Positions 1 to 64,000 of a stretch of 64,000 nucleotides of DNA are shown here, piece after piece (position 1 is the first letter of the stretch; each line of letters opens with the position of its first letter). Origin of the DNA: Eubacteriales bacterium (GTDB taxonomy: Bacteria; Bacillota; Clostridia; Lachnospirales; Lachnospiraceae); contig JAUNJF010000001.1 in assembly GCA_030533405.1 (NCBI GenBank), positions 62,001-126,000 of the forward strand, given 5' to 3'. The translations under genes and the position numbers were made by a program. The notes beneath the pieces were generated by a model, which did no database searches, had not been told where the DNA came from, and was given only the letters and a program-made list of their open reading frames with translations.

Positions 1-478
1 AGTTTAAAAATATTTGATTATCGGAGCTTTTGTCAACTTCATCAATCATTAAAATGATTTCTTTATTTACCTGTTTGCATAAGGCAGTAATTTTATCGCT
101 CAGATATTCAAATGCATCATTGAATGAATCCATATCATAATCTGTCGTATCGCCCCATTTTGCTACGATATTGGAATCGATTTTAATAAAATCAAGTTCT
201 TTCTTAACTTTATAGATAAAATTCTTTACAAATGCAATTTCGTTTTGAAATGCGAGATCTCCCATTCCCTCAAAACTTAACCATATAACATGATATTGGT
301 CTTGTATTGTTTGATTCAATAGCGATAAGGTTGTAGTCTTACCATACTGTCTTGCCCGATTAATGGTGAAGTAGCTATCTTTTTCAATCAATGTAATAAT
401 GGCATTGATCTTATCTGTTGTATCAACCATATAATGTTTGTTTGGAATACAGGTTCCTGTTACATTAAATTCTTTCAT
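1..478 (-). CDS. AAA-ATPase-like domain protein (3' part cut off by window edge)
   Basis: Only the N-terminal ~159 residues are in the window. The reading frame starts at the ATG complementary to 476-478, with a good AAGGAG site at 487-493. The visible protein has the layout of the AAA-ATPase_like family common in Lachnospiraceae: an early Walker A in degenerate form (RARQYGKTTTL, around residue 41-51) and a Walker B-like ILMIDEVD near the edge. These proteins often carry a C-terminal nuclease-like domain, but that part is not visible. The physiological role of the family is poorly defined. It points away from the agr locus and shares no operon with it. The family call is fairly secure; no function is claimed. 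Confidence 0.75.
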   Translation of the reverse strand, partial: MKEFNVTGTCIPNKHYMVDTTDKINAIITLIEKDSYFTINRARQYGKTTTLSLLNQTIQDQYHVIWLSFEGMGDLAFQNEIAFVKNFIYKVKKELDFIKIDSNIVAKWGDTTDYDMDSFNDAFEYLSDKITALCKQVNKEIILMIDEVDKSSDNQIFLN

Positions 479-619
479 TGATATCAGCTCCTTCCCATGA
501 AATCATCTTATATAAAACTCATTTTATTATACAGGATTACGAATGTCGATTCAAGGAGAATACAGAAGTAAACAATGTTACTGCGTTAAGAAATATAATT
601 GGTATAAAAATCCCATCCA

Positions 620-635
620 TTGGAAATACTTCCAA
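620..635. promoter_or_regulatory. Perfect dyad upstream of the XRE gene
   Basis: TTGGAA-N4-TTCCAA lies about 125 bp before the XRE regulator at 762, in the 280-bp gap between divergent genes. It has the size of a dimeric helix-turn-helix operator and could serve autoregulation. No clear sigma-A promoter was placed next to it. Low confidence as a functional site. Confidence 0.25.
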
Positions 636-761
636 CTAAGATAAATTCAAATATGGTTAGCGAGTATTAAAAGTTGGATTATGGAATATTCATATATGAG
701 TAAGGTTGAGAATAATATCATATAAAATCATCCGTAAAATTTAGTGGGATGAGGTGATGAA

Positions 762-1094
762 GTGGAAACACGCATCAAACAGTTAAGAGAATCAAGAGGA
801 ATGAGTCAAACTGCTTTGGCGGAGCTGGTTGGAAGTACGCAACAGTCACTTTGTAGATATGAAAATGGTAAGACGGCGCCACCTGCAGATGTGATTGTGG
901 CTATCGCAAAATATTTTCAGGTGTCAACCGATTATGTGTTGTGCTGTTCTAATTCTATGATGAATATGGATATGCAGGAGCAGGCAAAGCATGATTATGA
1001 ATTAATGTATCGGGAAATATCCATGCTAAAACGACTAAGTGAGCAGAAGAGAAGGCTGGTTATGATGATGATGGAAGAGTTGGAAGGTGTCTGA
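762..1094 (+). CDS. XRE-family HTH transcriptional regulator
   Basis: 110 residues beginning at GTG 762, with AGGTGAT at the right distance; nearby ATGs are out of frame or run into stops at once. Residues 1-60 form a Cro/C1-type helix-turn-helix: LRESRGMSQTALAELVG, then a recognition helix STQQSLCRYENGKTAPP. The last ~45 residues are helical and charged. The gene is separated by 2 bp from the LytTR response regulator and is probably cotranscribed with it, so it is likely a regulator belonging to the agr-type locus. Such a three-gene layout (XRE, LytTR regulator, AgrC-like kinase) is not the classical agrBDCA order. The target is unknown. Confidence 0.85.
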   Translation: METRIKQLRESRGMSQTALAELVGSTQQSLCRYENGKTAPPADVIVAIAKYFQVSTDYVLCCSNSMMNMDMQEQAKHDYELMYREISMLKRLSEQKRRLVMMMMEELEGV

Positions 1095-1096
1095 AG

Positions 1097-1828
1097 ATGC
1101 AAAGAAATTTTTTGATTTTAGAGGATAATTCGCCACAGAGAGAAATGCTTAGCGCGTATGTGAAAAATATCAGTTCGGATATTCGTGTTTTTGCAACAGA
1201 TGATGTTTCGCAGGCGTATCGTTTTGCACAGGAACAGACGATGGACTGTTTTATGGTAGATATCATTTTAAATGTTGAGAAAAAAGGTGACACCTCTGGT
1301 GTTCGCTTTGTGCAATCGATTCGGCAAATGTCAAAATATTACAACACGCCTGTTTTGTTTATTACAAGTCTTGAAGATCCAAGTAGTTATGCGTACAGGG
1401 AGCTGCATTGTTTCGATTATATTGAAAAGCCATTTGATCAAAAACGGATTAAGGCAAATGTAGAAAAAATTTTGCAAATCCCAGTTGTTAGGGAGTCTGA
1501 AAAGACTCTTGTTTTTCGTAAGGACGGAATTCTCTATCCCATTCCATGTGAAGATATTCTGTATATACAATGTGTGCACCATGTTGTACAAATTCATTTA
1601 AAGAATCAGACTGTTTTTGAAGCACAATATCGTACCTGTCAGGAAATTTTAGATGAAGCAGATTCCAGAACCTTGTTTCAATGCAACAGAAATACTATTG
1701 TGAATCAACAATATGTATACAATGTAGATTTGGTAAATCGTTTCATCACATTGATGAACCAAAATGAGAAAATTTCAATTGGTGGAACATATAAGAAAAA
1801 GGTTGCGGAGTTGTTTGAAAATGATTGA
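1097..1828 (+). CDS. LytTR-type response regulator (AgrA-like)
   Basis: 243 residues. The N-terminal receiver domain has the acidic pair (LILEDN, residues 7-11), the phospho-acceptor Asp55 (CFMVDIIL) and the late Lys in DYIEKPF. The C-terminal LytTR DNA-binding domain (about 140-243) shows the family pattern EDILYIQ ... FQCNRNTIVN ... GTYKKKVAEL. LytTR regulators of the AgrA/VirR group activate promoters through direct repeats. It follows the XRE gene by 2 bp and its stop overlaps the start of the kinase gene, so the pair is translationally coupled. With agrB/agrD opposite, this is the expected output regulator of peptide sensing. The exact paralog name is not assigned. Confidence 0.9.
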   Translation: MQRNFLILEDNSPQREMLSAYVKNISSDIRVFATDDVSQAYRFAQEQTMDCFMVDIILNVEKKGDTSGVRFVQSIRQMSKYYNTPVLFITSLEDPSSYAYRELHCFDYIEKPFDQKRIKANVEKILQIPVVRESEKTLVFRKDGILYPIPCEDILYIQCVHHVVQIHLKNQTVFEAQYRTCQEILDEADSRTLFQCNRNTIVNQQYVYNVDLVNRFITLMNQNEKISIGGTYKKKVAELFEND

Positions 1829-3092
1829 ACGTCTTTATTGTGTCGTAGAGTTATTTGCTGTTTTGATTGGCCTGTTTTATTTTTACGATCAAAGCTTTCG
1901 TTTAAACATCAAAAATATTGTGTTGCTGTCGTTAGATGTGATTTTGATTAGTCTCATTAACACATTACACTTTCCTCAAACATATACATTTGTTCTTTAT
2001 ATTTTTTTGGCTGCTTATTGCGGGTTTGAGTTCGGATTTTCGTTGAAAAAAATTGTAATCAATGGGATGTTAACCGTTTTGTTAATTAATTTATTGCAAA
2101 CAAGCGGAGCCTTTCTGTATCTTTTGTTATCAAAAGGCGCATCCATAACGGCGGTTACTTATTTGGGGATTAATACATATACACTATGCATGGTAGTGTT
2201 GGTAGGGAGATATTTAAGATTACATAGAATTTCCAGATTTTTGCAGGAGAAAAATTGGGTAAATTATGGATTAATTCTGTTTGTTGGTTTGCTGTTGCTG
2301 GGGTATATGTTTCTTTATAAATATCAAAATCATTTGGATGTTTATGAATATTTGATTTTGATGGCGTGCGTGGCATACGGATGTGTTTTGACAGCGTTTT
2401 GGGTTAAGCATAAGAACGTTGCTTTAGAAAAGTCTGTTGAACTTGAGACGCAACGCCTCTATTCTAAGGCGTATGAAAATATGATTGACGATATTCGTTC
2501 GAGACAGCATGATTTTGACAATCATTTAAATACCATTTTAAGCCAGCATTACTTGTATCATGATTACGAAATGTTAGTCAAACAACAAAGTGCTTATATC
2601 GAGGATCTTCGTGTGGATAACCGATATAACAAGGTTTTAATTGCAGGTAATTCTGTAATCGTGGGTTTTTTGTATGGAAAATTTATTGAGATTGAGAAAT
2701 ATGGAATAGAAGTGATTTATCGATTATCTTTTCGGGAGCTGTGTAGCAGTGTTCCAGATTACAGATTGATTTCTGTGCTTGGTAATTTATTGGATAATGC
2801 GATGGATGCGGTGGCTGGAAGAAGTGATGACAAGCAAATTAGGGTAACAATTATTGAGCAGGATGACAGCATTACGATGGAAGTAGGAAATGTTAGCGAG
2901 GAAATCGACCGAAATGAGATTGCAGCATTTTTTAAGAAGAAGTATTCCAAGAAAGGTGAAAATCGAGGCTATGGACTTTACAATGTCAAAAAAATCTGTG
3001 ATGAATATGACATGCAGCTAATTTGTGAAAATGTGCAGGAAGACAATCAAAACTGGTTAATCTTTCGAATTACAATTCCTAAAAATAAATGA
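1821..3092 (+). CDS. AgrC-like membrane sensor histidine kinase
   Basis: 423 residues from ATG 1821, which overlaps the response-regulator stop; an upstream in-frame ATG at 1764 would add 19 non-membrane residues inside the previous gene and is less likely. Residues 1-200 contain about six hydrophobic segments, the typical AgrC polytopic sensor. A DHp-like helix follows with the HPK10-type motif RQHDFDNH (His230). The GHKL ATPase domain has NLLDNAMDAV (N box) and GYGLYNVKKIC (late G box). HPK10 kinases of this form detect cyclic autoinducer peptides. The adjacent AgrB/AgrD genes give a ligand source, so this is the probable receptor of the locus. Confidence 0.9.
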   Translation: MIERLYCVVELFAVLIGLFYFYDQSFRLNIKNIVLLSLDVILISLINTLHFPQTYTFVLYIFLAAYCGFEFGFSLKKIVINGMLTVLLINLLQTSGAFLYLLLSKGASITAVTYLGINTYTLCMVVLVGRYLRLHRISRFLQEKNWVNYGLILFVGLLLLGYMFLYKYQNHLDVYEYLILMACVAYGCVLTAFWVKHKNVALEKSVELETQRLYSKAYENMIDDIRSRQHDFDNHLNTILSQHYLYHDYEMLVKQQSAYIEDLRVDNRYNKVLIAGNSVIVGFLYGKFIEIEKYGIEVIYRLSFRELCSSVPDYRLISVLGNLLDNAMDAVAGRSDDKQIRVTIIEQDDSITMEVGNVSEEIDRNEIAAFFKKKYSKKGENRGYGLYNVKKICDEYDMQLICENVQEDNQNWLIFRITIPKNK

Positions 3093-3115
3093 GGGTCTAG
3101 ACCTATAAAGCAAGT

Positions 3116-3147
3116 AAAGGTTGCCGCATGAAAGTGCGACAACCTTT
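3116..3147. terminator. Bidirectional terminator between kinase and agrD
   Basis: A 13-bp stem (arms 3116-3128 and 3135-3147, one mismatch) with loop TGAAAG. It is bordered by an A run on the left and a T run on the right, so it can stop transcription of the + strand kinase operon and the - strand agrBD operon, which converge here. Confidence 0.85.
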
Positions 3148-3172
3148 TGTGATTGTTTGGACTGGGAATTTC

Positions 3173-3307
3173 CTATTCCTCCTCTTTTTTAGGGTAAGGG
3201 TATTCACCAAACAAACATAGACTTGCTAAATCAGATGAGAAAATCCATGAAAATGCCATAGCAAGACAAAGAAGATTTTTTGTGTGCTTAAGAAGTTTGT
3301 TTTTCAT
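3173..3307 (-). CDS. agrD: AgrD-like autoinducing peptide precursor
   Basis: 44 residues; the start ATG (complement of 3305-3307) lies inside the end of agrB, overlapping by 20 bp. An amphipathic, basic N-terminal helix with a hydrophobic stretch is followed by a single Cys (Cys31), then the segment CLFGEYPYP and an acidic tail KKEEE. This matches AgrD precursors: leader, thiolactone-forming Cys, and a negatively charged C-terminal recognition region rich in Pro and Glu. The GE-x-P-x-P tail resembles clostridial cyclic-lactone autoinducer precursors. The distance from Cys31 to the usual GE motif is only three residues, so the mature ring is hard to predict. Too short for ordinary gene calling, but the position, overlap and composition are convincing. 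Confidence 0.88.
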   Translation of the reverse strand: MKNKLLKHTKNLLCLAMAFSWIFSSDLASLCLFGEYPYPKKEEE

Positions 3308-3848
3308 TTGTATGTACTCCTTTCTGAATGATTTTTGCAACAAGAAGTTGCAAAGATTGTAATATAATGACCCAAAATCCAGTTTGAAGATATAGATTGG
3401 ATGGGATTATATATATTGTCAGCAAATACACAAATAAAATGGTTATGTAGATGTTACGACAGCGGGAAATGACAGATGGCTGTAGCTGTACATGACATTT
3501 TGCAGGAAGCGGCGCAACCAGATAACCGGCTATGATACAAAGGAGTACACATAGTAATTGGACAGTATTGGGTATTGAAATAGGAGAAAGAACGTGTAGT
3601 GTAATAACGAAAAAGAGCAGAGAAGTTAAAAAACATCCTATATATGTTTTACAATGAAGCCCTCCGGAAAAAATACGAAGAATGCACAAAAGCGCGATGG
3701 AAAATAAAAACACACGTATTTTACTATGAAATAAAATGGAAAAAATGATAAATTTGCTTCCTTCCGATGCTAAACTTTTGAACAAATATTTTAACTGAGC
3801 AATCTGGTAATCTGAAAAATCAAATTGTGATTGAATATAGGAAAACAT
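3288..3848 (-). CDS. agrB: AgrB-like accessory gene regulator protease
   Basis: 186 residues with five or six hydrophobic segments. The family signature RIFSGGLHCKTYIGC at 58-72 carries the catalytic His65 and Cys72, seven residues apart as in Staphylococcus aureus AgrB (His77/Cys84). AgrB is a membrane cysteine endopeptidase that removes the C-terminal tail of AgrD and closes the thiolactone ring. A GGAGGGAATGAG ribosome site precedes the ATG. A -10-like TATACT lies on the - strand at 3888-3893 but its -35 is poor, which would fit a promoter needing the LytTR activator. It forms an operon with agrD. Confidence 0.92.
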   Translation of the reverse strand: MFSYIQSQFDFSDYQIAQLKYLFKSLASEGSKFIIFSILFHSKIRVFLFSIALLCILRIFSGGLHCKTYIGCFLTSLLFFVITLHVLSPISIPNTVQLLCVLLCIIAGYLVAPLPAKCHVQLQPSVISRCRNIYITILFVYLLTIYIIPSNLYLQTGFWVIILQSLQLLVAKIIQKGVHTNEKQTS

Positions 3849-3882
3849 AGGCTCATTCCCTCCGCAATAACTGTAGAATTTT

Positions 3883-3997
3883 GTTTAGTATAGAAGGCGG
3901 GGAGTTTTTTTTTGGAAAAGAAACTTGAATGTGGAGAAATGAGTACCGAAGTGAAAAAAATTATGAAAATAGAGAAAATCGAAAAGTTTAGTATGGA
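3883..3997 (+). repeat. Spaced direct repeat GTTTAGTATrGA
   Basis: GTTTAGTATAGA at 3883-3894 and GTTTAGTATGGA at 3986-3997 match in 11 of 12 bases, in the 267-bp gap between agrB and the next regulator. The first copy overlaps the putative -10 of the agrB promoter on the other strand. LytTR regulators bind direct repeats, but the ~100-bp spacing is far larger than the usual ~21 bp. Possible operator pair; function unproven. Confidence 0.3.
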
Positions 3998-4115
3998 AAT
4001 TGTGTAATTCAGTTATCAAATAAGTTGTGCAGTGTCAAATACCGTATAATAGTGGGAGGGGTGCGGCATTCGTCAGAATCAACAGGGGAGAGAATGACAT
4101 GTGGAGGATTGAAAA

Positions 4116-4334
4116 ATGAAGCACGAAATCGGTATTCGTATACGAGAACTAAGAGAAAAAAATGGGTATACGAGGGAAGAACTGGCGGAGTATATGGAGA
4201 TGTCAGATAAGTTTATCTATGATATTGAGAGTGGGAAAAAGGGATTTTCAGCAACGACGTTGCTGCGCTTTCGAAAGGCATTTCAGGTGAGCTGCGATTA
4301 TATTTTACTGGGATATGGTGAGGAAGTATTTTAA
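4116..4334 (+). CDS. Small XRE-family HTH regulator
   Basis: 72 residues; ATG 4116 preceded by GTGGAGG. The whole protein is one Cro/C1-type helix-turn-helix domain (IRELREKNGYTREELAEYM, then MSDKFIYDIESGKKG). A TATAAT at 4045-4050 could be its -10 box, though the -35 is weak. It is separate from the agr operons and from metY by an inverted repeat at 4350-4407. The fold call is secure; the target is unknown. It may regulate the neighbouring agr genes or itself. Confidence 0.85.
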   Translation: MKHEIGIRIRELREKNGYTREELAEYMEMSDKFIYDIESGKKGFSATTLLRFRKAFQVSCDYILLGYGEEVF

Positions 4335-4349
4335 AAATAAAAGTAAATT

Positions 4350-4407
4350 GGGTAGTGTGTTAATTTTTATTCTGTGCTAGAATATACTAAGAATTGATGC
4401 ACTACCC
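4350..4407 (+). promoter_or_regulatory. Inverted repeat flanking the likely metY promoter
   Basis: GGGTAGTG at 4350-4357 and its exact complement CACTACCC at 4400-4407 are 42 bp apart and followed by TTTTTAT. Between them lie overlapping -10-like boxes TAGAAT (4378-4383) and TATACT (4383-4388). It could be a long-loop terminator for the XRE gene, or a pair of operator half-sites straddling the metY promoter. The two cannot be separated by sequence alone. Confidence 0.45.
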
Positions 4408-4446
4408 TTTTTATGTGGTGTGTAAAGATGTAGGAGGATAGATAGA

Positions 4447-5721
4447 ATGAACGTAAATAGTATTTGTGTACAGGGTGGATATACACCTGGAAATGGAGAA
4501 CCACGTCAGATTCCAATCGTACAGAGTACAACATTCAAGTACAATACGAGCGAAGATATGGGTAAACTTTTTGATTTGGAGGCAAGTGGATATTTTTACA
4601 CAAGACTTCAGAATCCAACCAATGATTATGTAGCAGCAAAGATTGCACAGCTTGAGGGTGGTACAGCAGCAATGCTTACAAGTAGTGGACAGGCAGCAAA
4701 TTTCTTTGCAATGTTTAATATATGTGAAAGTGGCGACCACATTGTTGCATCAAGCAGCATTTATGGTGGAACATTTAATTTGATTGCAGTGACCATGAAA
4801 CGTATGGGTATTGATGTTACATTTGTGAATCCAGATGCAACAGAGGAAGAATTAAATGCAGCATTTCAGGAGAATACAAAGCTTATGTTTGGTGAGACAA
4901 TTGCTAACCCGGCGCTTACAGTATTGGATATTGAGAAGTATGCGCGTGTTGCGCATGCACATGGTGTACCTTTGATTGTGGATAATACATTTGCAACTCC
5001 GGTAAATTGTCGTCCGATTGAATGGGGTGCAGATATTGTAACACATTCTACAACAAAGTATATGGATGGACATGGTGCTGCAGTTGGTGGTGCGATTGTG
5101 GATGGCGGTAAGTTTGACTGGATGGCACATAAGGATAAATATCCTGGACTTACAACACCTGATGATAGTTATCATGGTGTGACTTATGTAGAACGCTTTG
5201 GAAACGAAGGTGCGTTCATCACAAAATGTACAGTACAGCTTATGCGTGATTTGGGTTCTATTCAGAGTCCTCAAAATGCATTTATTACAAATCTCGGATT
5301 AGAGAGTTTGCATGTTCGTATGAAACGCCATTGTGAAAACGGATTGGCGATTGCTGAATATCTTTCAAAGCATGAGAAGGTAGCTTATGTAAATTATTGT
5401 AGTCTTCCAGGTGATAAGTATCATGAGCTTGCAAAGAAATATCTTCCAAATGGAAGCTGTGGTGTTGTCTCATTCGGCTTAAAGGGTGGAAGAGAAGCAG
5501 CAAGCACATTTATGAAGAATTTGAAAATGGGAGCAATCGAAACACATGTAGCAGACGCAAGAACATGTTGCTTGAATCCAGCATCATCTACACATCGTCA
5601 GTTGACAGATGAGCAGTTGATTGAGGCAGGTGTACCAGCAGAATTGATTCGTATTAGTATCGGATTAGAGGACAAAGAGGATTTGATTGCTGATATCGAG
5701 CAGGCATTGGCAAGTTGTTAA
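4447..5721 (+). CDS. metY: O-acetylhomoserine sulfhydrylase (homocysteine synthase)
   Basis: 424 residues, the normal length for MetY/MET17 enzymes of the Cys/Met-metabolism PLP family. It makes homocysteine from O-acetylhomoserine and sulfide in the cytoplasm. The PLP-binding Lys204 sits in HSTTKYMDGHG; the substrate/PLP region SSGQAANFFA and the C-terminal RISIGLED are typical. MetY is told from cystathionine gamma-synthase by its larger size and the DSYHGVTYVERFG-type insert. ATG 4447 has TAGGAGGATAG upstream. No SAM riboswitch or T-box is recognisable in the short leader; control could act through the inverted repeat at 4350-4407. The hydrolase gene follows after 34 bp without a terminator. 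Confidence 0.92.
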   Translation: MNVNSICVQGGYTPGNGEPRQIPIVQSTTFKYNTSEDMGKLFDLEASGYFYTRLQNPTNDYVAAKIAQLEGGTAAMLTSSGQAANFFAMFNICESGDHIVASSSIYGGTFNLIAVTMKRMGIDVTFVNPDATEEELNAAFQENTKLMFGETIANPALTVLDIEKYARVAHAHGVPLIVDNTFATPVNCRPIEWGADIVTHSTTKYMDGHGAAVGGAIVDGGKFDWMAHKDKYPGLTTPDDSYHGVTYVERFGNEGAFITKCTVQLMRDLGSIQSPQNAFITNLGLESLHVRMKRHCENGLAIAEYLSKHEKVAYVNYCSLPGDKYHELAKKYLPNGSCGVVSFGLKGGREAASTFMKNLKMGAIETHVADARTCCLNPASSTHRQLTDEQLIEAGVPAELIRISIGLEDKEDLIADIEQALASC

Positions 5722-5755
5722 TGGAACCTAATATAGCAAAAATGGGGTTTTTAAA

Positions 5756-6763
5756 ATGAATACATTTCGAAAAAATATATGGAAGCAAGAAGAATATCAT
5801 TACAAAGCTGCATATGGATTTATGCCTAATATTCATGCCTATCTACATGATGACGAGGAAATACGACCATGTATGTTAGTTGTTCCAGGTGGTGGATATT
5901 GCATGGTTGTTCCACCAGAGGCTGAGATTGTTGCAATGGAATTTTATAATAGAGGTATGAATGCATTTGTTCTTACTTATACTACAGATATTACGATGTC
6001 AGTTCCATTGAAAAAACAGCCTTTGAACGATGTATCAAGAGCGATTCGCGTTATCCGAAAGCATTGCGAGGAGTACAAAATTGATCCAAACAGAATTACA
6101 ATCTATGGTGGTTCTGCAGGTGGTCATGTATCGGCAAGTTTGTGTACACATTTTGAGGACGTGGTAGATCCTGATGAGGCATTACAGAAAATTTCCAATC
6201 GACCAGATGCAGCTATTTTGTCATATCCAGTTATCACAACTGGAGAGTACACACACATTTATTCCGTTCAGGCGTTATTAGGTAAAGAGCCAACAGAGGA
6301 AGAACTGGAGTATTTTTCATTGGAAAAGCAGGTAACAGAGAATACACCACCATGTTTTGTATGGCAGACGGTGGAAGATGATTTGGTTCCTGTGGAAAAT
6401 AGTTATTTGTTTGCAGCGAGTTTGAGAAAGAAAGGTGTTCCTTATGCTCATATGGTATTTCCAAATGGTAACCACGGATTGTCGGTTGCTAGTGATGCTT
6501 TCTTTAAGGGCGAGTTTGGAGAGCCATATACCTTTGAACAGTTAGACCGGACACTGGAGCATATCAAAAATCATACTGCTATTGATGTATCTGAGGAGAG
6601 ATATGCGGAGCTGATGGAACAGTTCTTTGGGGAGAATACAAACCAGGAAAATGGGTCACAGGATGATGCCAAAACGCAGCAGGAGTTTGAGAATCCATAT
6701 CCAGATGTGAATATGTGGATGGATATGGCAGACATTTGGTTGAAAAGACTTTGGAAAAATTAG
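5756..6763 (+). CDS. Alpha/beta-hydrolase, acetyl-esterase/lipase-like
   Basis: 335 residues, no signal peptide. The fold markers are the oxyanion-hole loop VPGGGYCMVVPP (about 42-53), the nucleophile elbow GGSAGG (Ser120) and the late His in GNHGLS. An acidic partner is expected around EDDLVPVENS. It resembles the Aes/BD-FAE esterases of gut Firmicutes that deacetylate carbohydrates, but the substrate cannot be read from sequence. About 50 residues at the C-terminus extend beyond the core and are acidic. It follows metY with only 34 bp and a poor ribosome site, so it may be cotranscribed with metY; no functional link is obvious. Confidence 0.85.
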   Translation: MNTFRKNIWKQEEYHYKAAYGFMPNIHAYLHDDEEIRPCMLVVPGGGYCMVVPPEAEIVAMEFYNRGMNAFVLTYTTDITMSVPLKKQPLNDVSRAIRVIRKHCEEYKIDPNRITIYGGSAGGHVSASLCTHFEDVVDPDEALQKISNRPDAAILSYPVITTGEYTHIYSVQALLGKEPTEEELEYFSLEKQVTENTPPCFVWQTVEDDLVPVENSYLFAASLRKKGVPYAHMVFPNGNHGLSVASDAFFKGEFGEPYTFEQLDRTLEHIKNHTAIDVSEERYAELMEQFFGENTNQENGSQDDAKTQQEFENPYPDVNMWMDMADIWLKRLWKN

Positions 6764-6804
6764 CAAAAATGCAAGAAAAAGGAATTTATTTAATATTTCT
6801 AGTA

Positions 6805-6833
6805 TTGACATAAAAACCGCATAATTATATACT
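6805..6833 (+). promoter_or_regulatory. Sigma-A promoter of pckA
   Basis: TTGACA (6805-6810), 17-bp spacer, TATACT (6828-6833): near-consensus. It gives a transcribed leader of about 90 nt before the pckA start. Confidence 0.85.
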
Positions 6834-6881
6834 AATCGTGGTTGGTTTTTTTTGGAAAGTCAGTAGAATTAAAGCATTTTA

Positions 6882-6900
6882 ACATTATCAATTATAATGT
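6882..6900 (+). promoter_or_regulatory. Inverted repeat in pckA leader
   Basis: ACATTAT (6882-6888), 5-nt loop, ATAATGT (6894-6900), a perfect 7-bp dyad about 17 bp before the ribosome site. It could be an operator or an RNA hairpin; no regulator is identified. Confidence 0.35.
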
Positions 6901-6929
6901 AAAAAATAAAATTATAGGAGGACTATTTC

Positions 6930-8666
6930 ATGTCAACAAAAGCAAATTACAAATTGAGTGAAATCGGTGCTGGTAAAGTTGGTTTCCCAAAAACTGGTGA
7001 AGCTGTAACAAATACTCGTGCAATCATCGAGTCAGCATTCTATGGCAACAACGTAGTAAAGGTTAATACTTTAAAGGAAGCTTATAATCTTGCAAAGAAC
7101 TCTCCAGGAACAATCGTAACAGATATGCCTGTATACCGTGGTGAGGAGTTCGGTCTTGACGCTGATGCTAAGGTTTTACTTTTCAATGATGGTGCAGTTA
7201 CAGGACGTTACGCTGCAGCTCGTCGTATCAAAGGTGAGCCAGGTGTTGATGCTGCTAAGTTAGATAAAGTTGTTATGGATGCTACTTACAAGGCTCGTTT
7301 CAAGAAGTTATATCATGCTACATGTTATGTAGGTCTTGATACAGAGTTTATGGCTAAGGCTCATTTATTAATTCCAGAAGGTGAAGAGAACTTACTTTAC
7401 AACTGGATGTTAAACTTCCAGTATATGTCAGATGAGTATGTTAAGATGTACAAGGCTTCTAAGCCAATCGCTGATGGTAATGAGCCAGATATCTACATCT
7501 TCTCTGATCCACAGTGGACACCAGTTGAGTCTCCAGATGTAGATTACAGCTGTTTAGCAGATCCTTTAACATTATGTTATTTTGATACAAACCAGAACTG
7601 TGCTGCAATCCTTGGTATGAAGTACTTTGGTGAGCACAAGAAGGGTACACTTACAATGGCTTGGGCACTTGCTAACCGTAATGGTTATGCTTCATGTCAT
7701 GGTGGACAGAAAGAGTACTCATTAGAGGGTGGTAAGAAGTTCGTTGCTTCTGTATACGGTCTTTCTGGATCAGGTAAGTCAACACTTACACATGCTAAGC
7801 ACTCAGGCAAGTACGATGCATTCGGTGGTATCAAGGTTCTTCATGATGACGCTTTCATCATCAACACAGATACTTGTGCATCAATCGCTTTAGAGCCAAC
7901 ATATTTCGATAAGACAGCTGATTATCCTACAGGATGTCCTGATAACCAGTATTTGTTAACAGTTCAGAACTGTTCAGCAACAATGGATGAGGATGGTAAG
8001 ATTCAGTTAGTAACAGAGGATATCCGTAATGGTAACGGACGTGCTATCAAGTCTAAGTTATGGTCTCCAAACCGTGTAGATAAGATTGACGCTCCTGTTA
8101 ATGCTATCTTCTGGATTATGAAGGATCCTACAATTCCACCAGTAGTTAAGTTAAAAGGTGCTGCTTTAGCTTCTGTAATGGGTGCTACACTTGCAACAAA
8201 GACTTCTACTGCAGAGCGTGTTGCTGCTGGTACAGATATGAATGCACTTCGTATCGTTCCATATGCTAACCCATTCAGAACTTATCCATTGGTTAACGAC
8301 TATGAGAAGTTCAAGAAGTTAGTAGAAGAGAAGAACGTAGATTGCTACATCGTAAACACAGGTGACTTCATGGGAACTAAGTGTCAGCCAGCTGATACAT
8401 TAGGTATCCTTGAGACAATCGTTGAGGGTAAGGCAAACTTCGAGAAGTGGGGTAACTTCGATGATATCGAGATCATGTATGATTGGTCAGGAAAGACAGC
8501 TGACTTCAAGCCAGACATGAATGATAAGGCATACACAGATGCACTTAAGGCTGCTATGCAGAACCGTGTAGATGCTGTTGAAGGATTCGCTACTAAGAAA
8601 GAGGGATATGACAAGCTTCCAGATGAGGCACTTGCAGCTCTTAAGAAGTTAGTAGATGCTTTATAA
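6930..8666 (+). CDS. pckA: Phosphoenolpyruvate carboxykinase (ATP)
   Basis: 578 residues, slightly longer than the ~540 of E. coli PckA. It interconverts oxaloacetate + ATP with PEP + CO2 + ADP; in fermenters it may run toward oxaloacetate. The kinase P-loop is YGLSGSGKSTLTH (about 276-288), followed by the metal-binding segment LHDDAFII. FWIMKDPTIPPVVKL and RIVPYANPFRTYP are typical of the ATP-dependent class rather than the GTP class. Start ATG 6930 has TAGGAGG upstream. Codon choice is visibly optimised, as expected of a highly expressed gene. It has its own promoter and terminator, so it is monocistronic. Confidence 0.96.
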   Translation: MSTKANYKLSEIGAGKVGFPKTGEAVTNTRAIIESAFYGNNVVKVNTLKEAYNLAKNSPGTIVTDMPVYRGEEFGLDADAKVLLFNDGAVTGRYAAARRIKGEPGVDAAKLDKVVMDATYKARFKKLYHATCYVGLDTEFMAKAHLLIPEGEENLLYNWMLNFQYMSDEYVKMYKASKPIADGNEPDIYIFSDPQWTPVESPDVDYSCLADPLTLCYFDTNQNCAAILGMKYFGEHKKGTLTMAWALANRNGYASCHGGQKEYSLEGGKKFVASVYGLSGSGKSTLTHAKHSGKYDAFGGIKVLHDDAFIINTDTCASIALEPTYFDKTADYPTGCPDNQYLLTVQNCSATMDEDGKIQLVTEDIRNGNGRAIKSKLWSPNRVDKIDAPVNAIFWIMKDPTIPPVVKLKGAALASVMGATLATKTSTAERVAAGTDMNALRIVPYANPFRTYPLVNDYEKFKKLVEEKNVDCYIVNTGDFMGTKCQPADTLGILETIVEGKANFEKWGNFDDIEIMYDWSGKTADFKPDMNDKAYTDALKAAMQNRVDAVEGFATKKEGYDKLPDEALAALKKLVDAL

Positions 8667-8707
8667 GATTTACGACACAGTATTGTCTAATTTATAAAGG
8701 AATATTC

Positions 8708-8740
8708 AGAGACTGATAGTTTGACTATCAGTCTCTTTTT
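8708..8740 (+). terminator. Rho-independent terminator of pckA
   Basis: A perfect 12-bp stem (AGAGACTGATAG 8708-8719, CTATCAGTCTCT 8725-8736), loop TTTGA, then a T run. Confidence 0.95.
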
Positions 8741-8777
8741 TCTCTTCATAGGAAAGCTTTTGTATATGCGATGAGAT

Positions 8778-10670
8778 TTATGGATTTTTCAAAATATATT
8801 TTCGTAAAGTATCAAAATCAGAAGGTCCAATGTCTAGTAATTTTTTGTGGAACAACAAATCGGAATAGTTTTCCATTTCCTGATTCTTAAAATCCTGTTT
8901 TAACTGTTCAATTTCTAAATATCCGATAAAATATCGCAAATAGGTAGCGGGACATTCCACAACATAGGAATATAAATCTGCTGCATAGTAGCTTTGAAAT
9001 CCATTTGCGTTAAAAAACTGATTGACATCATCAAGTGTCCAATTTTCATAGTTTACGCCTAAGTCGACACGAGAGGATAGTGCAAGACTGATGATGGTAT
9101 CGGATTGGTATAAGCTGCAAAGAGAAGGTTTATCTTCCGGAAGATGCATATAGGAAAATGCAAGAAGTTCCACATAGGTTGCCCAACCTTCTACATAGCC
9201 AGGATAGTCTAGCATATGACGTATGGTGCAAGGAGAGGAACCGTTAAAGTATACGGTTTGGTATAAATGTCCAGGAAATCCTTCGTGAGCGAGTGTTGTA
9301 AATAGATTTCCAGCTTCTGTATTCGTATATAAATTGTTAATATAGATTGTATTGTGGTGAAAATCATCGATGGTAGGTATCATGTAAAATGCAGGACTAA
9401 GCTGTGCTTCCATACTTTTTGGAACAGATTTCACAGTATATTCTGGTGTTTGTGGTAAAGAAGGATAATCTTTTCGGATCATAAGTGAAAGTGCCTCAAG
9501 AATGGCTTCAGGAGATTGATAATAAGACTCTGCGGTGTGATCGCAATAGTATAGATACGTATCAGGTTCTGTAAGTGCAATGTTTTTTACATTGGATAAA
9601 GTTGATTGTAAGGTGGATTCCGTCAGAGTAATCAAATCTTTTGGAGATTTGGAGGATCCGGTATTACTTTCAACAAGAAGGGTATAATATTCTTTGCCAT
9701 TTGGTAATGATGATAGCCCATAAGACGTTTGGGAATCGGGAATGTATTTGCTATTACGGGCCGAAGATTCTTTTAATTGTACATATTTTGTTGGTTCAGT
9801 TAAAGAGCTTTGTATGTAATCATATAGTGTCTGAAAAGCGGGTGTAATGCAGTCGGTAAGGATTTGATTGTGTTCATTGATATAGGATTGTTCTTCCTTG
9901 GCAGATAGGGATTGGATATTGTGGATTCTTTCCAGAAAGGTTTCTGAAAAACAGTTATTAGATTTTGAAAGACTTTGTATAAAGGTAGACAAATGATCAA
10001 GGGTGTCATATTTGACAAAATCAGGTGTTATATAGCCATGGTCAATACGTGCATTTTCGTATTGTATGACATTTGAAAAATACTGTGGCATTTGTTTTAA
10101 AAGAGATAAATAGGTATTCACATCTGATTCGGAATGGAGTGGGTACTCGCAAAGTGTGACGGGCAGATTAGAGGGAATACCAGAGCTAGGACCTAATAAA
10201 TCATCATAGTACGCATAGGTGGAAAGCTTTTTGTTGAGTGTTAAGCGTTTGTTGAGTAAATCATACGTAAGTGTTTCCTGCTTGGTTAAAGGAGTTGCAG
10301 CATACTGGTGAAGTCTTGTGAGAAATAAGTCTATTTTATTCTCTTCTGTATGATTCTTTTTTTGAGATTCATATTGTCTGGCTGAAAAGGAACTAAGACA
10401 GGCAGGTAATTTCGGGATATCAAAGCTTTGGGGATTCTGTAAGGTGTATGCTGTAGTAATAGAATCACTTGTTACTTCATAGCAGAAGAGGGCGTCGGTA
10501 TATTCAGAAAAAGAAGTGGCATGTTCTATTGTGTGAAGCAGATCTGCGTGATACTGATCATAATCTACAGGCGATATATAGTGGCACCATATCGCAAGGA
10601 TACAGGTTGTAAGGAGTAATATCATTGGAATGATAAGAAGGCGGCGTGTATGCTTGGTGTGTTTGAACAT
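8778..10670 (-). CDS. Exported DUF885-family metallopeptidase-like protein
   Basis: 630 residues. The N-terminus is basic (KHTKHTRR) and followed by a hydrophobic segment, so the protein is exported and probably membrane-anchored. The DUF885 zinc-site motif is clear: HEGFPGH at 462-468 inside LAHEGFPGHLYQTV, with the downstream Glu in YVEGWATYVELL. DUF885 proteins are thought to be zinc peptidases related to the gluzincins; a physiological substrate is rarely known. It reads away from pckA and its end is close to the pckA terminator. A weak AGAAGGTT ribosome site lies upstream. It stands alone, so context gives no substrate. Confidence 0.85.
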   Translation of the reverse strand: MFKHTKHTRRLLIIPMILLLTTCILAIWCHYISPVDYDQYHADLLHTIEHATSFSEYTDALFCYEVTSDSITTAYTLQNPQSFDIPKLPACLSSFSARQYESQKKNHTEENKIDLFLTRLHQYAATPLTKQETLTYDLLNKRLTLNKKLSTYAYYDDLLGPSSGIPSNLPVTLCEYPLHSESDVNTYLSLLKQMPQYFSNVIQYENARIDHGYITPDFVKYDTLDHLSTFIQSLSKSNNCFSETFLERIHNIQSLSAKEEQSYINEHNQILTDCITPAFQTLYDYIQSSLTEPTKYVQLKESSARNSKYIPDSQTSYGLSSLPNGKEYYTLLVESNTGSSKSPKDLITLTESTLQSTLSNVKNIALTEPDTYLYYCDHTAESYYQSPEAILEALSLMIRKDYPSLPQTPEYTVKSVPKSMEAQLSPAFYMIPTIDDFHHNTIYINNLYTNTEAGNLFTTLAHEGFPGHLYQTVYFNGSSPCTIRHMLDYPGYVEGWATYVELLAFSYMHLPEDKPSLCSLYQSDTIISLALSSRVDLGVNYENWTLDDVNQFFNANGFQSYYAADLYSYVVECPATYLRYFIGYLEIEQLKQDFKNQEMENYSDLLFHKKLLDIGPSDFDTLRKYILKNP

Positions 10671-10770
10671 GCAAATAACCTTCTAATTGTTTTTCATAAT
10701 ATATGAAAATAACTCATAAAATATGTATCAAACGATTGTGGTTGCACATACTAATCCTGAGGTGATAAAG

Positions 10771-10959
10771 ATGAGTATTCTTAACAATGATGAGATTCCA
10801 GTTGGACTCTCTATGGCTTTTGCAGAAAATCTGCGTGCAATGGAACGATTCAGTAACATGGATGAACAGGAAAAAGCGCAAGTCCTGCAGCAGGCGAGAC
10901 AGGCAAGTTCTAAGCAGGAGATGCGTAGCATTGTAGCTGAAATTGGCGAGATGAAATAA
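10771..10959 (+). CDS. Small acidic helical protein of unknown function
   Basis: 62 residues from ATG 10771, which has AGGTGAT at good spacing; an in-frame ATG at 10723 lacks a ribosome site. The sequence has features of a short two- or three-helix protein: PVGLSMAFAENLRAMERF, then DEQEKAQVLQQARQ and a Glu/Gln-rich end. Similar small proteins of unknown function occur widely in Clostridia, as far as I can recall. It ends 5 bp before the stop of a convergent 59-codon gene. It is likely a real gene; no function is proposed. Confidence 0.65.
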   Translation: MSILNNDEIPVGLSMAFAENLRAMERFSNMDEQEKAQVLQQARQASSKQEMRSIVAEIGEMK

Positions 10960-10964
10960 GCAGA

Positions 10965-11144
10965 TTAGAGCTTTTGTATCTCGTATATATCAGCAAGAGG
11001 CACTTCTAATATTTGAGAAATTATGGTGGCGTCGATGGAATGGTCTAGCATCTGTTGGATGTGATGGCGCGTGGAATCGCGGTAGCCTTCTAAATAAGCG
11101 AGTTCATATTCTTGAATCCATATTTCTTTGATTGTTTTATGCAT
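10965..11144 (-). CDS. 59-residue protein resembling an Rpn/PD-(D/E)XK protein tail
   Basis: Start ATG is the complement of 11142-11144, with AAAGGAG just upstream; stop at 10965-10967. The protein has two parts: a charged segment with LAYLEGYRDSTRHH, then HSIDATIISQILEVPLADIYEIQK. The second part looks like the helix-turn-helix-like tail found at the C-terminus of Rpn-family putative transposase/nuclease proteins (…IAEILGLSxxEI…). It could be a remnant of such a gene or a stand-alone small DNA-binding protein. The strong ribosome site and intact frame argue for expression. It converges on the 62-residue gene. Confidence 0.6.
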   Translation of the reverse strand: MHKTIKEIWIQEYELAYLEGYRDSTRHHIQQMLDHSIDATIISQILEVPLADIYEIQKL

Positions 11145-11231
11145 AGTGACTCCTTTCTTGTTTGATAAAAATTTATGGAGGAGGGGACATCCTACTAAGA
11201 GTTATATCACAGAAGGTGTCCCAAATATGGG

Positions 11232-11344
11232 ATAAGAACATAGAGCGTGCTATGCACGATAGTCGCATTGTGGTCGCATTGTGGCGTATGTTCGGTCGTT
11301 GTCTTGTGCCTTGCGAGCAGGACTTATAGGAAATTCGATGAATT
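11232..11344 (+). repeat. Dispersed structured repeat, family A copy 1
   Basis: The 54 bp at 11291-11344 match the reverse complement of 25334-25387 at 41 of 54 positions without gaps. The upstream part holds short hairpins in both copies. Here the hairpin is CGTGC-TAT-GCACG (11246-11258); in the other copy it has different but still paired bases. No open frame is shared, so it is a noncoding repeat. It occupies most of the 280-bp gap between two - strand genes. Confidence 0.65.
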
Positions 11345-11357
11345 CCTTATAAGAAAA

Positions 11358-11396
11358 AATAACTCCCTTATACATAAAATGTATAGGGGAGTTATT
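11358..11396 (-). terminator. Terminator of the GGDEF/EAL gene
   Basis: An 18-bp near-perfect stem (11358-11375 with 11379-11396, loop AAA) lies just after the stop of the - strand gene. On that strand it is followed by a run of T (complement of 11352-11357). Confidence 0.9.
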
Positions 11397-11426
11397 AGTT
11401 ATTTTGTAAAAAAGATCTTGTGTGAC

Positions 11427-14400
11427 TTATAAAACATGAAAGTCTTTTTGCAATACATTATGTTCAATTGGGTTACCATTTAGGAAGAATACACAACGGG
11501 AGTTCGAAATGATAATATCTTCCTCCTGTGCTCCAATATCCGTTTCAAAACCGCTATTTATGTTGGTTGTGATATCACAGTTTGAACATGCAAGCTTGGC
11601 ATTTTTTGAGTAATTACCAAATGCATAATTGGTTTTTCCCTGTAATGCTATTTTAAAGGATGCCGTTTCTAGGTGAATATTGGTTTCACCGGTGTTGCCG
11701 CCAATGGCAATACATTTCATAGAACGCATGTTAAAGGTAAGATTACCATTATAGATATCAATGTTAGCTACTTTATCAGATAGGGTTCCGATTGCGACAA
11801 CATCGCTGCTACCTACCCAGAATTTAGCGGAAAGATTAGCTACTCTGATATCATTTTGTCCGTAAACAGAACCGATTAGCACCCCTTTTGCAACCATAAA
11901 GTGAATTTCTAAGTCACAAAGGCAAACGGAAAGTGGATCATTACCATAGAAAGAACCAATGGCAACAGACTCCTGACCGTTCATATTAATGTGATATAAT
12001 CCACGTTTGATATCGATACATCCACCGAGTCCTGAGCCTATACCGATTCCCTGCATACCACTTGTATAAATGAAGATGCCACCATCCTGATTAAATATGA
12101 GATCACCATGTCTTGCATCTATATCATTGCCAATCGCAAAATGATGTCCGCCGTTTGCAGTAACGGAAAGATTTCCGAGACCTGTAAAGGTTAAAGAACT
12201 ACTTTCGGGTACTAATATTCCGCCTGTTCTAAGCTCATTGTCCTGAATCAAATCAATTGTTAAGGAAACATTATCCTCCAAGATAATGCATGGATTTCCT
12301 TTATCGGATCCCAAACTTACGGAATCAAGAAAAATTGTACCATGAAATCCTTCTTTTACAAGAATGCTTATATTCGGATGAAAACCGACAGAGCCAATAA
12401 TCTCTAGTGTCTCATTGCAAGGTAAATCTCCTGGAATGACAATGTGAGTAAATCTTCCAATTGCGAGTTGAGGCAATGAAATTCTATCGCGAGATTTTGC
12501 CGTATACTCCCTGCGGTTGGTTGCGTGGAAACTTTGATTGTACTGTATAATCTCATTGATAATTCGCGTATCAATCTGTTGAATTGGAGTAGCCTGCGGT
12601 TTGGCTGTGTAGTATCCCTGAATTAGGTCGATACCCAAACGAATGACTTCTTTTAATTCCGTGGAGTTCTCGACACCTTCTGCCAATACTAAAATGTCGT
12701 TGTCGTGTGCAAAATCAATGATAGTTTTTACTAGATACTGTTTTTTCGGATCAGAATCAATTTCTGTGATAAGCATTCGGTCGATTTTGATGTAACGAGG
12801 CATGTAACGAAGCAGGTTATTGGTATTAGAATAACCTGAGCCGTAGTCGTCAACAGCTGTTTCTATATTCAGTTGCTCAAATTGCTTTTTGATATGTTCT
12901 AGTTGTGTATCATCGAGTTCGGATGATTCTGTAAACTCTACAACAAGTGTATTGGAATGCTTGTTCAAAAGCGGAAGCAATGCTTTACGGTCCGTTTCAT
13001 CTAGCTGATGTGCAGGAATACTGTTAATAAACACTTTGTGTTGTGTAAAGTGTTCTGGATGCTGCTCGATGTAGTCTAAAACATTGTGAAAAGTAGCTTT
13101 TTCGATATCGTATAAACGATTCAAACGCTCGGCACTCTCTAAAACGACAAGTGGAGAAATCTTTTCTGTAGTGTTTGTTCGCATGAGCGCCTCGTATGAA
13201 TAAATCTCGCCAGAATGCGCATTGACAATTGGCTGAAAATGATAAAGGAATAAATTATCATTTAAAATCGTGGTAACCAGTTTGTCGTTGGCTAATTCTT
13301 CTTCTGTCAGAGATTCTTCCAGTTCAAATTGTTTTTGTAATACTACTTTACGCGCATTCTTTTCAGCAACAGCATCATTAATTGTCTGTTCAAGAACCTC
13401 AGTGTTGCTAATCATCATTTGCTTATGACCAAAGCAGAAATGGAATGTATAGTCAATTGTATGAAGCTGGTTGAGCTGCTGTGCTCTTTGCGTAATAAAT
13501 GTTTCGATTTCTGCTAGTCGCTCCCGATTTGAATCTTTAATATGTGAAATAATCAAAAATTCATCATTGCACATCCTTGCACATAATTCATCTGATTTTG
13601 TGCAATCGCTTACGATTTCAGATAACGAAAGAATGGCTCGATCCCCTTCTTTTCGTCCGAAGTTTGCGTTGATGGTATGCAATCCGCCAATATCAATTGC
13701 AACAATTAATACGTCATGTCCTTCAAACATAGCGGCTTCGCACAAATCTGTGGCTTGTGTTAAAAAGCCTCGCATATTGTAAAGTCCAGTTAAGGAATCT
13801 CTGATTTGTGTGGATTCCATATGTTTAATTAAAGAAGTAAGTGCATATTGTCGATTGAAACATTCTAATCCCTGCATAACATTTCGTAACCATAAATGAT
13901 AAATCTTATCGTATACTTTTGGTTCATTACCATAGCTAATGACAGCATAACCAAGACTGTGATCATTGAAATAGAGTGGTGTAAAAATATACGAACATGG
14001 TTTGTCGGAGCCTTCTTCTAATTCTGGTAGCAGGCAATCACGATCAAAGGTATCATGGAAGGAAATACTGTTGTTATGAACAGAATCTTTTCCACATCGA
14101 ATAATACGAGAAATTGTGTTGGTGTACCCCTGATGCATTACTTCTGTTTCTGTAGTTTTTGAAACATCCCAATTATTATTCAAACATAAATGAAAACTGT
14201 CAAAGTCACGTATTTGATATATGTATTGGAAAACAGTATTAAAGAAATCCGCATAGGTTGTCTGTGAAATTAATTCTTCCATCATGGTGTTCAAATATGA
14301 GAAAAATCCCACAGTAAATGCAGAGGTTGATTGTAATTTTTCGTTTTGCTGCTGTTGCAGAATGGTTGGATGTGTACAACCACAGCTACGTCCGATAAAT

Positions 14401-15278
14401 AGCGAGGTAGTATCCTTATGGTTTTCATAGCTTTTATTATCAGCTGTAGTGTAACGATTCAAATCTGGTAATGGTAAATTCTGCATGGAAGCATGAATCC
14501 ACTGTGCACTATAAATGCCGCATTCTTTCGATGGTGCTGGGGCTGATGTGAGAGGAACATTACCAATTCGTCCCTCCTCAATGGAGTCATATCCGATAAC
14601 CGCTACATCTTCAGGTACACGAATACCATGCTTTGTTAATGTTGTACAAACACCAATCGCCATACAATCATTCGCACATGCAATGGCGTCTGGAAGTTTG
14701 CGCTTCGTACGAAGTAAGTTTTGTGCGAAAGAATCACCACTGTTATACCAATAATTTCCGTAAAAAATATTATTTGGTTGTATCGGTATGTCGTGTGCAG
14801 CTAAACTGTCTTGATATGCCTGCAATCGCTCAATAGAATGCTTGTGTTCTTCAGTTCCATTTAAAAAAATGATATCCTGATAGTGGTGATCTTCTATTAA
14901 ATGATCAATCAATTTACGAAATGGCGGATAGTGGTTAATCATGACAGATGGGAAAAATGAACTTTCCTTATCTACCACAAGGACAGGACCAGAAAAATAA
15001 GAATGAAGCTGATCTTCAAGCGTATTTAATAAACCCGGTGCCTGAATGGTATCTGCAAGAATCACAAACGCATCGAAAAAATCATAGTTTTCTATTAATT
15101 TATAAATATTTGCATCTCCGTGCTCTCTGAGGATGGTTCCATCATAACGCAAATACATGGAAAATGTACAGACATCATAGTTCAAACGGAAAGCTTCCTC
15201 TAAAAAACCCTGCATAAAAAGGTTCTGTGTATTTTCATCAATTTGAGCAGCAATGACGCCAATTCTCTTTCGTTTCAT
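11427..15278 (-). CDS. Periplasmic-binding-like / GGDEF / EAL / repeat-domain fusion, likely c-di-GMP phosphodiesterase
   Basis: 1283 residues, with no signal peptide and no membrane segment. About 1-300: LacI-type sugar-binding-protein fold (KRKRIGVIAAQ ... VAVIGYDSIEEG) without its DNA-binding head. About 490-640: GGDEF domain beginning DSLTGLYNMRGF; its active-site motif reads CNDEF instead of GGDEF, so cyclase activity is doubtful. About 690-930: EAL domain with YEALMR, DDYGSGYSN, IKIDRM and LAEGVEN, the residues needed for c-di-GMP hydrolysis. About 950-1283: Gly-rich repeated strands (IGIGSG, VAIGSFYGN, IAIGGNTG) that look like a beta-helix. It probably senses a cytoplasmic ligand and degrades c-di-GMP, which fits a motile host. 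Promoter at 15313-15341. Confidence 0.85.
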   Translation of the reverse strand: MKRKRIGVIAAQIDENTQNLFMQGFLEEAFRLNYDVCTFSMYLRYDGTILREHGDANIYKLIENYDFFDAFVILADTIQAPGLLNTLEDQLHSYFSGPVLVVDKESSFFPSVMINHYPPFRKLIDHLIEDHHYQDIIFLNGTEEHKHSIERLQAYQDSLAAHDIPIQPNNIFYGNYWYNSGDSFAQNLLRTKRKLPDAIACANDCMAIGVCTTLTKHGIRVPEDVAVIGYDSIEEGRIGNVPLTSAPAPSKECGIYSAQWIHASMQNLPLPDLNRYTTADNKSYENHKDTTSLFIGRSCGCTHPTILQQQQNEKLQSTSAFTVGFFSYLNTMMEELISQTTYADFFNTVFQYIYQIRDFDSFHLCLNNNWDVSKTTETEVMHQGYTNTISRIIRCGKDSVHNNSISFHDTFDRDCLLPELEEGSDKPCSYIFTPLYFNDHSLGYAVISYGNEPKVYDKIYHLWLRNVMQGLECFNRQYALTSLIKHMESTQIRDSLTGLYNMRGFLTQATDLCEAAMFEGHDVLIVAIDIGGLHTINANFGRKEGDRAILSLSEIVSDCTKSDELCARMCNDEFLIISHIKDSNRERLAEIETFITQRAQQLNQLHTIDYTFHFCFGHKQMMISNTEVLEQTINDAVAEKNARKVVLQKQFELEESLTEEELANDKLVTTILNDNLFLYHFQPIVNAHSGEIYSYEALMRTNTTEKISPLVVLESAERLNRLYDIEKATFHNVLDYIEQHPEHFTQHKVFINSIPAHQLDETDRKALLPLLNKHSNTLVVEFTESSELDDTQLEHIKKQFEQLNIETAVDDYGSGYSNTNNLLRYMPRYIKIDRMLITEIDSDPKKQYLVKTIIDFAHDNDILVLAEGVENSTELKEVIRLGIDLIQGYYTAKPQATPIQQIDTRIINEIIQYNQSFHATNRREYTAKSRDRISLPQLAIGRFTHIVIPGDLPCNETLEIIGSVGFHPNISILVKEGFHGTIFLDSVSLGSDKGNPCIILEDNVSLTIDLIQDNELRTGGILVPESSSLTFTGLGNLSVTANGGHHFAIGNDIDARHGDLIFNQDGGIFIYTSGMQGIGIGSGLGGCIDIKRGLYHINMNGQESVAIGSFYGNDPLSVCLCDLEIHFMVAKGVLIGSVYGQNDIRVANLSAKFWVGSSDVVAIGTLSDKVANIDIYNGNLTFNMRSMKCIAIGGNTGETNIHLETASFKIALQGKTNYAFGNYSKNAKLACSNCDITTNINSGFETDIGAQEEDIIISNSRCVFFLNGNPIEHNVLQKDFHVL

Positions 15279-15312
15279 GTTGCCCTCCCCCGTTCAATAT
15301 AAGAATACCTAT

Positions 15313-15341
15313 ATTATACCTTTTTGGGGTGATGTGTGCAA
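15313..15341 (-). promoter_or_regulatory. Sigma-A promoter of the GGDEF/EAL gene
   Basis: Read on the - strand: TTGCAC, 17-bp spacer, TATAAT, about 35 bp before the start codon. A GGGGGAGGG ribosome site follows. Confidence 0.75.
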
Positions 15342-15416
15342 TTGTTTTGTAAAGCTTTTCATAGAAAAATAGGCTGTTTTACAAGAGAAAAAATTAATTT
15401 TTGAAAGAATTGTGTC

Positions 15417-15445
15417 TTGACTTTTTTTTTGGTATCTTCTATAGT
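15417..15445 (+). promoter_or_regulatory. Sigma-A promoter of the valS T-box transcript
   Basis: TTGACT (15417-15422), 17-bp spacer, TATAGT (15440-15445), just before the T-box leader. Confidence 0.8.
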
Positions 15446-15454
15446 AAAGCATTA

Positions 15455-15735
15455 TAGAAAAAAGGTTGTGAAAAAGAGGAGTAGAAGTTGTTCCTTGACA
15501 GAGAGAATAATCCATCGGCTGGAAGATTATTTGAAGAAGAAGACTTTGAAGGTAGCTTTGGAACTGTGCAGTTGAATACTTTATGAATCAGCTTTGGTTT
15601 GAGCTGTGAATAGAGTGAAGTAGATTGCAACGGCATCGTCCCCGTTACAGGATAAGATAAGAGATAAATTAAGGTGGTACCGCGACTATTCGCCCTTATG
15701 TTGAAGTTTTCAACATAAGGGCTTTTTGATTTTTT
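15455..15735 (+). ncRNA. T-box riboswitch, valine-type
   Basis: The conserved T-box sequence AATTAAGGTGGTACCGCG is at 15667-15684. It includes the UGGU bulge that pairs with a tRNA acceptor end bearing discriminator A. A strong terminator follows (13-bp stem 15693-15705 with 15709-15721, then T's). Upstream, AGAGAG (about 15501-15506) resembles the Stem I GA motif. GTA at 15552-15554, opposite a GTTCC/GGAAC helix, is a candidate specifier for valine; this last point is tentative. Uncharged tRNA would favour the antiterminator and switch on valS. Confidence 0.93.
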
Positions 15736-15765
15736 GAAAAATTAAATTTGAAAGGAGATATAAGG

Positions 15766-18408
15766 ATGGCAAAAGAGTTAGAAAAGAATTATAACCCATC
15801 GGACATTGAAGACCGTATTTACAAGAATTGGTTAGACAAAAAATATTTTCATGCAGAGGTAGATCGTAGCAAGAAACCATTTACGATTGTTATGCCACCT
15901 CCAAATGTAACAGGTCAGCTTCATATGGGTCACGCACTTGACAATACCATGCAGGATATTTTGATTCGTTTCAAGAGAATGCAGGGATATAATGCGTTAT
16001 GGCAGCCAGGTACTGACCATGCAGCGATTGCAACTGAGGTTAAGGTTATTGAGAAATTAAAGAGTGAAGGTATTGATAAAAATGATATTGGACGTACAGA
16101 GTTCTTAAAGCATGCTTGGGCATGGAAGGAAGAGTATGGTAACCGTATTATCAATCAGTTAAAGAAGATGGGTTCTTCTGCTGATTGGGACCGTGAGCGT
16201 TTCACCATGGATGAGGGTTGTTCTGCAGCGGTTCAGGATGTATTTATCAAACTTTATAATAAGGGTTACATTTATAAGGGTTCTAGAATTATTAACTGGT
16301 GTCCGGTTTGTAAGACTTCTATTTCTGATGCAGAGGTAATTCATGAGGAGCAGGCAGGACATTTTTGGCATATCAATTATCCAGTAGTTGGCGAGGAAGG
16401 TCGTTTTGTTGAGATTGCGACTACTCGTCCAGAGACATTACTTGGTGATACTGCAGTTGCGGTAAATCCAGATGATGAGAGATATCAGGATATTATCGGT
16501 AAGATGTTAAAGTTGCCATTAACTGATCGTGAGATTCCTGTTATCGCTGATGAGTATGTAGATAAAGAGTTTGGAACTGGTTGTGTTAAGATTACACCAG
16601 CGCATGACCCTAACGATTTTGAGGTTGGTAAGCGTCACGATTTGGAAGAGATTAATATCATGAATGACGATGCTACCATCAATGAGCTGGGTGGTAAGTA
16701 TGCTGGTATGGATCGCTATGAGGCAAGAAAGGCTATGCTTGCAGACCTTGAGGAACTCGGTCTTTTGGTTGCTGTAAAGGATCACACACATCAGGTTGGT
16801 ACCCATGACCGTTGTAAGACAACAGTAGAGCCATTGATTAAGCCACAGTGGTTTGTACGTATGAAGGAAATGGGCGAGGAAGCATTGAAGATCGTTGACA
16901 CAGACGAGCTTAACTTTGTTCCAGAGCGTTTTGATAAGATTTATAAGCATTGGTTAGAGAATATTCGTGACTGGTGTATTTCAAGACAGTTATGGTGGGG
17001 TCATCGTATTCCTGCTTACTACTGTGAGGAGTGTGGTGAGGTTGTGGTTGCCAAAGAGGCTCCAACAGTATGTCCAAAATGTGGATGCAACCACATGGTA
17101 CAGGATGAAGATACCTTGGATACATGGTTCTCATCAGCGTTATGGCCATTCTCAACACTTGGCTGGCCAGAGAAGACAGAGGAAATGGATTACTTCTATC
17201 CAACAAGCGTGCTTGTAACTGGATACGACATCATTTTCTTCTGGGTAGTTCGTATGGTATTCTCTGCAATTGAGCAGACTGGTAAGTCACCATTTAAGCA
17301 TGTATTGATTCATGGTTTGGTTCGTGATGACCAGGGACGTAAGATGAGTAAATCTCTTGGAAATGGTATTGATCCATTGGAAATCATTGATGAGTACGGT
17401 GCAGATGCGCTTCGTTTGACATTGATTACAGGTAACGCACCAGGAAATGATATGCGTTTCTACATGTCAAGAGTAGAGGCATCTCGTAACTTTGCAAACA
17501 AGGTTTGGAATGCATCTCGTTTCATCATGATGAATATTGAAAAGTCAGATGTAAAGGATGTTGATCTTTCAAAGCTTACATTGGCAGATCGTTGGATTCT
17601 TTCGAAGGTAAATACATTAGCAAAGGATGTAACTGAGAACTTAGATAAGTTCGAGCTTGGTATTGCAGTAGATAAGGTTTACAATTTCATTTGGGAAGAG
17701 TTCTGTGACTGGTATATTGAGATGGTTAAGCCACGTCTTTACAATGATGAGGATGAAACTCAGGGAGCAGCACTTTGGACACTTAAGACTGTTCTGATCA
17801 ATGCACTTAAGATGCTTCATCCATATATGCCATTCGTAACAGAGGAAATCTTCACAACGCTTCAGGATGAGGAAGAGTCAATCATGATTTCTGCTTGGCC
17901 AGAGTTCAAGGATGAGTGGAACTTTGCTGCTGACGAGATGGCTGTAGATGCAATCAAGGATGCAGTTCGTGGTATCCGTAACCTTCGTGCCGAGATGAAC
18001 GTTCCAAACAGCAAGAAGGCAACTGTATATGTTGTTTCTGAGAAGGAAAATGTTCGCAAGATTTTTGAGGATGCCAAGGTATTCTTTGCTACTCTTGGAT
18101 TTGCTTCAGAGGTATTTGTTCAGGCTGACAAGACTGGTATCGCAGATGATGCAGTTTCAACTGTAATTCAGGATGCAGTGGTTTATATGCCATTTGCAGA
18201 GCTTGTTGATATCGAGAAGGAAATCGAGCGTCTTGCTAAGGAGCAGAAGCGTTTAGAGGGTGAGATTAAGCGTTGTAACGGAATGCTTAACAATCCTAAG
18301 TTCGTAGATAAGGCTCCAGCAGCTAAGATCGAAGAAGAAAAGGCAAAATTAGAGAAGTATACCAATATGTTGGATACTGTAAATGAGCGTCTTTCACAGT
18401 TAAAATAA
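15766..18408 (+). CDS. valS: Valyl-tRNA synthetase
   Basis: 880 residues, the normal length for class I ValRS. It charges tRNA-Val in the cytoplasm. Signature motifs: PPPNVTGQLHMGHALDN with HMGH at 53-56, the editing-domain segment TTRPETLLGDTAVAV, and KMSKS at 526-530. The last ~65 residues form the Arg/Lys/Glu-rich coiled coil typical of ValRS (EKEIERLAKEQKRLEGEI). Start ATG 15766 has AAAGGAGATATAAGG upstream; the in-frame ATG at 15748 lacks this. The gene is under T-box control and followed directly by a terminator, so it is expressed alone. Confidence 0.97.
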   Translation: MAKELEKNYNPSDIEDRIYKNWLDKKYFHAEVDRSKKPFTIVMPPPNVTGQLHMGHALDNTMQDILIRFKRMQGYNALWQPGTDHAAIATEVKVIEKLKSEGIDKNDIGRTEFLKHAWAWKEEYGNRIINQLKKMGSSADWDRERFTMDEGCSAAVQDVFIKLYNKGYIYKGSRIINWCPVCKTSISDAEVIHEEQAGHFWHINYPVVGEEGRFVEIATTRPETLLGDTAVAVNPDDERYQDIIGKMLKLPLTDREIPVIADEYVDKEFGTGCVKITPAHDPNDFEVGKRHDLEEINIMNDDATINELGGKYAGMDRYEARKAMLADLEELGLLVAVKDHTHQVGTHDRCKTTVEPLIKPQWFVRMKEMGEEALKIVDTDELNFVPERFDKIYKHWLENIRDWCISRQLWWGHRIPAYYCEECGEVVVAKEAPTVCPKCGCNHMVQDEDTLDTWFSSALWPFSTLGWPEKTEEMDYFYPTSVLVTGYDIIFFWVVRMVFSAIEQTGKSPFKHVLIHGLVRDDQGRKMSKSLGNGIDPLEIIDEYGADALRLTLITGNAPGNDMRFYMSRVEASRNFANKVWNASRFIMMNIEKSDVKDVDLSKLTLADRWILSKVNTLAKDVTENLDKFELGIAVDKVYNFIWEEFCDWYIEMVKPRLYNDEDETQGAALWTLKTVLINALKMLHPYMPFVTEEIFTTLQDEEESIMISAWPEFKDEWNFAADEMAVDAIKDAVRGIRNLRAEMNVPNSKKATVYVVSEKENVRKIFEDAKVFFATLGFASEVFVQADKTGIADDAVSTVIQDAVVYMPFAELVDIEKEIERLAKEQKRLEGEIKRCNGMLNNPKFVDKAPAAKIEEEKAKLEKYTNMLDTVNERLSQLK

Positions 18409-18420
18409 TATAAGAAGAAA

Positions 18421-18457
18421 AGGAGGCTATCGCGTCTTAAGCGATGGCTTCTTTTTT
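18421..18457 (+). terminator. Terminator of valS
   Basis: A GAGGCTATCGC / GCGATGGCTTC stem (two G-T pairs) with a 7-nt loop and a following T run. Confidence 0.8.
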
Positions 18458-18568
18458 ATGTCTGTGGCTGGCAGGTTCTCTTCCTTCCTGCTAATTTTCT
18501 TTTTTTGTAACGAAGTGCTGAGGATAGTTGTTACACCTTCAGAAGAGATTATATCGGAGGTAGGGAAG

Positions 18569-20389
18569 ATGAAAATAAGGTACATAATGGGATGCTTAGC
18601 GATTGGAACAATGATAGCTCTGGGAATATATGACAGCGTGCCAAGAGATTTGAGTAATCAGATGGTATATGTATCTGGTATATCGAAGGAGTCAAGAGAA
18701 GGAAGACTATATTATTTGCGGGATATGAATAATCCAAAACGAAAAAATTATGTGGCAACCTGTTTGGGAGAGGACTGTTTCTTTAGTGAAAATGGGGAAT
18801 ATTTATATTATGTAGATGATGCTTCCTGGAATGATCATGCTTTAGATACGTTGGAATATTGTCGTGTTGCTGTAAGGGATTTATGGAAACCGCAGCTACT
18901 ACGGGAAACCAGAAAATATACAGTAAAATCAAATCAGATCGAAAAAGTGCAAGGAGAAGATAGCTTTTTATATGTATCGAAAAAACACGAACTGGTACTA
19001 TGTGAAAATGGGAAGAAAAAAGAGTTGGCGAAATCTGTAGCTATGTTTGATGTGACCCCGAATGGCAATGGAGTGATTATAGAGGCAGAACAGGATAATG
19101 CGGTGTATTATATGTCTCTTGATGATTATGAAATGAAATTGATTGTGGGAAATGGATATATAGAGGAATGTGAAGATGGGGAGGAATGTGCAACTTATTA
19201 TGAGTTTGATGATTGGGAAGAAGAACGAAGTGGAATCGTTCGTATCTCAAGTGACGGAGAAATGAAAGAGATTTATTCGATGGAAGAAGATACAGAGGAT
19301 GAAATTTATATAACGGGACCAAGACGATATGGAGAGAATTCAGTATATTTTGGGGTTGAAGAGGTAGAATGGATTCCGTATAAGGATTTGGTAAAGGACG
19401 ATTACATAGAATCAGACAATCAAGAGGCCGATTCCTTATCAGAGGATGAAAAGAAGAAAAGGTTTCTTTTGGAAAAGGTGAGAAAGTATTTGAAAAAGAA
19501 GGATGCTGGTTCCGAAGAAAACTATGTGACTTCGTTATATATATCCACTAATGGAGAAGAAGGAAGATTAGTGAGTGATGGTATTATTCAGGATTTTTCT
19601 AGTCCAAATTTGATTGCATATAAGAAGATTGCGGGAGATAGGAATCAAATTTCCATGACAGATTTGGTGAAGCGTTTGGTTGAGAAGATTCCCAAGGTGA
19701 ATGAGAATGGTACTTATCAGGGGAGAATACAAAAAATACTTTGGGAAATGGAAGATGAACTGATAAATCCGATGAAATGTTACGTTTTATTGGATGGAAA
19801 AGAAGTGCAGCTGGATGTTGAAGGAGATGTTGTAGATGTGCAACGTCTAGATGAGAATCATTTAATGATTTATGAAGAAGGACTTGATAAAAAGGATGAA
19901 AGAGGTGCTCCAATTCATTATAATTTGTATGTTGCGGACTTGGCTGGGAACGAAATTGAGAATATTCGTAAAATAGAGGATGCAGAGGTAAGCAAGTATT
20001 CCTATATAATCTGCGATTCAAAATGCTATTACTTCAATATAAATCACGATTTTTGCATGCTACAGGACGGAACGACGAATATTGTAATAGAGAATGTATC
20101 AGTATTGGATCAAGTTGGTGTTTTGGAAGACGGAACGCTATTTCATTGGAGTAATAATATTATGACATATTATGGAGATGATACAGTGAAGCAGATTGAG
20201 GGGGGAAGCCCAGATAAATGGTTTGGTGATGTACACAGTTATCTTTCTATAAGAAAAAATAAGGTGTATTTTTGTACAGAGGGAAAAAGGGAACAGGAGA
20301 TATTGGACGGATACAATGACGATACTTCTCTGTGTGTTTACAAGTGGCAGGATAGGACGGCATACTTCATGCAAACGCTTGCAAAATAA
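18569..20389 (+). CDS. Membrane-anchored, probably extracytoplasmic beta-propeller-like protein
   Basis: 606 residues from ATG 18569, with ATCGGAGG upstream; the frame is open to 18458 but that part overlaps the valS terminator. Residues 1-20 (MKIRYIMGCLAIGTMIALGI) form an N-terminal anchor. The rest is hydrophilic, very acidic and strand-rich. It shows repeated blocks of the type “YYLRDM…”, “FLYVSKKHELVLCENGKKKEL”-like turns and aromatic YY/YF pairs, which suggest a DUF5050/TolB-like propeller. An internal Lys/Glu stretch (EDEKKKRFLLEKVRKYLKKK) probably loops out. No catalytic motif is visible. It precedes another exported protein that has its own promoter. Function unknown. Confidence 0.7.
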   Translation: MKIRYIMGCLAIGTMIALGIYDSVPRDLSNQMVYVSGISKESREGRLYYLRDMNNPKRKNYVATCLGEDCFFSENGEYLYYVDDASWNDHALDTLEYCRVAVRDLWKPQLLRETRKYTVKSNQIEKVQGEDSFLYVSKKHELVLCENGKKKELAKSVAMFDVTPNGNGVIIEAEQDNAVYYMSLDDYEMKLIVGNGYIEECEDGEECATYYEFDDWEEERSGIVRISSDGEMKEIYSMEEDTEDEIYITGPRRYGENSVYFGVEEVEWIPYKDLVKDDYIESDNQEADSLSEDEKKKRFLLEKVRKYLKKKDAGSEENYVTSLYISTNGEEGRLVSDGIIQDFSSPNLIAYKKIAGDRNQISMTDLVKRLVEKIPKVNENGTYQGRIQKILWEMEDELINPMKCYVLLDGKEVQLDVEGDVVDVQRLDENHLMIYEEGLDKKDERGAPIHYNLYVADLAGNEIENIRKIEDAEVSKYSYIICDSKCYYFNINHDFCMLQDGTTNIVIENVSVLDQVGVLEDGTLFHWSNNIMTYYGDDTVKQIEGGSPDKWFGDVHSYLSIRKNKVYFCTEGKREQEILDGYNDDTSLCVYKWQDRTAYFMQTLAK

Positions 20390-20445
20390 GGTTTTTTCGG
20401 GTAAAGATTGCCTAAAATGACACCTCGAATTGTAATATTGGCTCA

Positions 20446-20474
20446 TTGTAAAATGGTATTGGTTGTGATAGAAT
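20446..20474 (+). promoter_or_regulatory. Sigma-A promoter for the transglutaminase-like gene
   Basis: TTGTAA (20446-20451), 17-bp spacer, TAGAAT (20469-20474), about 50 bp before the start codon. Confidence 0.6.
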
Positions 20475-20526
20475 ACATATAAGTTTTTGTCGGTGAATAC
20501 CTATGAGCGAGAGGGGGTGTTTACAT

Positions 20527-23109
20527 ATGGGTAAGATACAGAAAAGAGTTGGGTTTGTGTTCCTGTTTGCAATGTTATTATTTGGGAATACCTTGATTGC
20601 AAAAGGTGCCACAGGGCTAACGAAAGGTTTTTCTTATAATGATTTGTATGGATATCAGTCTTTTTCAAATAACAAGTCTGCGCAGTTGTTTTATGAGGAA
20701 ATAGATCGGGTGGCATATGCGTGTTACACGAGTACTGCAGATATGGAACAGGATGAAAATTGTTTATATGTTGCAGGGGAAGCAGATTACTATCGATGCG
20801 GATTGACATCGGAAGAAGCAGTTCAGGTATATTACACTTATCGAAAAGACCATCCTGAATATTATTGGCTTTCATCAACGATGGCGTACGATAATATATC
20901 CATTTATATCGTGATGGATGAAGCTTATGCGAAAGGTTCGGTAAGACAGCGTTATGATGATATGATTTCGCGATATGTGGAAAATGTATGTCAACGTGTA
21001 GCGGGAATGTCAAAGGATAAACAGGTTTCCTATCTGCATGATTTGATTGTGAATGAAACATTTTATGCTTATGAAGCAGATGGTGTGACACCAGAGCGTG
21101 CACCATGGGCACACAATGTGATTGGATATTTAGAAGGTAAGGGCGTTGTTTGTGAGGGTTATACACGCATGTTTCAGTTGTTGTTGAACGCACTTGAGAT
21201 AGATAACGCTTATGTTTCAGGTGAGTCGAGAGGTGAGGATCATGCCTGGAATATAGTGAAGATGGGGGATGGAAAATGGTATTGGTTTGACCTGACATGG
21301 GATGATCATACGAATTGGGAGTTAGAGGAAACTAGTCGATTTTTTTATGCAATGCCCAATCGATTATTTATGCAAACACATGAACCAGATTCGCCGGACG
21401 GAGAGGATGGGCATGATTTGTATGAATTACCAGAGGCATCAGAAGATTTTCGTTATTACTGTACAACTGGTGTGAATGAACTTCATGAGATGACGACTCC
21501 GGAATTAATTGATTGCATACAAATTGCCACCTGTGCAGAGGTTCAGGCTGGAAATCATTATGTTATGTACTATATTCCGCCAGAATTGGAAAAAGATTTT
21601 AATGCATTGATGTTTAATGGGTTTTACGGAGCAAATAATCAGCCATATCTTTATTATCAGTTATATATGAACGAGGTGCCAGAGATATATGATGCGGTTG
21701 GTGATATATTTAGTTATAGGAAAATTGATGATTATTTGTATGTATACTTTGACTATGCGAAGATTCAAAAACCAGATACGGTATTTTTGTATGAAGGACA
21801 AAAGAGAATCGGAAGCTATGGTACAGTGACCGAGGCAATAGATTATGCTACCCAAACGGATGGTGATTATCGAATTACCTATTTGCCAAATCAGACTGGT
21901 CACATGATTCCTGTGGATCGAGATCTTCCTAAGGTGAGTAGTATTGAATTTAGTGGATGTGTAGATAGCGGTGGACGTGCAATTTCTCTGTTGTATTTGC
22001 CGAAAGATACCACAATGCAGTCAGATTGGATTATAAAAGATTTGTATTTGATGGGAGCATCCAATCAAAGAACGACATTGTATGTAAATGGCCATCAATT
22101 GAAAACAACAGGACAATATGCATATATTGGACATCCGGGAGATGTCAATAGTCAGGTGGTTGACATTGAAGGAAAAAAAGGCTCCCTTGTGGTGGGTACA
22201 ACGTCTCATACAACAGTTGTCGGTTCTTTGAATATTCAGAATTTGAAACTTTTATCAGACGGCGTGAATAACAATATTGTGTGTCTGTCTAATAGCGCTA
22301 ATATTACGACATTAAATGCACAGGGGAACACAGGGTGTCTATTGGTTGAGAATTCCTGTGTGATAGGGGATTTAAAGAGTGACAGTTATATGCATCTGGT
22401 TGTTTATCCTGGATCTAAATCGAAGGTTAGAATTTTAAATGATGTGGAAGGCTCTGTAAATACCATATATGATTTGAGTAAATGGAAAGAGTCTGGTTAT
22501 ACCAATTTACAAAAATATTCCTACATTTATGCACCGAACACCAAAGAAGAACAGTGGAAGGTGTGGGTAGAGGGTGGCACCAAGACAATGGATGCACAAC
22601 CATGGTTTTTGTGTAAGGATAATTCTGGCTATTATTATTTGGTGGGAGATGAAAAGCATGCAGCAACCTCTTCTTCAACCACAATTCGTAAGACGAGTAG
22701 CGGTGTAACTTATCGTATTGTGAAAAATGTAGCAGGAGACCGTAGGGCAGAATATGTGAAGCCGAAGGAAAATGCGAAGGGGGCAATTGTTGTTCCGGAT
22801 ACGGTGTACCTGAAAGGTAAGAAGTACAAGGTGGTATCTGTTGCAAATAATGCCTGGAAAGGGAACACGAAGATTACAACGATACGAATTGGAAAGAATG
22901 TAACCAAGATTGGAAAACAGGCATTTTATGGATGTAAGAAGTTGAATACGATTACGGTACAGTCTAGTAAGTTGACATCGGTCGGTTCGAATGCGTTGAA
23001 GAGTGTTTATAAAAAGGCGGTCATAAAGGTTCCGTCTAAAATGTATAAAAAATACACAAAACTATTTAAAGGAAAAGGGCAGGCAAAGACTGTCAAGGTT
23101 AAAAAGTAG
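20527..23109 (+). CDS. Secreted transglutaminase-like protein with C-terminal leucine-rich repeats
   Basis: 860 residues from ATG 20527 (AGGGGGTG upstream). A signal peptide is clear: MGKIQKR, a hydrophobic core, and cleavage near AKGAT. The transglutaminase-like core spans about 120-265, with the triad Cys209 (GVVCEGYTR), His239 (DHAWN) and Asp255 (WFDLTWDD). Several hundred residues of strand-rich sequence follow. Near the end there is a BspA-type LRR_5 segment (TKITTIRIGKNVTKIGKQAF), then a basic tail (KYTKLFKGKGQAKTVKVKK). It may be a cell-wall or host-surface modifying protein; the substrate cannot be stated. The stop codon lies in the stem of its own terminator. Confidence 0.85.
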   Translation: MGKIQKRVGFVFLFAMLLFGNTLIAKGATGLTKGFSYNDLYGYQSFSNNKSAQLFYEEIDRVAYACYTSTADMEQDENCLYVAGEADYYRCGLTSEEAVQVYYTYRKDHPEYYWLSSTMAYDNISIYIVMDEAYAKGSVRQRYDDMISRYVENVCQRVAGMSKDKQVSYLHDLIVNETFYAYEADGVTPERAPWAHNVIGYLEGKGVVCEGYTRMFQLLLNALEIDNAYVSGESRGEDHAWNIVKMGDGKWYWFDLTWDDHTNWELEETSRFFYAMPNRLFMQTHEPDSPDGEDGHDLYELPEASEDFRYYCTTGVNELHEMTTPELIDCIQIATCAEVQAGNHYVMYYIPPELEKDFNALMFNGFYGANNQPYLYYQLYMNEVPEIYDAVGDIFSYRKIDDYLYVYFDYAKIQKPDTVFLYEGQKRIGSYGTVTEAIDYATQTDGDYRITYLPNQTGHMIPVDRDLPKVSSIEFSGCVDSGGRAISLLYLPKDTTMQSDWIIKDLYLMGASNQRTTLYVNGHQLKTTGQYAYIGHPGDVNSQVVDIEGKKGSLVVGTTSHTTVVGSLNIQNLKLLSDGVNNNIVCLSNSANITTLNAQGNTGCLLVENSCVIGDLKSDSYMHLVVYPGSKSKVRILNDVEGSVNTIYDLSKWKESGYTNLQKYSYIYAPNTKEEQWKVWVEGGTKTMDAQPWFLCKDNSGYYYLVGDEKHAATSSSTTIRKTSSGVTYRIVKNVAGDRRAEYVKPKENAKGAIVVPDTVYLKGKKYKVVSVANNAWKGNTKITTIRIGKNVTKIGKQAFYGCKKLNTITVQSSKLTSVGSNALKSVYKKAVIKVPSKMYKKYTKLFKGKGQAKTVKVKK

Positions 23110-23176
23110 GCAATCAGGATGGGGTGCCCCCTCAAAGTTAAACTTTTGGGGGGAGGTACAGGATTGCCTACTTTTT
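23101..23176 (+). terminator. Large nested-hairpin terminator
   Basis: The outer arms AAAAAGTAGGCAATC (23101-23115) and their exact complement (23162-23176) pair over 15 bp and end in T's. Inside, C5 (23127-23131) and G6 (23148-23153) close a second hairpin. The left arm contains the stop codon of the preceding gene; the right arm ends 1 bp before the next -35 box. Confidence 0.85.
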
Positions 23177-23177
23177 A

Positions 23178-23206
23178 TTGACAAATATGGTTGGTTTTTA
23201 TATAAT
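23178..23206 (+). promoter_or_regulatory. Consensus sigma-A promoter of the symporter gene
   Basis: TTGACA (23178-23183), 17-bp spacer, TATAAT (23201-23206): a perfect consensus, directly after the upstream terminator. Confidence 0.9.
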
Positions 23207-23256
23207 TCACTTTAGTGCGTTAAAGTTTTAAAATGCAAAAGAGGAGGAGAAAAGGA

Positions 23257-24792
23257 ATGGCAATTAAAATTTTGCTCTTGATTGTATTTTTTTCAATCAT
23301 GATTGGTGTGGGGCTTTATTCGAGAAAAAGTGCTACGAATGTGAATGATTTTGTATTAGGAGGAAGAGGTGTTGGACCATGGCTTACGGCGTTTGCATTT
23401 GGTACATCTTATTTTTCTTCTGTAGTATTTGTAGGATATGCAGGGCAGTTCGGTTGGAAGTATGGTCTTGCATCTACATGGATTGGTCTTGGTAATGCGT
23501 TTATTGGAAGTTTGTTGGCATGGCTTGTGCTTGGTAGAAGAACACGTGTTATGACACAGAAATTAGATGCAAAGACAATGCCAGAATTCTTTGGTAAGCG
23601 TTATGATTCAAAGGCGTTACGAATTGCGGGTTCTGCAATTGCATTTGTATTTTTAGTACCGTATACAGCATCTATTTATAATGGTTTGTCGAGACTGTTT
23701 GGTATGGCATTTAATATTGATTACAAAGTGTGTATTATTGTAATGGCGTTACTTACAGCTGTTTATGTAATTATCGGTGGTTATATGGCAACCGCATTAA
23801 ATGATTTTATTCAGGGTATTATCATGTTGATTGGAATTTGCGCTGTTATTGGCGCGGTTTTGAGTGGACAGGGAGGATTTTTGAATGCAATCAAAGAACT
23901 TTCTGTTTTGCCTGCAGATGATGTTGCAGTTCCAGCTTTACAGGGAAGTCAGGGATTGTTTGCAAGTTTCTTCGGTCCAGATCCAATGAATTTGTTAGGT
24001 GTTGTTATTTTGACTTCACTCGGTACATGGGGACTTCCGCAGATGGTACATAAATTCTATGCAATTAAGGATGAAAAAGCGGTTAAAACAGGTACCGTTG
24101 TTTCAACATTTTTTGCGATTATTATTTCAGGTGGATGTTATTTCTTAGGTGGTTTTGGTCGTTTGTTTGATTGTGCGGCCATTTATAAAGAGGATGGAAG
24201 TGTAGCATATGATACCATTGTTCCACAGATGTTATCTACATTACCGGATGTTTTGATTGGTATTGTAATTGTGTTGGTATTGTCTGCATCTATGTCGACA
24301 CTATCTTCTTTGGTGCTTACTTCAAGCTCTACGCTAACACTTGATTTCTTAAAGGAATCTGTTGCGAAAAATATGAGCGATAAAACACAGCTCGTTGTCA
24401 TGCGAGTGCTTGTAGGTGGATTTATTGTGCTTTCGGTTGTGTTGGCGTTGAATCCTCCAACATTTATTGCACAGTTAATGGGTATTTCGTGGGGTGCTTT
24501 GGCAGGCGCATTTTTAGCACCATTTATGTATGGATTGTATTCTAAAAATATTACCAAAGCAGCAGTTTGGGCAAGTTATGTTGTAGGTGTTGGGATTACA
24601 GTATCTAATATGTTCCTTAAATTCATTGCATCGCCAATTAATGCAGGTGCAATTACGATGATTGCTGGCATGATAGTTGTTCCAATTGTAAGTTTGATTA
24701 CACCAAAGCTGAAGAAGGAATTTGTAGAGGAAATTTTTACATGCTATGACGAGACTGTTGTGGTACACAAATCAAAATCATTAGAAGAGTAA
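23257..24792 (+). CDS. Sodium:solute symporter (SSS/SLC5 family)
   Basis: 511 residues from ATG 23257, preceded by AGGAGGAG; an in-frame ATG at 23233 lies upstream of that site. About 13 hydrophobic segments are seen. Family features: the second-helix region FGTSYFSSVVFVGYAGQFGW, the conserved loop LDAKTMPEFFGKRYDSKALR, and the Ser-rich Na+-site helix LSASMSTLSSLVLTSSSTLT. It imports an organic solute with Na+. The closest named relatives are the PutP/PanF-type carriers, but the substrate is not assigned. The strong promoter implies good expression. It stands alone. Confidence 0.9.
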   Translation: MAIKILLLIVFFSIMIGVGLYSRKSATNVNDFVLGGRGVGPWLTAFAFGTSYFSSVVFVGYAGQFGWKYGLASTWIGLGNAFIGSLLAWLVLGRRTRVMTQKLDAKTMPEFFGKRYDSKALRIAGSAIAFVFLVPYTASIYNGLSRLFGMAFNIDYKVCIIVMALLTAVYVIIGGYMATALNDFIQGIIMLIGICAVIGAVLSGQGGFLNAIKELSVLPADDVAVPALQGSQGLFASFFGPDPMNLLGVVILTSLGTWGLPQMVHKFYAIKDEKAVKTGTVVSTFFAIIISGGCYFLGGFGRLFDCAAIYKEDGSVAYDTIVPQMLSTLPDVLIGIVIVLVLSASMSTLSSLVLTSSSTLTLDFLKESVAKNMSDKTQLVVMRVLVGGFIVLSVVLALNPPTFIAQLMGISWGALAGAFLAPFMYGLYSKNITKAAVWASYVVGVGITVSNMFLKFIASPINAGAITMIAGMIVVPIVSLITPKLKKEFVEEIFTCYDETVVVHKSKSLEE

Positions 24793-24901
24793 ATGAAAAT
24801 ATAGTGTCTACAAATTAGTTTCGTTGCATATTATTGGAAATTATGGTATGCTCTTACGAAATGGGCCTTATAAGGTCGTTAGAAAAATGGAGGATTATAA
24901 A

Positions 24902-25195
24902 ATGGAACAAAATGAAAAAAATGGTATGGCGATTGCGTCTTTAGTAATTGGTATTATCGCATTTTTAGGATCATGCTGTTATGGTGGAGTTTTAGGAATT
25001 GTTGGTTTGGTTTTAGGTATTGTTGCATTGAAAAAGGGCAATGGTAATGGAAAAGGATTGGCAATTGCAGGTATTGTATTATCATCACTTTCTATTTTGG
25101 TTACTGTAGCTGTTGTTGTTATGGGTGTTGCTATGATGGGAACACCAGAGTTCCAGGAAGCACTTAAGCAGGCACAGACACAGCAGTTGAACTAA
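24902..25195 (+). CDS. Small DUF4190-type membrane protein
   Basis: 97 residues from ATG 24902 (TGGAGGATTATAAA upstream). It has a short charged N-terminus with NGMAIASLVIGIIA, a Gly-rich hydrophobic hairpin, a Lys/Gly loop (KKGNGNGKG) and a second hydrophobic segment beginning LAIAGIVLS. The paired AIASLVxGI / AIAGIVL motifs on two transmembrane helices are typical of the DUF4190 family, whose role is unknown. The C-terminus is short and polar (EALKQAQTQQLN). It is followed by two repeat elements. Confidence 0.8.
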   Translation: MEQNEKNGMAIASLVIGIIAFLGSCCYGGVLGIVGLVLGIVALKKGNGNGKGLAIAGIVLSSLSILVTVAVVVMGVAMMGTPEFQEALKQAQTQQLN

Positions 25196-25198
25196 TAT

Positions 25199-25250
25199 AA
25201 GTAGTTTCTGAACATGTGGCGAAGCGGAATGTAAAGGTCTGTTTTACGGA
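25199..25250 (+). repeat. Dispersed repeat, family B copy 1
   Basis: The 39 bp at 25199-25237 match 39342-39380 at 33 of 39 positions, in the same orientation. Both copies begin within 15 bp of a stop codon, and weaker similarity continues for another ~30 bp. Core AAGCGGAATGT is identical. Noncoding. Confidence 0.55.
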
Positions 25251-25264
25251 ATCAGTAGAGGATT

Positions 25265-25322
25265 AGGGGTTGTTGTAGTAGATATTTGGATAACAAATAT
25301 TTCATGCGACAACTCCTTTTTT
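25265..25322 (+). terminator. Terminator after the DUF4190 gene
   Basis: AGGGGTTGT pairs with ACAACTCCT across a loop with a second AT-rich hairpin; a T run follows (from about 25317). Confidence 0.75.
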
Positions 25323-25333
25323 GGTTTTATAGA

Positions 25334-25436
25334 GATTCTTTGAATTTCCTATAGGTCTCGTCCACAAGGCACGAAACAATGTCCGAACAATCGCCGCTTT
25401 GCGGCTAGTGTGCTTCGCACACTTTGTTCTTTCATA
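25334..25436 (-). repeat. Dispersed structured repeat, family A copy 2
   Basis: Inverted copy of the element at 11232-11344. It contains two tight hairpins, GCCGC-TTT-GCGGC (25393-25405) and AGTGTGC-TTC-GCACACT (25407-25423). It ends shortly before the promoter region of the hybrid kinase gene; TATAAT at 25453-25458 is the likely -10 there. Stem bases differ from copy 1 but stay paired. Confidence 0.65.
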
Positions 25437-25502
25437 ATTGTTGAAAAAATGCTATAATGTAAAAGTATATGTATCTTTACAGTAGGGGAGGAGGGCTTAA
25501 TC

Positions 25503-28361
25503 ATGTATGGCATAGTTGTTACTGCTCAAATTATTGGGGTTATTTTGACAGTTTTGGCAATTGCGTTGGTTGTACATATGGAGGCATCTAATGTGCAGAA
25601 AATGATGATATGCTATATGATTGCAGTATTGTTGGAGAATTCTGCGTATTTGTTTGAACTGTTGGCTAAAGCGCCAGGGGAGGCGATGATAGCGATCAAA
25701 TTGCAGTATTTGGGGGCTGCGTTTGTTCCGATATTCTTTTCTCAGTTTATTTATGCATATTGTAATCGAAAACAGCCAGATTGGGTGTTTCGGGTGATTG
25801 GAGCCATTGCTGTTGGAATGGTTGTATTGGTTTGGACAAATGATGTGCATCATTTGTTCTATAACAAAGCACAGTTTGTTACAGATGGTGAGTATCCACA
25901 TTTTGTGTTTGAATATGGAATCGCATTTCAAATATACATGTTGGTGTGTATCGTTACTCCGTTTGTGATGGCATTTTGGGTAATGATTCGTTCATTTTTA
26001 GATGAGCCATCTAAGAAAAAGAAATCAAAATATATCAGTTTTTCTTTTTTGGGTAGTATTCCATTGTTAGCCATGTTTGTACGTTCTCAACAACACATGA
26101 GAGAGTATGATTTTATTCCGATGATTTTAGCATTTTTATTGTCGGTTGTTGTTATTTTTGTATGGAGCAGAAGAACCTATGATTTGAGTCGCGTTGCTGC
26201 TAAGACAGTTTTATATGAGATTCAGGATGGTTCGATATTTTTGGATGACGAGAAACGAATCGTTAGTTTTAATCCAATGGCTGCCGAGATTTTTCAGGGA
26301 TTAGATGAGGAACTGCTTGGTAAAAATATTTCAAGAATTACAAGTTTTCCACAAGAGATTATTCTTACAGAAGGAAAACATGAATTTGCAATTGGTGAAC
26401 ATTATTACGAGGGCCACAACAAGTTTGTTACAGATAAATCAGGTGAATTATTAGGATATGTATTACTCATTTTCGATATTACAGAGACGAAACGTCATAT
26501 GGAAGAAAGTGCAGAAATGAGAGCGAAGGCGGAGGCCGCAAGTATTGCAAAGAGTGCATTTATGGCGACCATGACGCATGAGATGCGTACACCGATGAAT
26601 GCCATTGTGGGACTTTCTGAGTTGATTAAGGAAGAAAGTCGTGGTCGAAAGGTATATCAGTTTGCTTGTGATATCAAAGATGCATCCTCAAGATTATTAG
26701 CGATTTTTAATGATGTTTGGGATATTTCAGCGGTTGAGGCTGGCAAAATGAAGGCTGAGACCAAGGAATACAGCTTAAAATCTGTTATGCTTGATATTCA
26801 TTATGATATGAAGGAAAAGCTAAAGGATTCCAATGTTGTCTTTGCGGAAGTTGTGAATGATAGCTTGCCAAATGGATTTTGTGGTGATATTGATCATATT
26901 CGTCAGATTTTGGATAATTTGCTTGATAACGCAATTAAATTTACGAAAAAGGGCAAGATTACACTGCTTGTAGATGCAGATGATGTTAGTGAAGATGAGA
27001 AAATGCTTCGCTTTGTTGTAAAAGACACTGGAATTGGAATTCAGGAAGAAGACCTACAAAAAATCTTCTATAATTTTGAACAGGTAGATTCAGGTGTGAC
27101 ACGTAGTGTGGATGGAACAGGTCTTGGTTTATCCGTTGTTAAGAATTTGGCAGAATTGTTGGGTGGTTCTATTTCCGTGGAAAGTGTCTATGGAAAGGGT
27201 AGTAACTTTACAGTTGTTATTCCACAACAGGTAACAGACCAGACGAAATATATCGATATTACAGAGGAAATGGTGGATGAAGATGAACAGGAACGCTTAT
27301 TTATTGCGCCAGAATGTAATATTCTTGTTGTAGACGATAATTTGATTAATCGTAAGGTTGTTCTTGGTATGTTAAAAGCATATCAGTGTAAGACAGATGA
27401 GGCTGCGAGTGGATTCGAAGCATTGGATTTTGTAAAACAAAAACGATATGATTTGATTTTAATGGATCATATGATGCCAGAGTTAGATGGTGTGGAGACG
27501 ACAAAGTTTATTCGAAGTGATTGTGGCGAGAATGGAAAAACACCTGTGGTTATTGCGTTAACAGCTAACGCTACAACGGGGATTCGTGAATTCTTTTTGG
27601 AAAATGAATTTCAGGATTATGTGACAAAACCAGTAGACAGAATACTATTCCATCGAATGCTGTTGAAGTGGATTCCAAAGGAATTGCAGATGGAAACGGA
27701 AGTCGAGGAAACCGTATCCGAGGATATCTCCTTTGATGAATTAGGAGAGCTTTTTGTAAATGGTGTAAATGTAAAGAGTGCATTAGAACAACACACTGGA
27801 ACAATGAGCGATTATCTGGATATTTTAAATCTGTATTATCTGGATGGTAATAAAAAGATTCCATACTTACGAGAACTGGTTCAAAAAGAAGATTATAAGA
27901 ATTATCGTATAGAGGTGCATGCGCTAAAGAGTGCATCTGCTAATATTGGTGCGATGGCATTGTCGCAAAAAGCAAAAGCATTAGAGGATGCAGCAATTGC
28001 TGGGGAGGCAGCATTTATTCAAGAAAATGGAGAACCATTTATTGAAGAATTGAGTGCGCTTTTGGGTCATATTTCCACTGTACTTAAGCGTGTGGAAGAA
28101 AAGAATGCAATTCGAAAACCAGAGGGTAAGGGCGAAGTGTTAGAAGGACCAGAATTGCTTGAGGCATTAAAAGAAGCGCTGGATAAACTGGAACATTTTA
28201 AGTCAAAAGAGTGTAGAGAAAAAATCACGTGGATGTTATCTTGCGAGATTGATGATGCGGTGCGAACGGCACTTATGACAGTAGATACACAATTAAAGGT
28301 GTACGAAGATGATGACGCGGAAGATGTATTACGTGATATCATCACAAGATTGGAAGCATAA
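25503..28361 (+). CDS. Membrane hybrid sensor histidine kinase (7TM-PAS-HisKA-HATPase-REC-HPt)
   Basis: 952 residues. About 1-225: seven hydrophobic segments of the kinase 7TM sensor type. About 235-335: PAS-like domain (LDDEKRIVSFNPMAAEIF). Then HisKA with His359 (TMTHEMRTPMNAIVG) and HATPase_c with NLLDNAIKFT, DTGIGI and GTGLGLSVV. The receiver domain has Asp655 (LILMDHMMPELDG). A C-terminal HPt domain carries His806 (EVHALKSASANIGA). All phosphorelay residues are intact, so a His-Asp-His relay inside one protein can pass phosphate to a separate regulator. The response regulator 49 bp downstream is the obvious partner. The ligand is unknown. Confidence 0.92.
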   Translation: MYGIVVTAQIIGVILTVLAIALVVHMEASNVQKMMICYMIAVLLENSAYLFELLAKAPGEAMIAIKLQYLGAAFVPIFFSQFIYAYCNRKQPDWVFRVIGAIAVGMVVLVWTNDVHHLFYNKAQFVTDGEYPHFVFEYGIAFQIYMLVCIVTPFVMAFWVMIRSFLDEPSKKKKSKYISFSFLGSIPLLAMFVRSQQHMREYDFIPMILAFLLSVVVIFVWSRRTYDLSRVAAKTVLYEIQDGSIFLDDEKRIVSFNPMAAEIFQGLDEELLGKNISRITSFPQEIILTEGKHEFAIGEHYYEGHNKFVTDKSGELLGYVLLIFDITETKRHMEESAEMRAKAEAASIAKSAFMATMTHEMRTPMNAIVGLSELIKEESRGRKVYQFACDIKDASSRLLAIFNDVWDISAVEAGKMKAETKEYSLKSVMLDIHYDMKEKLKDSNVVFAEVVNDSLPNGFCGDIDHIRQILDNLLDNAIKFTKKGKITLLVDADDVSEDEKMLRFVVKDTGIGIQEEDLQKIFYNFEQVDSGVTRSVDGTGLGLSVVKNLAELLGGSISVESVYGKGSNFTVVIPQQVTDQTKYIDITEEMVDEDEQERLFIAPECNILVVDDNLINRKVVLGMLKAYQCKTDEAASGFEALDFVKQKRYDLILMDHMMPELDGVETTKFIRSDCGENGKTPVVIALTANATTGIREFFLENEFQDYVTKPVDRILFHRMLLKWIPKELQMETEVEETVSEDISFDELGELFVNGVNVKSALEQHTGTMSDYLDILNLYYLDGNKKIPYLRELVQKEDYKNYRIEVHALKSASANIGAMALSQKAKALEDAAIAGEAAFIQENGEPFIEELSALLGHISTVLKRVEEKNAIRKPEGKGEVLEGPELLEALKEALDKLEHFKSKECREKITWMLSCEIDDAVRTALMTVDTQLKVYEDDDAEDVLRDIITRLEA

Positions 28362-28409
28362 TAAGTTTGGTGACGATAGAGTGTACAAAATGAGAAAGGA
28401 TATCAGATC

Positions 28410-29261
28410 ATGGCTAAGATGAGAATTTTGGCGGTTGACGATAATGTAGTCAATCTTGCGACGATTGAAAAAGAATTAAAAGACAAATATGAAGTGATTC
28501 CGTTAAGCTCAGGAAGAAGAGCAATTAAGTTTATTTTGCAGGAACGTGTGGATTTAATCCTTTTAGATATTCAAATGCCTGTAATGGACGGAATTGAAAC
28601 ATTACGCGAGATTCGTAATCATGAAAATGGAATCACAGTTCCCGTGATTGTGCTTAGCGCAAAACATGACCGCGATACGGTTATTGAAGGTACGAGATTG
28701 GGAATCATGGATTATGTATTGAAACCATTTAATGGTGATGATTTAAGACAAAGAATTGAGAGTGCGTTGAAAAGAAGAGGTGCATTACCAATGGGTGATG
28801 ATGAGCTTTATCAGCGTATTAAAGAAACGATTCAGTATATTCAGGAGGATAATTTAAAGTCAGCAATTGTTAAGACAGAGGAAATGCTTGGATACCAGTT
28901 AGATGAGGCGGTGTCTGCCAGAATTAAGGCGGCAAAAGCAAAATTGAAAACGGGCGAGGTTGAAGTTGCTGAGCGTATGTTTAGTCGTGTGTTACAGATG
29001 ATTAATCAAAAGAATGAGGATATAGAAGAGGAGGAACTCTTGCCAATCAGCTTAGGTGAGTTAAATGCAAAACTTTTATTTATTCTAGATGACATTGGAC
29101 ATTTTCGTACGGAAGATGCGCTTGAGAGATTTGAGGATTTATTTAAGTTTGCCATTCCAGCTAAGATAAAAGATAAGTGCGTTAAGGCGCATGCATGTTT
29201 AAAGGAATATGATGATGGAGAAGCGGAGAAACTACTCCAAGAGACCTTAAAAGATTTATAA
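28410..29261 (+). CDS. Response regulator with receiver domain and helical C-terminus
   Basis: 283 residues. The receiver domain (1-125) has the acidic pair in AVDDN, phospho-acceptor Asp53 (LILLDIQMPVMDG), and the conserved Lys in YVLKPF. The C-terminal ~150 residues are helical and charged, with two similar halves (LKSAIVKTEEMLGYQL and ERMFSRVLQMI). They show no helix-turn-helix, GGDEF or other named output. The protein probably signals by protein-protein contact. It is cotranscribed with the hybrid kinase upstream (gap 48 bp) and is its likely phosphate acceptor. Confidence 0.85.
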   Translation: MAKMRILAVDDNVVNLATIEKELKDKYEVIPLSSGRRAIKFILQERVDLILLDIQMPVMDGIETLREIRNHENGITVPVIVLSAKHDRDTVIEGTRLGIMDYVLKPFNGDDLRQRIESALKRRGALPMGDDELYQRIKETIQYIQEDNLKSAIVKTEEMLGYQLDEAVSARIKAAKAKLKTGEVEVAERMFSRVLQMINQKNEDIEEEELLPISLGELNAKLLFILDDIGHFRTEDALERFEDLFKFAIPAKIKDKCVKAHACLKEYDDGEAEKLLQETLKDL

Positions 29262-29287
29262 AGTAACAAATTATAAGGGAGATTGCA

Positions 29288-29779
29288 ATGTTTACTAAGT
29301 TTTTAATCGTATTTTTTGTTTCCATGGTTCCAGTATTAGAACTACGTGTAGCCGTTCCATTAGCAATTGGAATGGGATTACCAGTGGTACCATCTTATAT
29401 TATATGCGTAATTGGAAACATGCTACCGATACCTTTGATTTTCTTCTTTGCAAGAAAAGTGTTGGAGTGGGGACAAAACAAACCGATTATAGGACCATTT
29501 TTTCGTTTTTGTCTGGAAAAAGGACATTTAGGAGGACAGAAGCTGAAAGAAAAAGCAGGAAAGGGATTGCCGTTTGCATTGTTTCTTTTTGTGGGAATTC
29601 CAATCCCTGGAACGGGTGCATGGACAGGAACGCTTGCTGCGAGTATACTAGATATGGATTTTAAGGAAAGTGTAATTGCAGTGATGTGCGGCGTTGTACT
29701 TGCTGGTGTGCTAATGGGAATTGGAGCAGCGGGAATACTTGGAGGAGTAGATGCCATTTTCTCTATTGTTACAATTTGA
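29288..29779 (+). CDS. Small-multidrug-export-like membrane protein (COG2426)
   Basis: 163 residues, four to five hydrophobic segments. The family motifs are PVLELRVAVPLAIGMGLP near the N-terminus and FVGIPIPGTGAWTG in the middle. The Pfam family is labelled putative small multidrug export, but direct evidence for transport is thin. It starts 26 bp after the response regulator with a good GGGAG site, so it is likely in the same operon. Downstream lies an inverted-repeat element before the DivIVA-like gene. Confidence 0.85.
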   Translation: MFTKFLIVFFVSMVPVLELRVAVPLAIGMGLPVVPSYIICVIGNMLPIPLIFFFARKVLEWGQNKPIIGPFFRFCLEKGHLGGQKLKEKAGKGLPFALFLFVGIPIPGTGAWTGTLAASILDMDFKESVIAVMCGVVLAGVLMGIGAAGILGGVDAIFSIVTI

Positions 29780-29785
29780 GGATCG

Positions 29786-29862
29786 TTAAGTAATTGCGAA
29801 ATTAAATTTACTTTGTCGAGGATTGTACAATCCCTGAAAAAAATAGTTGCACAATTACTTAA
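29786..29862. repeat. 77-bp terminal-inverted-repeat element with central palindrome
   Basis: TTAAGTAATTG (29786-29796) and its exact complement (29852-29862) border the element. Its centre is a perfect 14-bp palindrome GGATTGTACAATCC (29820-29833). No T tract follows the right arm, so it is a poor classical terminator. It may be a MITE-like insertion or an RNA-level cruciform between two genes. Confidence 0.5.
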
Positions 29863-29889
29863 TAAAATAAACAAAAAGGAGATTAGAAA

Positions 29890-30768
29890 ATGCCGAAGGA
29901 AGAAAAGTTTAAAACCGTATCATTTGGTGGATATGATAAAACAGTTGTAGATCAGTATATTGAAGAGTTAAAGGAACAACATAATCAGGATGTTGAGGAT
30001 TTGAAGCAGACCATTAGTAAATTGAGTGAAACAGTAAAGAATTTACAATTGGTAAAGGATAGCATGAGCTCTGAGAACAATCAGGCGATTGAGAACATGC
30101 AAAAGTATAATGAGTCATTACAGCAGGAGCTTGAAAAGGCAAATCGCAAATTAGAAGAACAGGAACAAAATGCAAAAGATTACGCTGGTAAGATGGAAGC
30201 GATTTCCAGAACGCTGGTAGAGACCAATGAGCGCTGTGCTGCAATGCAAAAGGAAGCAGATGAAAATAGCAAGAAAATGTTGACAGAAGCGAAAATGGAG
30301 CATGACAGATTGATTACAGATGCGAAGTCTCAAAGCGTTAATATTATGAAGGATGCAAGAGATAAGAGTGCGAATTTGGTTGCAGACAGCGAGAAGCAGA
30401 GTAGAAATATTTTGAATCGTGCAGAAGAGGAACGTGATAAGCTTCGTGTTCGTGCAGAGGAAGAATATAAGCAATCTATGGCAAAAACAGAAGAAGAATG
30501 CAAGAGCATGATAGAAAATGCCAAGAAAGAAAAGGAAGCGATGTTGGCAGAAGCAAGAGAGAAAGTTGCTTCTATTCGAGGATCCATGAAGAGAGAGTGT
30601 GAGAGTATTAGCACATATATGGCAAGCTTGATGGAGTCAGTGGAAGGCGTCGTGAAGGCTTGTAATGAGACGAAGATGATTTCGGATAAGGCATTTGGTG
30701 TCAATACAAAGCCAGTGTTAACAGATAGTGAAGAGGAAGAGATTCCACAGATTAAATTTCAGCAATAG
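29890..30768 (+). CDS. DivIVA-like coiled-coil protein
   Basis: 292 residues. The N-terminus carries the DivIVA-type motif FKTVSFGGYDKTVVDQYIEEL. The rest (about 30-250) is almost uninterrupted Glu/Lys/Ala-rich coiled coil, including an ATP-synthase-b-like stretch (ILNRAEEERDKLRVRAEEE). The C-terminus is short and acidic. DivIVA/GpsB relatives sense membrane curvature and organise division, polar growth or envelope enzymes. Its position 14 bp before the PAS protein and ~2.5 kb before mbl suggests a cell-pole or shape-linked role. The specific paralog (DivIVA, GpsB or SepIVA-like) is not clear. Confidence 0.8.
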   Translation: MPKEEKFKTVSFGGYDKTVVDQYIEELKEQHNQDVEDLKQTISKLSETVKNLQLVKDSMSSENNQAIENMQKYNESLQQELEKANRKLEEQEQNAKDYAGKMEAISRTLVETNERCAAMQKEADENSKKMLTEAKMEHDRLITDAKSQSVNIMKDARDKSANLVADSEKQSRNILNRAEEERDKLRVRAEEEYKQSMAKTEEECKSMIENAKKEKEAMLAEAREKVASIRGSMKRECESISTYMASLMESVEGVVKACNETKMISDKAFGVNTKPVLTDSEEEEIPQIKFQQ

Positions 30769-30781
30769 ATAGGGAAGAATA

Positions 30782-33211
30782 ATGAGTGAAGAACGTATCG
30801 AAAAATATAAACAATTTGCAGACTGTATACAGTATCCGATGATAATGTTTGAGGCTGAGTCGGGAGAGGTGATTCATGTGAATTATGAGGCATCTGTTGT
30901 TTTTGGAAAACAGGTGAAGCATCTTTCCATTGAGCCTAGAAATGCTATGATGAGAACGGATTTTTGGGAACTTCTTCACACGAAAAAGAGCTTGATTTGG
31001 CAGAGAGTTCGTTTGACAGCAGACGAAAAAGAATATGCAATTAGTGCATTTGTGAATGAGATAGATCATCAGGGGACACGTATTTATACGGTTATGTTTG
31101 AAAATAAAATGCAACTGGGAAGTTTGTTGCTGGAACGTGTGCTTGCACAGGCTGGAATCGTTTATATGCATGTTGCACGAATAGACAATGTCGATCGTGT
31201 GGAATATGTATCTGAAAACATTAAAGCGTTTGGCTATACGAATGCGCAAATCTATAGTAGAAGCACGGAAGTCTTGGATTTGATTTGTGAGGAAGACAGA
31301 TTGCGTGTGGACGAAACAATTGAACAGGGGATTGAAAATCATGCGGAAGAGGTAATGCTGGAATGTCAGGTGATTACGGAGGCGCAGGAGTTGGCACCTG
31401 TTCGGATTCATGCCAATTATTTGTATAACGAATATGGTAAATTCATTGCAGTAGAAGTTTTAATTTATGATTTGCGCGGTGGAATGTATCATAAACATGC
31501 CAATGAATATCTGAATCATGCAATCTCTAAGATGAAGAGTGTGGTTTTGGTAAAGGATTATTGCAAAGGAGAAAGAATATTGCGTTATATCTCTCCGAAT
31601 GCAGGTATGGTTGGAATGAATGTGGATGCGCTTCGAAATGGATTAAAGCTTACAGAGGATTATGTTCATCCGGCAGATCGAGAACGCGTCATTGATACCA
31701 TTTATCAGGCGATTCAGAATGGGATTACAGAATATGCACATACTTATCGTATGGTGACAGATGACGGAAAACAGATTTGGGTATTAAATGAGTTAACCAT
31801 TTATCGAAAAAATGATCAGGAAGCACAGATTTCTTTTCTATTAACAGATGTAACAGAGCAAAAGTTGATGGAACAGGAATTGGCGGATATTCGGGGAGAA
31901 ATTAAGGAAAGAGATATTGAAAAAGAAGAACAACCGCTTCCAGTGATTGATGTTGGAAACGAAAAAACAAAACAGTTTTTATATGAAATGTCGCAGGTAA
32001 TGAATGTAAATCGTTCATTTTATAATTTTGTTTTACACGAGAAGGGTGGCATGCTGGTTAAACCAGTTGGACCGATGGAGAACATGGGACTTATTTATGA
32101 TATGTTAGATCGACCATCCTTTAAAGATCAATTTTATGAGGTCGCTTCTCGTGTGAGAGATCAAAGAATACCAGTGCAGATGTCTTATGGATTAGATCAT
32201 ATGACGGTGTATATGGTGATTGCACCGATTGAAGTAAATGGCTATGTAAATGCATATTGGGTGCTGACGGATTTTGATGAGAACCATACAGTGGAAATGG
32301 GGGAAGCGGCAGCTTCCCAGATTCGATTGGCTAGTTCCGTGGTTAAGAGCTTGTATTTGGAAGGTGTTTTGGATAAAACACATAGCATGCATGCCTTGAC
32401 ACAGGCACGTTTGGAAAAAGAGGAAAAGGGACGCGAGTTTGTGAATGCGTTACTGGAAGATTTGTTATTGCATTCGGACGATGTGTTGACAAAAATGTGT
32501 CAAAAGACAGCCATTTATTTGGATATTACTGATATAGCGGTTTATCTAGAGAATAAAGAGTTTGAAAATGCGGAAAGATATTTTGTATGGAATTATGCAA
32601 ATCAGCAATCAGCATTTTTCGGGCAGCAATCTATACAATCGAGACAGTTTATAACATTTATGGAGAGCATGGATTCTGTACTTGTGTGCCCAATTCGCAT
32701 GCGTGATGCTGTAAAGGGATATGTTGCTTTTGCGGATAGTGGTAAATTACGTCAATTTAAGGACAGCGATTTGGTATATGGAAATGCTGTGGCGCTTGTT
32801 GTTGGAGAGTATTTGTTTGGTAGAGAACAGAGTCGAAAGAAAACAATCTCATTGGAGAATTGCTTCGAAGTATATAATCATTTAAGAGAAGCTGTATTTA
32901 TGCGTGATAATCAGACCAAAAAGATTGTGTATGCCAATAAGGCAATGAAAAAATTATTTGGTAAAGATGTGGTTGGCATGAATGCTGGTGATGTTGTATA
33001 TGACAGAATGGAGAGTTATCAATACTTAGATCATTTTGGAAAACCACATGGCAATGACCAAAAAATTCGGAAGTGGCAGAGTTATTTACAGCAGCTAGAC
33101 CGGATTATGAATATTGAAGAGATTCACATGCGGGATTTGAATGGTGATTATAGCATAGTCATTTTAAAAAAGCCGAGAGGGAAAAAGAATACAGAGAAAA
33201 CAGACAGTTAA
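30782..33211 (+). CDS. Multi-PAS/GAF sensor protein without an output domain
   Basis: 809 residues, soluble. PAS-like domains occur at about 10-105, 125-230 and 250-365 (the last ends LTDVTEQKLMEQELADI, the usual PAS exit). A linker with a folded segment (400-520) follows. A GAF-like domain spans about 545-690 (LVCPIRMRDAVKGYVAFADS), and a last PAS about 700-800 (AVFMRDNQTKKIVYANKAM). There is no kinase, GGDEF, EAL, PP2C or DNA-binding domain. It may be a partner-binding sensor or have lost its effector. The gene is 13 bp after the DivIVA-like gene and 40 bp before mbl, so the three are probably transcribed together. Confidence 0.75.
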   Translation: MSEERIEKYKQFADCIQYPMIMFEAESGEVIHVNYEASVVFGKQVKHLSIEPRNAMMRTDFWELLHTKKSLIWQRVRLTADEKEYAISAFVNEIDHQGTRIYTVMFENKMQLGSLLLERVLAQAGIVYMHVARIDNVDRVEYVSENIKAFGYTNAQIYSRSTEVLDLICEEDRLRVDETIEQGIENHAEEVMLECQVITEAQELAPVRIHANYLYNEYGKFIAVEVLIYDLRGGMYHKHANEYLNHAISKMKSVVLVKDYCKGERILRYISPNAGMVGMNVDALRNGLKLTEDYVHPADRERVIDTIYQAIQNGITEYAHTYRMVTDDGKQIWVLNELTIYRKNDQEAQISFLLTDVTEQKLMEQELADIRGEIKERDIEKEEQPLPVIDVGNEKTKQFLYEMSQVMNVNRSFYNFVLHEKGGMLVKPVGPMENMGLIYDMLDRPSFKDQFYEVASRVRDQRIPVQMSYGLDHMTVYMVIAPIEVNGYVNAYWVLTDFDENHTVEMGEAAASQIRLASSVVKSLYLEGVLDKTHSMHALTQARLEKEEKGREFVNALLEDLLLHSDDVLTKMCQKTAIYLDITDIAVYLENKEFENAERYFVWNYANQQSAFFGQQSIQSRQFITFMESMDSVLVCPIRMRDAVKGYVAFADSGKLRQFKDSDLVYGNAVALVVGEYLFGREQSRKKTISLENCFEVYNHLREAVFMRDNQTKKIVYANKAMKKLFGKDVVGMNAGDVVYDRMESYQYLDHFGKPHGNDQKIRKWQSYLQQLDRIMNIEEIHMRDLNGDYSIVILKKPRGKKNTEKTDS

Positions 33212-33251
33212 GTTTTTATTGAAATGTGTCGATATATGAAAGGAGATAGAA

Positions 33252-34250
33252 ATGGCAGGTTCAGATATAGGAATTGATTTAGGAACAGCGAGTATTTTAG
33301 TATATGTAAAAGGAAAAGGCGTGGTATTAAAAGAGCCTTCTGTTGTGGCTTTTGATCGTGAGACGAATCGAATTAAGGCAATTGGTGAAGAGGCAAGATT
33401 GATGCTTGGAAGAACACCAGGTAATATTGTTGCGGTACGTCCACTTCGTCAGGGTGTTATTTCTGATTATCAGATTACAGAAAAGATGTTAAAGTATTTT
33501 ATTCAAAAGGCAGTTGGTAAAAGCTTTTTTGGTAGAAGACCGCGTATTTCCGTTTGTGTACCAAGTGGCGTCACAGAGGTAGAAAAGAGAGCGGTAGAAG
33601 ATGCTACGTATCAGGCAGGAGCAAGAGATGTTTCTATTATTGAGGAACCTGTTGCAGCAGCAATCGGTGCTGGAATTGATATTGCGAGACCATGTGGAAA
33701 TATGATTGTTGATATCGGTGGTGGTACTGCAGATATTGCGGTGATTTCACTTGGAGGAACTGTTGTCAGCACTTCGATTAAGACAGCTGGTGATGATTTT
33801 GACGAAGCAATTGTTCGTTATATGAGAAAGAAACACAATCTTTTGATTGGTGAACGAACAGCAGAAGAAATTAAGATTAAGATTGGTACCTGTTATCGTC
33901 GTCCGGAGAATCTTACACTTGATATTCGAGGACGTAATTTGGTAACAGGACTTCCTAGAACGGTTACTGTTACTTCAGAAGAGACAGTAGAGGCATTAGA
34001 GGAAGTAACAGAACAGATTATTGAAGCAGTGCATTCCGTATTGGAAAAAACACCTCCGGAGCTTGCAGCGGATATTGCAGATCGTGGTATCGTTTTAACT
34101 GGTGGTGGCGCATTACTTCATGGTTTAGAGGAATTGATTGAAGAAGAAACTGGTATTACAACAATGACTGCAGAGGATCCGCTTACCTGTGTAGCAATTG
34201 GTACCGGAAAATATATTGAATTTTTAAGTGGGACAGTAGAAGGCAATTAG
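33252..34250 (+). CDS. mbl: MreB/Mbl-type actin-like cell-shape protein
   Basis: 332 residues, the length of MreB/Mbl. Actin-fold ATPase motifs: phosphate 1 DIGIDLGTASILVYVKGKG (5-23), EEPVAAAIGAG, phosphate 2 IVDIGGGTADIAVI and the adenosine loop IVLTGGGALLHG. It polymerises under the membrane and guides side-wall synthesis. Immediately followed by flgF and flgG, exactly as mbl-flhO-flhP in B. subtilis, which is why Mbl is preferred over MreB; mreCD are absent. AAAGGAGATAG gives a strong ribosome site. Confidence 0.92.
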   Translation: MAGSDIGIDLGTASILVYVKGKGVVLKEPSVVAFDRETNRIKAIGEEARLMLGRTPGNIVAVRPLRQGVISDYQITEKMLKYFIQKAVGKSFFGRRPRISVCVPSGVTEVEKRAVEDATYQAGARDVSIIEEPVAAAIGAGIDIARPCGNMIVDIGGGTADIAVISLGGTVVSTSIKTAGDDFDEAIVRYMRKKHNLLIGERTAEEIKIKIGTCYRRPENLTLDIRGRNLVTGLPRTVTVTSEETVEALEEVTEQIIEAVHSVLEKTPPELAADIADRGIVLTGGGALLHGLEELIEEETGITTMTAEDPLTCVAIGTGKYIEFLSGTVEGN

Positions 34251-34279
34251 ACAGCTACACAAGATAAGGAGTTGAAGGT

Positions 34280-35065
34280 ATGGTAAGAGGTCTTTACACA
34301 GCGTGGACAGGCATGATTAACGAGCAGAAACGCTTGGATGTTATCTCCAATAATATGGCCAATGCCGATACAACTGGTTACAAAAAACAGGGTGTCACAG
34401 CGCAGTCGTTTGATGATACACTGGCAATTCGTATTCATGATAATAACCAGTACAACATGACGCGTAAGCGCATCGGCGATGTCAATCTTGGTGTAAAAAT
34501 TGGTGAGACATATCATGATTTTTCACAGGGTAGTCTGCGTGAAACGGGCAACACATTTGATCTTGCCCTCAGTGGAGATGGATTTTTTGCTATTCAAACA
34601 ACCAACAAGCAGGGAATCACAAGCACCAAATATACGAGAGATGGTTCCTTTATTGTTACCACGGACGGTTATCTGACTACCAAGGATGGAGATTATGTGT
34701 TGGATGTGAATAACAACCGAATCCAGATTCCAGGCGCACAGACGGCAGAAAATGTGGCATTTGATGAACAGGGAAATGTTTTGGTGAATGGTCAGCAGGT
34801 TGCAACACTACAAATTGCAGGGTTTGAGAATCCACAGGCATTGTTGCTATATGGTGAGAATATGTATGATGCAACCAATGCAGCGGGATTGCAACAGGGT
34901 ACTGCGCAGGTTCATCAGGGATATTTGGAAATGTCAAATACAAATGTCATTGAAGAAATGGTAGATATGATAACGATTACAAGGGCATATGAAGCTGGTC
35001 AGAAAGTCATTCAGACAGTGGATGAATCCTTGCAAAAAGCGGTTAACGAGATAGGAAAAGTATAA
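34280..35065 (+). CDS. flgF: Flagellar basal-body rod protein FlgF/FlhO
   Basis: 261 residues. N-terminal rod/hook signature MVRGLYTAWTGMINEQKRLDVISNNMANADTTGYKK (key: SNNMAN…TTGYK). The middle part has FDLALSGDGFFAI and YTRDGSF, and the C-terminal FlgE/G-type helix is NTNVIEEMVDMITITRAYEAGQKV. It assembles into the proximal/distal rod after export by the flagellar type III apparatus. B. subtilis calls the corresponding gene flhO. It is 29 bp after mbl and 14 bp before flgG. Confidence 0.92.
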   Translation: MVRGLYTAWTGMINEQKRLDVISNNMANADTTGYKKQGVTAQSFDDTLAIRIHDNNQYNMTRKRIGDVNLGVKIGETYHDFSQGSLRETGNTFDLALSGDGFFAIQTTNKQGITSTKYTRDGSFIVTTDGYLTTKDGDYVLDVNNNRIQIPGAQTAENVAFDEQGNVLVNGQQVATLQIAGFENPQALLLYGENMYDATNAAGLQQGTAQVHQGYLEMSNTNVIEEMVDMITITRAYEAGQKVIQTVDESLQKAVNEIGKV

Positions 35066-35079
35066 GGGGGTAGGCTGAT

Positions 35080-35922
35080 ATGATGCGTTCATTATGGTCT
35101 GCTGCATCAGGAATGATAGCACAACAGACAAATTTAGATACGATTGCCAATAATTTATCAAATGTAAATACAGCTGGATACAAGAAAGATACAGCAGAAT
35201 TCAAATCTCTTTTGTACCAGACATTGCAGAGTCCGTCTACGAATAATGTAGGAGAGAACAAACCAGTACCTGCACAGGTTGGTTTGGGAACAAGAACGGC
35301 AGCAATCACGAAAGTATTTACACAGGGTAATTTGCAGGATGTGGATAATACTACATATTTAGCTTTGGATGGAAAAGGTTTCTTTAAGGTGAGAAACAAA
35401 GATGGTGAGGTTTGCTATACAAGAGATGGTTCTTTTGATATTAGCCCAACTCCAAACGGTAATATGCTTTGTACATCACAGGGCGCTCCAGTGCTTGATC
35501 AGAATAACAATACCATTATTATTCCGCCTGGTTATAAGGTTGATTCCATCAGCATTAGTGATGATGGAAAGATTTTAGTAGAGGGAGCAGATGGTAAACA
35601 GGTTCCGCTTACTAAGACAATAAATGGTACAACCTATGAGCAGTCAATTGGTGTTGTACAGTTCAACAACCCAGCAGGATTAAATAGTCTGGGTGGCAAT
35701 TTATATCAGGCATCTGTTGCATCTGGAGATGCGATTGAGGAATCAACGAATCCAAACTTGAAACGAAGCAAGATTTATCAGGGATATTTGGAAATGTCAA
35801 ATGTTCAGGTTGCAGATGAAATGGTTAATATGATTGTTGCACAGCGTGCATATGAGATGAATTCGAAAGCAATTCAAGCTTCCGATGAAATGTTGGGACA
35901 AGCAAACAACTTGAGAAGATAG
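35080..35922 (+). CDS. flgG: Flagellar distal-rod protein FlgG/FlhP
   Basis: 280 residues. N-terminal MMRSLWSAASGMIAQQTNLD and SNVNTAGYKKDTAEFKS; middle LALDGKGFFKV and YTRDGSFDIS; C-terminal SNVQVADEMVNMIVAQRAYEMNSKAIQASDEML, of which QRAYE.NSK is the FlgG hallmark. It builds the distal rod that the hook joins. It is a paralog of the preceding flgF and corresponds to B. subtilis flhP. Ribosome site AGGGGG. Followed by flgJ after 51 bp. Confidence 0.93.
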   Translation: MMRSLWSAASGMIAQQTNLDTIANNLSNVNTAGYKKDTAEFKSLLYQTLQSPSTNNVGENKPVPAQVGLGTRTAAITKVFTQGNLQDVDNTTYLALDGKGFFKVRNKDGEVCYTRDGSFDISPTPNGNMLCTSQGAPVLDQNNNTIIIPPGYKVDSISISDDGKILVEGADGKQVPLTKTINGTTYEQSIGVVQFNNPAGLNSLGGNLYQASVASGDAIEESTNPNLKRSKIYQGYLEMSNVQVADEMVNMIVAQRAYEMNSKAIQASDEMLGQANNLRR

Positions 35923-35973
35923 TGTGAGAAATTGTTCTGATCGTTTTTGGTATTTTTGTAAGGAGGCGTTAGT

Positions 35974-36333
35974 ATGGCGGTAATAGGCGTTGGACCAAGT
36001 TCCAATTATACAGATTATTATACAACGGCAACAAATGCATCTACTTCTGCATTTCAGAATACTTTGGGAAAAGTAAATGAGAAATCGACAGAAGCTGAGT
36101 TGATGAACGCATGTAAAGAGTTTGAAGCATATTTTATTGAACAAATATATAAAGGAATGGAAAAGACCATTATGAAAGCTGACAATGGGGTTGATAGTAG
36201 TGTCAGTCAGTATAAAGAGTTGTTTGGAGATATGCAGATTCAGGAATATGCGAAGCAGGCAGCAAATCAGGGAGACGGAATTGGCTTAGCCAATCAGCTT
36301 TACGAGCAAATGAAACGTAATTATGGATTATAA
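35974..36333 (+). CDS. flgJ: FlgJ-like rod-binding protein (no muramidase domain)
   Basis: 119 residues. It contains only the rod-capping domain: CKEFEAYFIEQIYKGMEKTI, FGDMQIQEYAKQAANQG and GIGLANQLYEQM. Proteobacterial FlgJ has an added C-terminal peptidoglycan hydrolase domain, absent here as in most Firmicutes, so wall hydrolysis must be done by another enzyme. The N-terminal 35 residues are Ser/Thr-rich and disordered. It ends the mbl-flgF-flgG-flgJ operon and is followed by a terminator. AAGGAGG precedes the ATG. Confidence 0.88.
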   Translation: MAVIGVGPSSNYTDYYTTATNASTSAFQNTLGKVNEKSTEAELMNACKEFEAYFIEQIYKGMEKTIMKADNGVDSSVSQYKELFGDMQIQEYAKQAANQGDGIGLANQLYEQMKRNYGL

Positions 36334-36340
36334 ACTCTAT

Positions 36341-36367
36341 TGGGGCGCAAGCCCCATTATTTTTTTT
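36341..36367 (+). terminator. Terminator of the mbl-flgFGJ operon
   Basis: TGGGGC-GCAA-GCCCCA, a 6-bp GC-rich stem with a GNRA-type loop, followed by TTATTTTTTTT. Confidence 0.85.
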
Positions 36368-36378
36368 AAGGAGCATCG

Positions 36379-38616
36379 ATGGAAAGAGAAGGCATTGTTT
36401 CAAAAATTATATATAAAAATGAAGAGAATCAATATGTCGTGTTCGCGGTAGAAACAGATGATGGTGAGGATGAGACCTTTGTTGGTTATTTGAGTGGTAT
36501 CGAGGAGGGGATGTATATTCTTGCGCGCGGAGAATATGTGGAACATCCAAGCTATAGCATGCAATTTAAGGTTTCAGAATATGAAGCAAAAATGCCAGAT
36601 GATTTGGTTAGTATGGAACGTTATCTTGGCTCTGGTGCAATTAAGGGAATCGGCGAAATTATGGCAAAACGAATTATAAAGAAGTTTGGCAAGGATGCGT
36701 TTCGTGTGATTGAAGAAGAGCCTGAGCGATTGGCAGAGATTAAAGGCATTTCCGAACGAAAAGCCAACGAGATTGGTGTGCAGTTTATTGAAAAACAGGC
36801 ACTGAGAGAGGCGATGATGTTTTTGTCAGAGTTTGGAATTCATCCAAATCTTGCAGTGAAAATATTTACGGAATATGGACAAAAAATGTATACCATTGTA
36901 AAAAACAATCCGTATCAGATTGCAGAGGACATTACAGGTGTTGGATTTAAAATGGCAGATGCGATTGCGATGCGAGCAGGCATTGGAATGGAATCAGATT
37001 TTCGTGTCAGAGCTGCGATCATTTATACATTGAATCAGGCAACTGGTCTTGGTCACATTTATTTACCAAAGGGACTCTTGATTAACTGGACAAAAAAACT
37101 GTTAGAAGATGCGGTAGATGAGGAGAGCATTGAAACGCAAATCGTCAATTTACAGGTTGAGAGAAAGATTGTTTTTCGTGAAAAAAATGATGAAGTTATT
37201 GTGTATACATCGGGTCATTATCATCGTGAACTTGATGTGGCGAGAATGTTGTTAGAAGATAAGGCGAGTACTGGAATTCCAGATGCAGCGTTAGATAGCA
37301 TTATCGAAAAAATAGAGAAAAGAGAGCATATTTTGTTGGCACAGGAGCAGAAGGAGGCAGTCAAGCAGGCTGCCAGACAGGGCTTGTTAATCATTACAGG
37401 CGGCCCTGGTACAGGTAAGACAACGACAATCAATGCCATTATTAAATATTTTGAGATGGAAGAAGTGGAGCTGTTGCTTGCGGCGCCGACTGGAAGAGCT
37501 GCAAAACGAATGACAGAGGCGACGGGATATAAAGCACAAACGATTCATCGTATGCTCGAGTTAAATGGTGGTGTATCAGAAGAACATGAGAGTGCCACCT
37601 ATCGATTTGAGAGAAATGCAGGAAATCCATTAGAGGCAGATGTTGTGATTATTGATGAAATGTCTATGGTGGATATGTCTTTGATGCATGCACTGTTGCA
37701 GGCGATTGTGCCAGGAACGCATTTGATTTTGGTGGGCGATGAAAATCAGTTGCCATCTGTTGGAGCGGGAAATGTTTTGCGTGATATGATTCAGTCAAAC
37801 TGTTTGCCGGTTGTTTCGCTTCATAAGATATTTAGGCAGGAAGCAGATAGTAAAATCGTGGAAAATGCGCACAAGATTAATCAGGGACAGCCGATACAAA
37901 TGGACAATAAAAGCAAAGATTTCTTTTATATGCCACGCACAAGTACCAAGGATATTGCAGATGAAGTTGGCTTGTTACTGTCAAAGAAATTACCACCTTA
38001 TGTCGGATGCGAGAGCAAAGAGATTCAGGTGCTCACGCCAATGCGAAACGGTGAACTTGGTGTTACGAATTTAAATACGCAGTTACAAAAGGTGTTGAAT
38101 CCGCCAAGTAGTCGAAAGAAAGAAAAGGAACAGCATGACGGCACCATTTTTCGAGAAGGCGATAAGGTGATGCAGATTAAAAATAACTATAAGCTGGAAT
38201 GGTGTATTTATAGCGAAAAAGGGCGATTCCGTGTTGAGGAAGGTGTCGGTGTGTTTAATGGTGATATGGGTGTCATCAAGGAAATTGATGATTACAACGA
38301 AGAGGTTGTTGTTTTGTTTGATGATGATAAGGAGGTTCGTTATCCGTATAATTTATTGGATGAATTGGAACTTTCATATGCAATTACCATACATAAATCA
38401 CAGGGTAGTGAGTATCCAGCCATCGTAATTCCATTGCTGTCAGGACCTCGTGTATTATTGACTAGAAATTTATTGTACACAGCGGTAACAAGAGCAAAAC
38501 AGTGTGTTGTGATTGTTGGAAACGGTAATCTTGTGGGAAATATGATTCAAAATAATGATGAGCAGAAACGATATTCCTCATTGGATGAGAGAATACGAGA
38601 ATTGGAGGAAATGTAA
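36379..38616 (+). CDS. recD2: RecD2-type ATP-dependent DNA helicase
   Basis: 745 residues, the size of RecD2 (stand-alone, not part of RecBCD). An N-terminal OB-like domain (1-90) is followed by tandem helix-hairpin-helix segments (about 95-260). Superfamily 1B motifs: Walker A GGPGTGKTTT (about 341-350), Walker B VVIIDEMSMVD, motif III LVGDENQLPSVGAG, and motifs V/VI AITIHKSQGSEYPAIV and LLYTAVTRAK. It unwinds 5'-3' and functions in DNA repair and replication-fork maintenance. It sits between motility genes and comFC, without obvious connection to either. AAGGAG lies 7 bp before ATG 36379. Confidence 0.95.
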   Translation: MEREGIVSKIIYKNEENQYVVFAVETDDGEDETFVGYLSGIEEGMYILARGEYVEHPSYSMQFKVSEYEAKMPDDLVSMERYLGSGAIKGIGEIMAKRIIKKFGKDAFRVIEEEPERLAEIKGISERKANEIGVQFIEKQALREAMMFLSEFGIHPNLAVKIFTEYGQKMYTIVKNNPYQIAEDITGVGFKMADAIAMRAGIGMESDFRVRAAIIYTLNQATGLGHIYLPKGLLINWTKKLLEDAVDEESIETQIVNLQVERKIVFREKNDEVIVYTSGHYHRELDVARMLLEDKASTGIPDAALDSIIEKIEKREHILLAQEQKEAVKQAARQGLLIITGGPGTGKTTTINAIIKYFEMEEVELLLAAPTGRAAKRMTEATGYKAQTIHRMLELNGGVSEEHESATYRFERNAGNPLEADVVIIDEMSMVDMSLMHALLQAIVPGTHLILVGDENQLPSVGAGNVLRDMIQSNCLPVVSLHKIFRQEADSKIVENAHKINQGQPIQMDNKSKDFFYMPRTSTKDIADEVGLLLSKKLPPYVGCESKEIQVLTPMRNGELGVTNLNTQLQKVLNPPSSRKKEKEQHDGTIFREGDKVMQIKNNYKLEWCIYSEKGRFRVEEGVGVFNGDMGVIKEIDDYNEEVVVLFDDDKEVRYPYNLLDELELSYAITIHKSQGSEYPAIVIPLLSGPRVLLTRNLLYTAVTRAKQCVVIVGNGNLVGNMIQNNDEQKRYSSLDERIRELEEM

Positions 38617-38630
38617 GTATTCGTAATATA

Positions 38631-39329
38631 GTGTTAGATTTGATTTATCCTCAAAGATGTCCATTTTGTGGGCAGGTTCGACCATATCAGGGGAGCATTG
38701 CGTGTGATACGTGTTTAAAATTATTGAAACCAGTAAATCGTCCGTTTTGTCTTAAATGTGGGAAGACAGTTGAATCGGAGGAACAGGAATACTGTATGGA
38801 TTGTAAAAAAGTCGTAAAGTCTTATGAACAAGGATTTCCAGTATTTTTGTACGAGGAGCCGATGAAAAAGGCGTTGTATGATTTTAAATACAAGAATCAA
38901 CGGGCATATGCATCATTTTTTGCGTCTGCAACGGAAGCACGTTATGGGGAGCAATTTCGGAGGCTACATTTGGATGGTATTATTCCAGTACCAGTGCATC
39001 CGAATAAGAAAAGAAAGCGTGGCTATAATCAGGCAGAACTGCTTGCTAAACAGCTGGGAAAGCGGTTGGATGTACCTGTGTATTCTCGTTATCTTTTGCG
39101 AGAAATTGATACCAATCCGCAGAAGGAATTAGACGATAAATCCAGGATGAAAAATTTAAAAAATGCTTTTAAATTAGGGGAAAATACGATAAAATTAAAG
39201 AAGGTATTATTGGTTGATGACATATATACTTCTGGTGCGACGATAGAAGCCTGTACGCAGGTTTTAAAGCGCGAGAATGTAGAGCATGTGTACTACACGA
39301 GTGTAGCAATCGGTAAGGGATATATGTAA
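38631..39329 (+). CDS. comFC: ComF-family phosphoribosyltransferase-like protein
   Basis: 232 residues from GTG 38631. An N-terminal zinc ribbon (CPFC…CDTC, CLKCGKTV…CMDC) is followed by a double-zinc/PRTase domain with the PRPP loop VLLVDDIYTSGATIEAC. ComFC is needed for DNA uptake in naturally competent bacteria, perhaps with helicase ComFA, which is not nearby. The start is uncertain: GGAGG (38604-38608) is 22 nt from GTG but 10 nt from in-frame ATT 38619, and ComF homologues usually have a few more residues. In B. subtilis comFC also sits directly before yvyF-flgM. Confidence 0.88.
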   Translation: MLDLIYPQRCPFCGQVRPYQGSIACDTCLKLLKPVNRPFCLKCGKTVESEEQEYCMDCKKVVKSYEQGFPVFLYEEPMKKALYDFKYKNQRAYASFFASATEARYGEQFRRLHLDGIIPVPVHPNKKRKRGYNQAELLAKQLGKRLDVPVYSRYLLREIDTNPQKELDDKSRMKNLKNAFKLGENTIKLKKVLLVDDIYTSGATIEACTQVLKRENVEHVYYTSVAIGKGYM

Positions 39330-39341
39330 TTGAACCGATAC

Positions 39342-39390
39342 AAGTAGTTCCTAAATATGGGGCAAAGCGGAATGTGAAGGATCCGTTACA
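39342..39390 (+). repeat. Dispersed repeat, family B copy 2
   Basis: Matches 25199-25237 at 33 of 39 positions over 39342-39380. It lies 13 bp after the comFC stop and before the yvyF ribosome site. Noncoding; may act on mRNA ends or be an old insertion. Confidence 0.55.
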
Positions 39391-39415
39391 CAATACAACT
39401 AGGGAGGATACGATT

Positions 39416-39817
39416 ATGGAAGTAAGACCTTGTAAGCAATGTAGAAGATTATTTAATTATTTAAATGGTGAGCCAATTTGTCCAAGCTGTAAGGATATGT
39501 TGGAGAAGAAGTTTGTGGAAGTAAAAGAGTATGTGCGTGAGCACAAAACAGAAGGTATTAATGAGGTTGCGAAGGCAAATGATGTCACAGTGAATCAAAT
39601 TCGTCGTTGGATTCGTGAAGACCGATTGGCATTTTCGGAGGAATCTGGAATGGGTGTTGATTGTGAAAGCTGCGGTAAAATGATTAAAAGCGGAAGACTT
39701 TGCCAGAGTTGTAAAGACAAGCTGCTTGGTAAAGTGGAGGATATGTATAAAACGGATGATTCAATTGTTGCGAAGAAGCATAGAGAGGCAGCAAAGATGC
39801 GTTTTATGGAGCATTAA
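39416..39817 (+). CDS. yvyF: Flagellar-region zinc-ribbon protein YvyF
   Basis: 133 residues from ATG 39416 (AGGGAGG upstream); an in-frame ATG at 39374 lies inside the repeat. Two Cys-rich knuckles frame the protein: CKQCRRLFNYLNGEPICPSC at the N-terminus and CESCGKMIKSGRLCQSC near residue 90. Between them is a helix-turn-helix-like segment (INEVAKANDVTVNQIRRWIRED). This is the TIGR03826/YvyF family found in Firmicute flagellar loci. Its role is not settled; the domain mix suggests a regulator of flagellar genes. It lies directly before flgM, as in B. subtilis. Confidence 0.88.
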   Translation: MEVRPCKQCRRLFNYLNGEPICPSCKDMLEKKFVEVKEYVREHKTEGINEVAKANDVTVNQIRRWIREDRLAFSEESGMGVDCESCGKMIKSGRLCQSCKDKLLGKVEDMYKTDDSIVAKKHREAAKMRFMEH

Positions 39818-39857
39818 TATTATTTTGTAACTTTTATGAAAAATTGCAAATTAGATA

Positions 39858-39884
39858 TAATGTTTTGGCAAAACAATCCGATAT
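39858..39884 (+). promoter_or_regulatory. Sigma-28-type promoter of flgM
   Basis: -10 CCGATAT (39878-39884) matches the FliA/SigD consensus core. A TAAT at 39858-39861 with 16-bp spacing serves as a weak -35. Confidence 0.6.
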
Positions 39885-39892
39885 ACTTATTG

Positions 39893-39946
39893 AATCCAAT
39901 TAAGAATGGATTTTAACAGCCGTCGCGGGTGGGTCATCCGGGCGGC
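39893..39946 (+). promoter_or_regulatory. Two hairpins in the flgM leader
   Basis: AATCCA (39893-39898) pairs with TGGATT (39907-39912). A GC-rich hairpin follows at 39919-39946 (GCCGTC with GGCGGC, inner GGGT with ATCC), ending 4 nt before the ribosome site. The GC content stands out in this AT-rich region. It may stabilise the message or modulate flgM translation. No known riboswitch consensus was recognised. Confidence 0.45.
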
Positions 39947-39968
39947 ATAAAAGGAGGATGATGTGACA

Positions 39969-40262
39969 ATGAGAATTGGTGCATACAATCAGGTAGCTCA
40001 GGTATATGGCCAGACATCAGTACAGAAGAAGTATAATACCAATCAGGCAAGTTTTGCTTCTACTTTAGATCAGGTTTCTTTTTCTACAGTGGGAAAGGAT
40101 ATGCAGGTTGCAAAGAACGCATTGAATTCTGTTCCGGATATTCGTCAGGATCGTGTGGATGATTTAAAGGCAAGAATGGCAAATGGATCTTACCAGGTTA
40201 GTGCAGAAGCGTTTGCTGATAAGTTAATGGCTGCGTTTGACGAAAAACTTTCTAGTTTCTAA
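39969..40262 (+). CDS. flgM: Anti-sigma-28 factor FlgM
   Basis: 97 residues. C-terminal sigma-binding region: VDDLKARMANGSYQVSAEAFADKLM (core motif KARMANGSY.V), the hallmark of FlgM. The N-terminal half is Ser/Gln-rich and disordered. FlgM holds sigma-28 until the hook is complete and FlgM is exported. Start chosen at ATG 39969 (MRIGAYNQ, as in homologues); GTG 39963, in frame and 5 nt after AAGGAGG, is the alternative. It leads the flgM-flgN-flgK-flgK-flgL-fliW-csrA operon and has its own sigma-28 promoter, giving a self-limiting loop. Confidence 0.93.
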   Translation: MRIGAYNQVAQVYGQTSVQKKYNTNQASFASTLDQVSFSTVGKDMQVAKNALNSVPDIRQDRVDDLKARMANGSYQVSAEAFADKLMAAFDEKLSSF

Positions 40263-40314
40263 GGCATTTTTGCTTTAGAAACTAGAAGCTTTTATTTGAA
40301 CAAAGGAGAACCAG

Positions 40315-40830
40315 ATGGCTAGTTTAATTGAGAATTTAATTACGGCTCTGGAAGAAGAGAATAATTTGTATGATGCCCTGACAACGGAATCTATGGCAAA
40401 GACGCCTGTTATTGTGGCGAACGACTTGGCAAGATTACAGGAGGCGAATGCCAGAGAGCAGGAGATCGTAGATAAGATTACGGCAGTTGCTCATAGAAGA
40501 GATCAGGCACTTGTAGAGATTGCAACGGTATTAGGCAAGGATGCAAAAACGATCACTGTTTCGGAAGTCATAACATTGATGGAGAAACAGCCGGAGTTTC
40601 AGCATCCTTTAATTGTTCTTAGGGACAAAATGTTGCAGCAAGTGGAGACATTGAGACAAATTAGCGTACATAATAGAGATTTATTAGAACGTTCGTTGGA
40701 GATGACGGAGTATTCTATTAATTTGATTCAGTCGATGAATCAGGCACCAGAGACGGCAAATTATAATAAAGAAACATATAGTGGAATGTCATTAGGCGGT
40801 GGATATTCGTCTTTTGATGCAAAACAATAA
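40315..40830 (+). CDS. flgN: FlgN-family flagellar export chaperone
   Basis: 171 residues, helical throughout: an N-terminal helix LIENLITALEEENNLYDALTTES, a long central coiled coil, and a C-terminal region with YSINLIQSMNQ. FlgN keeps the hook-filament junction proteins FlgK and FlgL in an exportable state in the cytoplasm. The last ~20 residues (GGGYSSFDAKQ) are flexible. The gene is directly upstream of its two predicted clients. AAGGAG precedes the ATG. Confidence 0.85.
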   Translation: MASLIENLITALEEENNLYDALTTESMAKTPVIVANDLARLQEANAREQEIVDKITAVAHRRDQALVEIATVLGKDAKTITVSEVITLMEKQPEFQHPLIVLRDKMLQQVETLRQISVHNRDLLERSLEMTEYSINLIQSMNQAPETANYNKETYSGMSLGGGYSSFDAKQ

Positions 40831-40856
40831 AGATACAAAAAGAAAGGAGGAGACAA

Positions 40857-42686
40857 ATGGCAGGTACAATGGGAACATTTTATGTTGGTGTTACAGGAAT
40901 GCAGTCACATCAATATGCCCTTAATACAACAGCACATAATATTACAAATGCTGGTAGAGATACCTATTCAAGACAGCAAGTTCTCCTTTCTGATTTGGCG
41001 TATGTAAAATTGGGAACAACCTATACTGGTCCAAATCAATCAGGTCTTGGAACCCATATACAGGATGTAAGACTGGTAAGAGATACCTTTTTGGATACGG
41101 CGTATAGAGAAGAATTTGGTAGAGAAGAGTTTTATCAGACGAAGTACGATGTAATAGATGAGCTTCAGAATTATTTTGGAGAAGAGTTTGACGATACGAA
41201 TAACAGCAGTTTTCGAAAATACATGAAGAATTTGTGGACTGCTGCGGAAGAGTTACAGAAAGAATCAAACAGTATTGTAACAAGAAGCTCCTATATTGCT
41301 AGTGCAGTTAGTTTTGTTGAACAGGCAACGCAGATTTACGATCATTTGACAAATTTTCAGATGAAATTAAATAGTCAGATTGTGGATCAGGTCGACCGAA
41401 TTAATGAGCTGGCACAGACCATTTATGATTTGAATTATCAAATTACAATGGTAGAAGCTGCGGGAATTGAAAGTGCAAATGATTATAGAGATCAGAGAGA
41501 TGCTGCACTTGATGAGCTGGGTGGTCTGGTATCCATTTCGTACCAGGAGAATAACACGGGTCAGGTTGATGTATATGCGGAGCACAGAACATTAGTTAGT
41601 ATGGACCGTGTATACGAAATCACAACCATGCAGGTAAGTGATTCGTGTGAATTCTTAAAGCCAATATGGAAGGATGATCAGGCAGATTTATTTAATTTAA
41701 GAACGGTTCCGAATTCGGATAATGGTAATGATGTTGGTTCTCTGAAAGGTATTATCATGTCTCGAGGAAACTGGATTACCAATTATACAGATATTCCAAT
41801 TGCACCGAAGATGCCAGCAAAACCGATTCGGTCTGCGTATGCAACAGATGAAGAATATCAGGATGCAATGACGAATTATCAAACAGATTATCAACAGTAT
41901 CAGAAAGATTATGAAGTATTTTCAAAGGAACGAGATGCTTATAATACATATTTGGAACCTTATACAGTTAGTAATATTGTTGCACAGTTTGATCAGTTGA
42001 TTCATGGTGTTATTACAAGAATTAACGATATTTTATGTCCGAACAAAGAGTTGACTGTGTTGGATGAAAATGGTAACGAGACAACCATTCATGTGTTGGA
42101 TGAGGAAAAGGCTGGTTACGGAATGGGTGCAAACAACAGGGTACAGGGAACAGAATTATTCCTTCGAATGAATGTCCCTCGTTATGTTGAACAAGAGGTT
42201 ACTTTAGCAGATGGATCAAAACAGACATACCAGGTGTATAATGAAGAATATGCAGATGACTTTTTGACATTGTATACATTAGGCAATTTGGAAATTAATG
42301 ACGAATTAATTCGTAATCCGAGTTTGCTACCATTGACCAATCTTCAGCAGGAAGAGCTTCAGGATGTAGCGGATCAGTTGATTAAGGTATGGGAAGAGGA
42401 TTTTGCAACGTTGGGACCAGATAGTCTGGTTACTAACAATTTTATGGGATATTACAAGGAATTTGTCGCTGATTTTGCAAATAAAGGAAAGACTTACAAT
42501 GGTATTGCAGAATCTCAAAATCAAGCGGTGCAGGAAATTAACAATCAGAGACAGACGGTTGTTGGTGTTTCAACAGATGAAGAATTAAGTAACTTGATTA
42601 GATTTCAACAAGGTTATAACGCATCTTCCAGATACTTTACTGTGGTATCAGAGATGATAGAACACTTGATTAATAAATTGGGTTGA
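40857..42686 (+). CDS. flgK: Flagellar hook-associated protein FlgK, copy 1
   Basis: 609 residues. N-terminal FlgK signature: TMGTFYVGVTGMQSHQYALN, TTAHNITNAGRDTYSRQQV. C-terminal D0 helix: STDEELSNLIRFQQGYNASS, RYFTVVSEMIEHLINKLG. It forms the junction ring between hook and filament. Compared with copy 2 it has TYSRQ instead of GYSRQ in the N-terminal motif and a Pro/Tyr/Asp-rich insert (about 320-365, APKMPAKPIRSAYATDEEY). It is followed 24 bp later by a second flgK. Both ends are intact, so it should be functional. Confidence 0.9.
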   Translation: MAGTMGTFYVGVTGMQSHQYALNTTAHNITNAGRDTYSRQQVLLSDLAYVKLGTTYTGPNQSGLGTHIQDVRLVRDTFLDTAYREEFGREEFYQTKYDVIDELQNYFGEEFDDTNNSSFRKYMKNLWTAAEELQKESNSIVTRSSYIASAVSFVEQATQIYDHLTNFQMKLNSQIVDQVDRINELAQTIYDLNYQITMVEAAGIESANDYRDQRDAALDELGGLVSISYQENNTGQVDVYAEHRTLVSMDRVYEITTMQVSDSCEFLKPIWKDDQADLFNLRTVPNSDNGNDVGSLKGIIMSRGNWITNYTDIPIAPKMPAKPIRSAYATDEEYQDAMTNYQTDYQQYQKDYEVFSKERDAYNTYLEPYTVSNIVAQFDQLIHGVITRINDILCPNKELTVLDENGNETTIHVLDEEKAGYGMGANNRVQGTELFLRMNVPRYVEQEVTLADGSKQTYQVYNEEYADDFLTLYTLGNLEINDELIRNPSLLPLTNLQQEELQDVADQLIKVWEEDFATLGPDSLVTNNFMGYYKEFVADFANKGKTYNGIAESQNQAVQEINNQRQTVVGVSTDEELSNLIRFQQGYNASSRYFTVVSEMIEHLINKLG

Positions 42687-42710
42687 TGATGAGAAAGAGG
42701 GGTGAGATAA

Positions 42711-44597
42711 ATGCCGTCAACATTTTTAGGATTAAATACAGGTTTGTCAGCTTTAAATCATTACCAGGCATCATTGAATACAACTGCACATAATATTTCG
42801 AATTCAGATGTGAAGGGATATTCGCGCCAACAGGTTTTAGCAAAAGCAGCGCCGGCGGTACGTGTTCGAAGCTCATATGGTATGATGGGAACTGGTGTGG
42901 AGTCACAAAAAGTTGAACAGCTTCGTAATGCCTATTATGATACGAAATATCGTGATTCGCAGTCGAGATATAGTGAGTTTAATGGTATTTATGATCAGCT
43001 TTCCAAACTGCAGACATATCTAAATGAAATGAAGTCAGAGACAGGATATACAAAGCTTTTGAGTCAGTTGAATTCGGCAATGCAGGATTTAACATCAAAT
43101 CCATCGAACGCAACTTATCGTACGCAGTTTACACAGGCATTGGGTAATTTTACTGATTTGATTAACGAAGTTGGAACTAGTTATCAAAATACGCAGACAG
43201 ATATTAATAATGAGATTGCGATTCATGTCGATACCATTAATTCTATTTCTGCACAGATTTTTACTTTGAATCAGCAGATTATGAATATTGAGACAAGATT
43301 TGGTAATGCAAATGATTTGCGTGATCAACGAGAATTGTTAGTGGATCAGCTTTCTGAGTTGATTAATGTAACAGTGATTGAATCGCCAATTATGTATGGT
43401 GAGGGACCAGATGCCGTAGATTCTGGTGCAACACTTTATGAATTGCGTATTGGTGGTTCTCTCTTAGTAGATGAGATGGAGTGTCGCCAGTTAAAGGTGG
43501 CAGCAAGAGAAGAGCCTTTGAATATTAATGACGTAGATGGATTATATGAAGTATACTGGGTTGGATTAAATGATACACTTGGTGAACGTTTGAACTTTAA
43601 TTCCAAAAATATTACGGGATTGATTAAGGGTCTGATGGAGGTTCGTGACGGCAATAATTTTGAACCATTTGATGGTACGATTAAAGAATTTAAAACAGGA
43701 ACAGAAGATGGATCAACGGTTCAGATTGATTTGGCAAAGGGATTGGATATTGACAGGGTTACACTTCCGATGGAAGGTATTATTACTTTGAACTGTAAAG
43801 AATATTATTATGAAGGTTGGGAAGCTTCCTATGATGACGATGGCAAGTTAAATAAATTTCTTTTTAAGAATTTGACAGTGCCTTCTGAGAATGGACGTAT
43901 TCCTGCAGAGATTGATTTTGATACTATAGATGGTAAGGAAGGTATTGTTGGTCAGGCAATTGACTGCAAAGGTATTCCTTATTATATGACAGAGTTAAAT
44001 GAATTTGTTCGTACATTATCCAGATATATGAATGACATTTATACAACTGGAGCAGATGCCAATGGTGACAAGGGGTTGGATCTTTTCTCTGCGCTGGATT
44101 TACAGGGTAAAGATTTTGTGTTGACACCACCCGCAGGTAGCGCAGCACCTGCAAAATTAATGTCAGGAGATTCTTCTTATTATCGAATTAACGCATTAAA
44201 TTGGTCAGTAAACAGTCAGATTATGACGGATCAGAATAAAGTTGTTGTTTCTTACAAAGAGGATATTGAACAGGGCAATTTGGATGCTTCTGGCATTATC
44301 GATAAGATGATTGCAGGTTTGGATGACAGAAGTATGTATTCACAGGGAACAATTGCACAATTTTTACAGGCAATTACAACTTCTTTGGCTGTAGAGGTTC
44401 AAAAATACGATACTTTTTCCGATAATATGGATGAGGTTGCACATGTAATCAATAATCAGAGATTATCGATTTCATCAGTGGATACCAATGAAGAAGCAGC
44501 CAGTATGATTATGTATCAGAACGGATATAATTTAGCTTGTAAGGTAATATCTGTTTTGAATGAAGTATATGATAAATTAATTAATCAAACAGGTTGA
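42711..44597 (+). CDS. flgK: Flagellar hook-associated protein FlgK, copy 2
   Basis: 628 residues. It has the more canonical N-terminus: TFLGLNTGLSALNHYQASLN, TTAHNISNSDVKGYSRQQV. C-terminal D0: DTNEEAASMIMYQNGYNLAC, KVISVLNEVYDKLINQTG. It is a paralog of the preceding gene, and both copies share the same N- and C-terminal heptads while their middles differ strongly (here KGLDIDRVTLP, GADANGDKGLDLFSALDL). Two FlgK-type proteins could form a mixed junction or replace one another. GGGGTGAG ribosome site before ATG 42711. Confidence 0.9.
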   Translation: MPSTFLGLNTGLSALNHYQASLNTTAHNISNSDVKGYSRQQVLAKAAPAVRVRSSYGMMGTGVESQKVEQLRNAYYDTKYRDSQSRYSEFNGIYDQLSKLQTYLNEMKSETGYTKLLSQLNSAMQDLTSNPSNATYRTQFTQALGNFTDLINEVGTSYQNTQTDINNEIAIHVDTINSISAQIFTLNQQIMNIETRFGNANDLRDQRELLVDQLSELINVTVIESPIMYGEGPDAVDSGATLYELRIGGSLLVDEMECRQLKVAAREEPLNINDVDGLYEVYWVGLNDTLGERLNFNSKNITGLIKGLMEVRDGNNFEPFDGTIKEFKTGTEDGSTVQIDLAKGLDIDRVTLPMEGIITLNCKEYYYEGWEASYDDDGKLNKFLFKNLTVPSENGRIPAEIDFDTIDGKEGIVGQAIDCKGIPYYMTELNEFVRTLSRYMNDIYTTGADANGDKGLDLFSALDLQGKDFVLTPPAGSAAPAKLMSGDSSYYRINALNWSVNSQIMTDQNKVVVSYKEDIEQGNLDASGIIDKMIAGLDDRSMYSQGTIAQFLQAITTSLAVEVQKYDTFSDNMDEVAHVINNQRLSISSVDTNEEAASMIMYQNGYNLACKVISVLNEVYDKLINQTG

Positions 44598-44666
44598 TTT
44601 AAACTGTCTAAGGAGTAGACAGGAATACGTGAGGTTAATGGAGTGACCGGATAGGAGCGAGAGAGT

Positions 44667-46244
44667 ATGAGAGTAACAAATCATATGGTAACAAGCAGTT
44701 CGCTGCGTAATATGCAAAAATCAATGCAGAAGGTAAGTAGTCTGAATGAACAGGTTACCACAGGTAAGAAGATTTCTGCACCATCACAAGATCCGGTAGT
44801 TGCGATTCGAGCATTGAAGCTCCGTACAACCTGTGATCAATTGGATCAGTATAAGAATAAGAATATCAAGGATGCGATGTCGTGGCTGGATACAACGCAG
44901 ACATCCATTCAGAATATTGAAGATCGTCTGCAGGACGTGTACTATTATTGCGAGCAGGGCGCACATGATACCTTTAGTACAAGCGATCGAAGCAAAATCA
45001 TTAATGAGTTAAAGGCTTTAAAGGAGAGTATTTACCGTGAGGGTGGAACGACTTATGCGGGAAGATATTTGTTCTCTGGATATAAGACAGAAACCAATCT
45101 TGTATTTCAGGATGCTGCTGCAAAAGAGGGGTTGGCATATAGCATTGAGGAACCGTTAGATGTGAGCAAGGCAAAAGCAAAAAATGCTGTAGTAGACAGT
45201 GTGGATACCAGTAGATTGGATGCAATTTTGAATGGAACAGATACCTATCAGTCACCATCACAGGAAGCCGTTCATATTTTACAGCTTGCATATGATCGTC
45301 TGGATGATAGTAATTTTGGTATGTCCTTTGAAGTGGAGAATATGAAATATGAAATGGAGCCAGGAACGAACAACATTAAAGCGTATGTAAAAAATGCGGA
45401 TGGCTCTTATACATCGGTAGTTGGTCAGTCCTTGCAGTTTACAATCAAGGATGCGACAAAACCAAAGGAATATTATGATGTCGATGATAACGAGATTGCA
45501 TTGATTCCAGAGACAGGAGAACTTGTTATGGGAAAGGATGCATACAGTTTAATTAAAGGTGCATCAAGTTTTACCGCAAATTATGACAAGTCACACTTTG
45601 AAGTGGGAGACCTTCGACCAGAGATGTATTTTAATTGTACACAAACGAAAACACTTTCTGATGGAACAACACAGACAACAGATTTTACAGTAGATGAAGA
45701 AGGTCAGGAGATTCGCTACGAGGTGAATTTTAATCAGTATTTAACAGTAAATGCGCAGGGAAAAGACATCATCAAGCACAGTATGGGTAATGACATTGAG
45801 GATATGCGTATTGCTGTACAGGATATGTTAGATGTGGAGCAGACCATTGCGACATTGAAGGGTTATTTGAACGACCCTAAGTATAAGGACACGCCAGATG
45901 CGGTGAAGCAAATTAACAAGATGCTAGAGGATGCGGATGTGGAGCTTGCAATGAAGCGCGAAAATATGCAGACCTTGTTTGCAAATAATATGACGAATTT
46001 CCAAAATTATATGAATGATGTTGGTGCAGAGCAGGCAAAGGTAGGAACGAATTACTCGAAACTTGAGCTGATTGCGACACGTGTGACAGAGCAGTTAGAG
46101 AATTTTGAAGAATTAAAGTCAACAAATGAAGATATCGAGACAGAAGAAGTAGCGCTTGATATGTATCAGGCAGAGTTGGTGTATGAATCAGCACTTGCTA
46201 CAACAAGTAATGTAATCAAAAAGACTTTATTAGATTATATTTAA
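44667..46244 (+). CDS. flgL: Flagellar hook-filament junction protein FlgL (extended)
   Basis: 525 residues; most FlgL proteins are about 300, so this one carries roughly 200 extra residues in the middle (about 190-400). The N-terminal coiled coil (MRVTNHMVTSSSLRNMQKSM, LNEQVTTGKKISAPSQDPV, ALKLRTTCDQLDQYKNKN) and the C-terminal flagellin-like helix (EEVALDMYQAELVYESALAT) are typical. The extra part includes strand-rich segments such as YKTETNLVFQD and TDFTVDEEGQEIRYEVNF and may form a surface domain. It joins FlgK to the filament. fliW follows 29 bp later. Confidence 0.9.
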   Translation: MRVTNHMVTSSSLRNMQKSMQKVSSLNEQVTTGKKISAPSQDPVVAIRALKLRTTCDQLDQYKNKNIKDAMSWLDTTQTSIQNIEDRLQDVYYYCEQGAHDTFSTSDRSKIINELKALKESIYREGGTTYAGRYLFSGYKTETNLVFQDAAAKEGLAYSIEEPLDVSKAKAKNAVVDSVDTSRLDAILNGTDTYQSPSQEAVHILQLAYDRLDDSNFGMSFEVENMKYEMEPGTNNIKAYVKNADGSYTSVVGQSLQFTIKDATKPKEYYDVDDNEIALIPETGELVMGKDAYSLIKGASSFTANYDKSHFEVGDLRPEMYFNCTQTKTLSDGTTQTTDFTVDEEGQEIRYEVNFNQYLTVNAQGKDIIKHSMGNDIEDMRIAVQDMLDVEQTIATLKGYLNDPKYKDTPDAVKQINKMLEDADVELAMKRENMQTLFANNMTNFQNYMNDVGAEQAKVGTNYSKLELIATRVTEQLENFEELKSTNEDIETEEVALDMYQAELVYESALATTSNVIKKTLLDYI

Positions 46245-46273
46245 TATTGGGATAGACAGAAAGGAGAAGGAAC

Positions 46274-46744
46274 ATGAAGGTAGTTACTAAGTTTTTTGGA
46301 GAGGTTGAGTTAGATGATAACAAGGTCCTTGAATTTCCGAATGGTATCATTGGATTTGAGGATTTTAAGCGATATGCGATTATGTTTGATGAGGATAAAG
46401 CAGAGGATGGAGAGGCTAGAATTAGCTGGTTACAGTCATTAGATGAGCCTGCTTTGGCATTGCCAGTTGTAGATCCGCTTGCCATTGTTCCTGAGTATGC
46501 ACCAATGATTGAAGATGAGTTATTAAAACCATTAGGTGATCCTGCAGATAAAGATTTGGTATTTTTGTTGGCGATGACTGTGCCATCAGATATGACCAAG
46601 GTGACAGCGAATATGAAGGCACCATTTATTATTAATGTGAATGCACGTAAGGGCGCACAGATTATCGTAGATAATGCGGATTATCCAGTTCGATTTAATG
46701 TTTATGAATCCGTACAGAAAATGAAAGAAAAGGCGGGTGAATAG
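46274..46744 (+). CDS. fliW: Flagellar assembly factor FliW
   Basis: 156 residues. Family motifs: [27 protein letters not shown] near the start, the central FVLLA-like segment [15 protein letters not shown], and [20 protein letters not shown]-type end (key residues here [14 protein letters not shown]). FliW binds CsrA and frees flagellin mRNA, and is itself titrated by cytoplasmic flagellin. It is translationally close to csrA (1-bp gap). With csrA and the leader hairpins of both flagellin genes, all parts of the three-node switch known from B. subtilis are present here. Confidence 0.95.
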
Positions 46745-46745
46745 T

Positions 46746-46964
46746 ATGTTAGCATTATCTAGAAAAGCAAATGAATCGATTATCATTGGTAACGATATTG
46801 AGATAACAATCCTTGAGGTAAAAGGAGAACAGGTAAAGGTTGGTATTAAGGCACCAAAATCGGTTCCTGTATACCGAGAAGAAGTGTATATGCAGATTAA
46901 GGAAGCAAATAAAGAGGCAGCAAGCGATACAGTACAGGCAAATTTGAAGGATTTGTTCAAGTAA
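46746..46964 (+). CDS. csrA: Carbon storage regulator CsrA
   Basis: 72 residues, starting at ATG 46746, 1 bp after the fliW stop. Typical CsrA strands: [25 protein letters not shown], then [19 protein letters not shown] with the RNA-binding Arg. The dimer binds GGA in RNA hairpin loops and near Shine-Dalgarno sites and blocks translation. Here the predicted targets are the flagellin messages at 50.8 and 51.9 kb. It ends the operon and a terminator follows. Confidence 0.96.
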
Positions 46965-46984
46965 ATACAGACAGATATGGTGGT

Positions 46985-47030
46985 AACGGAGGACGTCCAT
47001 ACAATATGTGGATACCCTCCGTTTTCTTTT
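46985..47030 (+). terminator. Terminator of the flgM-csrA operon
   Basis: AACGGAGG (46985-46992) pairs with CCTCCGTT (47016-47023), with an inner CCA/TGG helix and a T-rich tail. Confidence 0.85.
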
Positions 47031-47073
47031 GATTTTTCCCGATAAATTCATTGAAAAAAGTGTGTAAAAGATA

Positions 47074-47101
47074 TAAAATATATAGCAAAATAGACCGATA
47101 A
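47074..47101 (+). promoter_or_regulatory. Sigma-28-type promoter of flaG-fliD
   Basis: TAAA (47074-47077), 16-bp spacer, ACCGATAA (47094-47101), close to the FliA/SigD consensus. Confidence 0.75.
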
Positions 47102-47150
47102 GGTTATTGAAGAGTATATTTTTGATTTTTCACATGGAGGTGGAGTGATT

Positions 47151-47591
47151 ATGGCAATTGAAGCAATTAGTAGCAATGTTGTAACACAACAGATGCCTAA
47201 GGTTGAGAAGACCGCACCTGTTGAGAAAATCGAGGTGACTGAGCAACAGCCATCACAGATTCAGGAATTTAGTCCGATTGTTGAGACACAGGGAAGTGGC
47301 AATCAGAATGCGGGCAAGGACAAGGATCACGACGGAAAAGATGATGCAAAGAACTTGCAGGAGGTTTCTCCTGAGAAGGTGAAGAGTGCAATCGCAGATA
47401 TCAATAAGAGAATTGCACCAACAGAGACACAGTTACAGTTTAGTTATCACGAGAAGACACATCGAATTTCCATAACGGTTCGTGATAAGGAGACAGATAA
47501 AGTCATTCGTGAGATTCCACCAGAGAAGACACTTGATATGATTGCAAAGAGTTTGGAATTAGCGGGAATTTTAGTAGATGAAAAGAGATAA
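47151..47591 (+). CDS. flaG: FlaG-family flagellar protein
   Basis: 146 residues from ATG 47151, with TGGAGGTGG upstream; GTG 47145 is too close to it. The first ~85 residues are Gln/Lys/Asp-rich and disordered (a KDHDGKDDAK stretch). The C-terminal FlaG domain is clear: TQLQFSYHEKTHRISITVRD, then IREIPPEKTLDMIAKSLELAG. In other bacteria FlaG affects filament length. In B. subtilis the equivalent gene (yvyC) also precedes fliD. It shares an operon with fliD, gap 12 bp. Confidence 0.9.
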   Translation: MAIEAISSNVVTQQMPKVEKTAPVEKIEVTEQQPSQIQEFSPIVETQGSGNQNAGKDKDHDGKDDAKNLQEVSPEKVKSAIADINKRIAPTETQLQFSYHEKTHRISITVRDKETDKVIREIPPEKTLDMIAKSLELAGILVDEKR

Positions 47592-47603
47592 GGAGGTGAC
47601 GAT

Positions 47604-49571
47604 ATGGCAGGCGTAAGAATGACAGGTTTGGCATCTGGATTAGATACAGAGTCATTAGTTGGTCAGTTGTCAGAAGCGTACCAGAAAAAAGTGGATAATG
47701 TGAAGAAGCAACAGACAAAAGCCGAATGGAAGAAGGAAGCATGGCAGTCTTTGAATACGAAGTTGATGGATTTTTACCGTGGAGCACTTTCAGAATTTAA
47801 GTCGTATTCGTCTTACCGTGCAAAAACAGTTTCTGGTGATTTGAAAGGTATGAAGATTACCGCTGGAAATAATGCTGCAAATGGAACACATAAGGTTCAG
47901 GTTTTGAATACTGCTGTGGCACAGATGTGGACTGGCAAGAAGATTAATACTGGCACATATACGAAGACAAGTTATGAGGGTGCAAAGAATGGTGATGTTG
48001 CACTTTCTGATGTAAAAGATGCAAATGGTAATAGCATGGCTGATACATTGAAAAATGCCAAGTTTACCATTTCGGCTGATGGAACGGATTATCAGGTGGA
48101 TTTGAGTACAAAGGGTTATGATGATAACACGAAGATTGATACCATTGTAGAAGACATCAATAATCAGTTGTCTGGATCTGGCGCAACTGTATCATTTGAA
48201 AATGGCGCATTTAAGATTACGAATGATTCTGCAACCAAGACAACAGAGACCGATACGAACGGAAAAGAGACAACCAAATATGAAGGTGGTCATGACATTA
48301 CAATTAAGGCTACGGATGATGCTTCTGCTGCACTTTTTGGAACAAAGGCAGGAGAGACTGGTTCTACAATAAAGGCAGCAACAAGTGATAAATCACAGAA
48401 TGCATTGACAGGAACAAGCAGAGTAAATGTAGAGGTTAAAACACCAGACAGTAAGGTGACAAGCGCAACCAAGTTATCGGATTTGAATCCGAGCCTGGTA
48501 GGAAAAGAACTTACTGTGAATGGACAGCAGATTACGATTGGAACTAACACAACATTGAGTGATGTGGCTAGTCAGATTTCCAAGATGGGTGTCAATGCAA
48601 ACTATGATCAGGGTCAGGGCCGTTTTTACTTAAATGCAAGCCAGTCTGGTACAGAGAACGGATTTACAATTGGTGGAGATGAAGAGTTGATTTCTGCATT
48701 AGGTTTGGATTTGAAGGAAGGTGACGCAGGTCGAATTGATGCTGCAGATGCTAAGATTGTCTATAATGGTGTGGAATATGAACAGTCTTCTAACAGCTTT
48801 AACATCAATGGATTAACGATAGAGGCGACAGAGCCTGGTGAGGCACAGACGATTTCTGTAGGTAACGATGCGCAGGCTGTATATGACAAGGTTAAGAACT
48901 TTGTAAAGGGATATAATGAGTTACTCAGTGAGATGAATAAGTTATATGGCGCAGAGCGTTTGAAGGATATGGAGCCGCTCAGTGATGATGAGAAGAAAGC
49001 GCTTGGAGATAAAGATGTAGAGAATTGGGAAAAGAAAATTAAAGACTCTATTCTCCGAAAAGATGATACCATTAATTCTTTAATTAGTACCATGCGTAAT
49101 ACGATGATGGGAACAATCAAGGTAACTGGTTCAGATGGTGTAGAAAGAGGATTCACTTTATCTTCATTTGGAATTGGAACTGGTGTATATTCAGAAAAAG
49201 GTTTGCTACACATTGATGGTAATTCGGATGATTCTGATTATGCAGGTGTTGATGATAAGCTGATGAAAGCGTTAATGGATGATCCAGAATCAGTGGAGAA
49301 GACATTGGCTGGACTTGGCACACAGTTGTATAACAAGTTCCAAAAAGCAATGGGTCGTCAAGAGGGTGTAAGTAGTGCGATGACCTTCTATAACGACAAG
49401 ACGATGGATGATGATATTAAGGGATACAAAGAGAAGGTTACCAAAGAGCAGGATAAGATGACAGCAGCAGAGGATAAGTATTACAAACAGTTCGCAGCTA
49501 TGGAATCTGCAATGGCAAAGATGCAGGCGCAGCAAAGCTATGTAAGCCAGTTGTTCGGAAACGCTGGTTGA
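47604..49571 (+). CDS. fliD: Flagellar filament cap protein FliD
   Basis: 655 residues. N-terminal FliD signature: MTGLASGLDTESLVGQLSEA, KKQQTKAEWKKEAWQSLNTK. The middle is Thr/Asp-rich and strand-forming, with repeats typical of surface-exposed domains D2-D3. The C-terminal domain contains VKNFVKGYNELLSEMNKLYG and coiled-coil KEKVTKEQDKMTAAEDKYYK ending QSYVSQLFGNAG. The cap guides flagellin subunits at the filament tip and often acts as an adhesin. AAGGAGGTGACG gives a very strong ribosome site. Confidence 0.94.
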   Translation: MAGVRMTGLASGLDTESLVGQLSEAYQKKVDNVKKQQTKAEWKKEAWQSLNTKLMDFYRGALSEFKSYSSYRAKTVSGDLKGMKITAGNNAANGTHKVQVLNTAVAQMWTGKKINTGTYTKTSYEGAKNGDVALSDVKDANGNSMADTLKNAKFTISADGTDYQVDLSTKGYDDNTKIDTIVEDINNQLSGSGATVSFENGAFKITNDSATKTTETDTNGKETTKYEGGHDITIKATDDASAALFGTKAGETGSTIKAATSDKSQNALTGTSRVNVEVKTPDSKVTSATKLSDLNPSLVGKELTVNGQQITIGTNTTLSDVASQISKMGVNANYDQGQGRFYLNASQSGTENGFTIGGDEELISALGLDLKEGDAGRIDAADAKIVYNGVEYEQSSNSFNINGLTIEATEPGEAQTISVGNDAQAVYDKVKNFVKGYNELLSEMNKLYGAERLKDMEPLSDDEKKALGDKDVENWEKKIKDSILRKDDTINSLISTMRNTMMGTIKVTGSDGVERGFTLSSFGIGTGVYSEKGLLHIDGNSDDSDYAGVDDKLMKALMDDPESVEKTLAGLGTQLYNKFQKAMGRQEGVSSAMTFYNDKTMDDDIKGYKEKVTKEQDKMTAAEDKYYKQFAAMESAMAKMQAQQSYVSQLFGNAG

Positions 49572-49611
49572 TGGATTCAATCGTATGGTAAATGATTGGA
49601 TGTGTGAACGA

Positions 49612-49689
49612 TCTTCTTTGGAATATACACAGGTTTGTCTGGTTGGGGTTGATGCCTGAGATGAGCTTGTGTATATTTCGCAAAGAAGA
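49612..49689 (+). promoter_or_regulatory. Long hairpin between fliD and fliS
   Basis: TCTTCTTTG (49612-49620) pairs with CAAAGAAGA (49681-49689), and AATATACACA (49622-49631) with TGTGTATATT (49668-49677), separated only by a small bulge. That gives about 20 bp of stem and a 36-nt loop. No T run follows, so it is not a normal terminator. It may protect or process the fliD-fliS message. Confidence 0.6.
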
Positions 49690-49771
49690 GCATACAAACT
49701 GTTGAGAAGGGTAGTTGTTTGGTGATTACCTGGATTCAAGAAGAAACAAGAAAGAATTAGGGGTGACGAAC

Positions 49772-50152
49772 ATGGCATATAATCAGATGGCGGCATATGG
49801 CACCAATAAAATTACAACAGCAACACCTGCAGAACTTACACTGATGCTTTATGAAGGTGCAATTAAGTTTTGTAATATTTCGCAGATGGCGATGGAGAAA
49901 AAAGACTACGAAAAAGCAAACCTAAATATGCAGAAGGCACGTAATATTATCGTAGAGCTTCAGACAACTTTGAATTTTGATTATCCGGTTGCAAAGGATT
50001 TTGATTTGATTTATACCGTTATTTTTCAGAAGATGACAGAGGCAAATATCAAAAAAGACCCTGCGTTGGTCGATGATGTTTTGGTAGAGCTTCGAGAACT
50101 TAGAGATATTTGGAAACAGGTAATGAAGGTGGCAAAAGATCCACGTATTTAG
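49772..50152 (+). CDS. fliS: Flagellin export chaperone FliS
   Basis: 126 residues from ATG 49772, with AGGGGTGACG upstream; ATG 49715 in the same frame overlaps nothing useful and lacks a site. Family pattern: MAAYGTNKITTATPAELTLM, LYEGAIKFCNISQMAMEKKD and ANLNMQKARNIIVELQTTLN, with VAKDFDLIYTVI later. FliS wraps the flagellin C-terminus in the cytoplasm, and in B. subtilis also links flagellin level to FliW. It lies upstream of the two flagellin genes. Confidence 0.94.
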   Translation: MAYNQMAAYGTNKITTATPAELTLMLYEGAIKFCNISQMAMEKKDYEKANLNMQKARNIIVELQTTLNFDYPVAKDFDLIYTVIFQKMTEANIKKDPALVDDVLVELRELRDIWKQVMKVAKDPRI

Positions 50153-50176
50153 CTTATCGTGAAATGAGGATGAAGA

Positions 50177-50653
50177 ATGGGTCAGAATTATATTTCTGTT
50201 TTGATAGAGACGTTAGAAAAGAAGCGAGATGCTTTACAGAATATTTTGCGTATTACAAAAACACAGGAACAAATCGCAAAGGGGTCTGTTTATCAGGAAG
50301 AAGAAATGGAACGTGCGTTGAATGAAAAGGATATTCAGATTGCGCGAATCAATACATTAGATGAAGGATTTCAATCGGTTTATGAACGTGTGCGTGCGGA
50401 AGTACAGAGACAGCCAGATCTTTATCGCAAGGATTTGGTTCACTTACAGGATCTTATTCGAGAGTGCACGGATTTGGGAAATCAGATTATGGTTTTAGAG
50501 GAGCGCAACAGAGATCGATTCCAGTCGTTATTTGCACAGTCTAAGCGCCAGTATTCTGCATCTAAGAATAAAGCAAATGTTGCACAGAATTACTTTCGTA
50601 CGATGAACAATACAAAGATTTTGGATGCATATTTTGTGGATAAAAAGCAATAA
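50177..50653 (+). CDS. FliT/FlgN-like flagellar chaperone
   Basis: 158 residues, entirely helical. It starts with MGQNYISVLIETLEKKRDAL, with central VYQEEEMERALNEKDIQIAR and LDEGFQSVYERVRAE, then LVHLQDLIRECTDLGNQIM and a basic C-terminus. Such FlgN/FliT-fold proteins are hard to tell apart by sequence. The position directly after fliS matches fliT in B. subtilis, and a separate flgN exists at 40315, so a chaperone for the cap protein FliD is the best reading. ATGAGGATGAAGAATG offers a modest ribosome site. Confidence 0.75.
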   Translation: MGQNYISVLIETLEKKRDALQNILRITKTQEQIAKGSVYQEEEMERALNEKDIQIARINTLDEGFQSVYERVRAEVQRQPDLYRKDLVHLQDLIRECTDLGNQIMVLEERNRDRFQSLFAQSKRQYSASKNKANVAQNYFRTMNNTKILDAYFVDKKQ

Positions 50654-50670
50654 AGTCCTATATATATGGC

Positions 50671-50699
50671 TTGAAAGTTTTTTGAAAAAAATGTATAAT
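50671..50699 (+). promoter_or_regulatory. Sigma-A promoter upstream of flagellin 1
   Basis: TTGAAA (50671-50676), 17-bp spacer, TATAAT (50694-50699). It lies just upstream of the sigma-28 promoter and reads the same way. Confidence 0.6.
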
Positions 50700-50715
50700 A
50701 TTTTTAATAAAAAGC

Positions 50716-50742
50716 TAAAGTATTTATAGCTTTTGTCGATAT
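50716..50742 (+). promoter_or_regulatory. Sigma-28-type promoter of flagellin 1
   Basis: TAAA (50716-50719), 15-bp spacer, GTCGATAT (50735-50742): one base from the SigD consensus GCCGATAT. Confidence 0.9.
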
Positions 50743-50825
50743 ATAAAGTGTAAGAACTTTATACAATTTCATAGTGAATAACATGTGATAATAACTCCAT
50801 AAGGAGATATTATATACCATTAACG

Positions 50826-50879
50826 GCAGGGTAACCTGCTAGTACATGTCGCAAGGATGCGACATTATATTCAAGGAGG
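50826..50879 (+). promoter_or_regulatory. Flagellin 1 leader: candidate CsrA sites
   Basis: Hairpin GCAGG-GTAA-CCTGC (50826-50839) is followed by a perfect 8-bp hairpin at 50846-50865 whose loop is AGGA (CGCAAGGATGCG). CsrA prefers exactly such a hairpin-loop GGA, and CAAGGATG matches its consensus core. A second GGA lies in the Shine-Dalgarno AAGGAGG (about 50873-50879). Two sites, one over the ribosome site, is the arrangement in the B. subtilis hag leader. Confidence 0.75.
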
Positions 50880-50887
50880 AATTTATT

Positions 50888-51700
50888 ATGGTAGTACAAC
50901 ACAACATGAAAGCGGTAAACACAAACAGAATGTTAGGACAGAACGTTAAGGCTGTTTCTAAGTCAGCAGAGAAGTTATCTTCTGGTTACAAAGTTAACCG
51001 TGCAGCAGATGACGCAGCTGGTCTTTCTATTTCTGAAAAGATGAGAAATCAGGTTCGTGGTTTGAACCAGGCTGTTAAGAACTCAGAGGATGGTATTTCT
51101 TTGATTCAGACAGCTGAAGGTAACATGAATGAGATTCACTCTATCCTTCAGAGAATGGGTGAGTTAGCTGTTAAGTCTCGTAATGATGTTAACGCTACAG
51201 AAGATCGTGCTACAATTCAGGATGAGGTTGCTCAGTTAAAAGAAGAGATCACATCTATCACAAACAAGGCAGAGTTCAATGGAACAAAGCTTTTAAGTGG
51301 TGGTCTTCAGGGCAAGATGCTTCAGGTTGGTGCTAATGTAGGTGAGACAATGTCTGTATCAATCAGTGGTACATCACTTACTACATTAGGAGTTAATACA
51401 ACTTCTGTTGGAACAGCAGCTGCAGCATCAGCAGCAATCAGCCAGATTCAGACAGCTATTAAGTCTGTATCTAGTCAGAGATCTAAGCTTGGTGCTATTC
51501 AGAATCGTCTTGAGTACACAATCAATAACTTGGAGAACTACTCTGAGAACTTAACATCTGCTGAGTCTAATATCAGAGATACTGATATGGCTACAGAGAT
51601 GGTTGGTTACAGCAAGAATAACATTCTTCAGCAGGCCGCTCAGTCAATGCTTGCACAAGCTAACCAGTCTAACCAGGGTGTATTATCATTACTTCAGTAA
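50888..51700 (+). CDS. hag: Flagellin 1
   Basis: 270 residues from ATG 50888 (AAGGAGG upstream); an upstream in-frame ATG at 50846 lies inside the leader hairpin and is rejected. Conserved D0-D1: VVQHNMKAVNTNRMLGQNVK, GYKVNRAADDAAGLSISEKM, MNEIHSILQRMGELAVKSRN. The C-terminus has ENLTSAESNIRDTDMATEM, then SMLAQANQSNQGVLSLLQ. The middle is very short, so D2/D3 are essentially absent. It has codon use of a highly expressed gene. Maf and the Pse genes downstream suggest it is O-glycosylated on Ser/Thr of the exposed middle region. Sigma-28 plus a probable sigma-A promoter. Confidence 0.96.
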   Translation: MVVQHNMKAVNTNRMLGQNVKAVSKSAEKLSSGYKVNRAADDAAGLSISEKMRNQVRGLNQAVKNSEDGISLIQTAEGNMNEIHSILQRMGELAVKSRNDVNATEDRATIQDEVAQLKEEITSITNKAEFNGTKLLSGGLQGKMLQVGANVGETMSVSISGTSLTTLGVNTTSVGTAAAASAAISQIQTAIKSVSSQRSKLGAIQNRLEYTINNLENYSENLTSAESNIRDTDMATEMVGYSKNNILQQAAQSMLAQANQSNQGVLSLLQ

Positions 51701-51718
51701 TTTTATTACCGAGGTAGG

Positions 51719-51746
51719 AAAACCGGTCCGTATGGGCCGGTTTTTT
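51719..51746 (+). terminator. Terminator of flagellin 1
   Basis: AACCGGTCC-GTAT-GGGCCGGTT with a following T run: a strong intrinsic terminator. Confidence 0.93.
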
Positions 51747-51799
51747 CGTTTTATAGGAAATTGTGCTGCAAAAATATTTAAAAAATTTTAAAAAAGGTA

Positions 51800-51826
51800 T
51801 AAAGTAATTTGAAAGCAGTCCGATAT
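51800..51826 (+). promoter_or_regulatory. Sigma-28-type promoter of flagellin 2
   Basis: TAAA (51800-51803), 15-bp spacer, TCCGATAT (51819-51826). Confidence 0.9.
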
Positions 51827-51892
51827 ATATGGTGTAAGGAAGAAGAAATGGAAGTCACCTCCTTATCAAATACAAATATTAAATAGGATTAG

Positions 51893-51918
51893 ACCAAAGG
51901 GAATTGGTATCAAGGAGG
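51893..51918 (+). promoter_or_regulatory. Flagellin 2 leader: candidate CsrA sites
   Basis: ACCAA-AGGGAA-TTGGT (51893-51908) puts GGA in a hairpin loop, and AAGGAGG (51912-51918) holds the second GGA at the ribosome site. The primary sequence differs from the flagellin 1 leader but the loop-GGA plus SD-GGA layout is the same. A further TAAGGA/TCCTTA hairpin lies upstream (about 51835-51865). Confidence 0.65.
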
Positions 51919-51925
51919 AATTATT

Positions 51926-52750
51926 ATGATAATACAACATAACATGAAAGCAGTAAACACAAACAGAATGTTAGGACAGAATGTTAAGGCAGTTGGTAAA
52001 TCAGCAGAGAAGTTAGCATCTGGTTACAAAGTAAATAGAGCAGCAGATGACGCTGCAGGACTTTCTATTTCTGAAAAGATGAGAAATCAGATTCGTGGTT
52101 TGAATCAGTCCGTAAAGAACTCAGAGGATGGTATTTCTTTGATTCAGACAGCAGAAGGTAATATGAATGAGATTCATTCAATCTTACAGAGAATGGGAGA
52201 ATTAGCAGTTAAGTCAAGAAATGATGTCAATGCGACAGAAGATCGTTCAACCATTCAGGATGAGATTACACAGTTAAAACAAGAGATTACATCGATTACA
52301 AATAAAGCAGAATTCAATGGAACAAAGTTATTAGATGGTTCGATGTCAACAGGTAAGGCTAAGATTTTACAGGTTGGTGCGAATGCAGGAGAGACCATGT
52401 CAGTATCCATTAGTGGTACATCACTTACAACATTAGGTATTGATACAACATCTGTTGGAACTGGTGCGGCAGCATCTGCAGCAATCAGTGAAATTCAGGG
52501 AGCAATCAAATCTGTATCGGCACAGCGTTCTAAGCTTGGTGCGATTCAGAACCGTTTGGAATATACAATTAACAACTTAGAGAACTATTCAGAAAACTTA
52601 ACATCAGCTGAGTCAAGTATCCGTGATACAGATATGGCTACTGAGATGGTAAGCTATAGTAAGAATAATATCTTACAGCAGGCTGCTCAGTCAATGCTTG
52701 CACAGGCAAACCAGTCTACACAGGGTGTTATGAGTTTATTACAGGGTTAA
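51926..52750 (+). CDS. Flagellin 2
   Basis: 274 residues, a close paralog of flagellin 1: IIQHNMKAVNTNRMLGQNVK, GYKVNRAADDAAGLSISEKM, and the C-terminal SSIRDTDMATEMVSYSKNNI with SMLAQANQSTQGVMSLLQG. It differs mainly in the short variable middle, which is four residues longer (DGSMSTGKAKIL), and in synonymous codons, which here are less biased than in copy 1. D2/D3 are absent. It has its own sigma-28 promoter, leader and terminator. Presumably also in the filament, and a Maf target. Confidence 0.95.
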   Translation: MIIQHNMKAVNTNRMLGQNVKAVGKSAEKLASGYKVNRAADDAAGLSISEKMRNQIRGLNQSVKNSEDGISLIQTAEGNMNEIHSILQRMGELAVKSRNDVNATEDRSTIQDEITQLKQEITSITNKAEFNGTKLLDGSMSTGKAKILQVGANAGETMSVSISGTSLTTLGIDTTSVGTGAAASAAISEIQGAIKSVSAQRSKLGAIQNRLEYTINNLENYSENLTSAESSIRDTDMATEMVSYSKNNILQQAAQSMLAQANQSTQGVMSLLQG

Positions 52751-52764
52751 TAAGGATTAAGTCG

Positions 52765-52796
52765 AAAAGGCTGACCAGTATCGGTCAGCCTTTTCT
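52765..52796 (+). terminator. Terminator of flagellin 2
   Basis: AAAAGGCTGACC (52765-52776), 6-nt loop, exact complement GGTCAGCCTTTT (52783-52794). Confidence 0.93.
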
Positions 52797-52896
52797 TGCT
52801 ATATAGATATGGTGTAGATTAGTTTAAAACGAAGATTGTTAAAATGTAATATTTGTACAAGCTATACTTTAAAGAGAAATGTGACGGGAGGATGTT

Positions 52897-53151
52897 ATGC
52901 AGATATTAATGGATGAAGTGGAAAAATTATTAGAACTGTTATATCAGGAAAATGAAGAGCAGTCTTATAATCAGTTGGTTGCGATTATTCCGCAGTTGGA
53001 ACAAGAGATACAAAAAATGACGGATGCAGAATTACAGCAACAGACTATGCAGGGACTATTATTGGTAATGCAGGCGATGGAGGCAGGCGATTTGACATTG
53101 CTTGCAGATTATTTAAAATATGAAGTAATCGAGCGAATACTGGGGGCGTAG
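52897..53151 (+). CDS. Small acidic helical protein before maf, function unknown
   Basis: 84 residues; GGGAGG lies upstream of ATG 52897. The sequence is helical and rich in Gln, Glu and Leu (VEKLLELLYQENEEQ, QLVAIIPQLEQEIQKM, LLLVMQAMEAGDLTLLADYL). There are no Cys residues or recognisable motif. It is 3 bp upstream of the Maf glycosyltransferase and almost certainly cotranscribed. The end (GDLTLLADYLKYEVIERI) resembles the tail of small helical proteins found in flagellar loci. A chaperone- or partner-like role for Maf or flagellin is possible but unsupported. I do not recognise a named family. Confidence 0.7.
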   Translation: MQILMDEVEKLLELLYQENEEQSYNQLVAIIPQLEQEIQKMTDAELQQQTMQGLLLVMQAMEAGDLTLLADYLKYEVIERILGA

Positions 53152-53154
53152 AGA

Positions 53155-55020
53155 ATGAGCATACGAGAGAAGAATTTAGCATGTATTGAGAAAAAGAATA
53201 AGAATCTGTATGACGCTATTATAAAGTATGATGAAAAGGCTGAAAAAAATAATAGCGTTGTTAGTGTGCAGCAGAGTATGGATGGAAGCGATATTCTCTG
53301 TGTGGAAGAGGATGGGATGCTCACTCCGTTAAATAGTATCTATGACCCAGTAGAAGAGGCCAATTATTATGTTAGAAAGTATGAGAAGCTACCTTCTCAT
53401 GCGATTATGATCTTTTTTGGTTTGGGAAATGGTGTGCATGCGAGAGCGGTAATGAATATGTCGCAAAAGGATATTGCTGCATTCTTTTATGAGCCGTCTG
53501 TTGATATTTTCTTAAAAACTATTGAACATTTTGACATTACAGATCTTTTGGAAGATGAGCGGACAGAGATTTTTGTAGGATCTCTAAATGGAAGTGAATT
53601 AGAGTTATATTTAGAAGCGAATTTGACGCATGAGAATGTGGCGATTTCTTATATCGAAAGCTTGCCAAAGTATAAAAAGTTGTTTGGAAAAGAATATGTG
53701 GAACTATTCCATATTTATCAGGATCGAGCACGAATTATGCAGATGGATATTAATACCCGATTGAAGGTAAAAGAGGAATTTATGGTCAACCCGCTTAAAA
53801 ATCTGGAATATACCTTTCATTGTAAAAGTGCGTGGGATTACAAAAAGGTATTTACAGAAGATATGCCAGCGATTTTGGTTGCGGCAGGACCATCGCTTGA
53901 GAAAAACGTGGAACAGCTGAAAAAAGCAAAGGGAAAGGCATTTATTTTAGCGGTGGATACGGCAGCACTGTATCTGTTAAATAGGGGCATAGAGCCCGAC
54001 ATGGTAGCGGCAATTGATTATTTAAAACCGCTTCGATTGTTTGATGACGACAGATTAAAGGATATTCCATTGGTAATGCTTACGGATTTTAACCATAAGG
54101 TAATGGAGCGATTGGATGGAAATGATTTTGTGTTTGGAAGTTCAAGTCTAGGATTATACCGAAATTATTTTCAAAATATGGGAAATAAAATAGAAGGACT
54201 ACCACAGGGTGGTTCGGTCGCAACGTATGGTTTTGCGCTTCTTCAGTATTGGGGATTTAAAAAGGTTATGTTGGTAGGTCAGGATCTGGCACATACAGGA
54301 GACAAACAGCATGCAGGAGAGGCTGAAATCAAACGTGAAGAGATTAAGCGTGAAATCATTGAGTTAGAGGGAAATGTTGAGGAGAAAGTATATACAACAT
54401 TGGATTATTATGCTTATCTTCGCTGGTTTGAAATGGCAATTGCACATTATTATCCAAATAGTGAAGTGATTAATGCAACAGAAGGTGGAGCGAAAATCAG
54501 GGGCACACAAATCATGACATTAAAAGAGGCAATGGATTTGTATTGTGAAAAAGAATATGATTTTGGTAAATTGTGTAAAAGTGTTCCATTTGTTGTAGAT
54601 GAAGATCATTATCAGGAAGCATATGCTTATCTAAATAATCAGAAAAATGAGATAAAGAAATTGAAACGTACTTTGAAAAGTGCAATGCATAATGCAGAGC
54701 GTGCACAGGTTTTGGTTGAGCGTGGGGAAACATTTGGAAAAGAATTTAAGAAGTTAAACAAAGACCTGACAAAAGCGTGTAAAGAATATGAGGAAACGGA
54801 TACGGCACAGTTGGTTTCTGCATTGTGTGCAGATGTTGAGATTGCATCTGTGGTTGATCTTTATATTGAAAAGGATGATCAGATTGAAGAAATGAAGCGT
54901 CTATATGAAAAGTTACATGGTAATTATAAAAGTTATTATAACCATGTGGATGATATTGTGAATGTTTTTGAGGAAGTGTTGGAGAACATCGCAACACGGT
55001 ATCAGATGGACAAAGAATAA
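53155..55020 (+). CDS. maf: Motility-associated factor (Maf) flagellin glycosyltransferase
   Basis: 621 residues. The central DUF115/MAF_flag10 domain (about 220-420) shows PAILVAAGPSLEKNVEQLKK, FILAVDTAALYLLNRGIEPD and KVMLVGQDLAHTGDKQHAGE. The N-terminal part holds VFFGLGNGVHARAV-type Rossmann motifs (here MIFFGLGNGVHARAVM). Maf proteins attach nonulosonic acids (pseudaminic or legionaminic acid) to Ser/Thr of flagellin before export. The next genes make the CMP-activated sugar, so a Pse-like donor is expected. It heads the glycosylation island and probably acts in the cytoplasm. Confidence 0.93.
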   Translation: MSIREKNLACIEKKNKNLYDAIIKYDEKAEKNNSVVSVQQSMDGSDILCVEEDGMLTPLNSIYDPVEEANYYVRKYEKLPSHAIMIFFGLGNGVHARAVMNMSQKDIAAFFYEPSVDIFLKTIEHFDITDLLEDERTEIFVGSLNGSELELYLEANLTHENVAISYIESLPKYKKLFGKEYVELFHIYQDRARIMQMDINTRLKVKEEFMVNPLKNLEYTFHCKSAWDYKKVFTEDMPAILVAAGPSLEKNVEQLKKAKGKAFILAVDTAALYLLNRGIEPDMVAAIDYLKPLRLFDDDRLKDIPLVMLTDFNHKVMERLDGNDFVFGSSSLGLYRNYFQNMGNKIEGLPQGGSVATYGFALLQYWGFKKVMLVGQDLAHTGDKQHAGEAEIKREEIKREIIELEGNVEEKVYTTLDYYAYLRWFEMAIAHYYPNSEVINATEGGAKIRGTQIMTLKEAMDLYCEKEYDFGKLCKSVPFVVDEDHYQEAYAYLNNQKNEIKKLKRTLKSAMHNAERAQVLVERGETFGKEFKKLNKDLTKACKEYEETDTAQLVSALCADVEIASVVDLYIEKDDQIEEMKRLYEKLHGNYKSYYNHVDDIVNVFEEVLENIATRYQMDKE

Positions 55021-55073
55021 AAATATATTTTATGCAATTTATGAAAGGCAACAAAAGCAAGGAGGCGAATGAT

Positions 55074-55763
55074 ATGGCAACAAAAAAAATTGCAATTATA
55101 ACAGCAAGAGGTGGAAGCAAGAGAATTCCTAAGAAGAATATTAAGGACTTTTGTGGCAAGCCAATTATTGCATATTCGATTGAGGCAGCATTAGAATCTA
55201 AGTTGTTTGATGAGGTTATGGTGTCAACAGATAGTGAAGAGATTGCAGAGATTGCAAGAACGTATGGAGCTAATGTGCCATTTATGAGAAGCGAGGCGAC
55301 GGCAAATGATTTTGCAACAACCAATGATGTGCTTGTGGAAGTTTTTACAGAATATAAGAAGCGAGGACAAAACTTTGATCAAGCGGTTTGCATTTACCCA
55401 ACAGCACCATTTGTGACGGCTAAAAAATTGCAGGATGCATTTGAGGTAATGGAGGCAGAGGGTGCAGAAGCATTGACGCCAGTTGTAAGATTTTCATTTC
55501 CACCACAGAGAGGTTTTTTGGTAAAAGATGGTTCGTTAGCATATCAATTTCCTGAATATGCGACAACTCGTTCTCAGGATTTGGAGCCGATTTATCACGA
55601 CTGTGGACAGTTTTATTTAATGACAGTGGATAATGTGTTAAATGGGAAACCGGCGAATAAATGTGTTCCGTTGATTGTATCGGAGTTAGAGGTGCAGGAT
55701 ATCGATAATGAAGAAGATTGGAAGTTGGCGGAGATCAAATATCAGATGATGAATAAGAGATAA
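55074..55763 (+). CDS. pseF: CMP-pseudaminic acid synthetase (PseF-like)
   Basis: 229 residues from ATG 55074 (AAGGAGGCG upstream). It is of the CMP-NeuAc synthetase family: nucleotide loop IITARGGSKRIPKKNIKDFC, then MVSTDSEEIAEIARTYGA. The region TPVVRFSFPPQRGF with its SFPPQR-type motif is characteristic of PseF rather than NeuA or LegF. It activates pseudaminic acid with CTP. It is paired with pseI (76 bp downstream) and Maf (upstream), the normal PseF partners. The exact sugar made here may be a derivative. Confidence 0.88.
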   Translation: MATKKIAIITARGGSKRIPKKNIKDFCGKPIIAYSIEAALESKLFDEVMVSTDSEEIAEIARTYGANVPFMRSEATANDFATTNDVLVEVFTEYKKRGQNFDQAVCIYPTAPFVTAKKLQDAFEVMEAEGAEALTPVVRFSFPPQRGFLVKDGSLAYQFPEYATTRSQDLEPIYHDCGQFYLMTVDNVLNGKPANKCVPLIVSELEVQDIDNEEDWKLAEIKYQMMNKR

Positions 55764-55839
55764 GGATTTAGGTGATTACGAAAGCAATTTAGGGTTTTGT
55801 AAGCATCTAAAAAGGATTATACAAAAGGAGATTGGGAGA

Positions 55840-56892
55840 ATGAATAAAGAAATCTTTATCGATGGAAAACGTATTGCAGCAGATAGTCCAACTTATATTA
55901 TTGCAGAGATGTCGGGAAATCATTTGATGAGTTTTGAACGTGCCAAGGATATCATTTATCAATTGAAGGATTCTGGTGTGGATGCGGTGAAGCTACAGAC
56001 CTATACGGCTGATACGATTACAATTAATAGTGATAATCCTGAATTCCAGATTCATGGGGGACTATGGGATGGAGAGACGTTATATAGTTTGTATCAGAAG
56101 GCATATACGCCATGGGAATGGCAGGAAGACTTGGTGAAATATGCAAAGGAACTTGGCATGAGTTGTTTTTCTTCCCCATTTGATTTGACTGCGGTTGATT
56201 TTATGGATGAGATTGGAATGCCTGCTTATAAGGTTGCATCTTATGAGATTAACGACATTCCAATGATTCGCAAGATTGCGAAGAAGGGAAAACCTATCAT
56301 CATTTCTACTGGGACGGCGCATATGGAGGATGTAGAGAGAGCATTTCGTGTGTGTAAGGAAGAAGGAAATGAGGATGTTATTTTATTAAAATGTACATCG
56401 GCATATCCTTGTCCGTATGAAGATATGAATATCAAAGCGATTCCTTTGATGGAAAAAACATATGGTTGTTTGTGTGGTTTGTCGGATCATAGTTTCGGTA
56501 GTGAGGTGGCACTTGGTGCGGTGGCGCTTGGTGCAAAAGTAATAGAGAAACACGTAACCATTAAGCGTGCAGATGGTGGACCAGACGGTGGTTTTTCGAT
56601 GGAGATGGAAGAATTCATTGATATGGTACGTCAGATTCGTAATTTAGAGAAAGCCCTTGGCAGAGAAACACTTGAATTGACAACTTTACAAGAGGGCGCA
56701 AGAGGTGGCTGCAGATCTTTGTATGTTTCCAAGGAGATCAAGAAGGGAGAAGTCTTTACAGAGGATAATATCAAGTCGGTTCGTCCAGCATTAGGACTTC
56801 ATACAATGTACTACGAGGAGGTTCTTGGTAAGACGGCAACAGCAGATTTGCCGTTTGCAAAACCACTTTCTTTTGGGGATGTGATGTGGTAA
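55840..56892 (+). CDS. pseI: Pseudaminic acid synthase (PseI/NeuB family)
   Basis: 350 residues. NeuB TIM-barrel motifs: IAEMSGNHLMSFERAKDIIY, DAVKLQTYTADTIT, ISTGTAHMEDVE, GLSDHSFGSEVALGAVALGA. ADGGPDGGFSMEMEEFIDM is the PseI-type C-terminal region. A SAF/antifreeze domain closes the protein (about 285-345, GCRSLYVSKEIKKGEVFTED). It condenses PEP with a 2,4-diacetamido-trideoxy hexose. The preceding-step genes pseB, pseC and pseG are not in the window. AAAGGAGATTGGGAG is the ribosome site. Confidence 0.92.
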   Translation: MNKEIFIDGKRIAADSPTYIIAEMSGNHLMSFERAKDIIYQLKDSGVDAVKLQTYTADTITINSDNPEFQIHGGLWDGETLYSLYQKAYTPWEWQEDLVKYAKELGMSCFSSPFDLTAVDFMDEIGMPAYKVASYEINDIPMIRKIAKKGKPIIISTGTAHMEDVERAFRVCKEEGNEDVILLKCTSAYPCPYEDMNIKAIPLMEKTYGCLCGLSDHSFGSEVALGAVALGAKVIEKHVTIKRADGGPDGGFSMEMEEFIDMVRQIRNLEKALGRETLELTTLQEGARGGCRSLYVSKEIKKGEVFTEDNIKSVRPALGLHTMYYEEVLGKTATADLPFAKPLSFGDVMW

Positions 56893-56893
56893 A

Positions 56894-57364
56894 ATGAAAG
56901 AGATATGTTTGCGTAAAGCAACCCTGCAGGATGCAGAGCAATTGCATATTTGGAGAAATGATCCAGATGTCCGAAAATGGTCTTTTCATACAGGGGAAAT
57001 ATCCTTAGAGGAACATATGAAATGGTTTCTGATGTCATTGGAACGAGATGATGTTGAGATTTTCATTTTAGAAGAAAATGGACAAGCGGTTGGACAGATT
57101 CGATTGACCTATTGGTATGATGAGTTAGTAATCGGATATAGTATTGACCGAGCATGTCGTGGACGACATTTAGGACAGCGTCTTGTAGAGTTAATGGAAG
57201 TGACATTGCAGCGGGACGACGAGCTTCGAAAGGATGGAGAGTATTTTGTCGCATATGTACAAAAGGATAATATTGTGTCTAGAAGGGTGTTTCAGGTATT
57301 AGGGTATGCGGAAGAGGAACAACGAAAGTGGATTAAATATGTGAAGAAGATGGTGGGCGGATAA
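56894..57364 (+). CDS. GNAT acyltransferase, PseG-tail/PseH-like
   Basis: 156 residues, 1 bp after the pseI stop. GNAT fold: LRKATLQDAEQLHIWRNDPD, SFHTGEISLEEHMKWFL, then GQIRLTYWYDELVIGYSIDR and the acetyl-CoA loop ACRGRHLGQRLVEL. The same domain type occurs as the C-terminal half of PseG-GNAT fusions, where the hydrolase part is separate. Here no PseG half is present. It probably acetylates an amino group of a nucleotide-linked or free nonulosonic-acid precursor, or modifies it with a different acyl group. It is one of two GNATs side by side. Confidence 0.8.
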   Translation: MKEICLRKATLQDAEQLHIWRNDPDVRKWSFHTGEISLEEHMKWFLMSLERDDVEIFILEENGQAVGQIRLTYWYDELVIGYSIDRACRGRHLGQRLVELMEVTLQRDDELRKDGEYFVAYVQKDNIVSRRVFQVLGYAEEEQRKWIKYVKKMVGG

Positions 57365-57368
57365 TAAT

Positions 57369-57959
57369 ATGAGCAGTAATAAAAAGAAGTTTAAAGCTGT
57401 TTCGTTGAAATATTTAGATGATGATACGATTGCAAATATTCGTATTTGGCGAAATCAGGATTTCGTTAAAACTAAAATGTATTCTCAACATGAAATTAGT
57501 GAAGAAGAACACAAAAATTATATAAAAAGTATTAAAGAAAATCCCAACAGAGGGTTATTTGTTTTTTATTTAGATGATCAACCGTTTGGTGTATATCAGT
57601 ACACCATTACTCCAGAAGACAATTCTGTGACTGGTGGGAATTATTTGGTTGATGAAGAATATGTTTATATGGGATATGGTATGATACAAATTTATTTCAT
57701 GGGAGTGATTAAATTTGATGTTTTAAAATGCGACCGTGAATATGAAGAAACACTCGATACAAACACTCGCATTTTAACATTAGCAAAAAAAATGGGAGGA
57801 AAGCCGAAATTGATTCCCGAAAAAAGATGTTTGCTTGAAGATGGTTATCACGATGTTTACAAGATAGAGGGATTTGCATCGGACTGGGAAAAGAATAAAA
57901 CAAATTATGAAAATGTAGTTTTTAAAGTTGTTGAAAAACAATTTGAAATAATATTATAA
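57369..57959 (+). CDS. pseH: PseH-like UDP-amino-sugar N-acetyltransferase
   Basis: 196 residues, beginning 5 bp after the previous gene. It contains the PseH signature WRNQDFVKTKMYSQHEISEEEH near residue 26-47, shared with the N-terminus of pseudaminic-acid acetyltransferases. The acetyl-CoA-binding region (YLVDEEYVYMGYGMIQIYFM) is less canonical than usual. PseH puts the acetyl group on UDP-4-amino-4,6-dideoxy-AltNAc. From this gene onward, A+T content is clearly higher and Lys/Ile codons favour AAA/ATA, hinting that the following block was acquired separately. Confidence 0.8.
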   Translation: MSSNKKKFKAVSLKYLDDDTIANIRIWRNQDFVKTKMYSQHEISEEEHKNYIKSIKENPNRGLFVFYLDDQPFGVYQYTITPEDNSVTGGNYLVDEEYVYMGYGMIQIYFMGVIKFDVLKCDREYEETLDTNTRILTLAKKMGGKPKLIPEKRCLLEDGYHDVYKIEGFASDWEKNKTNYENVVFKVVEKQFEIIL

Positions 57960-57979
57960 ATGAAAGCGAGGATAAAAAA

Positions 57980-58201
57980 ATGACAGAACAAGAAAAATTA
58001 GAAAAAATTGCGGAGATTTTAGATTTAGAGGTTGAAGAAGTAGATATTGAGGCTGACTTGGAGAGCCTTGAGGAATGGGATTCAGTTGCTATCTTATCAT
58101 TTATTGCCATGATGGATGAAGAGTTCGAAAAAGAAGTAAAGGGTTCCGAAATCAGACAGATGAAAACGGTGAAAGATTTATTTGGATTGATGGTAAAATG
58201 A
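57980..58201 (+). CDS. Stand-alone acyl carrier protein
   Basis: 73 residues, strongly acidic four-helix ACP. The phosphopantetheine Ser35 is in EEWDSVAILSFI, matching the DS[LVI] motif. Start ATG 57980; the stop overlaps the next ribosome region (1 bp gap to the SDR gene). It is not next to fabH/fabD housekeeping genes but inside the glycosylation island, so it is a dedicated carrier. It should hold the acyl chain made by the two KASIII-like enzymes, or an acid loaded by the adenylating ligase at 62706. Confidence 0.92.
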   Translation: MTEQEKLEKIAEILDLEVEEVDIEADLESLEEWDSVAILSFIAMMDEEFEKEVKGSEIRQMKTVKDLFGLMVK

Positions 58202-58202
58202 T

Positions 58203-58916
58203 ATGAGCAAGACAATTCTAATTACAGGTGCGACATCTGGAATCGGAGAATCTACATCGGAATATTTGTCGAAACAAGGATATGAAACAGTTCTTGTGGG
58301 AAGAAATGAAGAAAAATTAAATGATCTTAAACAAAAGCTAAAGGGCGTAAAGGTAATTTATAAAATTGATCTTACTGAGATTAATCAAATTGAAACAATG
58401 TTTATGTCATTAAAGGATAATGGTATCGTCTTTGATGGGTTGGTATATTGTGCAGGTATAGGTATGGATAGAACGGTTCGCATGTGTGAAACAATTCATT
58501 TAGAAAAACTTATGATGATTCATTATTATTCTTTTGTTGAAGTTTGTAGATTGTTTTCTCAGAAAAAGTATTCGAATAATGGTGCGAGCATTGTAACAAT
58601 GTCGAGTATCTCACCTGTTGTTTCGAAAAAAGGTTCTCTACCATATTCAAGTGCAAAGGCAGCAATGGATAATGCTGTAAATGTAATGGCAAAAGAATTT
58701 ATAAAAAGAAAGATTCGTGTAAATGCTATTCAACCTGCATTAGTAAATACACCATTGACGCAAAATGCAGAAGGAGTACTTGACATCGAGAGTATACAAC
58801 CATTGGGTTATATTGAACCAGAATATATATCGTTTTTAGTTGAATTTTTATTATCAGACAAGTCGAAATATATGACGGGAAATCATATTCCTATCACAGC
58901 AGGAATGGAACTATAG
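58203..58916 (+). CDS. SDR reductase, FabG-like, copy 1
   Basis: 237 residues. Classical SDR: ITGATSGIGES (Rossmann Gly motif, residues 6-16), catalytic Ser in MSSISPVVSKKGSLP, and YSSAK (Tyr-x-x-x-Lys). The closest well-known type is 3-oxoacyl-ACP reductase FabG, but sugar-modifying SDRs look alike. Being sandwiched between an ACP and a KASIII-like enzyme, reduction of a 3-oxoacyl-ACP is the most natural role. It starts 1 bp after the ACP stop, indicating translational coupling. Confidence 0.85.
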   Translation: MSKTILITGATSGIGESTSEYLSKQGYETVLVGRNEEKLNDLKQKLKGVKVIYKIDLTEINQIETMFMSLKDNGIVFDGLVYCAGIGMDRTVRMCETIHLEKLMMIHYYSFVEVCRLFSQKKYSNNGASIVTMSSISPVVSKKGSLPYSSAKAAMDNAVNVMAKEFIKRKIRVNAIQPALVNTPLTQNAEGVLDIESIQPLGYIEPEYISFLVEFLLSDKSKYMTGNHIPITAGMEL

Positions 58917-58925
58917 GAGGAAGAA

Positions 58926-59981
58926 ATGAAAGCGCAAGTTTTTGACAATGTAAAAGTTGCTGGTATCGCGTGTGCAGTTCCCAATAACAAAAAATATTCA
59001 GATGATTATATTGACTATTATGGAAAAGAAGGCGTTGAGAGATTCAAGAAGGCAACAGGAATTGTATCTAGATATATGTCTAATGGAAAGCAAACAGCCT
59101 CTGATTTGTGTTATGTTGCTGCAGATGAATTGATGAAATCAAAAGGTCTTACAGGCGAAGATATTGATGCGTTAATATTTGTTACACAAACAGCAGATTA
59201 TTGTATTCCTTCAACAGCGTTTGTTTTGCAAAAACGTTTAAATATAAAAACAGATTGCATAGTATTTGATATGAATATTGGTTGTTCAGGATTTGTGAAT
59301 GGAATTTATATTTTGGCAGGTATGATTCAAAGTGGTATGCTTCAACGAGCATTACTTCTTGTTGGAGATGCAGCTGTTGAACGACCTGTAACAGAAGATA
59401 AATCTTTTTCTATGATGTTTGGTGACGCAGGCTCTGCTTGTATATTGGAGCGTGGAGAAGGTCTTATAAGGGGAATGATTCGTTCAGATGGTAATGGATA
59501 TGATACATTGATTACACCATTTCCAGGAGCAAGATTTCCGATAACAGAAGAGAATTTGATACGATTTGAACATCCACAAAAAATGGATGGAGATGATACG
59601 TTTCTATTTACTATAACAAAGGTTCCCAAATTGTTTAAAGAATTTTATAAGCACTTTGAATGTTCCTTTGAGGATTTTGATTATTGTATGCTACATCAGG
59701 CGAACTTAATGATAATCAACCAGATTACAAAGAAGCTTAAAATGCCTGTTGAAAAGGTTCCAGTTTCTATAGAAAACTATGGAAATACGGATGGAGCATC
59801 TATTCCCGTTGGAATTGTAGATTTGTGTGAATCTATTAATGAGGACAAAAAATTGAAGTTAATAACGTCAGGATTTGGTATAGGTTTATCCTGGGGTGTG
59901 GTTTCGTTTGATATAGATACAAAAGATGTTCTACCAATGATTTTTACTGATGATTATTACGAAGAGGGATATAATGTATGA
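58926..59981 (+). CDS. KASIII-like 3-oxoacyl-ACP synthase, copy 1
   Basis: 351 residues, FabH family. Catalytic triad intact: Cys120 (NIGCSGF), His257 (MLHQANLMI) and Asn287 in ENYGNTDGASIPV. Like FabH, it should condense an acyl-CoA (or acyl-ACP) with malonyl-ACP to a 3-oxoacyl-ACP. The local ACP and flanking SDRs give the carrier and the reducing step. It overlaps the following SDR start (ATG 59978) by 4 bp. Housekeeping FabH is not expected inside a flagellin-glycan locus, so a special substrate is likely. Confidence 0.88.
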   Translation: MKAQVFDNVKVAGIACAVPNNKKYSDDYIDYYGKEGVERFKKATGIVSRYMSNGKQTASDLCYVAADELMKSKGLTGEDIDALIFVTQTADYCIPSTAFVLQKRLNIKTDCIVFDMNIGCSGFVNGIYILAGMIQSGMLQRALLLVGDAAVERPVTEDKSFSMMFGDAGSACILERGEGLIRGMIRSDGNGYDTLITPFPGARFPITEENLIRFEHPQKMDGDDTFLFTITKVPKLFKEFYKHFECSFEDFDYCMLHQANLMIINQITKKLKMPVEKVPVSIENYGNTDGASIPVGIVDLCESINEDKKLKLITSGFGIGLSWGVVSFDIDTKDVLPMIFTDDYYEEGYNV

Positions 59982-60733
59982 AAAATCCGTATGATTTTAC
60001 TGGTAAAAAATATATTGTTACGGGTGCTTCTTCTGGAATGGGAAGAAGCACAGCAATTCGACTAGCAGAGCAGGGTGCACAAGTAGTGTTAATGAGTCGT
60101 AGTAAGGATAAGCTTAACGAAACGCTATCTATGATGAATGGTGATAGGCATCAGGTGATAGTAGTTGATTTGGCTGACGTGGAAGATATGACTAGTATAT
60201 TTAACGATATTGTTGCAGATGGTAAAAAGTTAGATGGTATTGTTCATTGTGCAGGGATTTCAAAGGTACTACCTGTTAGCATGTTATCTCGCAAAGTAAT
60301 GGAAGAAACAATGAATCTTAATCTGTATTCGTTAATAGAGATGACTAGATTGTTTTCGAAAAAAAAATATCATGTGAATGGTTCTATTGTTGCGGTATCT
60401 TCTATTGTTGTTGATATGCCATCTAAATGTCAGACAATATATGCTGCAAGTAAAGCCGCTTTGAATGTTGCAATTAAAACGATGGCGATGGAATTAGCTG
60501 ATAAAAATATTCGTATTAATTGCGTGATGCCCGCTTCAACTGCTACACCGATGATGGAGCTTGCAAAAGCAGAAATGTCAGAGGATTTATTCAGAAGAAA
60601 AATGGAAACACAAGTACTTGGTGTGACAGAACCTGAGGATATTGCAAATGCAATACTTTTCTTGTTGAGTGATGCATCAAAATCAATGACAGGACGTGCA
60701 TTATATACCGATGGTGGTTATTTGGGAATATAA
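59978..60733 (+). CDS. SDR reductase, FabG-like, copy 2
   Basis: 251 residues. VTGASSGMGRST nucleotide motif, catalytic AVSSIVV, and YAASK; C-terminal DASKSMTGRALYTDGGYLG is the typical SDR end. It is moderately similar to the copy at 58203 in motif order but clearly divergent. Start overlaps the KASIII stop by 4 bp, so the two are tightly coupled: a synthase/reductase pair. A second SDR could have different stereochemistry or act on the sugar itself. Function inferred from context only. Confidence 0.85.
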   Translation: MKNPYDFTGKKYIVTGASSGMGRSTAIRLAEQGAQVVLMSRSKDKLNETLSMMNGDRHQVIVVDLADVEDMTSIFNDIVADGKKLDGIVHCAGISKVLPVSMLSRKVMEETMNLNLYSLIEMTRLFSKKKYHVNGSIVAVSSIVVDMPSKCQTIYAASKAALNVAIKTMAMELADKNIRINCVMPASTATPMMELAKAEMSEDLFRRKMETQVLGVTEPEDIANAILFLLSDASKSMTGRALYTDGGYLGI

Positions 60734-60747
60734 GGGAGTCGATAGGT

Positions 60748-61602
60748 ATGGAAATACTTTTTTTTGATAAGGATGACAGAGGATATACAAGAGATGATAT
60801 TTATAATGTTTTGAAGCTAATAGGGGCAGATGACTGCGAAACGCTATTCATTCATTCTGATGTAATGTTTGGGCGACCTGGTCCAAAATTCAACAGAAAA
60901 GAGTATCTGTCTATTTTATATGAAATCTTATGTTCGTTGAATGTTAAAAATATAATTGCGCCAACATTTTCATATAGTTTCTGTAATGGTGAGGACTATG
61001 ATGTGTTAAAAAGTAAAACATCTATGGGAGCTTTTAACGAGTATATTCGAAAACAAGAAAATCGTTATAGAACAATGGATCCATTGTTGTCGTTATCCGT
61101 TCCACAAACCTTGCGTAAACAATTCGAAAATGTAAGTGGACATTCTCTTGGTGAGGGAAGTGGACTAGACATATTACATGGGTTGGATGGCGTTAAATTT
61201 TTGTTTTTTGGTGCAAGATTAGGAGAATGTTTTACTTATTTGCATTATGTAGAAAAAATGCTGGATGTACCATACCGATTTGATTTGGATTTTGAGGGTA
61301 ATATCATTGATGAAAGCGAAAAAAAATCTAGGAGAAAACAGACAATACATACGGGATGTTATGGTGTTAAAATAGGAGAATGTCATTATTTTGAAGATTA
61401 TTTGTACGATAATGGTTATTTGAAGAGAGCGCGATTGGGTGATGGAAGTGTTGCATGTATATCTGAGAGAAATGCGTTTGATCAAATACGATATCGGTTA
61501 GAAAATGACATAAATTATTTTCTTGAACAACCATTTTCTGAAAAAGATCTTGTTCATAAATATACAATGGGATTAGACGGTAGTAGAATCACACATTGTT
61601 AA
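60748..61602 (+). CDS. AAC(3)-fold N-acyltransferase
   Basis: 284 residues. Family pattern of aminoglycoside 3-N-acetyltransferases: LFIHSDVMFG, APTFSYSFCNGEDYD, TSMGAFNEYIRKQ, RTMDPLLSLSVP, HSLGEGSGLDILH, and the late LHYVEKMLDVPYR. Such proteins are also found in polysaccharide and glycan loci, where they add acyl groups to amino sugars. The cluster context makes antibiotic resistance unlikely. Its natural donor here could be the acyl-ACP made next to it rather than acetyl-CoA; this is inference. Position between two KASIII genes supports the link. Confidence 0.85.
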   Translation: MEILFFDKDDRGYTRDDIYNVLKLIGADDCETLFIHSDVMFGRPGPKFNRKEYLSILYEILCSLNVKNIIAPTFSYSFCNGEDYDVLKSKTSMGAFNEYIRKQENRYRTMDPLLSLSVPQTLRKQFENVSGHSLGEGSGLDILHGLDGVKFLFFGARLGECFTYLHYVEKMLDVPYRFDLDFEGNIIDESEKKSRRKQTIHTGCYGVKIGECHYFEDYLYDNGYLKRARLGDGSVACISERNAFDQIRYRLENDINYFLEQPFSEKDLVHKYTMGLDGSRITHC

Positions 61603-61619
61603 TATAGTTGGGGAAAAAG

Positions 61620-62690
61620 ATGAAAATAAAATTTAGTGAAAAAAAAATAACAGGAATACTGGGTGTTTTGCCAGAAAAAGAAAGCATGTTTGACGATGAG
61701 GTTGGAAATTATTCTTTTCCAGAACGTCAGACAATGCGACTAAAAAAAGTTATGGGTTTTGAAAAACACAGACTGTCAAAAGAAGAAAGCACGGCATCTG
61801 ATTTTTGTATATATGGTATGAGTTATTTGCTTGAAGGGAAAAAAATAAGAAAAGAAGAAATAGGTGCAATAATAGTTGTGACTCTTTCTCCCGATTATTT
61901 TGTTCCGCATATTAGTAATATTATTCATGGACACTTTCAATTAAATGAAGATGTTCTATGCATGGATATATCGCAGGGATGTTGCGGGTATTTATTAGGA
62001 TTAATGCAGTCTTTTATGTTATTGGATTATATGAAAGACAAAAAAATTGTGCTATTTAATGTGGATATCTTAAGTAAAAAGGTTTCAAAGCACGATCGGA
62101 ATGATTTTCCTTTGGTTGGTGATGCTGCAAGTATTACAATAGTTGAGAATGATGTAGCGGAAAAAGACATTGATTTTCGTATTTTCACAAATGGGAAAGA
62201 CAGAGATGCATTGATTATTCCGGCCGGTGGGTTTGCAATGCCATCAAATTTAGAAACCTCTGTTATGAAAAAGACAGATGATGGTAATGAAAGATGTTTA
62301 GATAATTTACATATGGATGGTGCAGAGGTGTTTAGCTTTGTTCAGACGAAGGTGCCACCAATGATTGATGAGACGTTTAAAGAACTTAATATACAGAAAG
62401 ATGATATAGATTATTATTTGTTTCATCAACCGAATAAGTTTATGTTAAAAAAGCTCGCGGATAAAATTGGGGTTCCACACGAAAAACTATTTATGAATGT
62501 AGTAGAAAACTATGGAAATCCAAGCGGGGTATCAATACCAATTAATATTATTCACAATTTAGGAAAAGAAATGACAGAGAAAAAAAGCAAGTGTTGTTTG
62601 TCTGCATTTGGATCTGGTTTGACTTGGGGAATGATGCTTTTGGAATTAGGTCATTTGGACTTTTGTGAAATGATAGAATCCGATTTGTAG
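61620..62690 (+). CDS. KASIII-like 3-oxoacyl-ACP synthase, copy 2
   Basis: 356 residues from ATG 61620. Family residues: Cys121 (DISQGCCGYLLG), His269 (YLFHQPNKFML) and Asn300 (ENYGNPSGVSIP), so it appears active. It is more divergent than copy 1, especially at the N-terminus (KITGILGVLPEKESMFDDEV). Relatives of this sort catalyse condensation or acyl transfer with unusual substrates. It begins 17 bp after the AAC(3)-like gene and is followed by an adenylating ligase after 15 bp. Two KASIII genes in one small cluster suggest two condensations or two different reactions. Confidence 0.85.
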   Translation: MKIKFSEKKITGILGVLPEKESMFDDEVGNYSFPERQTMRLKKVMGFEKHRLSKEESTASDFCIYGMSYLLEGKKIRKEEIGAIIVVTLSPDYFVPHISNIIHGHFQLNEDVLCMDISQGCCGYLLGLMQSFMLLDYMKDKKIVLFNVDILSKKVSKHDRNDFPLVGDAASITIVENDVAEKDIDFRIFTNGKDRDALIIPAGGFAMPSNLETSVMKKTDDGNERCLDNLHMDGAEVFSFVQTKVPPMIDETFKELNIQKDDIDYYLFHQPNKFMLKKLADKIGVPHEKLFMNVVENYGNPSGVSIPINIIHNLGKEMTEKKSKCCLSAFGSGLTWGMMLLELGHLDFCEMIESDL

Positions 62691-62705
62691 GAGGAGGAAT
62701 GGAGA

Positions 62706-64000
62706 TTGCGTAATAATTTGGCAAAATTGTTTGAAAATACGGTTAATAAATATGCTGATAAAATTTGTGTAGTTGATAAGGATGAACAATTGACGTTTTC
62801 TGTATTGAGAGAAAGAGGACGTAGAATTGCAACATATATTTTACAAACAAAATATGGAGAAAAAAACAAACCTATTGCGGTTTTTTTGCCAAAATGCAAA
62901 GAAGTATATGAAATTAATATCGCATGTATATATAGTGGTAATATTTTCATGAATTTAGATGTAAAAACCCCAATGGCAAGAATTCATAACATTATTGATT
63001 TAATTCAGCCAGGATTAATTGTTACCAATCATCAGTATATAGATATAATTCAAAATGAGAACGTTGGAGTAGATGTTGTTTGTATCGAGGAACTTTTGAA
63101 CACAGAGTTGTATCCAGATGATACATTACTAATGAAACGTCAAAAAGAAATGATTGATACGGATCCGTTATGTATAATTAATACATCTGGTTCTACGGGA
63201 ACACCAAAAGGTGTTGTGTTAAATCATAGAAGTTTTTTTGATTTTTTGGATTGGTCAGTTGAAACATTTGGATTTGATGGAAGCGAAAAAATTGGTGCGC
63301 TATCTCCAGTCGTGTTCGATATATATGACTATGAATTCTGTTTAATGATTGCAAAGGGATCTACGATTGTTTTATTAGATAATGGATTGGCAATGTTTCC
63401 AGCTAAATTATTGACTTATATGCAGGAACAAGAGATTAATTTTATTTTTTGGGTTCCGTCAATTATGGTAAATATTGCAAATATGGACTTATTGTCAAAA
63501 ATATCGTTAAATAGTTTAAGAACTGTTTGGTTTGCAGGAGAAGTATTTCCAACTAAACAATTTAATTATTGGAAGAAACAACTTCCTCAAACAGTGTTTG
63601 CAAATTTGTATGGACCAATAGAAATCACACTAGATTGTACATATTATATTGTGGATCGAGAATTTGATGACAGTGAACCGCTTCCAATTGGATATGCCTG
63701 TGAAAATACAGATGTTTTACTACTAAATGAGGATGATGAATTATGTAAGGATGGAGAGATTGGTGAGATATGTGTCAGAGGAACATCTCTTGCGATGGGA
63801 TATTATAACAATCCCCAAAAAACAGATCAAGCTTTTGTTCAAAATCCACTTAATAAATCGTATCCAGAGTTGATTTATCGAACGGGAGATCTAGCATTTG
63901 TTAATGGGCGAAAAGAAATTGTTTTCAAAGGAAGAAAAGATAGTTTAATAAAACACATGGGATATAGAATAGAATTAGGAGAAATAGAACACGTTTTGAT
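62706..64000 (+). CDS. Acyl/aminoacyl-adenylating ligase (3' end beyond window)
   Basis: About 431 residues visible from TTG 62706, which is placed 8 nt after AGGAGG; the ATG at 62699 in another frame stops after four codons. ANL-superfamily motifs: A3 SGSTGTPKGVVLNH (161 onward), a DltA/NRPS-like segment VVFDIYDYEF, A5 NLYGPIEIT (Thr of the usual GPTE replaced by Ile), A7 YRTGDLA, and A8 GRKDSLIKHMGYRIELGEIE. It should activate a carboxylic or amino acid with ATP and load it on a carrier, most likely the ACP at 57980. The spacing and DltA-like A4 favour a small acid or amino acid. Substrate unknown. Confidence 0.85.
   Translation, partial: MRNNLAKLFENTVNKYADKICVVDKDEQLTFSVLRERGRRIATYILQTKYGEKNKPIAVFLPKCKEVYEINIACIYSGNIFMNLDVKTPMARIHNIIDLIQPGLIVTNHQYIDIIQNENVGVDVVCIEELLNTELYPDDTLLMKRQKEMIDTDPLCIINTSGSTGTPKGVVLNHRSFFDFLDWSVETFGFDGSEKIGALSPVVFDIYDYEFCLMIAKGSTIVLLDNGLAMFPAKLLTYMQEQEINFIFWVPSIMVNIANMDLLSKISLNSLRTVWFAGEVFPTKQFNYWKKQLPQTVFANLYGPIEITLDCTYYIVDREFDDSEPLPIGYACENTDVLLLNEDDELCKDGEIGEICVRGTSLAMGYYNNPQKTDQAFVQNPLNKSYPELIYRTGDLAFVNGRKEIVFKGRKDSLIKHMGYRIELGEIEHVL

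What the first reader, a model, noticed from the sequence alone, without database searches (positions are those of the whole stretch)
52897..64000. Flagellin-glycan island with a dedicated acyl-carrier pathway
Seen: Maf, PseF and PseI, two GNATs, then ACP, two SDRs, two KASIII-like enzymes, an AAC(3)-fold acyltransferase and an adenylating ligase, all on one strand with short gaps or overlaps. Known: Pse glycans on flagellin normally need only acetyl-CoA-dependent acylation; 3-hydroxybutyryl-type modifications of flagellin sugars are known in a few bacteria, with ACP/KAS genes in one Pseudomonas locus. Inferred: this set builds a custom acyl group on the ACP and the AAC(3)-like enzyme transfers it to the nonulosonic acid. 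Such a complete combination in a Firmicute flagellin locus looks undescribed to me.
Basis: partly seen in the sequence, partly recalled or inferred. Interest (0 to 1): 0.85.

Follow-up and report, generated by a model that had tools for sequence, protein, structure and literature searches.

The report
Acyl-building cassette in flagellin-sugar locus
In a Lachnospiraceae bacterium, the genes that sugar-coat the flagellum include a small carrier-protein assembly line that probably builds a custom acyl group, likely starting from an amino acid, to decorate that sugar; related cassettes occur in surface-sugar loci of many unrelated bacteria.

Summary
The island runs 11.3 kb past the window end, to PseG, PseB, a second Maf, a glycosyltransferase and PseC, with a second carrier, a third carrier-like protein, a second ligase, a third SDR and a third GNAT.

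The acyl block lies inside a pseudaminic-acid flagellin locus: all genes point one way, the largest gap is 169 bp, and the scan put no terminator-like site in any gap.

The combination is not unique: a Campylobacterota Pse-type locus carries the same gene kinds. Of 80 relatives of the second KASIII, 6 lie near NeuA/NeuB-family genes; 52 of the other 74 loci hold some other sugar or glycan gene.

The new part is the "adenylating ligase". It is an amino-acid-type adenylation enzyme (Asp235 in 78 of 78 readable sequences) that travels with its own carrier, a GNAT and the second KASIII. Where the GNAT is missing a formyltransferase is often present (11 of 17 loci, versus 9 of 63). This suggests an amino acid is loaded, its amine capped, then extended, reduced and moved to the sugar. 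Product, order and acceptor position are untested. New variant of a known kind.

The parts
50846..51700 (+). flagellin 1
   Evidence: PF00669 3.4e-44, PF00700 5.5e-28; terminator-like site after it at 51717
51926..52750 (+). flagellin 2
   Evidence: PF00669 3.3e-43, PF00700 9.9e-28; 89% identical relative in L064; terminator-like site at 52769
52897..53151 (+). small 84-aa protein of unknown function
   Evidence: no Pfam or NCBIfam match; 36% relative in the same place in L064
53155..55020 (+). Maf-type flagellin nonulosonate transferase (Maf1)
   Evidence: PF01973 1.9e-33; function recalled
55032..55763 (+). PseF, CMP-pseudaminic acid synthetase
   Evidence: TIGR03584 288 bits, cut-off 205.7
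55840..56892 (+). PseI, pseudaminic acid synthase
   Evidence: TIGR03586 463.5 bits, cut-off 340.25
56894..57364 (+). GNATa, GNAT-family N-acyltransferase, PseH-like
   Evidence: PF13302 6.7e-15; TIGR03585 46 bits, below cut-off 93.1
57369..57959 (+). GNATb, PseH-like N-acyltransferase; relatives lie beside ACP1-KAS1 in L063 and L137 and near KAS1 in L064
   Evidence: TIGR03585 68 bits, below cut-off; neighbourhoods
57980..58201 (+). ACP1, acyl carrier protein
   Evidence: PF00550 7.4e-07; carrier Ser in 98 of 98 aligned rows, own included
58203..58916 (+). SDR1, ketoreductase-like
   Evidence: PF13561/PF00106; YSSAK motif
58926..59981 (+). KAS1, KASIII-like condensing enzyme
   Evidence: PF08541/PF08545; Cys120-His257-Asn287; group apart from FabH-type sequences (quick tree)
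59978..60733 (+). SDR2, ketoreductase-like
   Evidence: PF13561 5e-53; YAASK motif
60748..61602 (+). AAC(3)-fold N-acyltransferase, candidate final transferase
   Evidence: PF02522 6.8e-18; family profile matches FrbF 2.8e-11 and AAC(3) structures; His166 in 29 of 29 and Glu169 in 28 of 29 rows, own included
61608..62690 (+). KAS2, KASIII-like enzyme of a cross-phylum group tied to the carrier ACP2
   Evidence: Cys125-His273-Asn304 in 82 of 82 rows, own included; ACP2-type carrier next upstream in 64 of 80 relatives
62706..64000 (+). LIG1, amino-acid-type adenylating ligase; cut by the window end, complete to window-equivalent 64238
   Evidence: PF00501 4e-58; TIGR01733 300.5 bits, below its cut-off 317.4; Asp at A-domain position 235 in 78 of 78 readable rows, own included, one further row gapped

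Best explanation
This is one long flagellin-glycan gene run of a Lachnospiraceae bacterium. Shown by sequence: a near-complete pseudaminic acid pathway (PseB, C, G, I, F over their cut-offs, PseH candidates below), two Maf proteins and, between the Pse genes, an acyl-assembly cassette with two carrier proteins and a third carrier-like one. Inferred mechanism: LIG1 activates an amino acid and loads it on carrier ACP2. GNATc caps the amino group (a formyltransferase seems to do this in sister loci). KAS2 condenses the capped aminoacyl group with malonyl carried on ACP1, and an SDR reduces the beta-keto group. KAS1 with the other SDR adds a second condensation and reduction, or builds the acyl cap. 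The AAC(3)-fold enzyme, or the PseH-like GNATb, moves the finished group to an amino group of pseudaminic acid or its UDP-sugar precursor. The CMP-sugar is then put on flagellin by Maf. The chemical identity of the group, the order of steps and the acceptor position are not shown.
For: Location: all genes co-directional from Maf1 to PseC, gaps -32 to 169 bp; the coding-strand terminator-like sites between 52897 and PseC fall inside genes, while sites follow both flagellins. Conservation in flagellin/Pse-type loci: L063, L064, L137 and Campylobacterota L183 (PseG-PseI-MBL, GNATc-LIG1 reversed, ACP1-KAS1-SDR-SDR-AAC3-ACP2-GNATc-KAS2, then PseH-type, PseF, PseC, PseB reversed; cassette proteins 33-46% identical to ours except the second GNATc, 26%). 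Core: near 80 KAS2 relatives, same strand, ACP2 in 77, LIG1 in 73, ACP1 in 65, SDR in 63, GNATc in 63; LIG1, GNATc and ACP2 all with KAS2 in 57 of 80. Amino acid: Asp235 in 78 of 78 readable and Lys517 in 79 of 79 LIG1 rows; solved relatives are NRPS adenylation domains and DltA. Capping: 11 of 17 loci without GNATc hold a formyltransferase versus 9 of 63 with it (Fisher 9e-05; full flanks 7 of 10 versus 5 of 41, p 6e-04); on the KAS2 tree about 5.8 independent pairs go that way and 0.2 the other (median sign p 0.031); in L181 LIG1 is fused to a formyltransferase, next to ACP2 and AAC3. Condensation: carboxyltransferase near 7 and FabD-like transferase near 4 of 80; loci with two or more KAS have 2.35 SDRs on average, loci with one have 1.03 (full-flank loci, n 20 and 31).
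Against: No expression, product or glycan data. All 80 loci were found with KAS2 as bait. None of the six loci with NeuA/NeuB-type genes among the 80 holds AAC3, so the AAC3-to-Pse link rests on our locus and on Campylobacterota. The cassette is not tied to flagellin: 6 of 80 with NeuA/NeuB-type genes, 4 of 80 with flagellin or Maf within about 10 kb. The SDR/KAS link weakens under the tree control (median p 0.07), and the exchange of AAC3 with hexapeptide acyltransferases is not significant there (median p 0.22), nor at 9 kb without it (p 0.25-0.29). Six loci have neither GNATc nor a formyltransferase and nine have both; formyltransferases can also act on sugars. No gene passes the PseH cut-off. 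That KAS2 uses malonyl-ACP1 is assumed.
Confidence: 0.55

Rival explanations
1. Two separate acyl groups. KAS1, KAS2, ACP1 and the SDRs build a plain hydroxyacyl chain (3-hydroxybutyryl or 3,5-dihydroxyhexanoyl), while LIG1, ACP2, GNATc and AAC3 separately attach an N-acylated amino acid.
For: F. psychrophilum O-polysaccharide carries 3,5-dihydroxyhexanoyl, with two KAS genes, an ACP and a reductase proposed to make it (PMC6519341, passages). P. syringae vioR and vioB mutants lose the 3-hydroxybutyryl-viosamine from flagellin (PMC3927599, passages). Campylobacterota stretch L179 has LIG1-GNATc-ACP2-AAC3 with no KAS labelled in its 20 kb. C. jejuni flagellin Pse can carry N-acetylglutamine (PMC3068675, passages).
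Against: KAS2 is next downstream of an ACP2-type carrier in 64 of 80 loci and near LIG1 in 73 of 80, which ties the condensing enzyme to the amino-acid carrier; but these loci were found with KAS2 as bait.
Confidence: 0.25
2. KAS2 does not condense but cyclises: an acetoacetyl group placed on the amino acid by GNATc is closed by an aldol step to a pyroglutamate-type (5-oxoprolyl) group, which is moved to the sugar.
For: Such hydroxy-methyl-5-oxoprolyl groups occur on bacterial amino sugars, and ketosynthase-fold enzymes can close gamma-lactams (both recalled, no call). It would explain carrier-bound amino acid, N-acyltransferase and KASIII in one line.
Against: Full Cys-His-Asn triad in 82 of 82 rows, as in condensing enzymes; a formyl cap, as in the sister loci, leaves no ketone to close on. 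The 12 papers listed held no such term, which is no test of absence.
Confidence: 0.08
3. The block makes an unrelated small molecule (a lipid, signal or antibiotic-like compound) and only happens to sit in the flagellin island.
For: AMP ligases, ACPs, KASIIIs and an MBL hydrolase also occur in metabolite clusters; 74 of 80 KAS2 relatives have no NeuA/NeuB-type gene in the locus held and 22 of 80, many of them short, have none of the sugar or glycan markers I tested.
Against: 58 of 80 loci hold at least one sugar or glycan marker (aminotransferase, sugar transferase, GT2, Pse-type gene, hexapeptide acyltransferase); in L063, L064, L137 and L183 the cassette is interleaved with Pse-type genes; family scans of the genes from Maf1 to PseC showed no exporter.
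Confidence: 0.1
4. The AAC(3)-fold protein is an aminoglycoside resistance enzyme.
For: PF02522 family and AAC(3) structures match.
Against: 23.6 bits against the curated AAC(3) cut-off of 270; of 28 AAC3-type hits in the 80 loci, 27 times one lies directly after an SDR.
Confidence: 0.02

Closest known systems
Viosamine island of Pseudomonas syringae (vioA, vioB, vioR, vioS, vioT, vioM, acp), with low-identity homologues in P. aeruginosa PAK (PMC3927599, passages)
   Same: Flagellin glycan; KASIII (VioS), reductase (VioR), ACP and acyltransferase (VioB) for a 3-hydroxybutyryl amino sugar; vioR and vioB mutants lose it, VioS and ACP assigned by homology
   Different: Sugar is viosamine, not a nonulosonic acid; one KASIII; none of the seven genes is an adenylating ligase, second carrier or AAC(3)-fold enzyme
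C. jejuni flagellin glycosylation locus (PMC3068675, passages; acpP2, fabH2 and Cj1307/1308 recalled)
   Same: Pse on flagellin with non-acetyl groups (di-O-methylglyceroyl, N-acetylglutamine). Four unnamed Campylobacterota loci with PseB-PseC-about 430 aa-AAC3 order (L176, L177, L178, L180) hold AAC3-like, carrier and KASIII genes, and two of the four LIG1
   Different: L178 has a DUF4910 protein in the Cj1295 position, a methyltransferase and a HAD-type protein; the KASIIIs of the four fall outside the KAS1 and KAS2 groups (quick tree, weak branches)
Flavobacterium psychrophilum O-polysaccharide R1 group (wfpC-G; PMC6519341, passages)
   Same: Two KAS, ACP and reductase predicted to build 3,5-dihydroxyhexanoyl on an amino sugar
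   Different: O-antigen, PglD-like transferase, no amino-acid ligase named in the passages I read
Aeromonas group II and enterobacterial flagellin glycosylation islands (PMC7874193, PMC4875605, passages)
   Same: ACP, 3-oxoacyl-ACP reductase and AMP-dependent synthetase in flagellin islands; the ACP3-SDR3-LIG2 run here has the same order of gene kinds if ACP3 is a carrier
   Different: LuxC/LuxE there, no such family match among our genes; homology of ACP3/SDR3/LIG2 to those genes was not tested
DltA/DltC and NRPS adenylation-carrier pairs
   Same: Amino-acid-type adenylation enzyme plus carrier; N-formylation of a carrier-bound amino acid is known in linear gramicidin synthase (recalled), one of the solved relatives of LIG1 (318 bits summed over its two adenylation domains; single-domain GrsA 205 bits)
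   Different: Free-standing genes in a sugar locus; well below the DltA and DltC cut-offs

Membership tests
Pseudaminic acid pathway | PseB, PseC, PseG, PseI, PseF over curated cut-offs | tested here: met
   533.8/407.75, 503/423.5, 190.5/153.55, 463.5/340.25, 288/205.7 bits
Pseudaminic acid pathway | PseH N-acetyltransferase over cut-off | tested here: not met
   best 68.3 bits against 93.1, genome-wide; GNATb is the best candidate
Housekeeping FabH (KASIII) | FabH curated score and group | tested here: not met
   KAS1 181.9 and KAS2 147.9 bits against 292.1; grouped apart from 11 FabH-type sequences including the genome's own (quick tree; those 11 were taken as FabH-type by weak KAS2 similarity, not by a cut-off)
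KASIII superfamily | Cys-His-Asn catalytic triad | tested here: met
   KAS2 82 of 82; KAS1 39 of 40 at each site
AAC(3) aminoglycoside acetyltransferase | Curated resistance-enzyme score | tested here: not met
   23.6 bits against 270
Antibiotic_NAT fold family (PF02522) | Family score and conserved His/Glu | tested here: met
   65.5 bits against 25; His166 29 of 29, Glu169 28 of 29
Amino acid adenylation enzymes | Asp at position 235 and Lys at 517 (numbering recalled from GrsA) | tested here: met
   78 of 78 readable (one row gapped) and 79 of 79 rows, own included; substrate not identified
Amino acid adenylation enzymes | Curated TIGR01733 score | tested here: not met
   300.5 bits against 317.4, just below
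DltA / DltC (D-alanylation) | Curated equivalog scores | tested here: not met
   LIG1 250.1/559.85; ACP2 30.8/68
ACP-dependent flagellin sugar acylation (P. syringae type) | ACP, KASIII, reductase and acyltransferase genes in a flagellin glycan locus | tested here: met
ACP-dependent flagellin sugar acylation (P. syringae type) | Acyl group on the flagellin glycan, lost in mutants | not testable with these tools
   needs mass spectrometry of wild type and mutants

The most novel reading that the evidence does not exclude
A portable sugar-decorating assembly line (KAS2 relatives under record titles of nine phyla, the KAS2-ACP2-LIG1-GNATc quartet in seven of them), in the papers I could search not described as a unit. 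It loads an amino acid on a carrier, caps its amine (acyl or formyl), extends it with a dedicated KASIII and malonyl units, reduces it, and hands the amino-acid/polyketide hybrid to an exchangeable transferase (AAC(3)-fold, hexapeptide or PseH-like). It would put statine-like acyl groups on surface sugars, flagellin pseudaminic acid being one client. The shorter form without KAS (LIG1, cap enzyme, ACP2, AAC3) would explain N-acylaminoacyl groups such as the N-acetylglutamine of Campylobacter flagellin.
Probability: 0.35. Interest if true: 0.8.

Novelty: new variant of a known kind. Interest (0 to 1): 0.58.

Why it matters
If right, flagellar and other surface sugars of many bacteria carry acyl groups made by a small NRPS/polyketide-like line rather than by simple acetyl-CoA transfer. 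The gene content (ligase pocket, cap enzyme, number of KAS and SDR genes, transferase) could then be read to predict the group. It gives a testable candidate route to unexplained Pse substituents, and a way to look for new surface-glycan acyl groups.

Tried and rejected
Considered and dropped: aminoglycoside resistance for the AAC(3)-fold protein (score far below cut-off); a flagellin-only function for the cassette (6 of 80 loci with NeuA/NeuB-type genes, 4 of 80 with flagellin or Maf); a Firmicute-only or unique combination (L183); reading the ligase substrate from its pocket (several pocket codes, ours DIYFWALLDK, none that I could assign with confidence). The exchange of AAC3 with hexapeptide acyltransferases looked strong within 5 kb (1 of 26 versus 16 of 54, p 0.008) but fails at 9 kb and under the tree control. 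LIG1's top solved match, linear gramicidin synthase, leads only because two of its domains are summed; per domain GrsA scores higher, so I do not use it as evidence for formylation.

Rows and choices: the genome-contig scan found 110 relatives and kept 80; 29 of the 80 have under 6 kb on at least one side, so full-flank counts (51 loci) are given where made; the hexapeptide test also used a 5 kb limit (56 loci); the tree-control test used all 80. In the Campylobacterota search 19 of 199 genomes had an AAC3-like match and I fetched stretches of 10 of these 19. In one search gene labels come from a simple ORF caller that places some false antisense ORFs over small ACP genes; counts use six-frame profile searches instead. 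The KAS tree is a quick one of 55 rows (subsamples of the KAS1 and KAS2 hits) with three long rows. PHROGs gave nothing for ACP1. Paper searches covered openly licensed PMC papers only.

Full report
What was checked. The gene list of the finding is right. The window is G000:C74:62001-126000 and cuts the island; the rest is on L002 (C74:125500-145000; add 63499 for window-equivalent coordinates). In order: flagellin 1, flagellin 2 (both by Pfam), an 84-aa protein, Maf1, PseF, PseI, GNATa, GNATb, ACP1, SDR1, KAS1, SDR2, AAC3, KAS2, LIG1, ACP2, GNATc, ACP3, SDR3, LIG2, MBL hydrolase, an Rpn-like ORF (label by my reading; Pfam gave only a sub-threshold match), PseG, PseB, Maf2 (PF01973 6.8e-43), a glycosyltransferase, PseC (end 75333). 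ACP3 has no family match and is called carrier-like by its motif only. Gaps from the 84-aa gene to PseC are -32 to 169 bp. Terminator-like sites follow each flagellin (51717, 52769). Later coding-strand sites, up to PseC, fall inside genes; their number is near what shuffles give, so this is absence of a clear stop, not proof of one transcript.

The Pse part. PseB, C, G, I and F pass their curated cut-offs. No PseH does, in the whole genome. GNATb (68 bits) is the best candidate, and its relatives lie beside ACP1-KAS1 in L063 and L137 and near KAS1 in L064. In the 299 Lachnospiraceae genomes sampled, PseI passes its cut-off in 67, and close KAS2 relatives (over 400 bits) occur in 6. Two genomes have both: the window's own and G188 of the same genus. 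So this is a rare variant of a common locus type.

The cassette elsewhere. A scan of one genome per species with the KAS2 alignment found 110 relatives; 80 were kept. Their record titles fall in nine named phyla, one without a label; some titles may be wrong (see L063). Near these 80, on the same strand: ACP2-type 77, LIG1-type 73, ACP1-type 65, SDR 63, GNATc 63, MBL 32, AAC3 26, KAS1 26, carboxyltransferase 7, FabD-like 4. LIG1, GNATc and ACP2 are all present with KAS2 in 57 of 80, spread over seven named phyla. NeuA/NeuB-type genes occur in 6 of 80 and flagellin or Maf in 4 of 80. At least one sugar or glycan marker, hexapeptide acyltransferases included, occurs in 58 of 80, and in 52 of the 74 outside the six NeuA/NeuB-type loci; 22 of 80 have none of the markers tested, many of them short. 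In Chryseobacterium (L136) the order is LIG1-GNATc-ACP2-KAS2-ACP1-SDR-SDR-MBL-hexapeptide acyltransferase-aminotransferase, with sugar transferases on both sides: a surface-glycan setting with a PglD-like transferase.

Same gene kinds in a Pse-type locus of another phylum. In unnamed Campylobacterota, L183 holds PseB (58%), PseC (43%), PseF (45%), a PseI-type (34%) and a PseG-type (26%) gene around ACP1 (43%), KAS1 (41%), two SDRs, AAC3 (43%), ACP2 (six-frame profile, 126 bits), two GNATc, KAS2 (40%), LIG1 (46%) and MBL (36%). L176, L177, L178 and L180 share the PseB-PseC-about 430 aa-AAC3 order of the C. jejuni flagellin locus (Cj1293-1297 from PMC3068675; the rest recalled), with carrier and KASIII genes and, in two of the four, LIG1. 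Of the 10 Campylobacterota stretches fetched, L179, L182 and L185 show no Pse-type gene. A quick tree puts KAS1, KAS2 and FabH-type sequences apart, with one KAS1 and one KAS2 each in L183 and L184; three rows are long, one KAS1 row (L070) strays and many branches are weak.

Why an amino acid. LIG1 is an A-domain-type enzyme: TIGR01733 300.5 bits, just under its cut-off of 317.4; its solved relatives are NRPS adenylation domains and DltA. The Asp that binds the amino group in known A domains (recalled) is present in 78 of 78 readable rows, ours included. Pocket codes differ between loci, so the amino acid probably differs. GNATc has no Pfam match of its own but its family is GNAT by profile (Acetyltransf_1 in 31 of 36 members, PDB GNATs at 1e-10). 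In loci that lack it a formyltransferase is often present, in several between LIG1 and ACP2 or right after KAS2: 11 of 17 versus 9 of 63 (Fisher 9e-05), full flanks 7 of 10 versus 5 of 41 (p 6e-04). On independent pairs the median sign p is 0.031. In L181 the formyltransferase is fused to LIG1, beside ACP2 and AAC3. Both proteins act on amines; the simplest shared substrate is the carrier-bound amino acid. Some formyltransferases may instead act on sugars.

Why condensation. Both KASIIIs keep the triad. Some loci add a carboxyltransferase and a FabD-like transferase, i.e. perhaps their own malonyl supply. Loci with two or more KAS genes have more SDRs (mean 2.35, n 20, versus 1.03, n 31, full flanks). 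With the tree control the direction holds in about 5.6 pairs against 0.4 (median p 0.07). So roughly one reductase per condensation is a fair but unproven reading.

Final transfer. AAC3 belongs to PF02522 and matches FrbF and AAC(3) structures, with His166 and Glu169 conserved. It alternates with hexapeptide acyltransferases within 5 kb but not robustly. In L179 and L181 it lies beside ACP2 and LIG1 with no KAS labelled. Against it: none of the six NeuA/NeuB-type loci among the 80 has AAC3. In the sampled Lachnospiraceae, at least 5 of the 16 genomes with an AAC3-like match have it within 5 kb of a PseI/NeuB-family match (G000, G013, G283, G049, G176; searches compared by eye, the second list being truncated).

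Known precedents (passages read, not whole papers). P. syringae flagellin viosamine with 3-hydroxybutyryl, lost in vioR and vioB mutants (PMC3927599). C. jejuni Pse with di-O-methylglyceroyl depending on Cj1295, and with N-acetylglutamine (PMC3068675). F. psychrophilum 3,5-dihydroxyhexanoyl with two KAS genes (PMC6519341). ACP, reductase and ligase genes in Aeromonas and enterobacterial flagellin islands (PMC7874193, PMC4875605). In PMC3765264 a predicted 3-oxoacyl-ACP reductase in a Shewanella flagellin-modification cluster. The main texts of the Geobacillus and Clostridium flagellin-island papers gave no hits for acyl carrier, ketoacyl, oxoacyl or acyltransferase, and those of PMC13130089 and PMC3283744 no hit for acyl carrier.

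Verdict. A dedicated carrier-based acyl decoration of the flagellin Pse is the best reading. It is a variant of a known kind, and the amino-acid-primed, amine-capped, KASIII-extended form is the part that looks new and testable.

Noticed in passing
L063 (JAMPFJ010000011.1) and L050 (G188:C2): A contig of 75,369 bases is titled Bacteroidales in the record behind L063, yet a contig of the same length with the same genes is given as same genus as the window's genome: probably a mislabelled assembly.
   Followed up: partly
L052:8503-10140, 17362-19860 and L053:2390-3334: A polysaccharide locus (EpsG, Polysacc_synt_2) with the cassette plus its own acetyl-CoA carboxyltransferase, a LuxE-LuxC fusion and a FabD-like acyltransferase: perhaps a nearly complete private acyl pathway.
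   Followed up: partly
L181:7045-9261: LIG1-type adenylating enzyme fused to a formyltransferase domain, beside ACP2 and AAC3 in a Campylobacterota genome.
   Followed up: yes
L058:5176-6789: A KASIII-like protein with about 200 extra C-terminal residues and no second Pfam domain.
   Followed up: no
window 11430-15278 (- strand): 1283-aa protein that joins a periplasmic sugar-binding-type domain with GGDEF and EAL domains.
   Followed up: no
L002:1759-4081: ACP3-SDR3-LIG2: a second ligase run with the same order of gene kinds as orf1-orf3 of Aeromonas group II flagellin islands, if ACP3 is a carrier; SDR3 or LIG2 relatives also lie near KAS2 in L109, L111, L112 and L118 (Selenomonadaceae by title).
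   Followed up: partly
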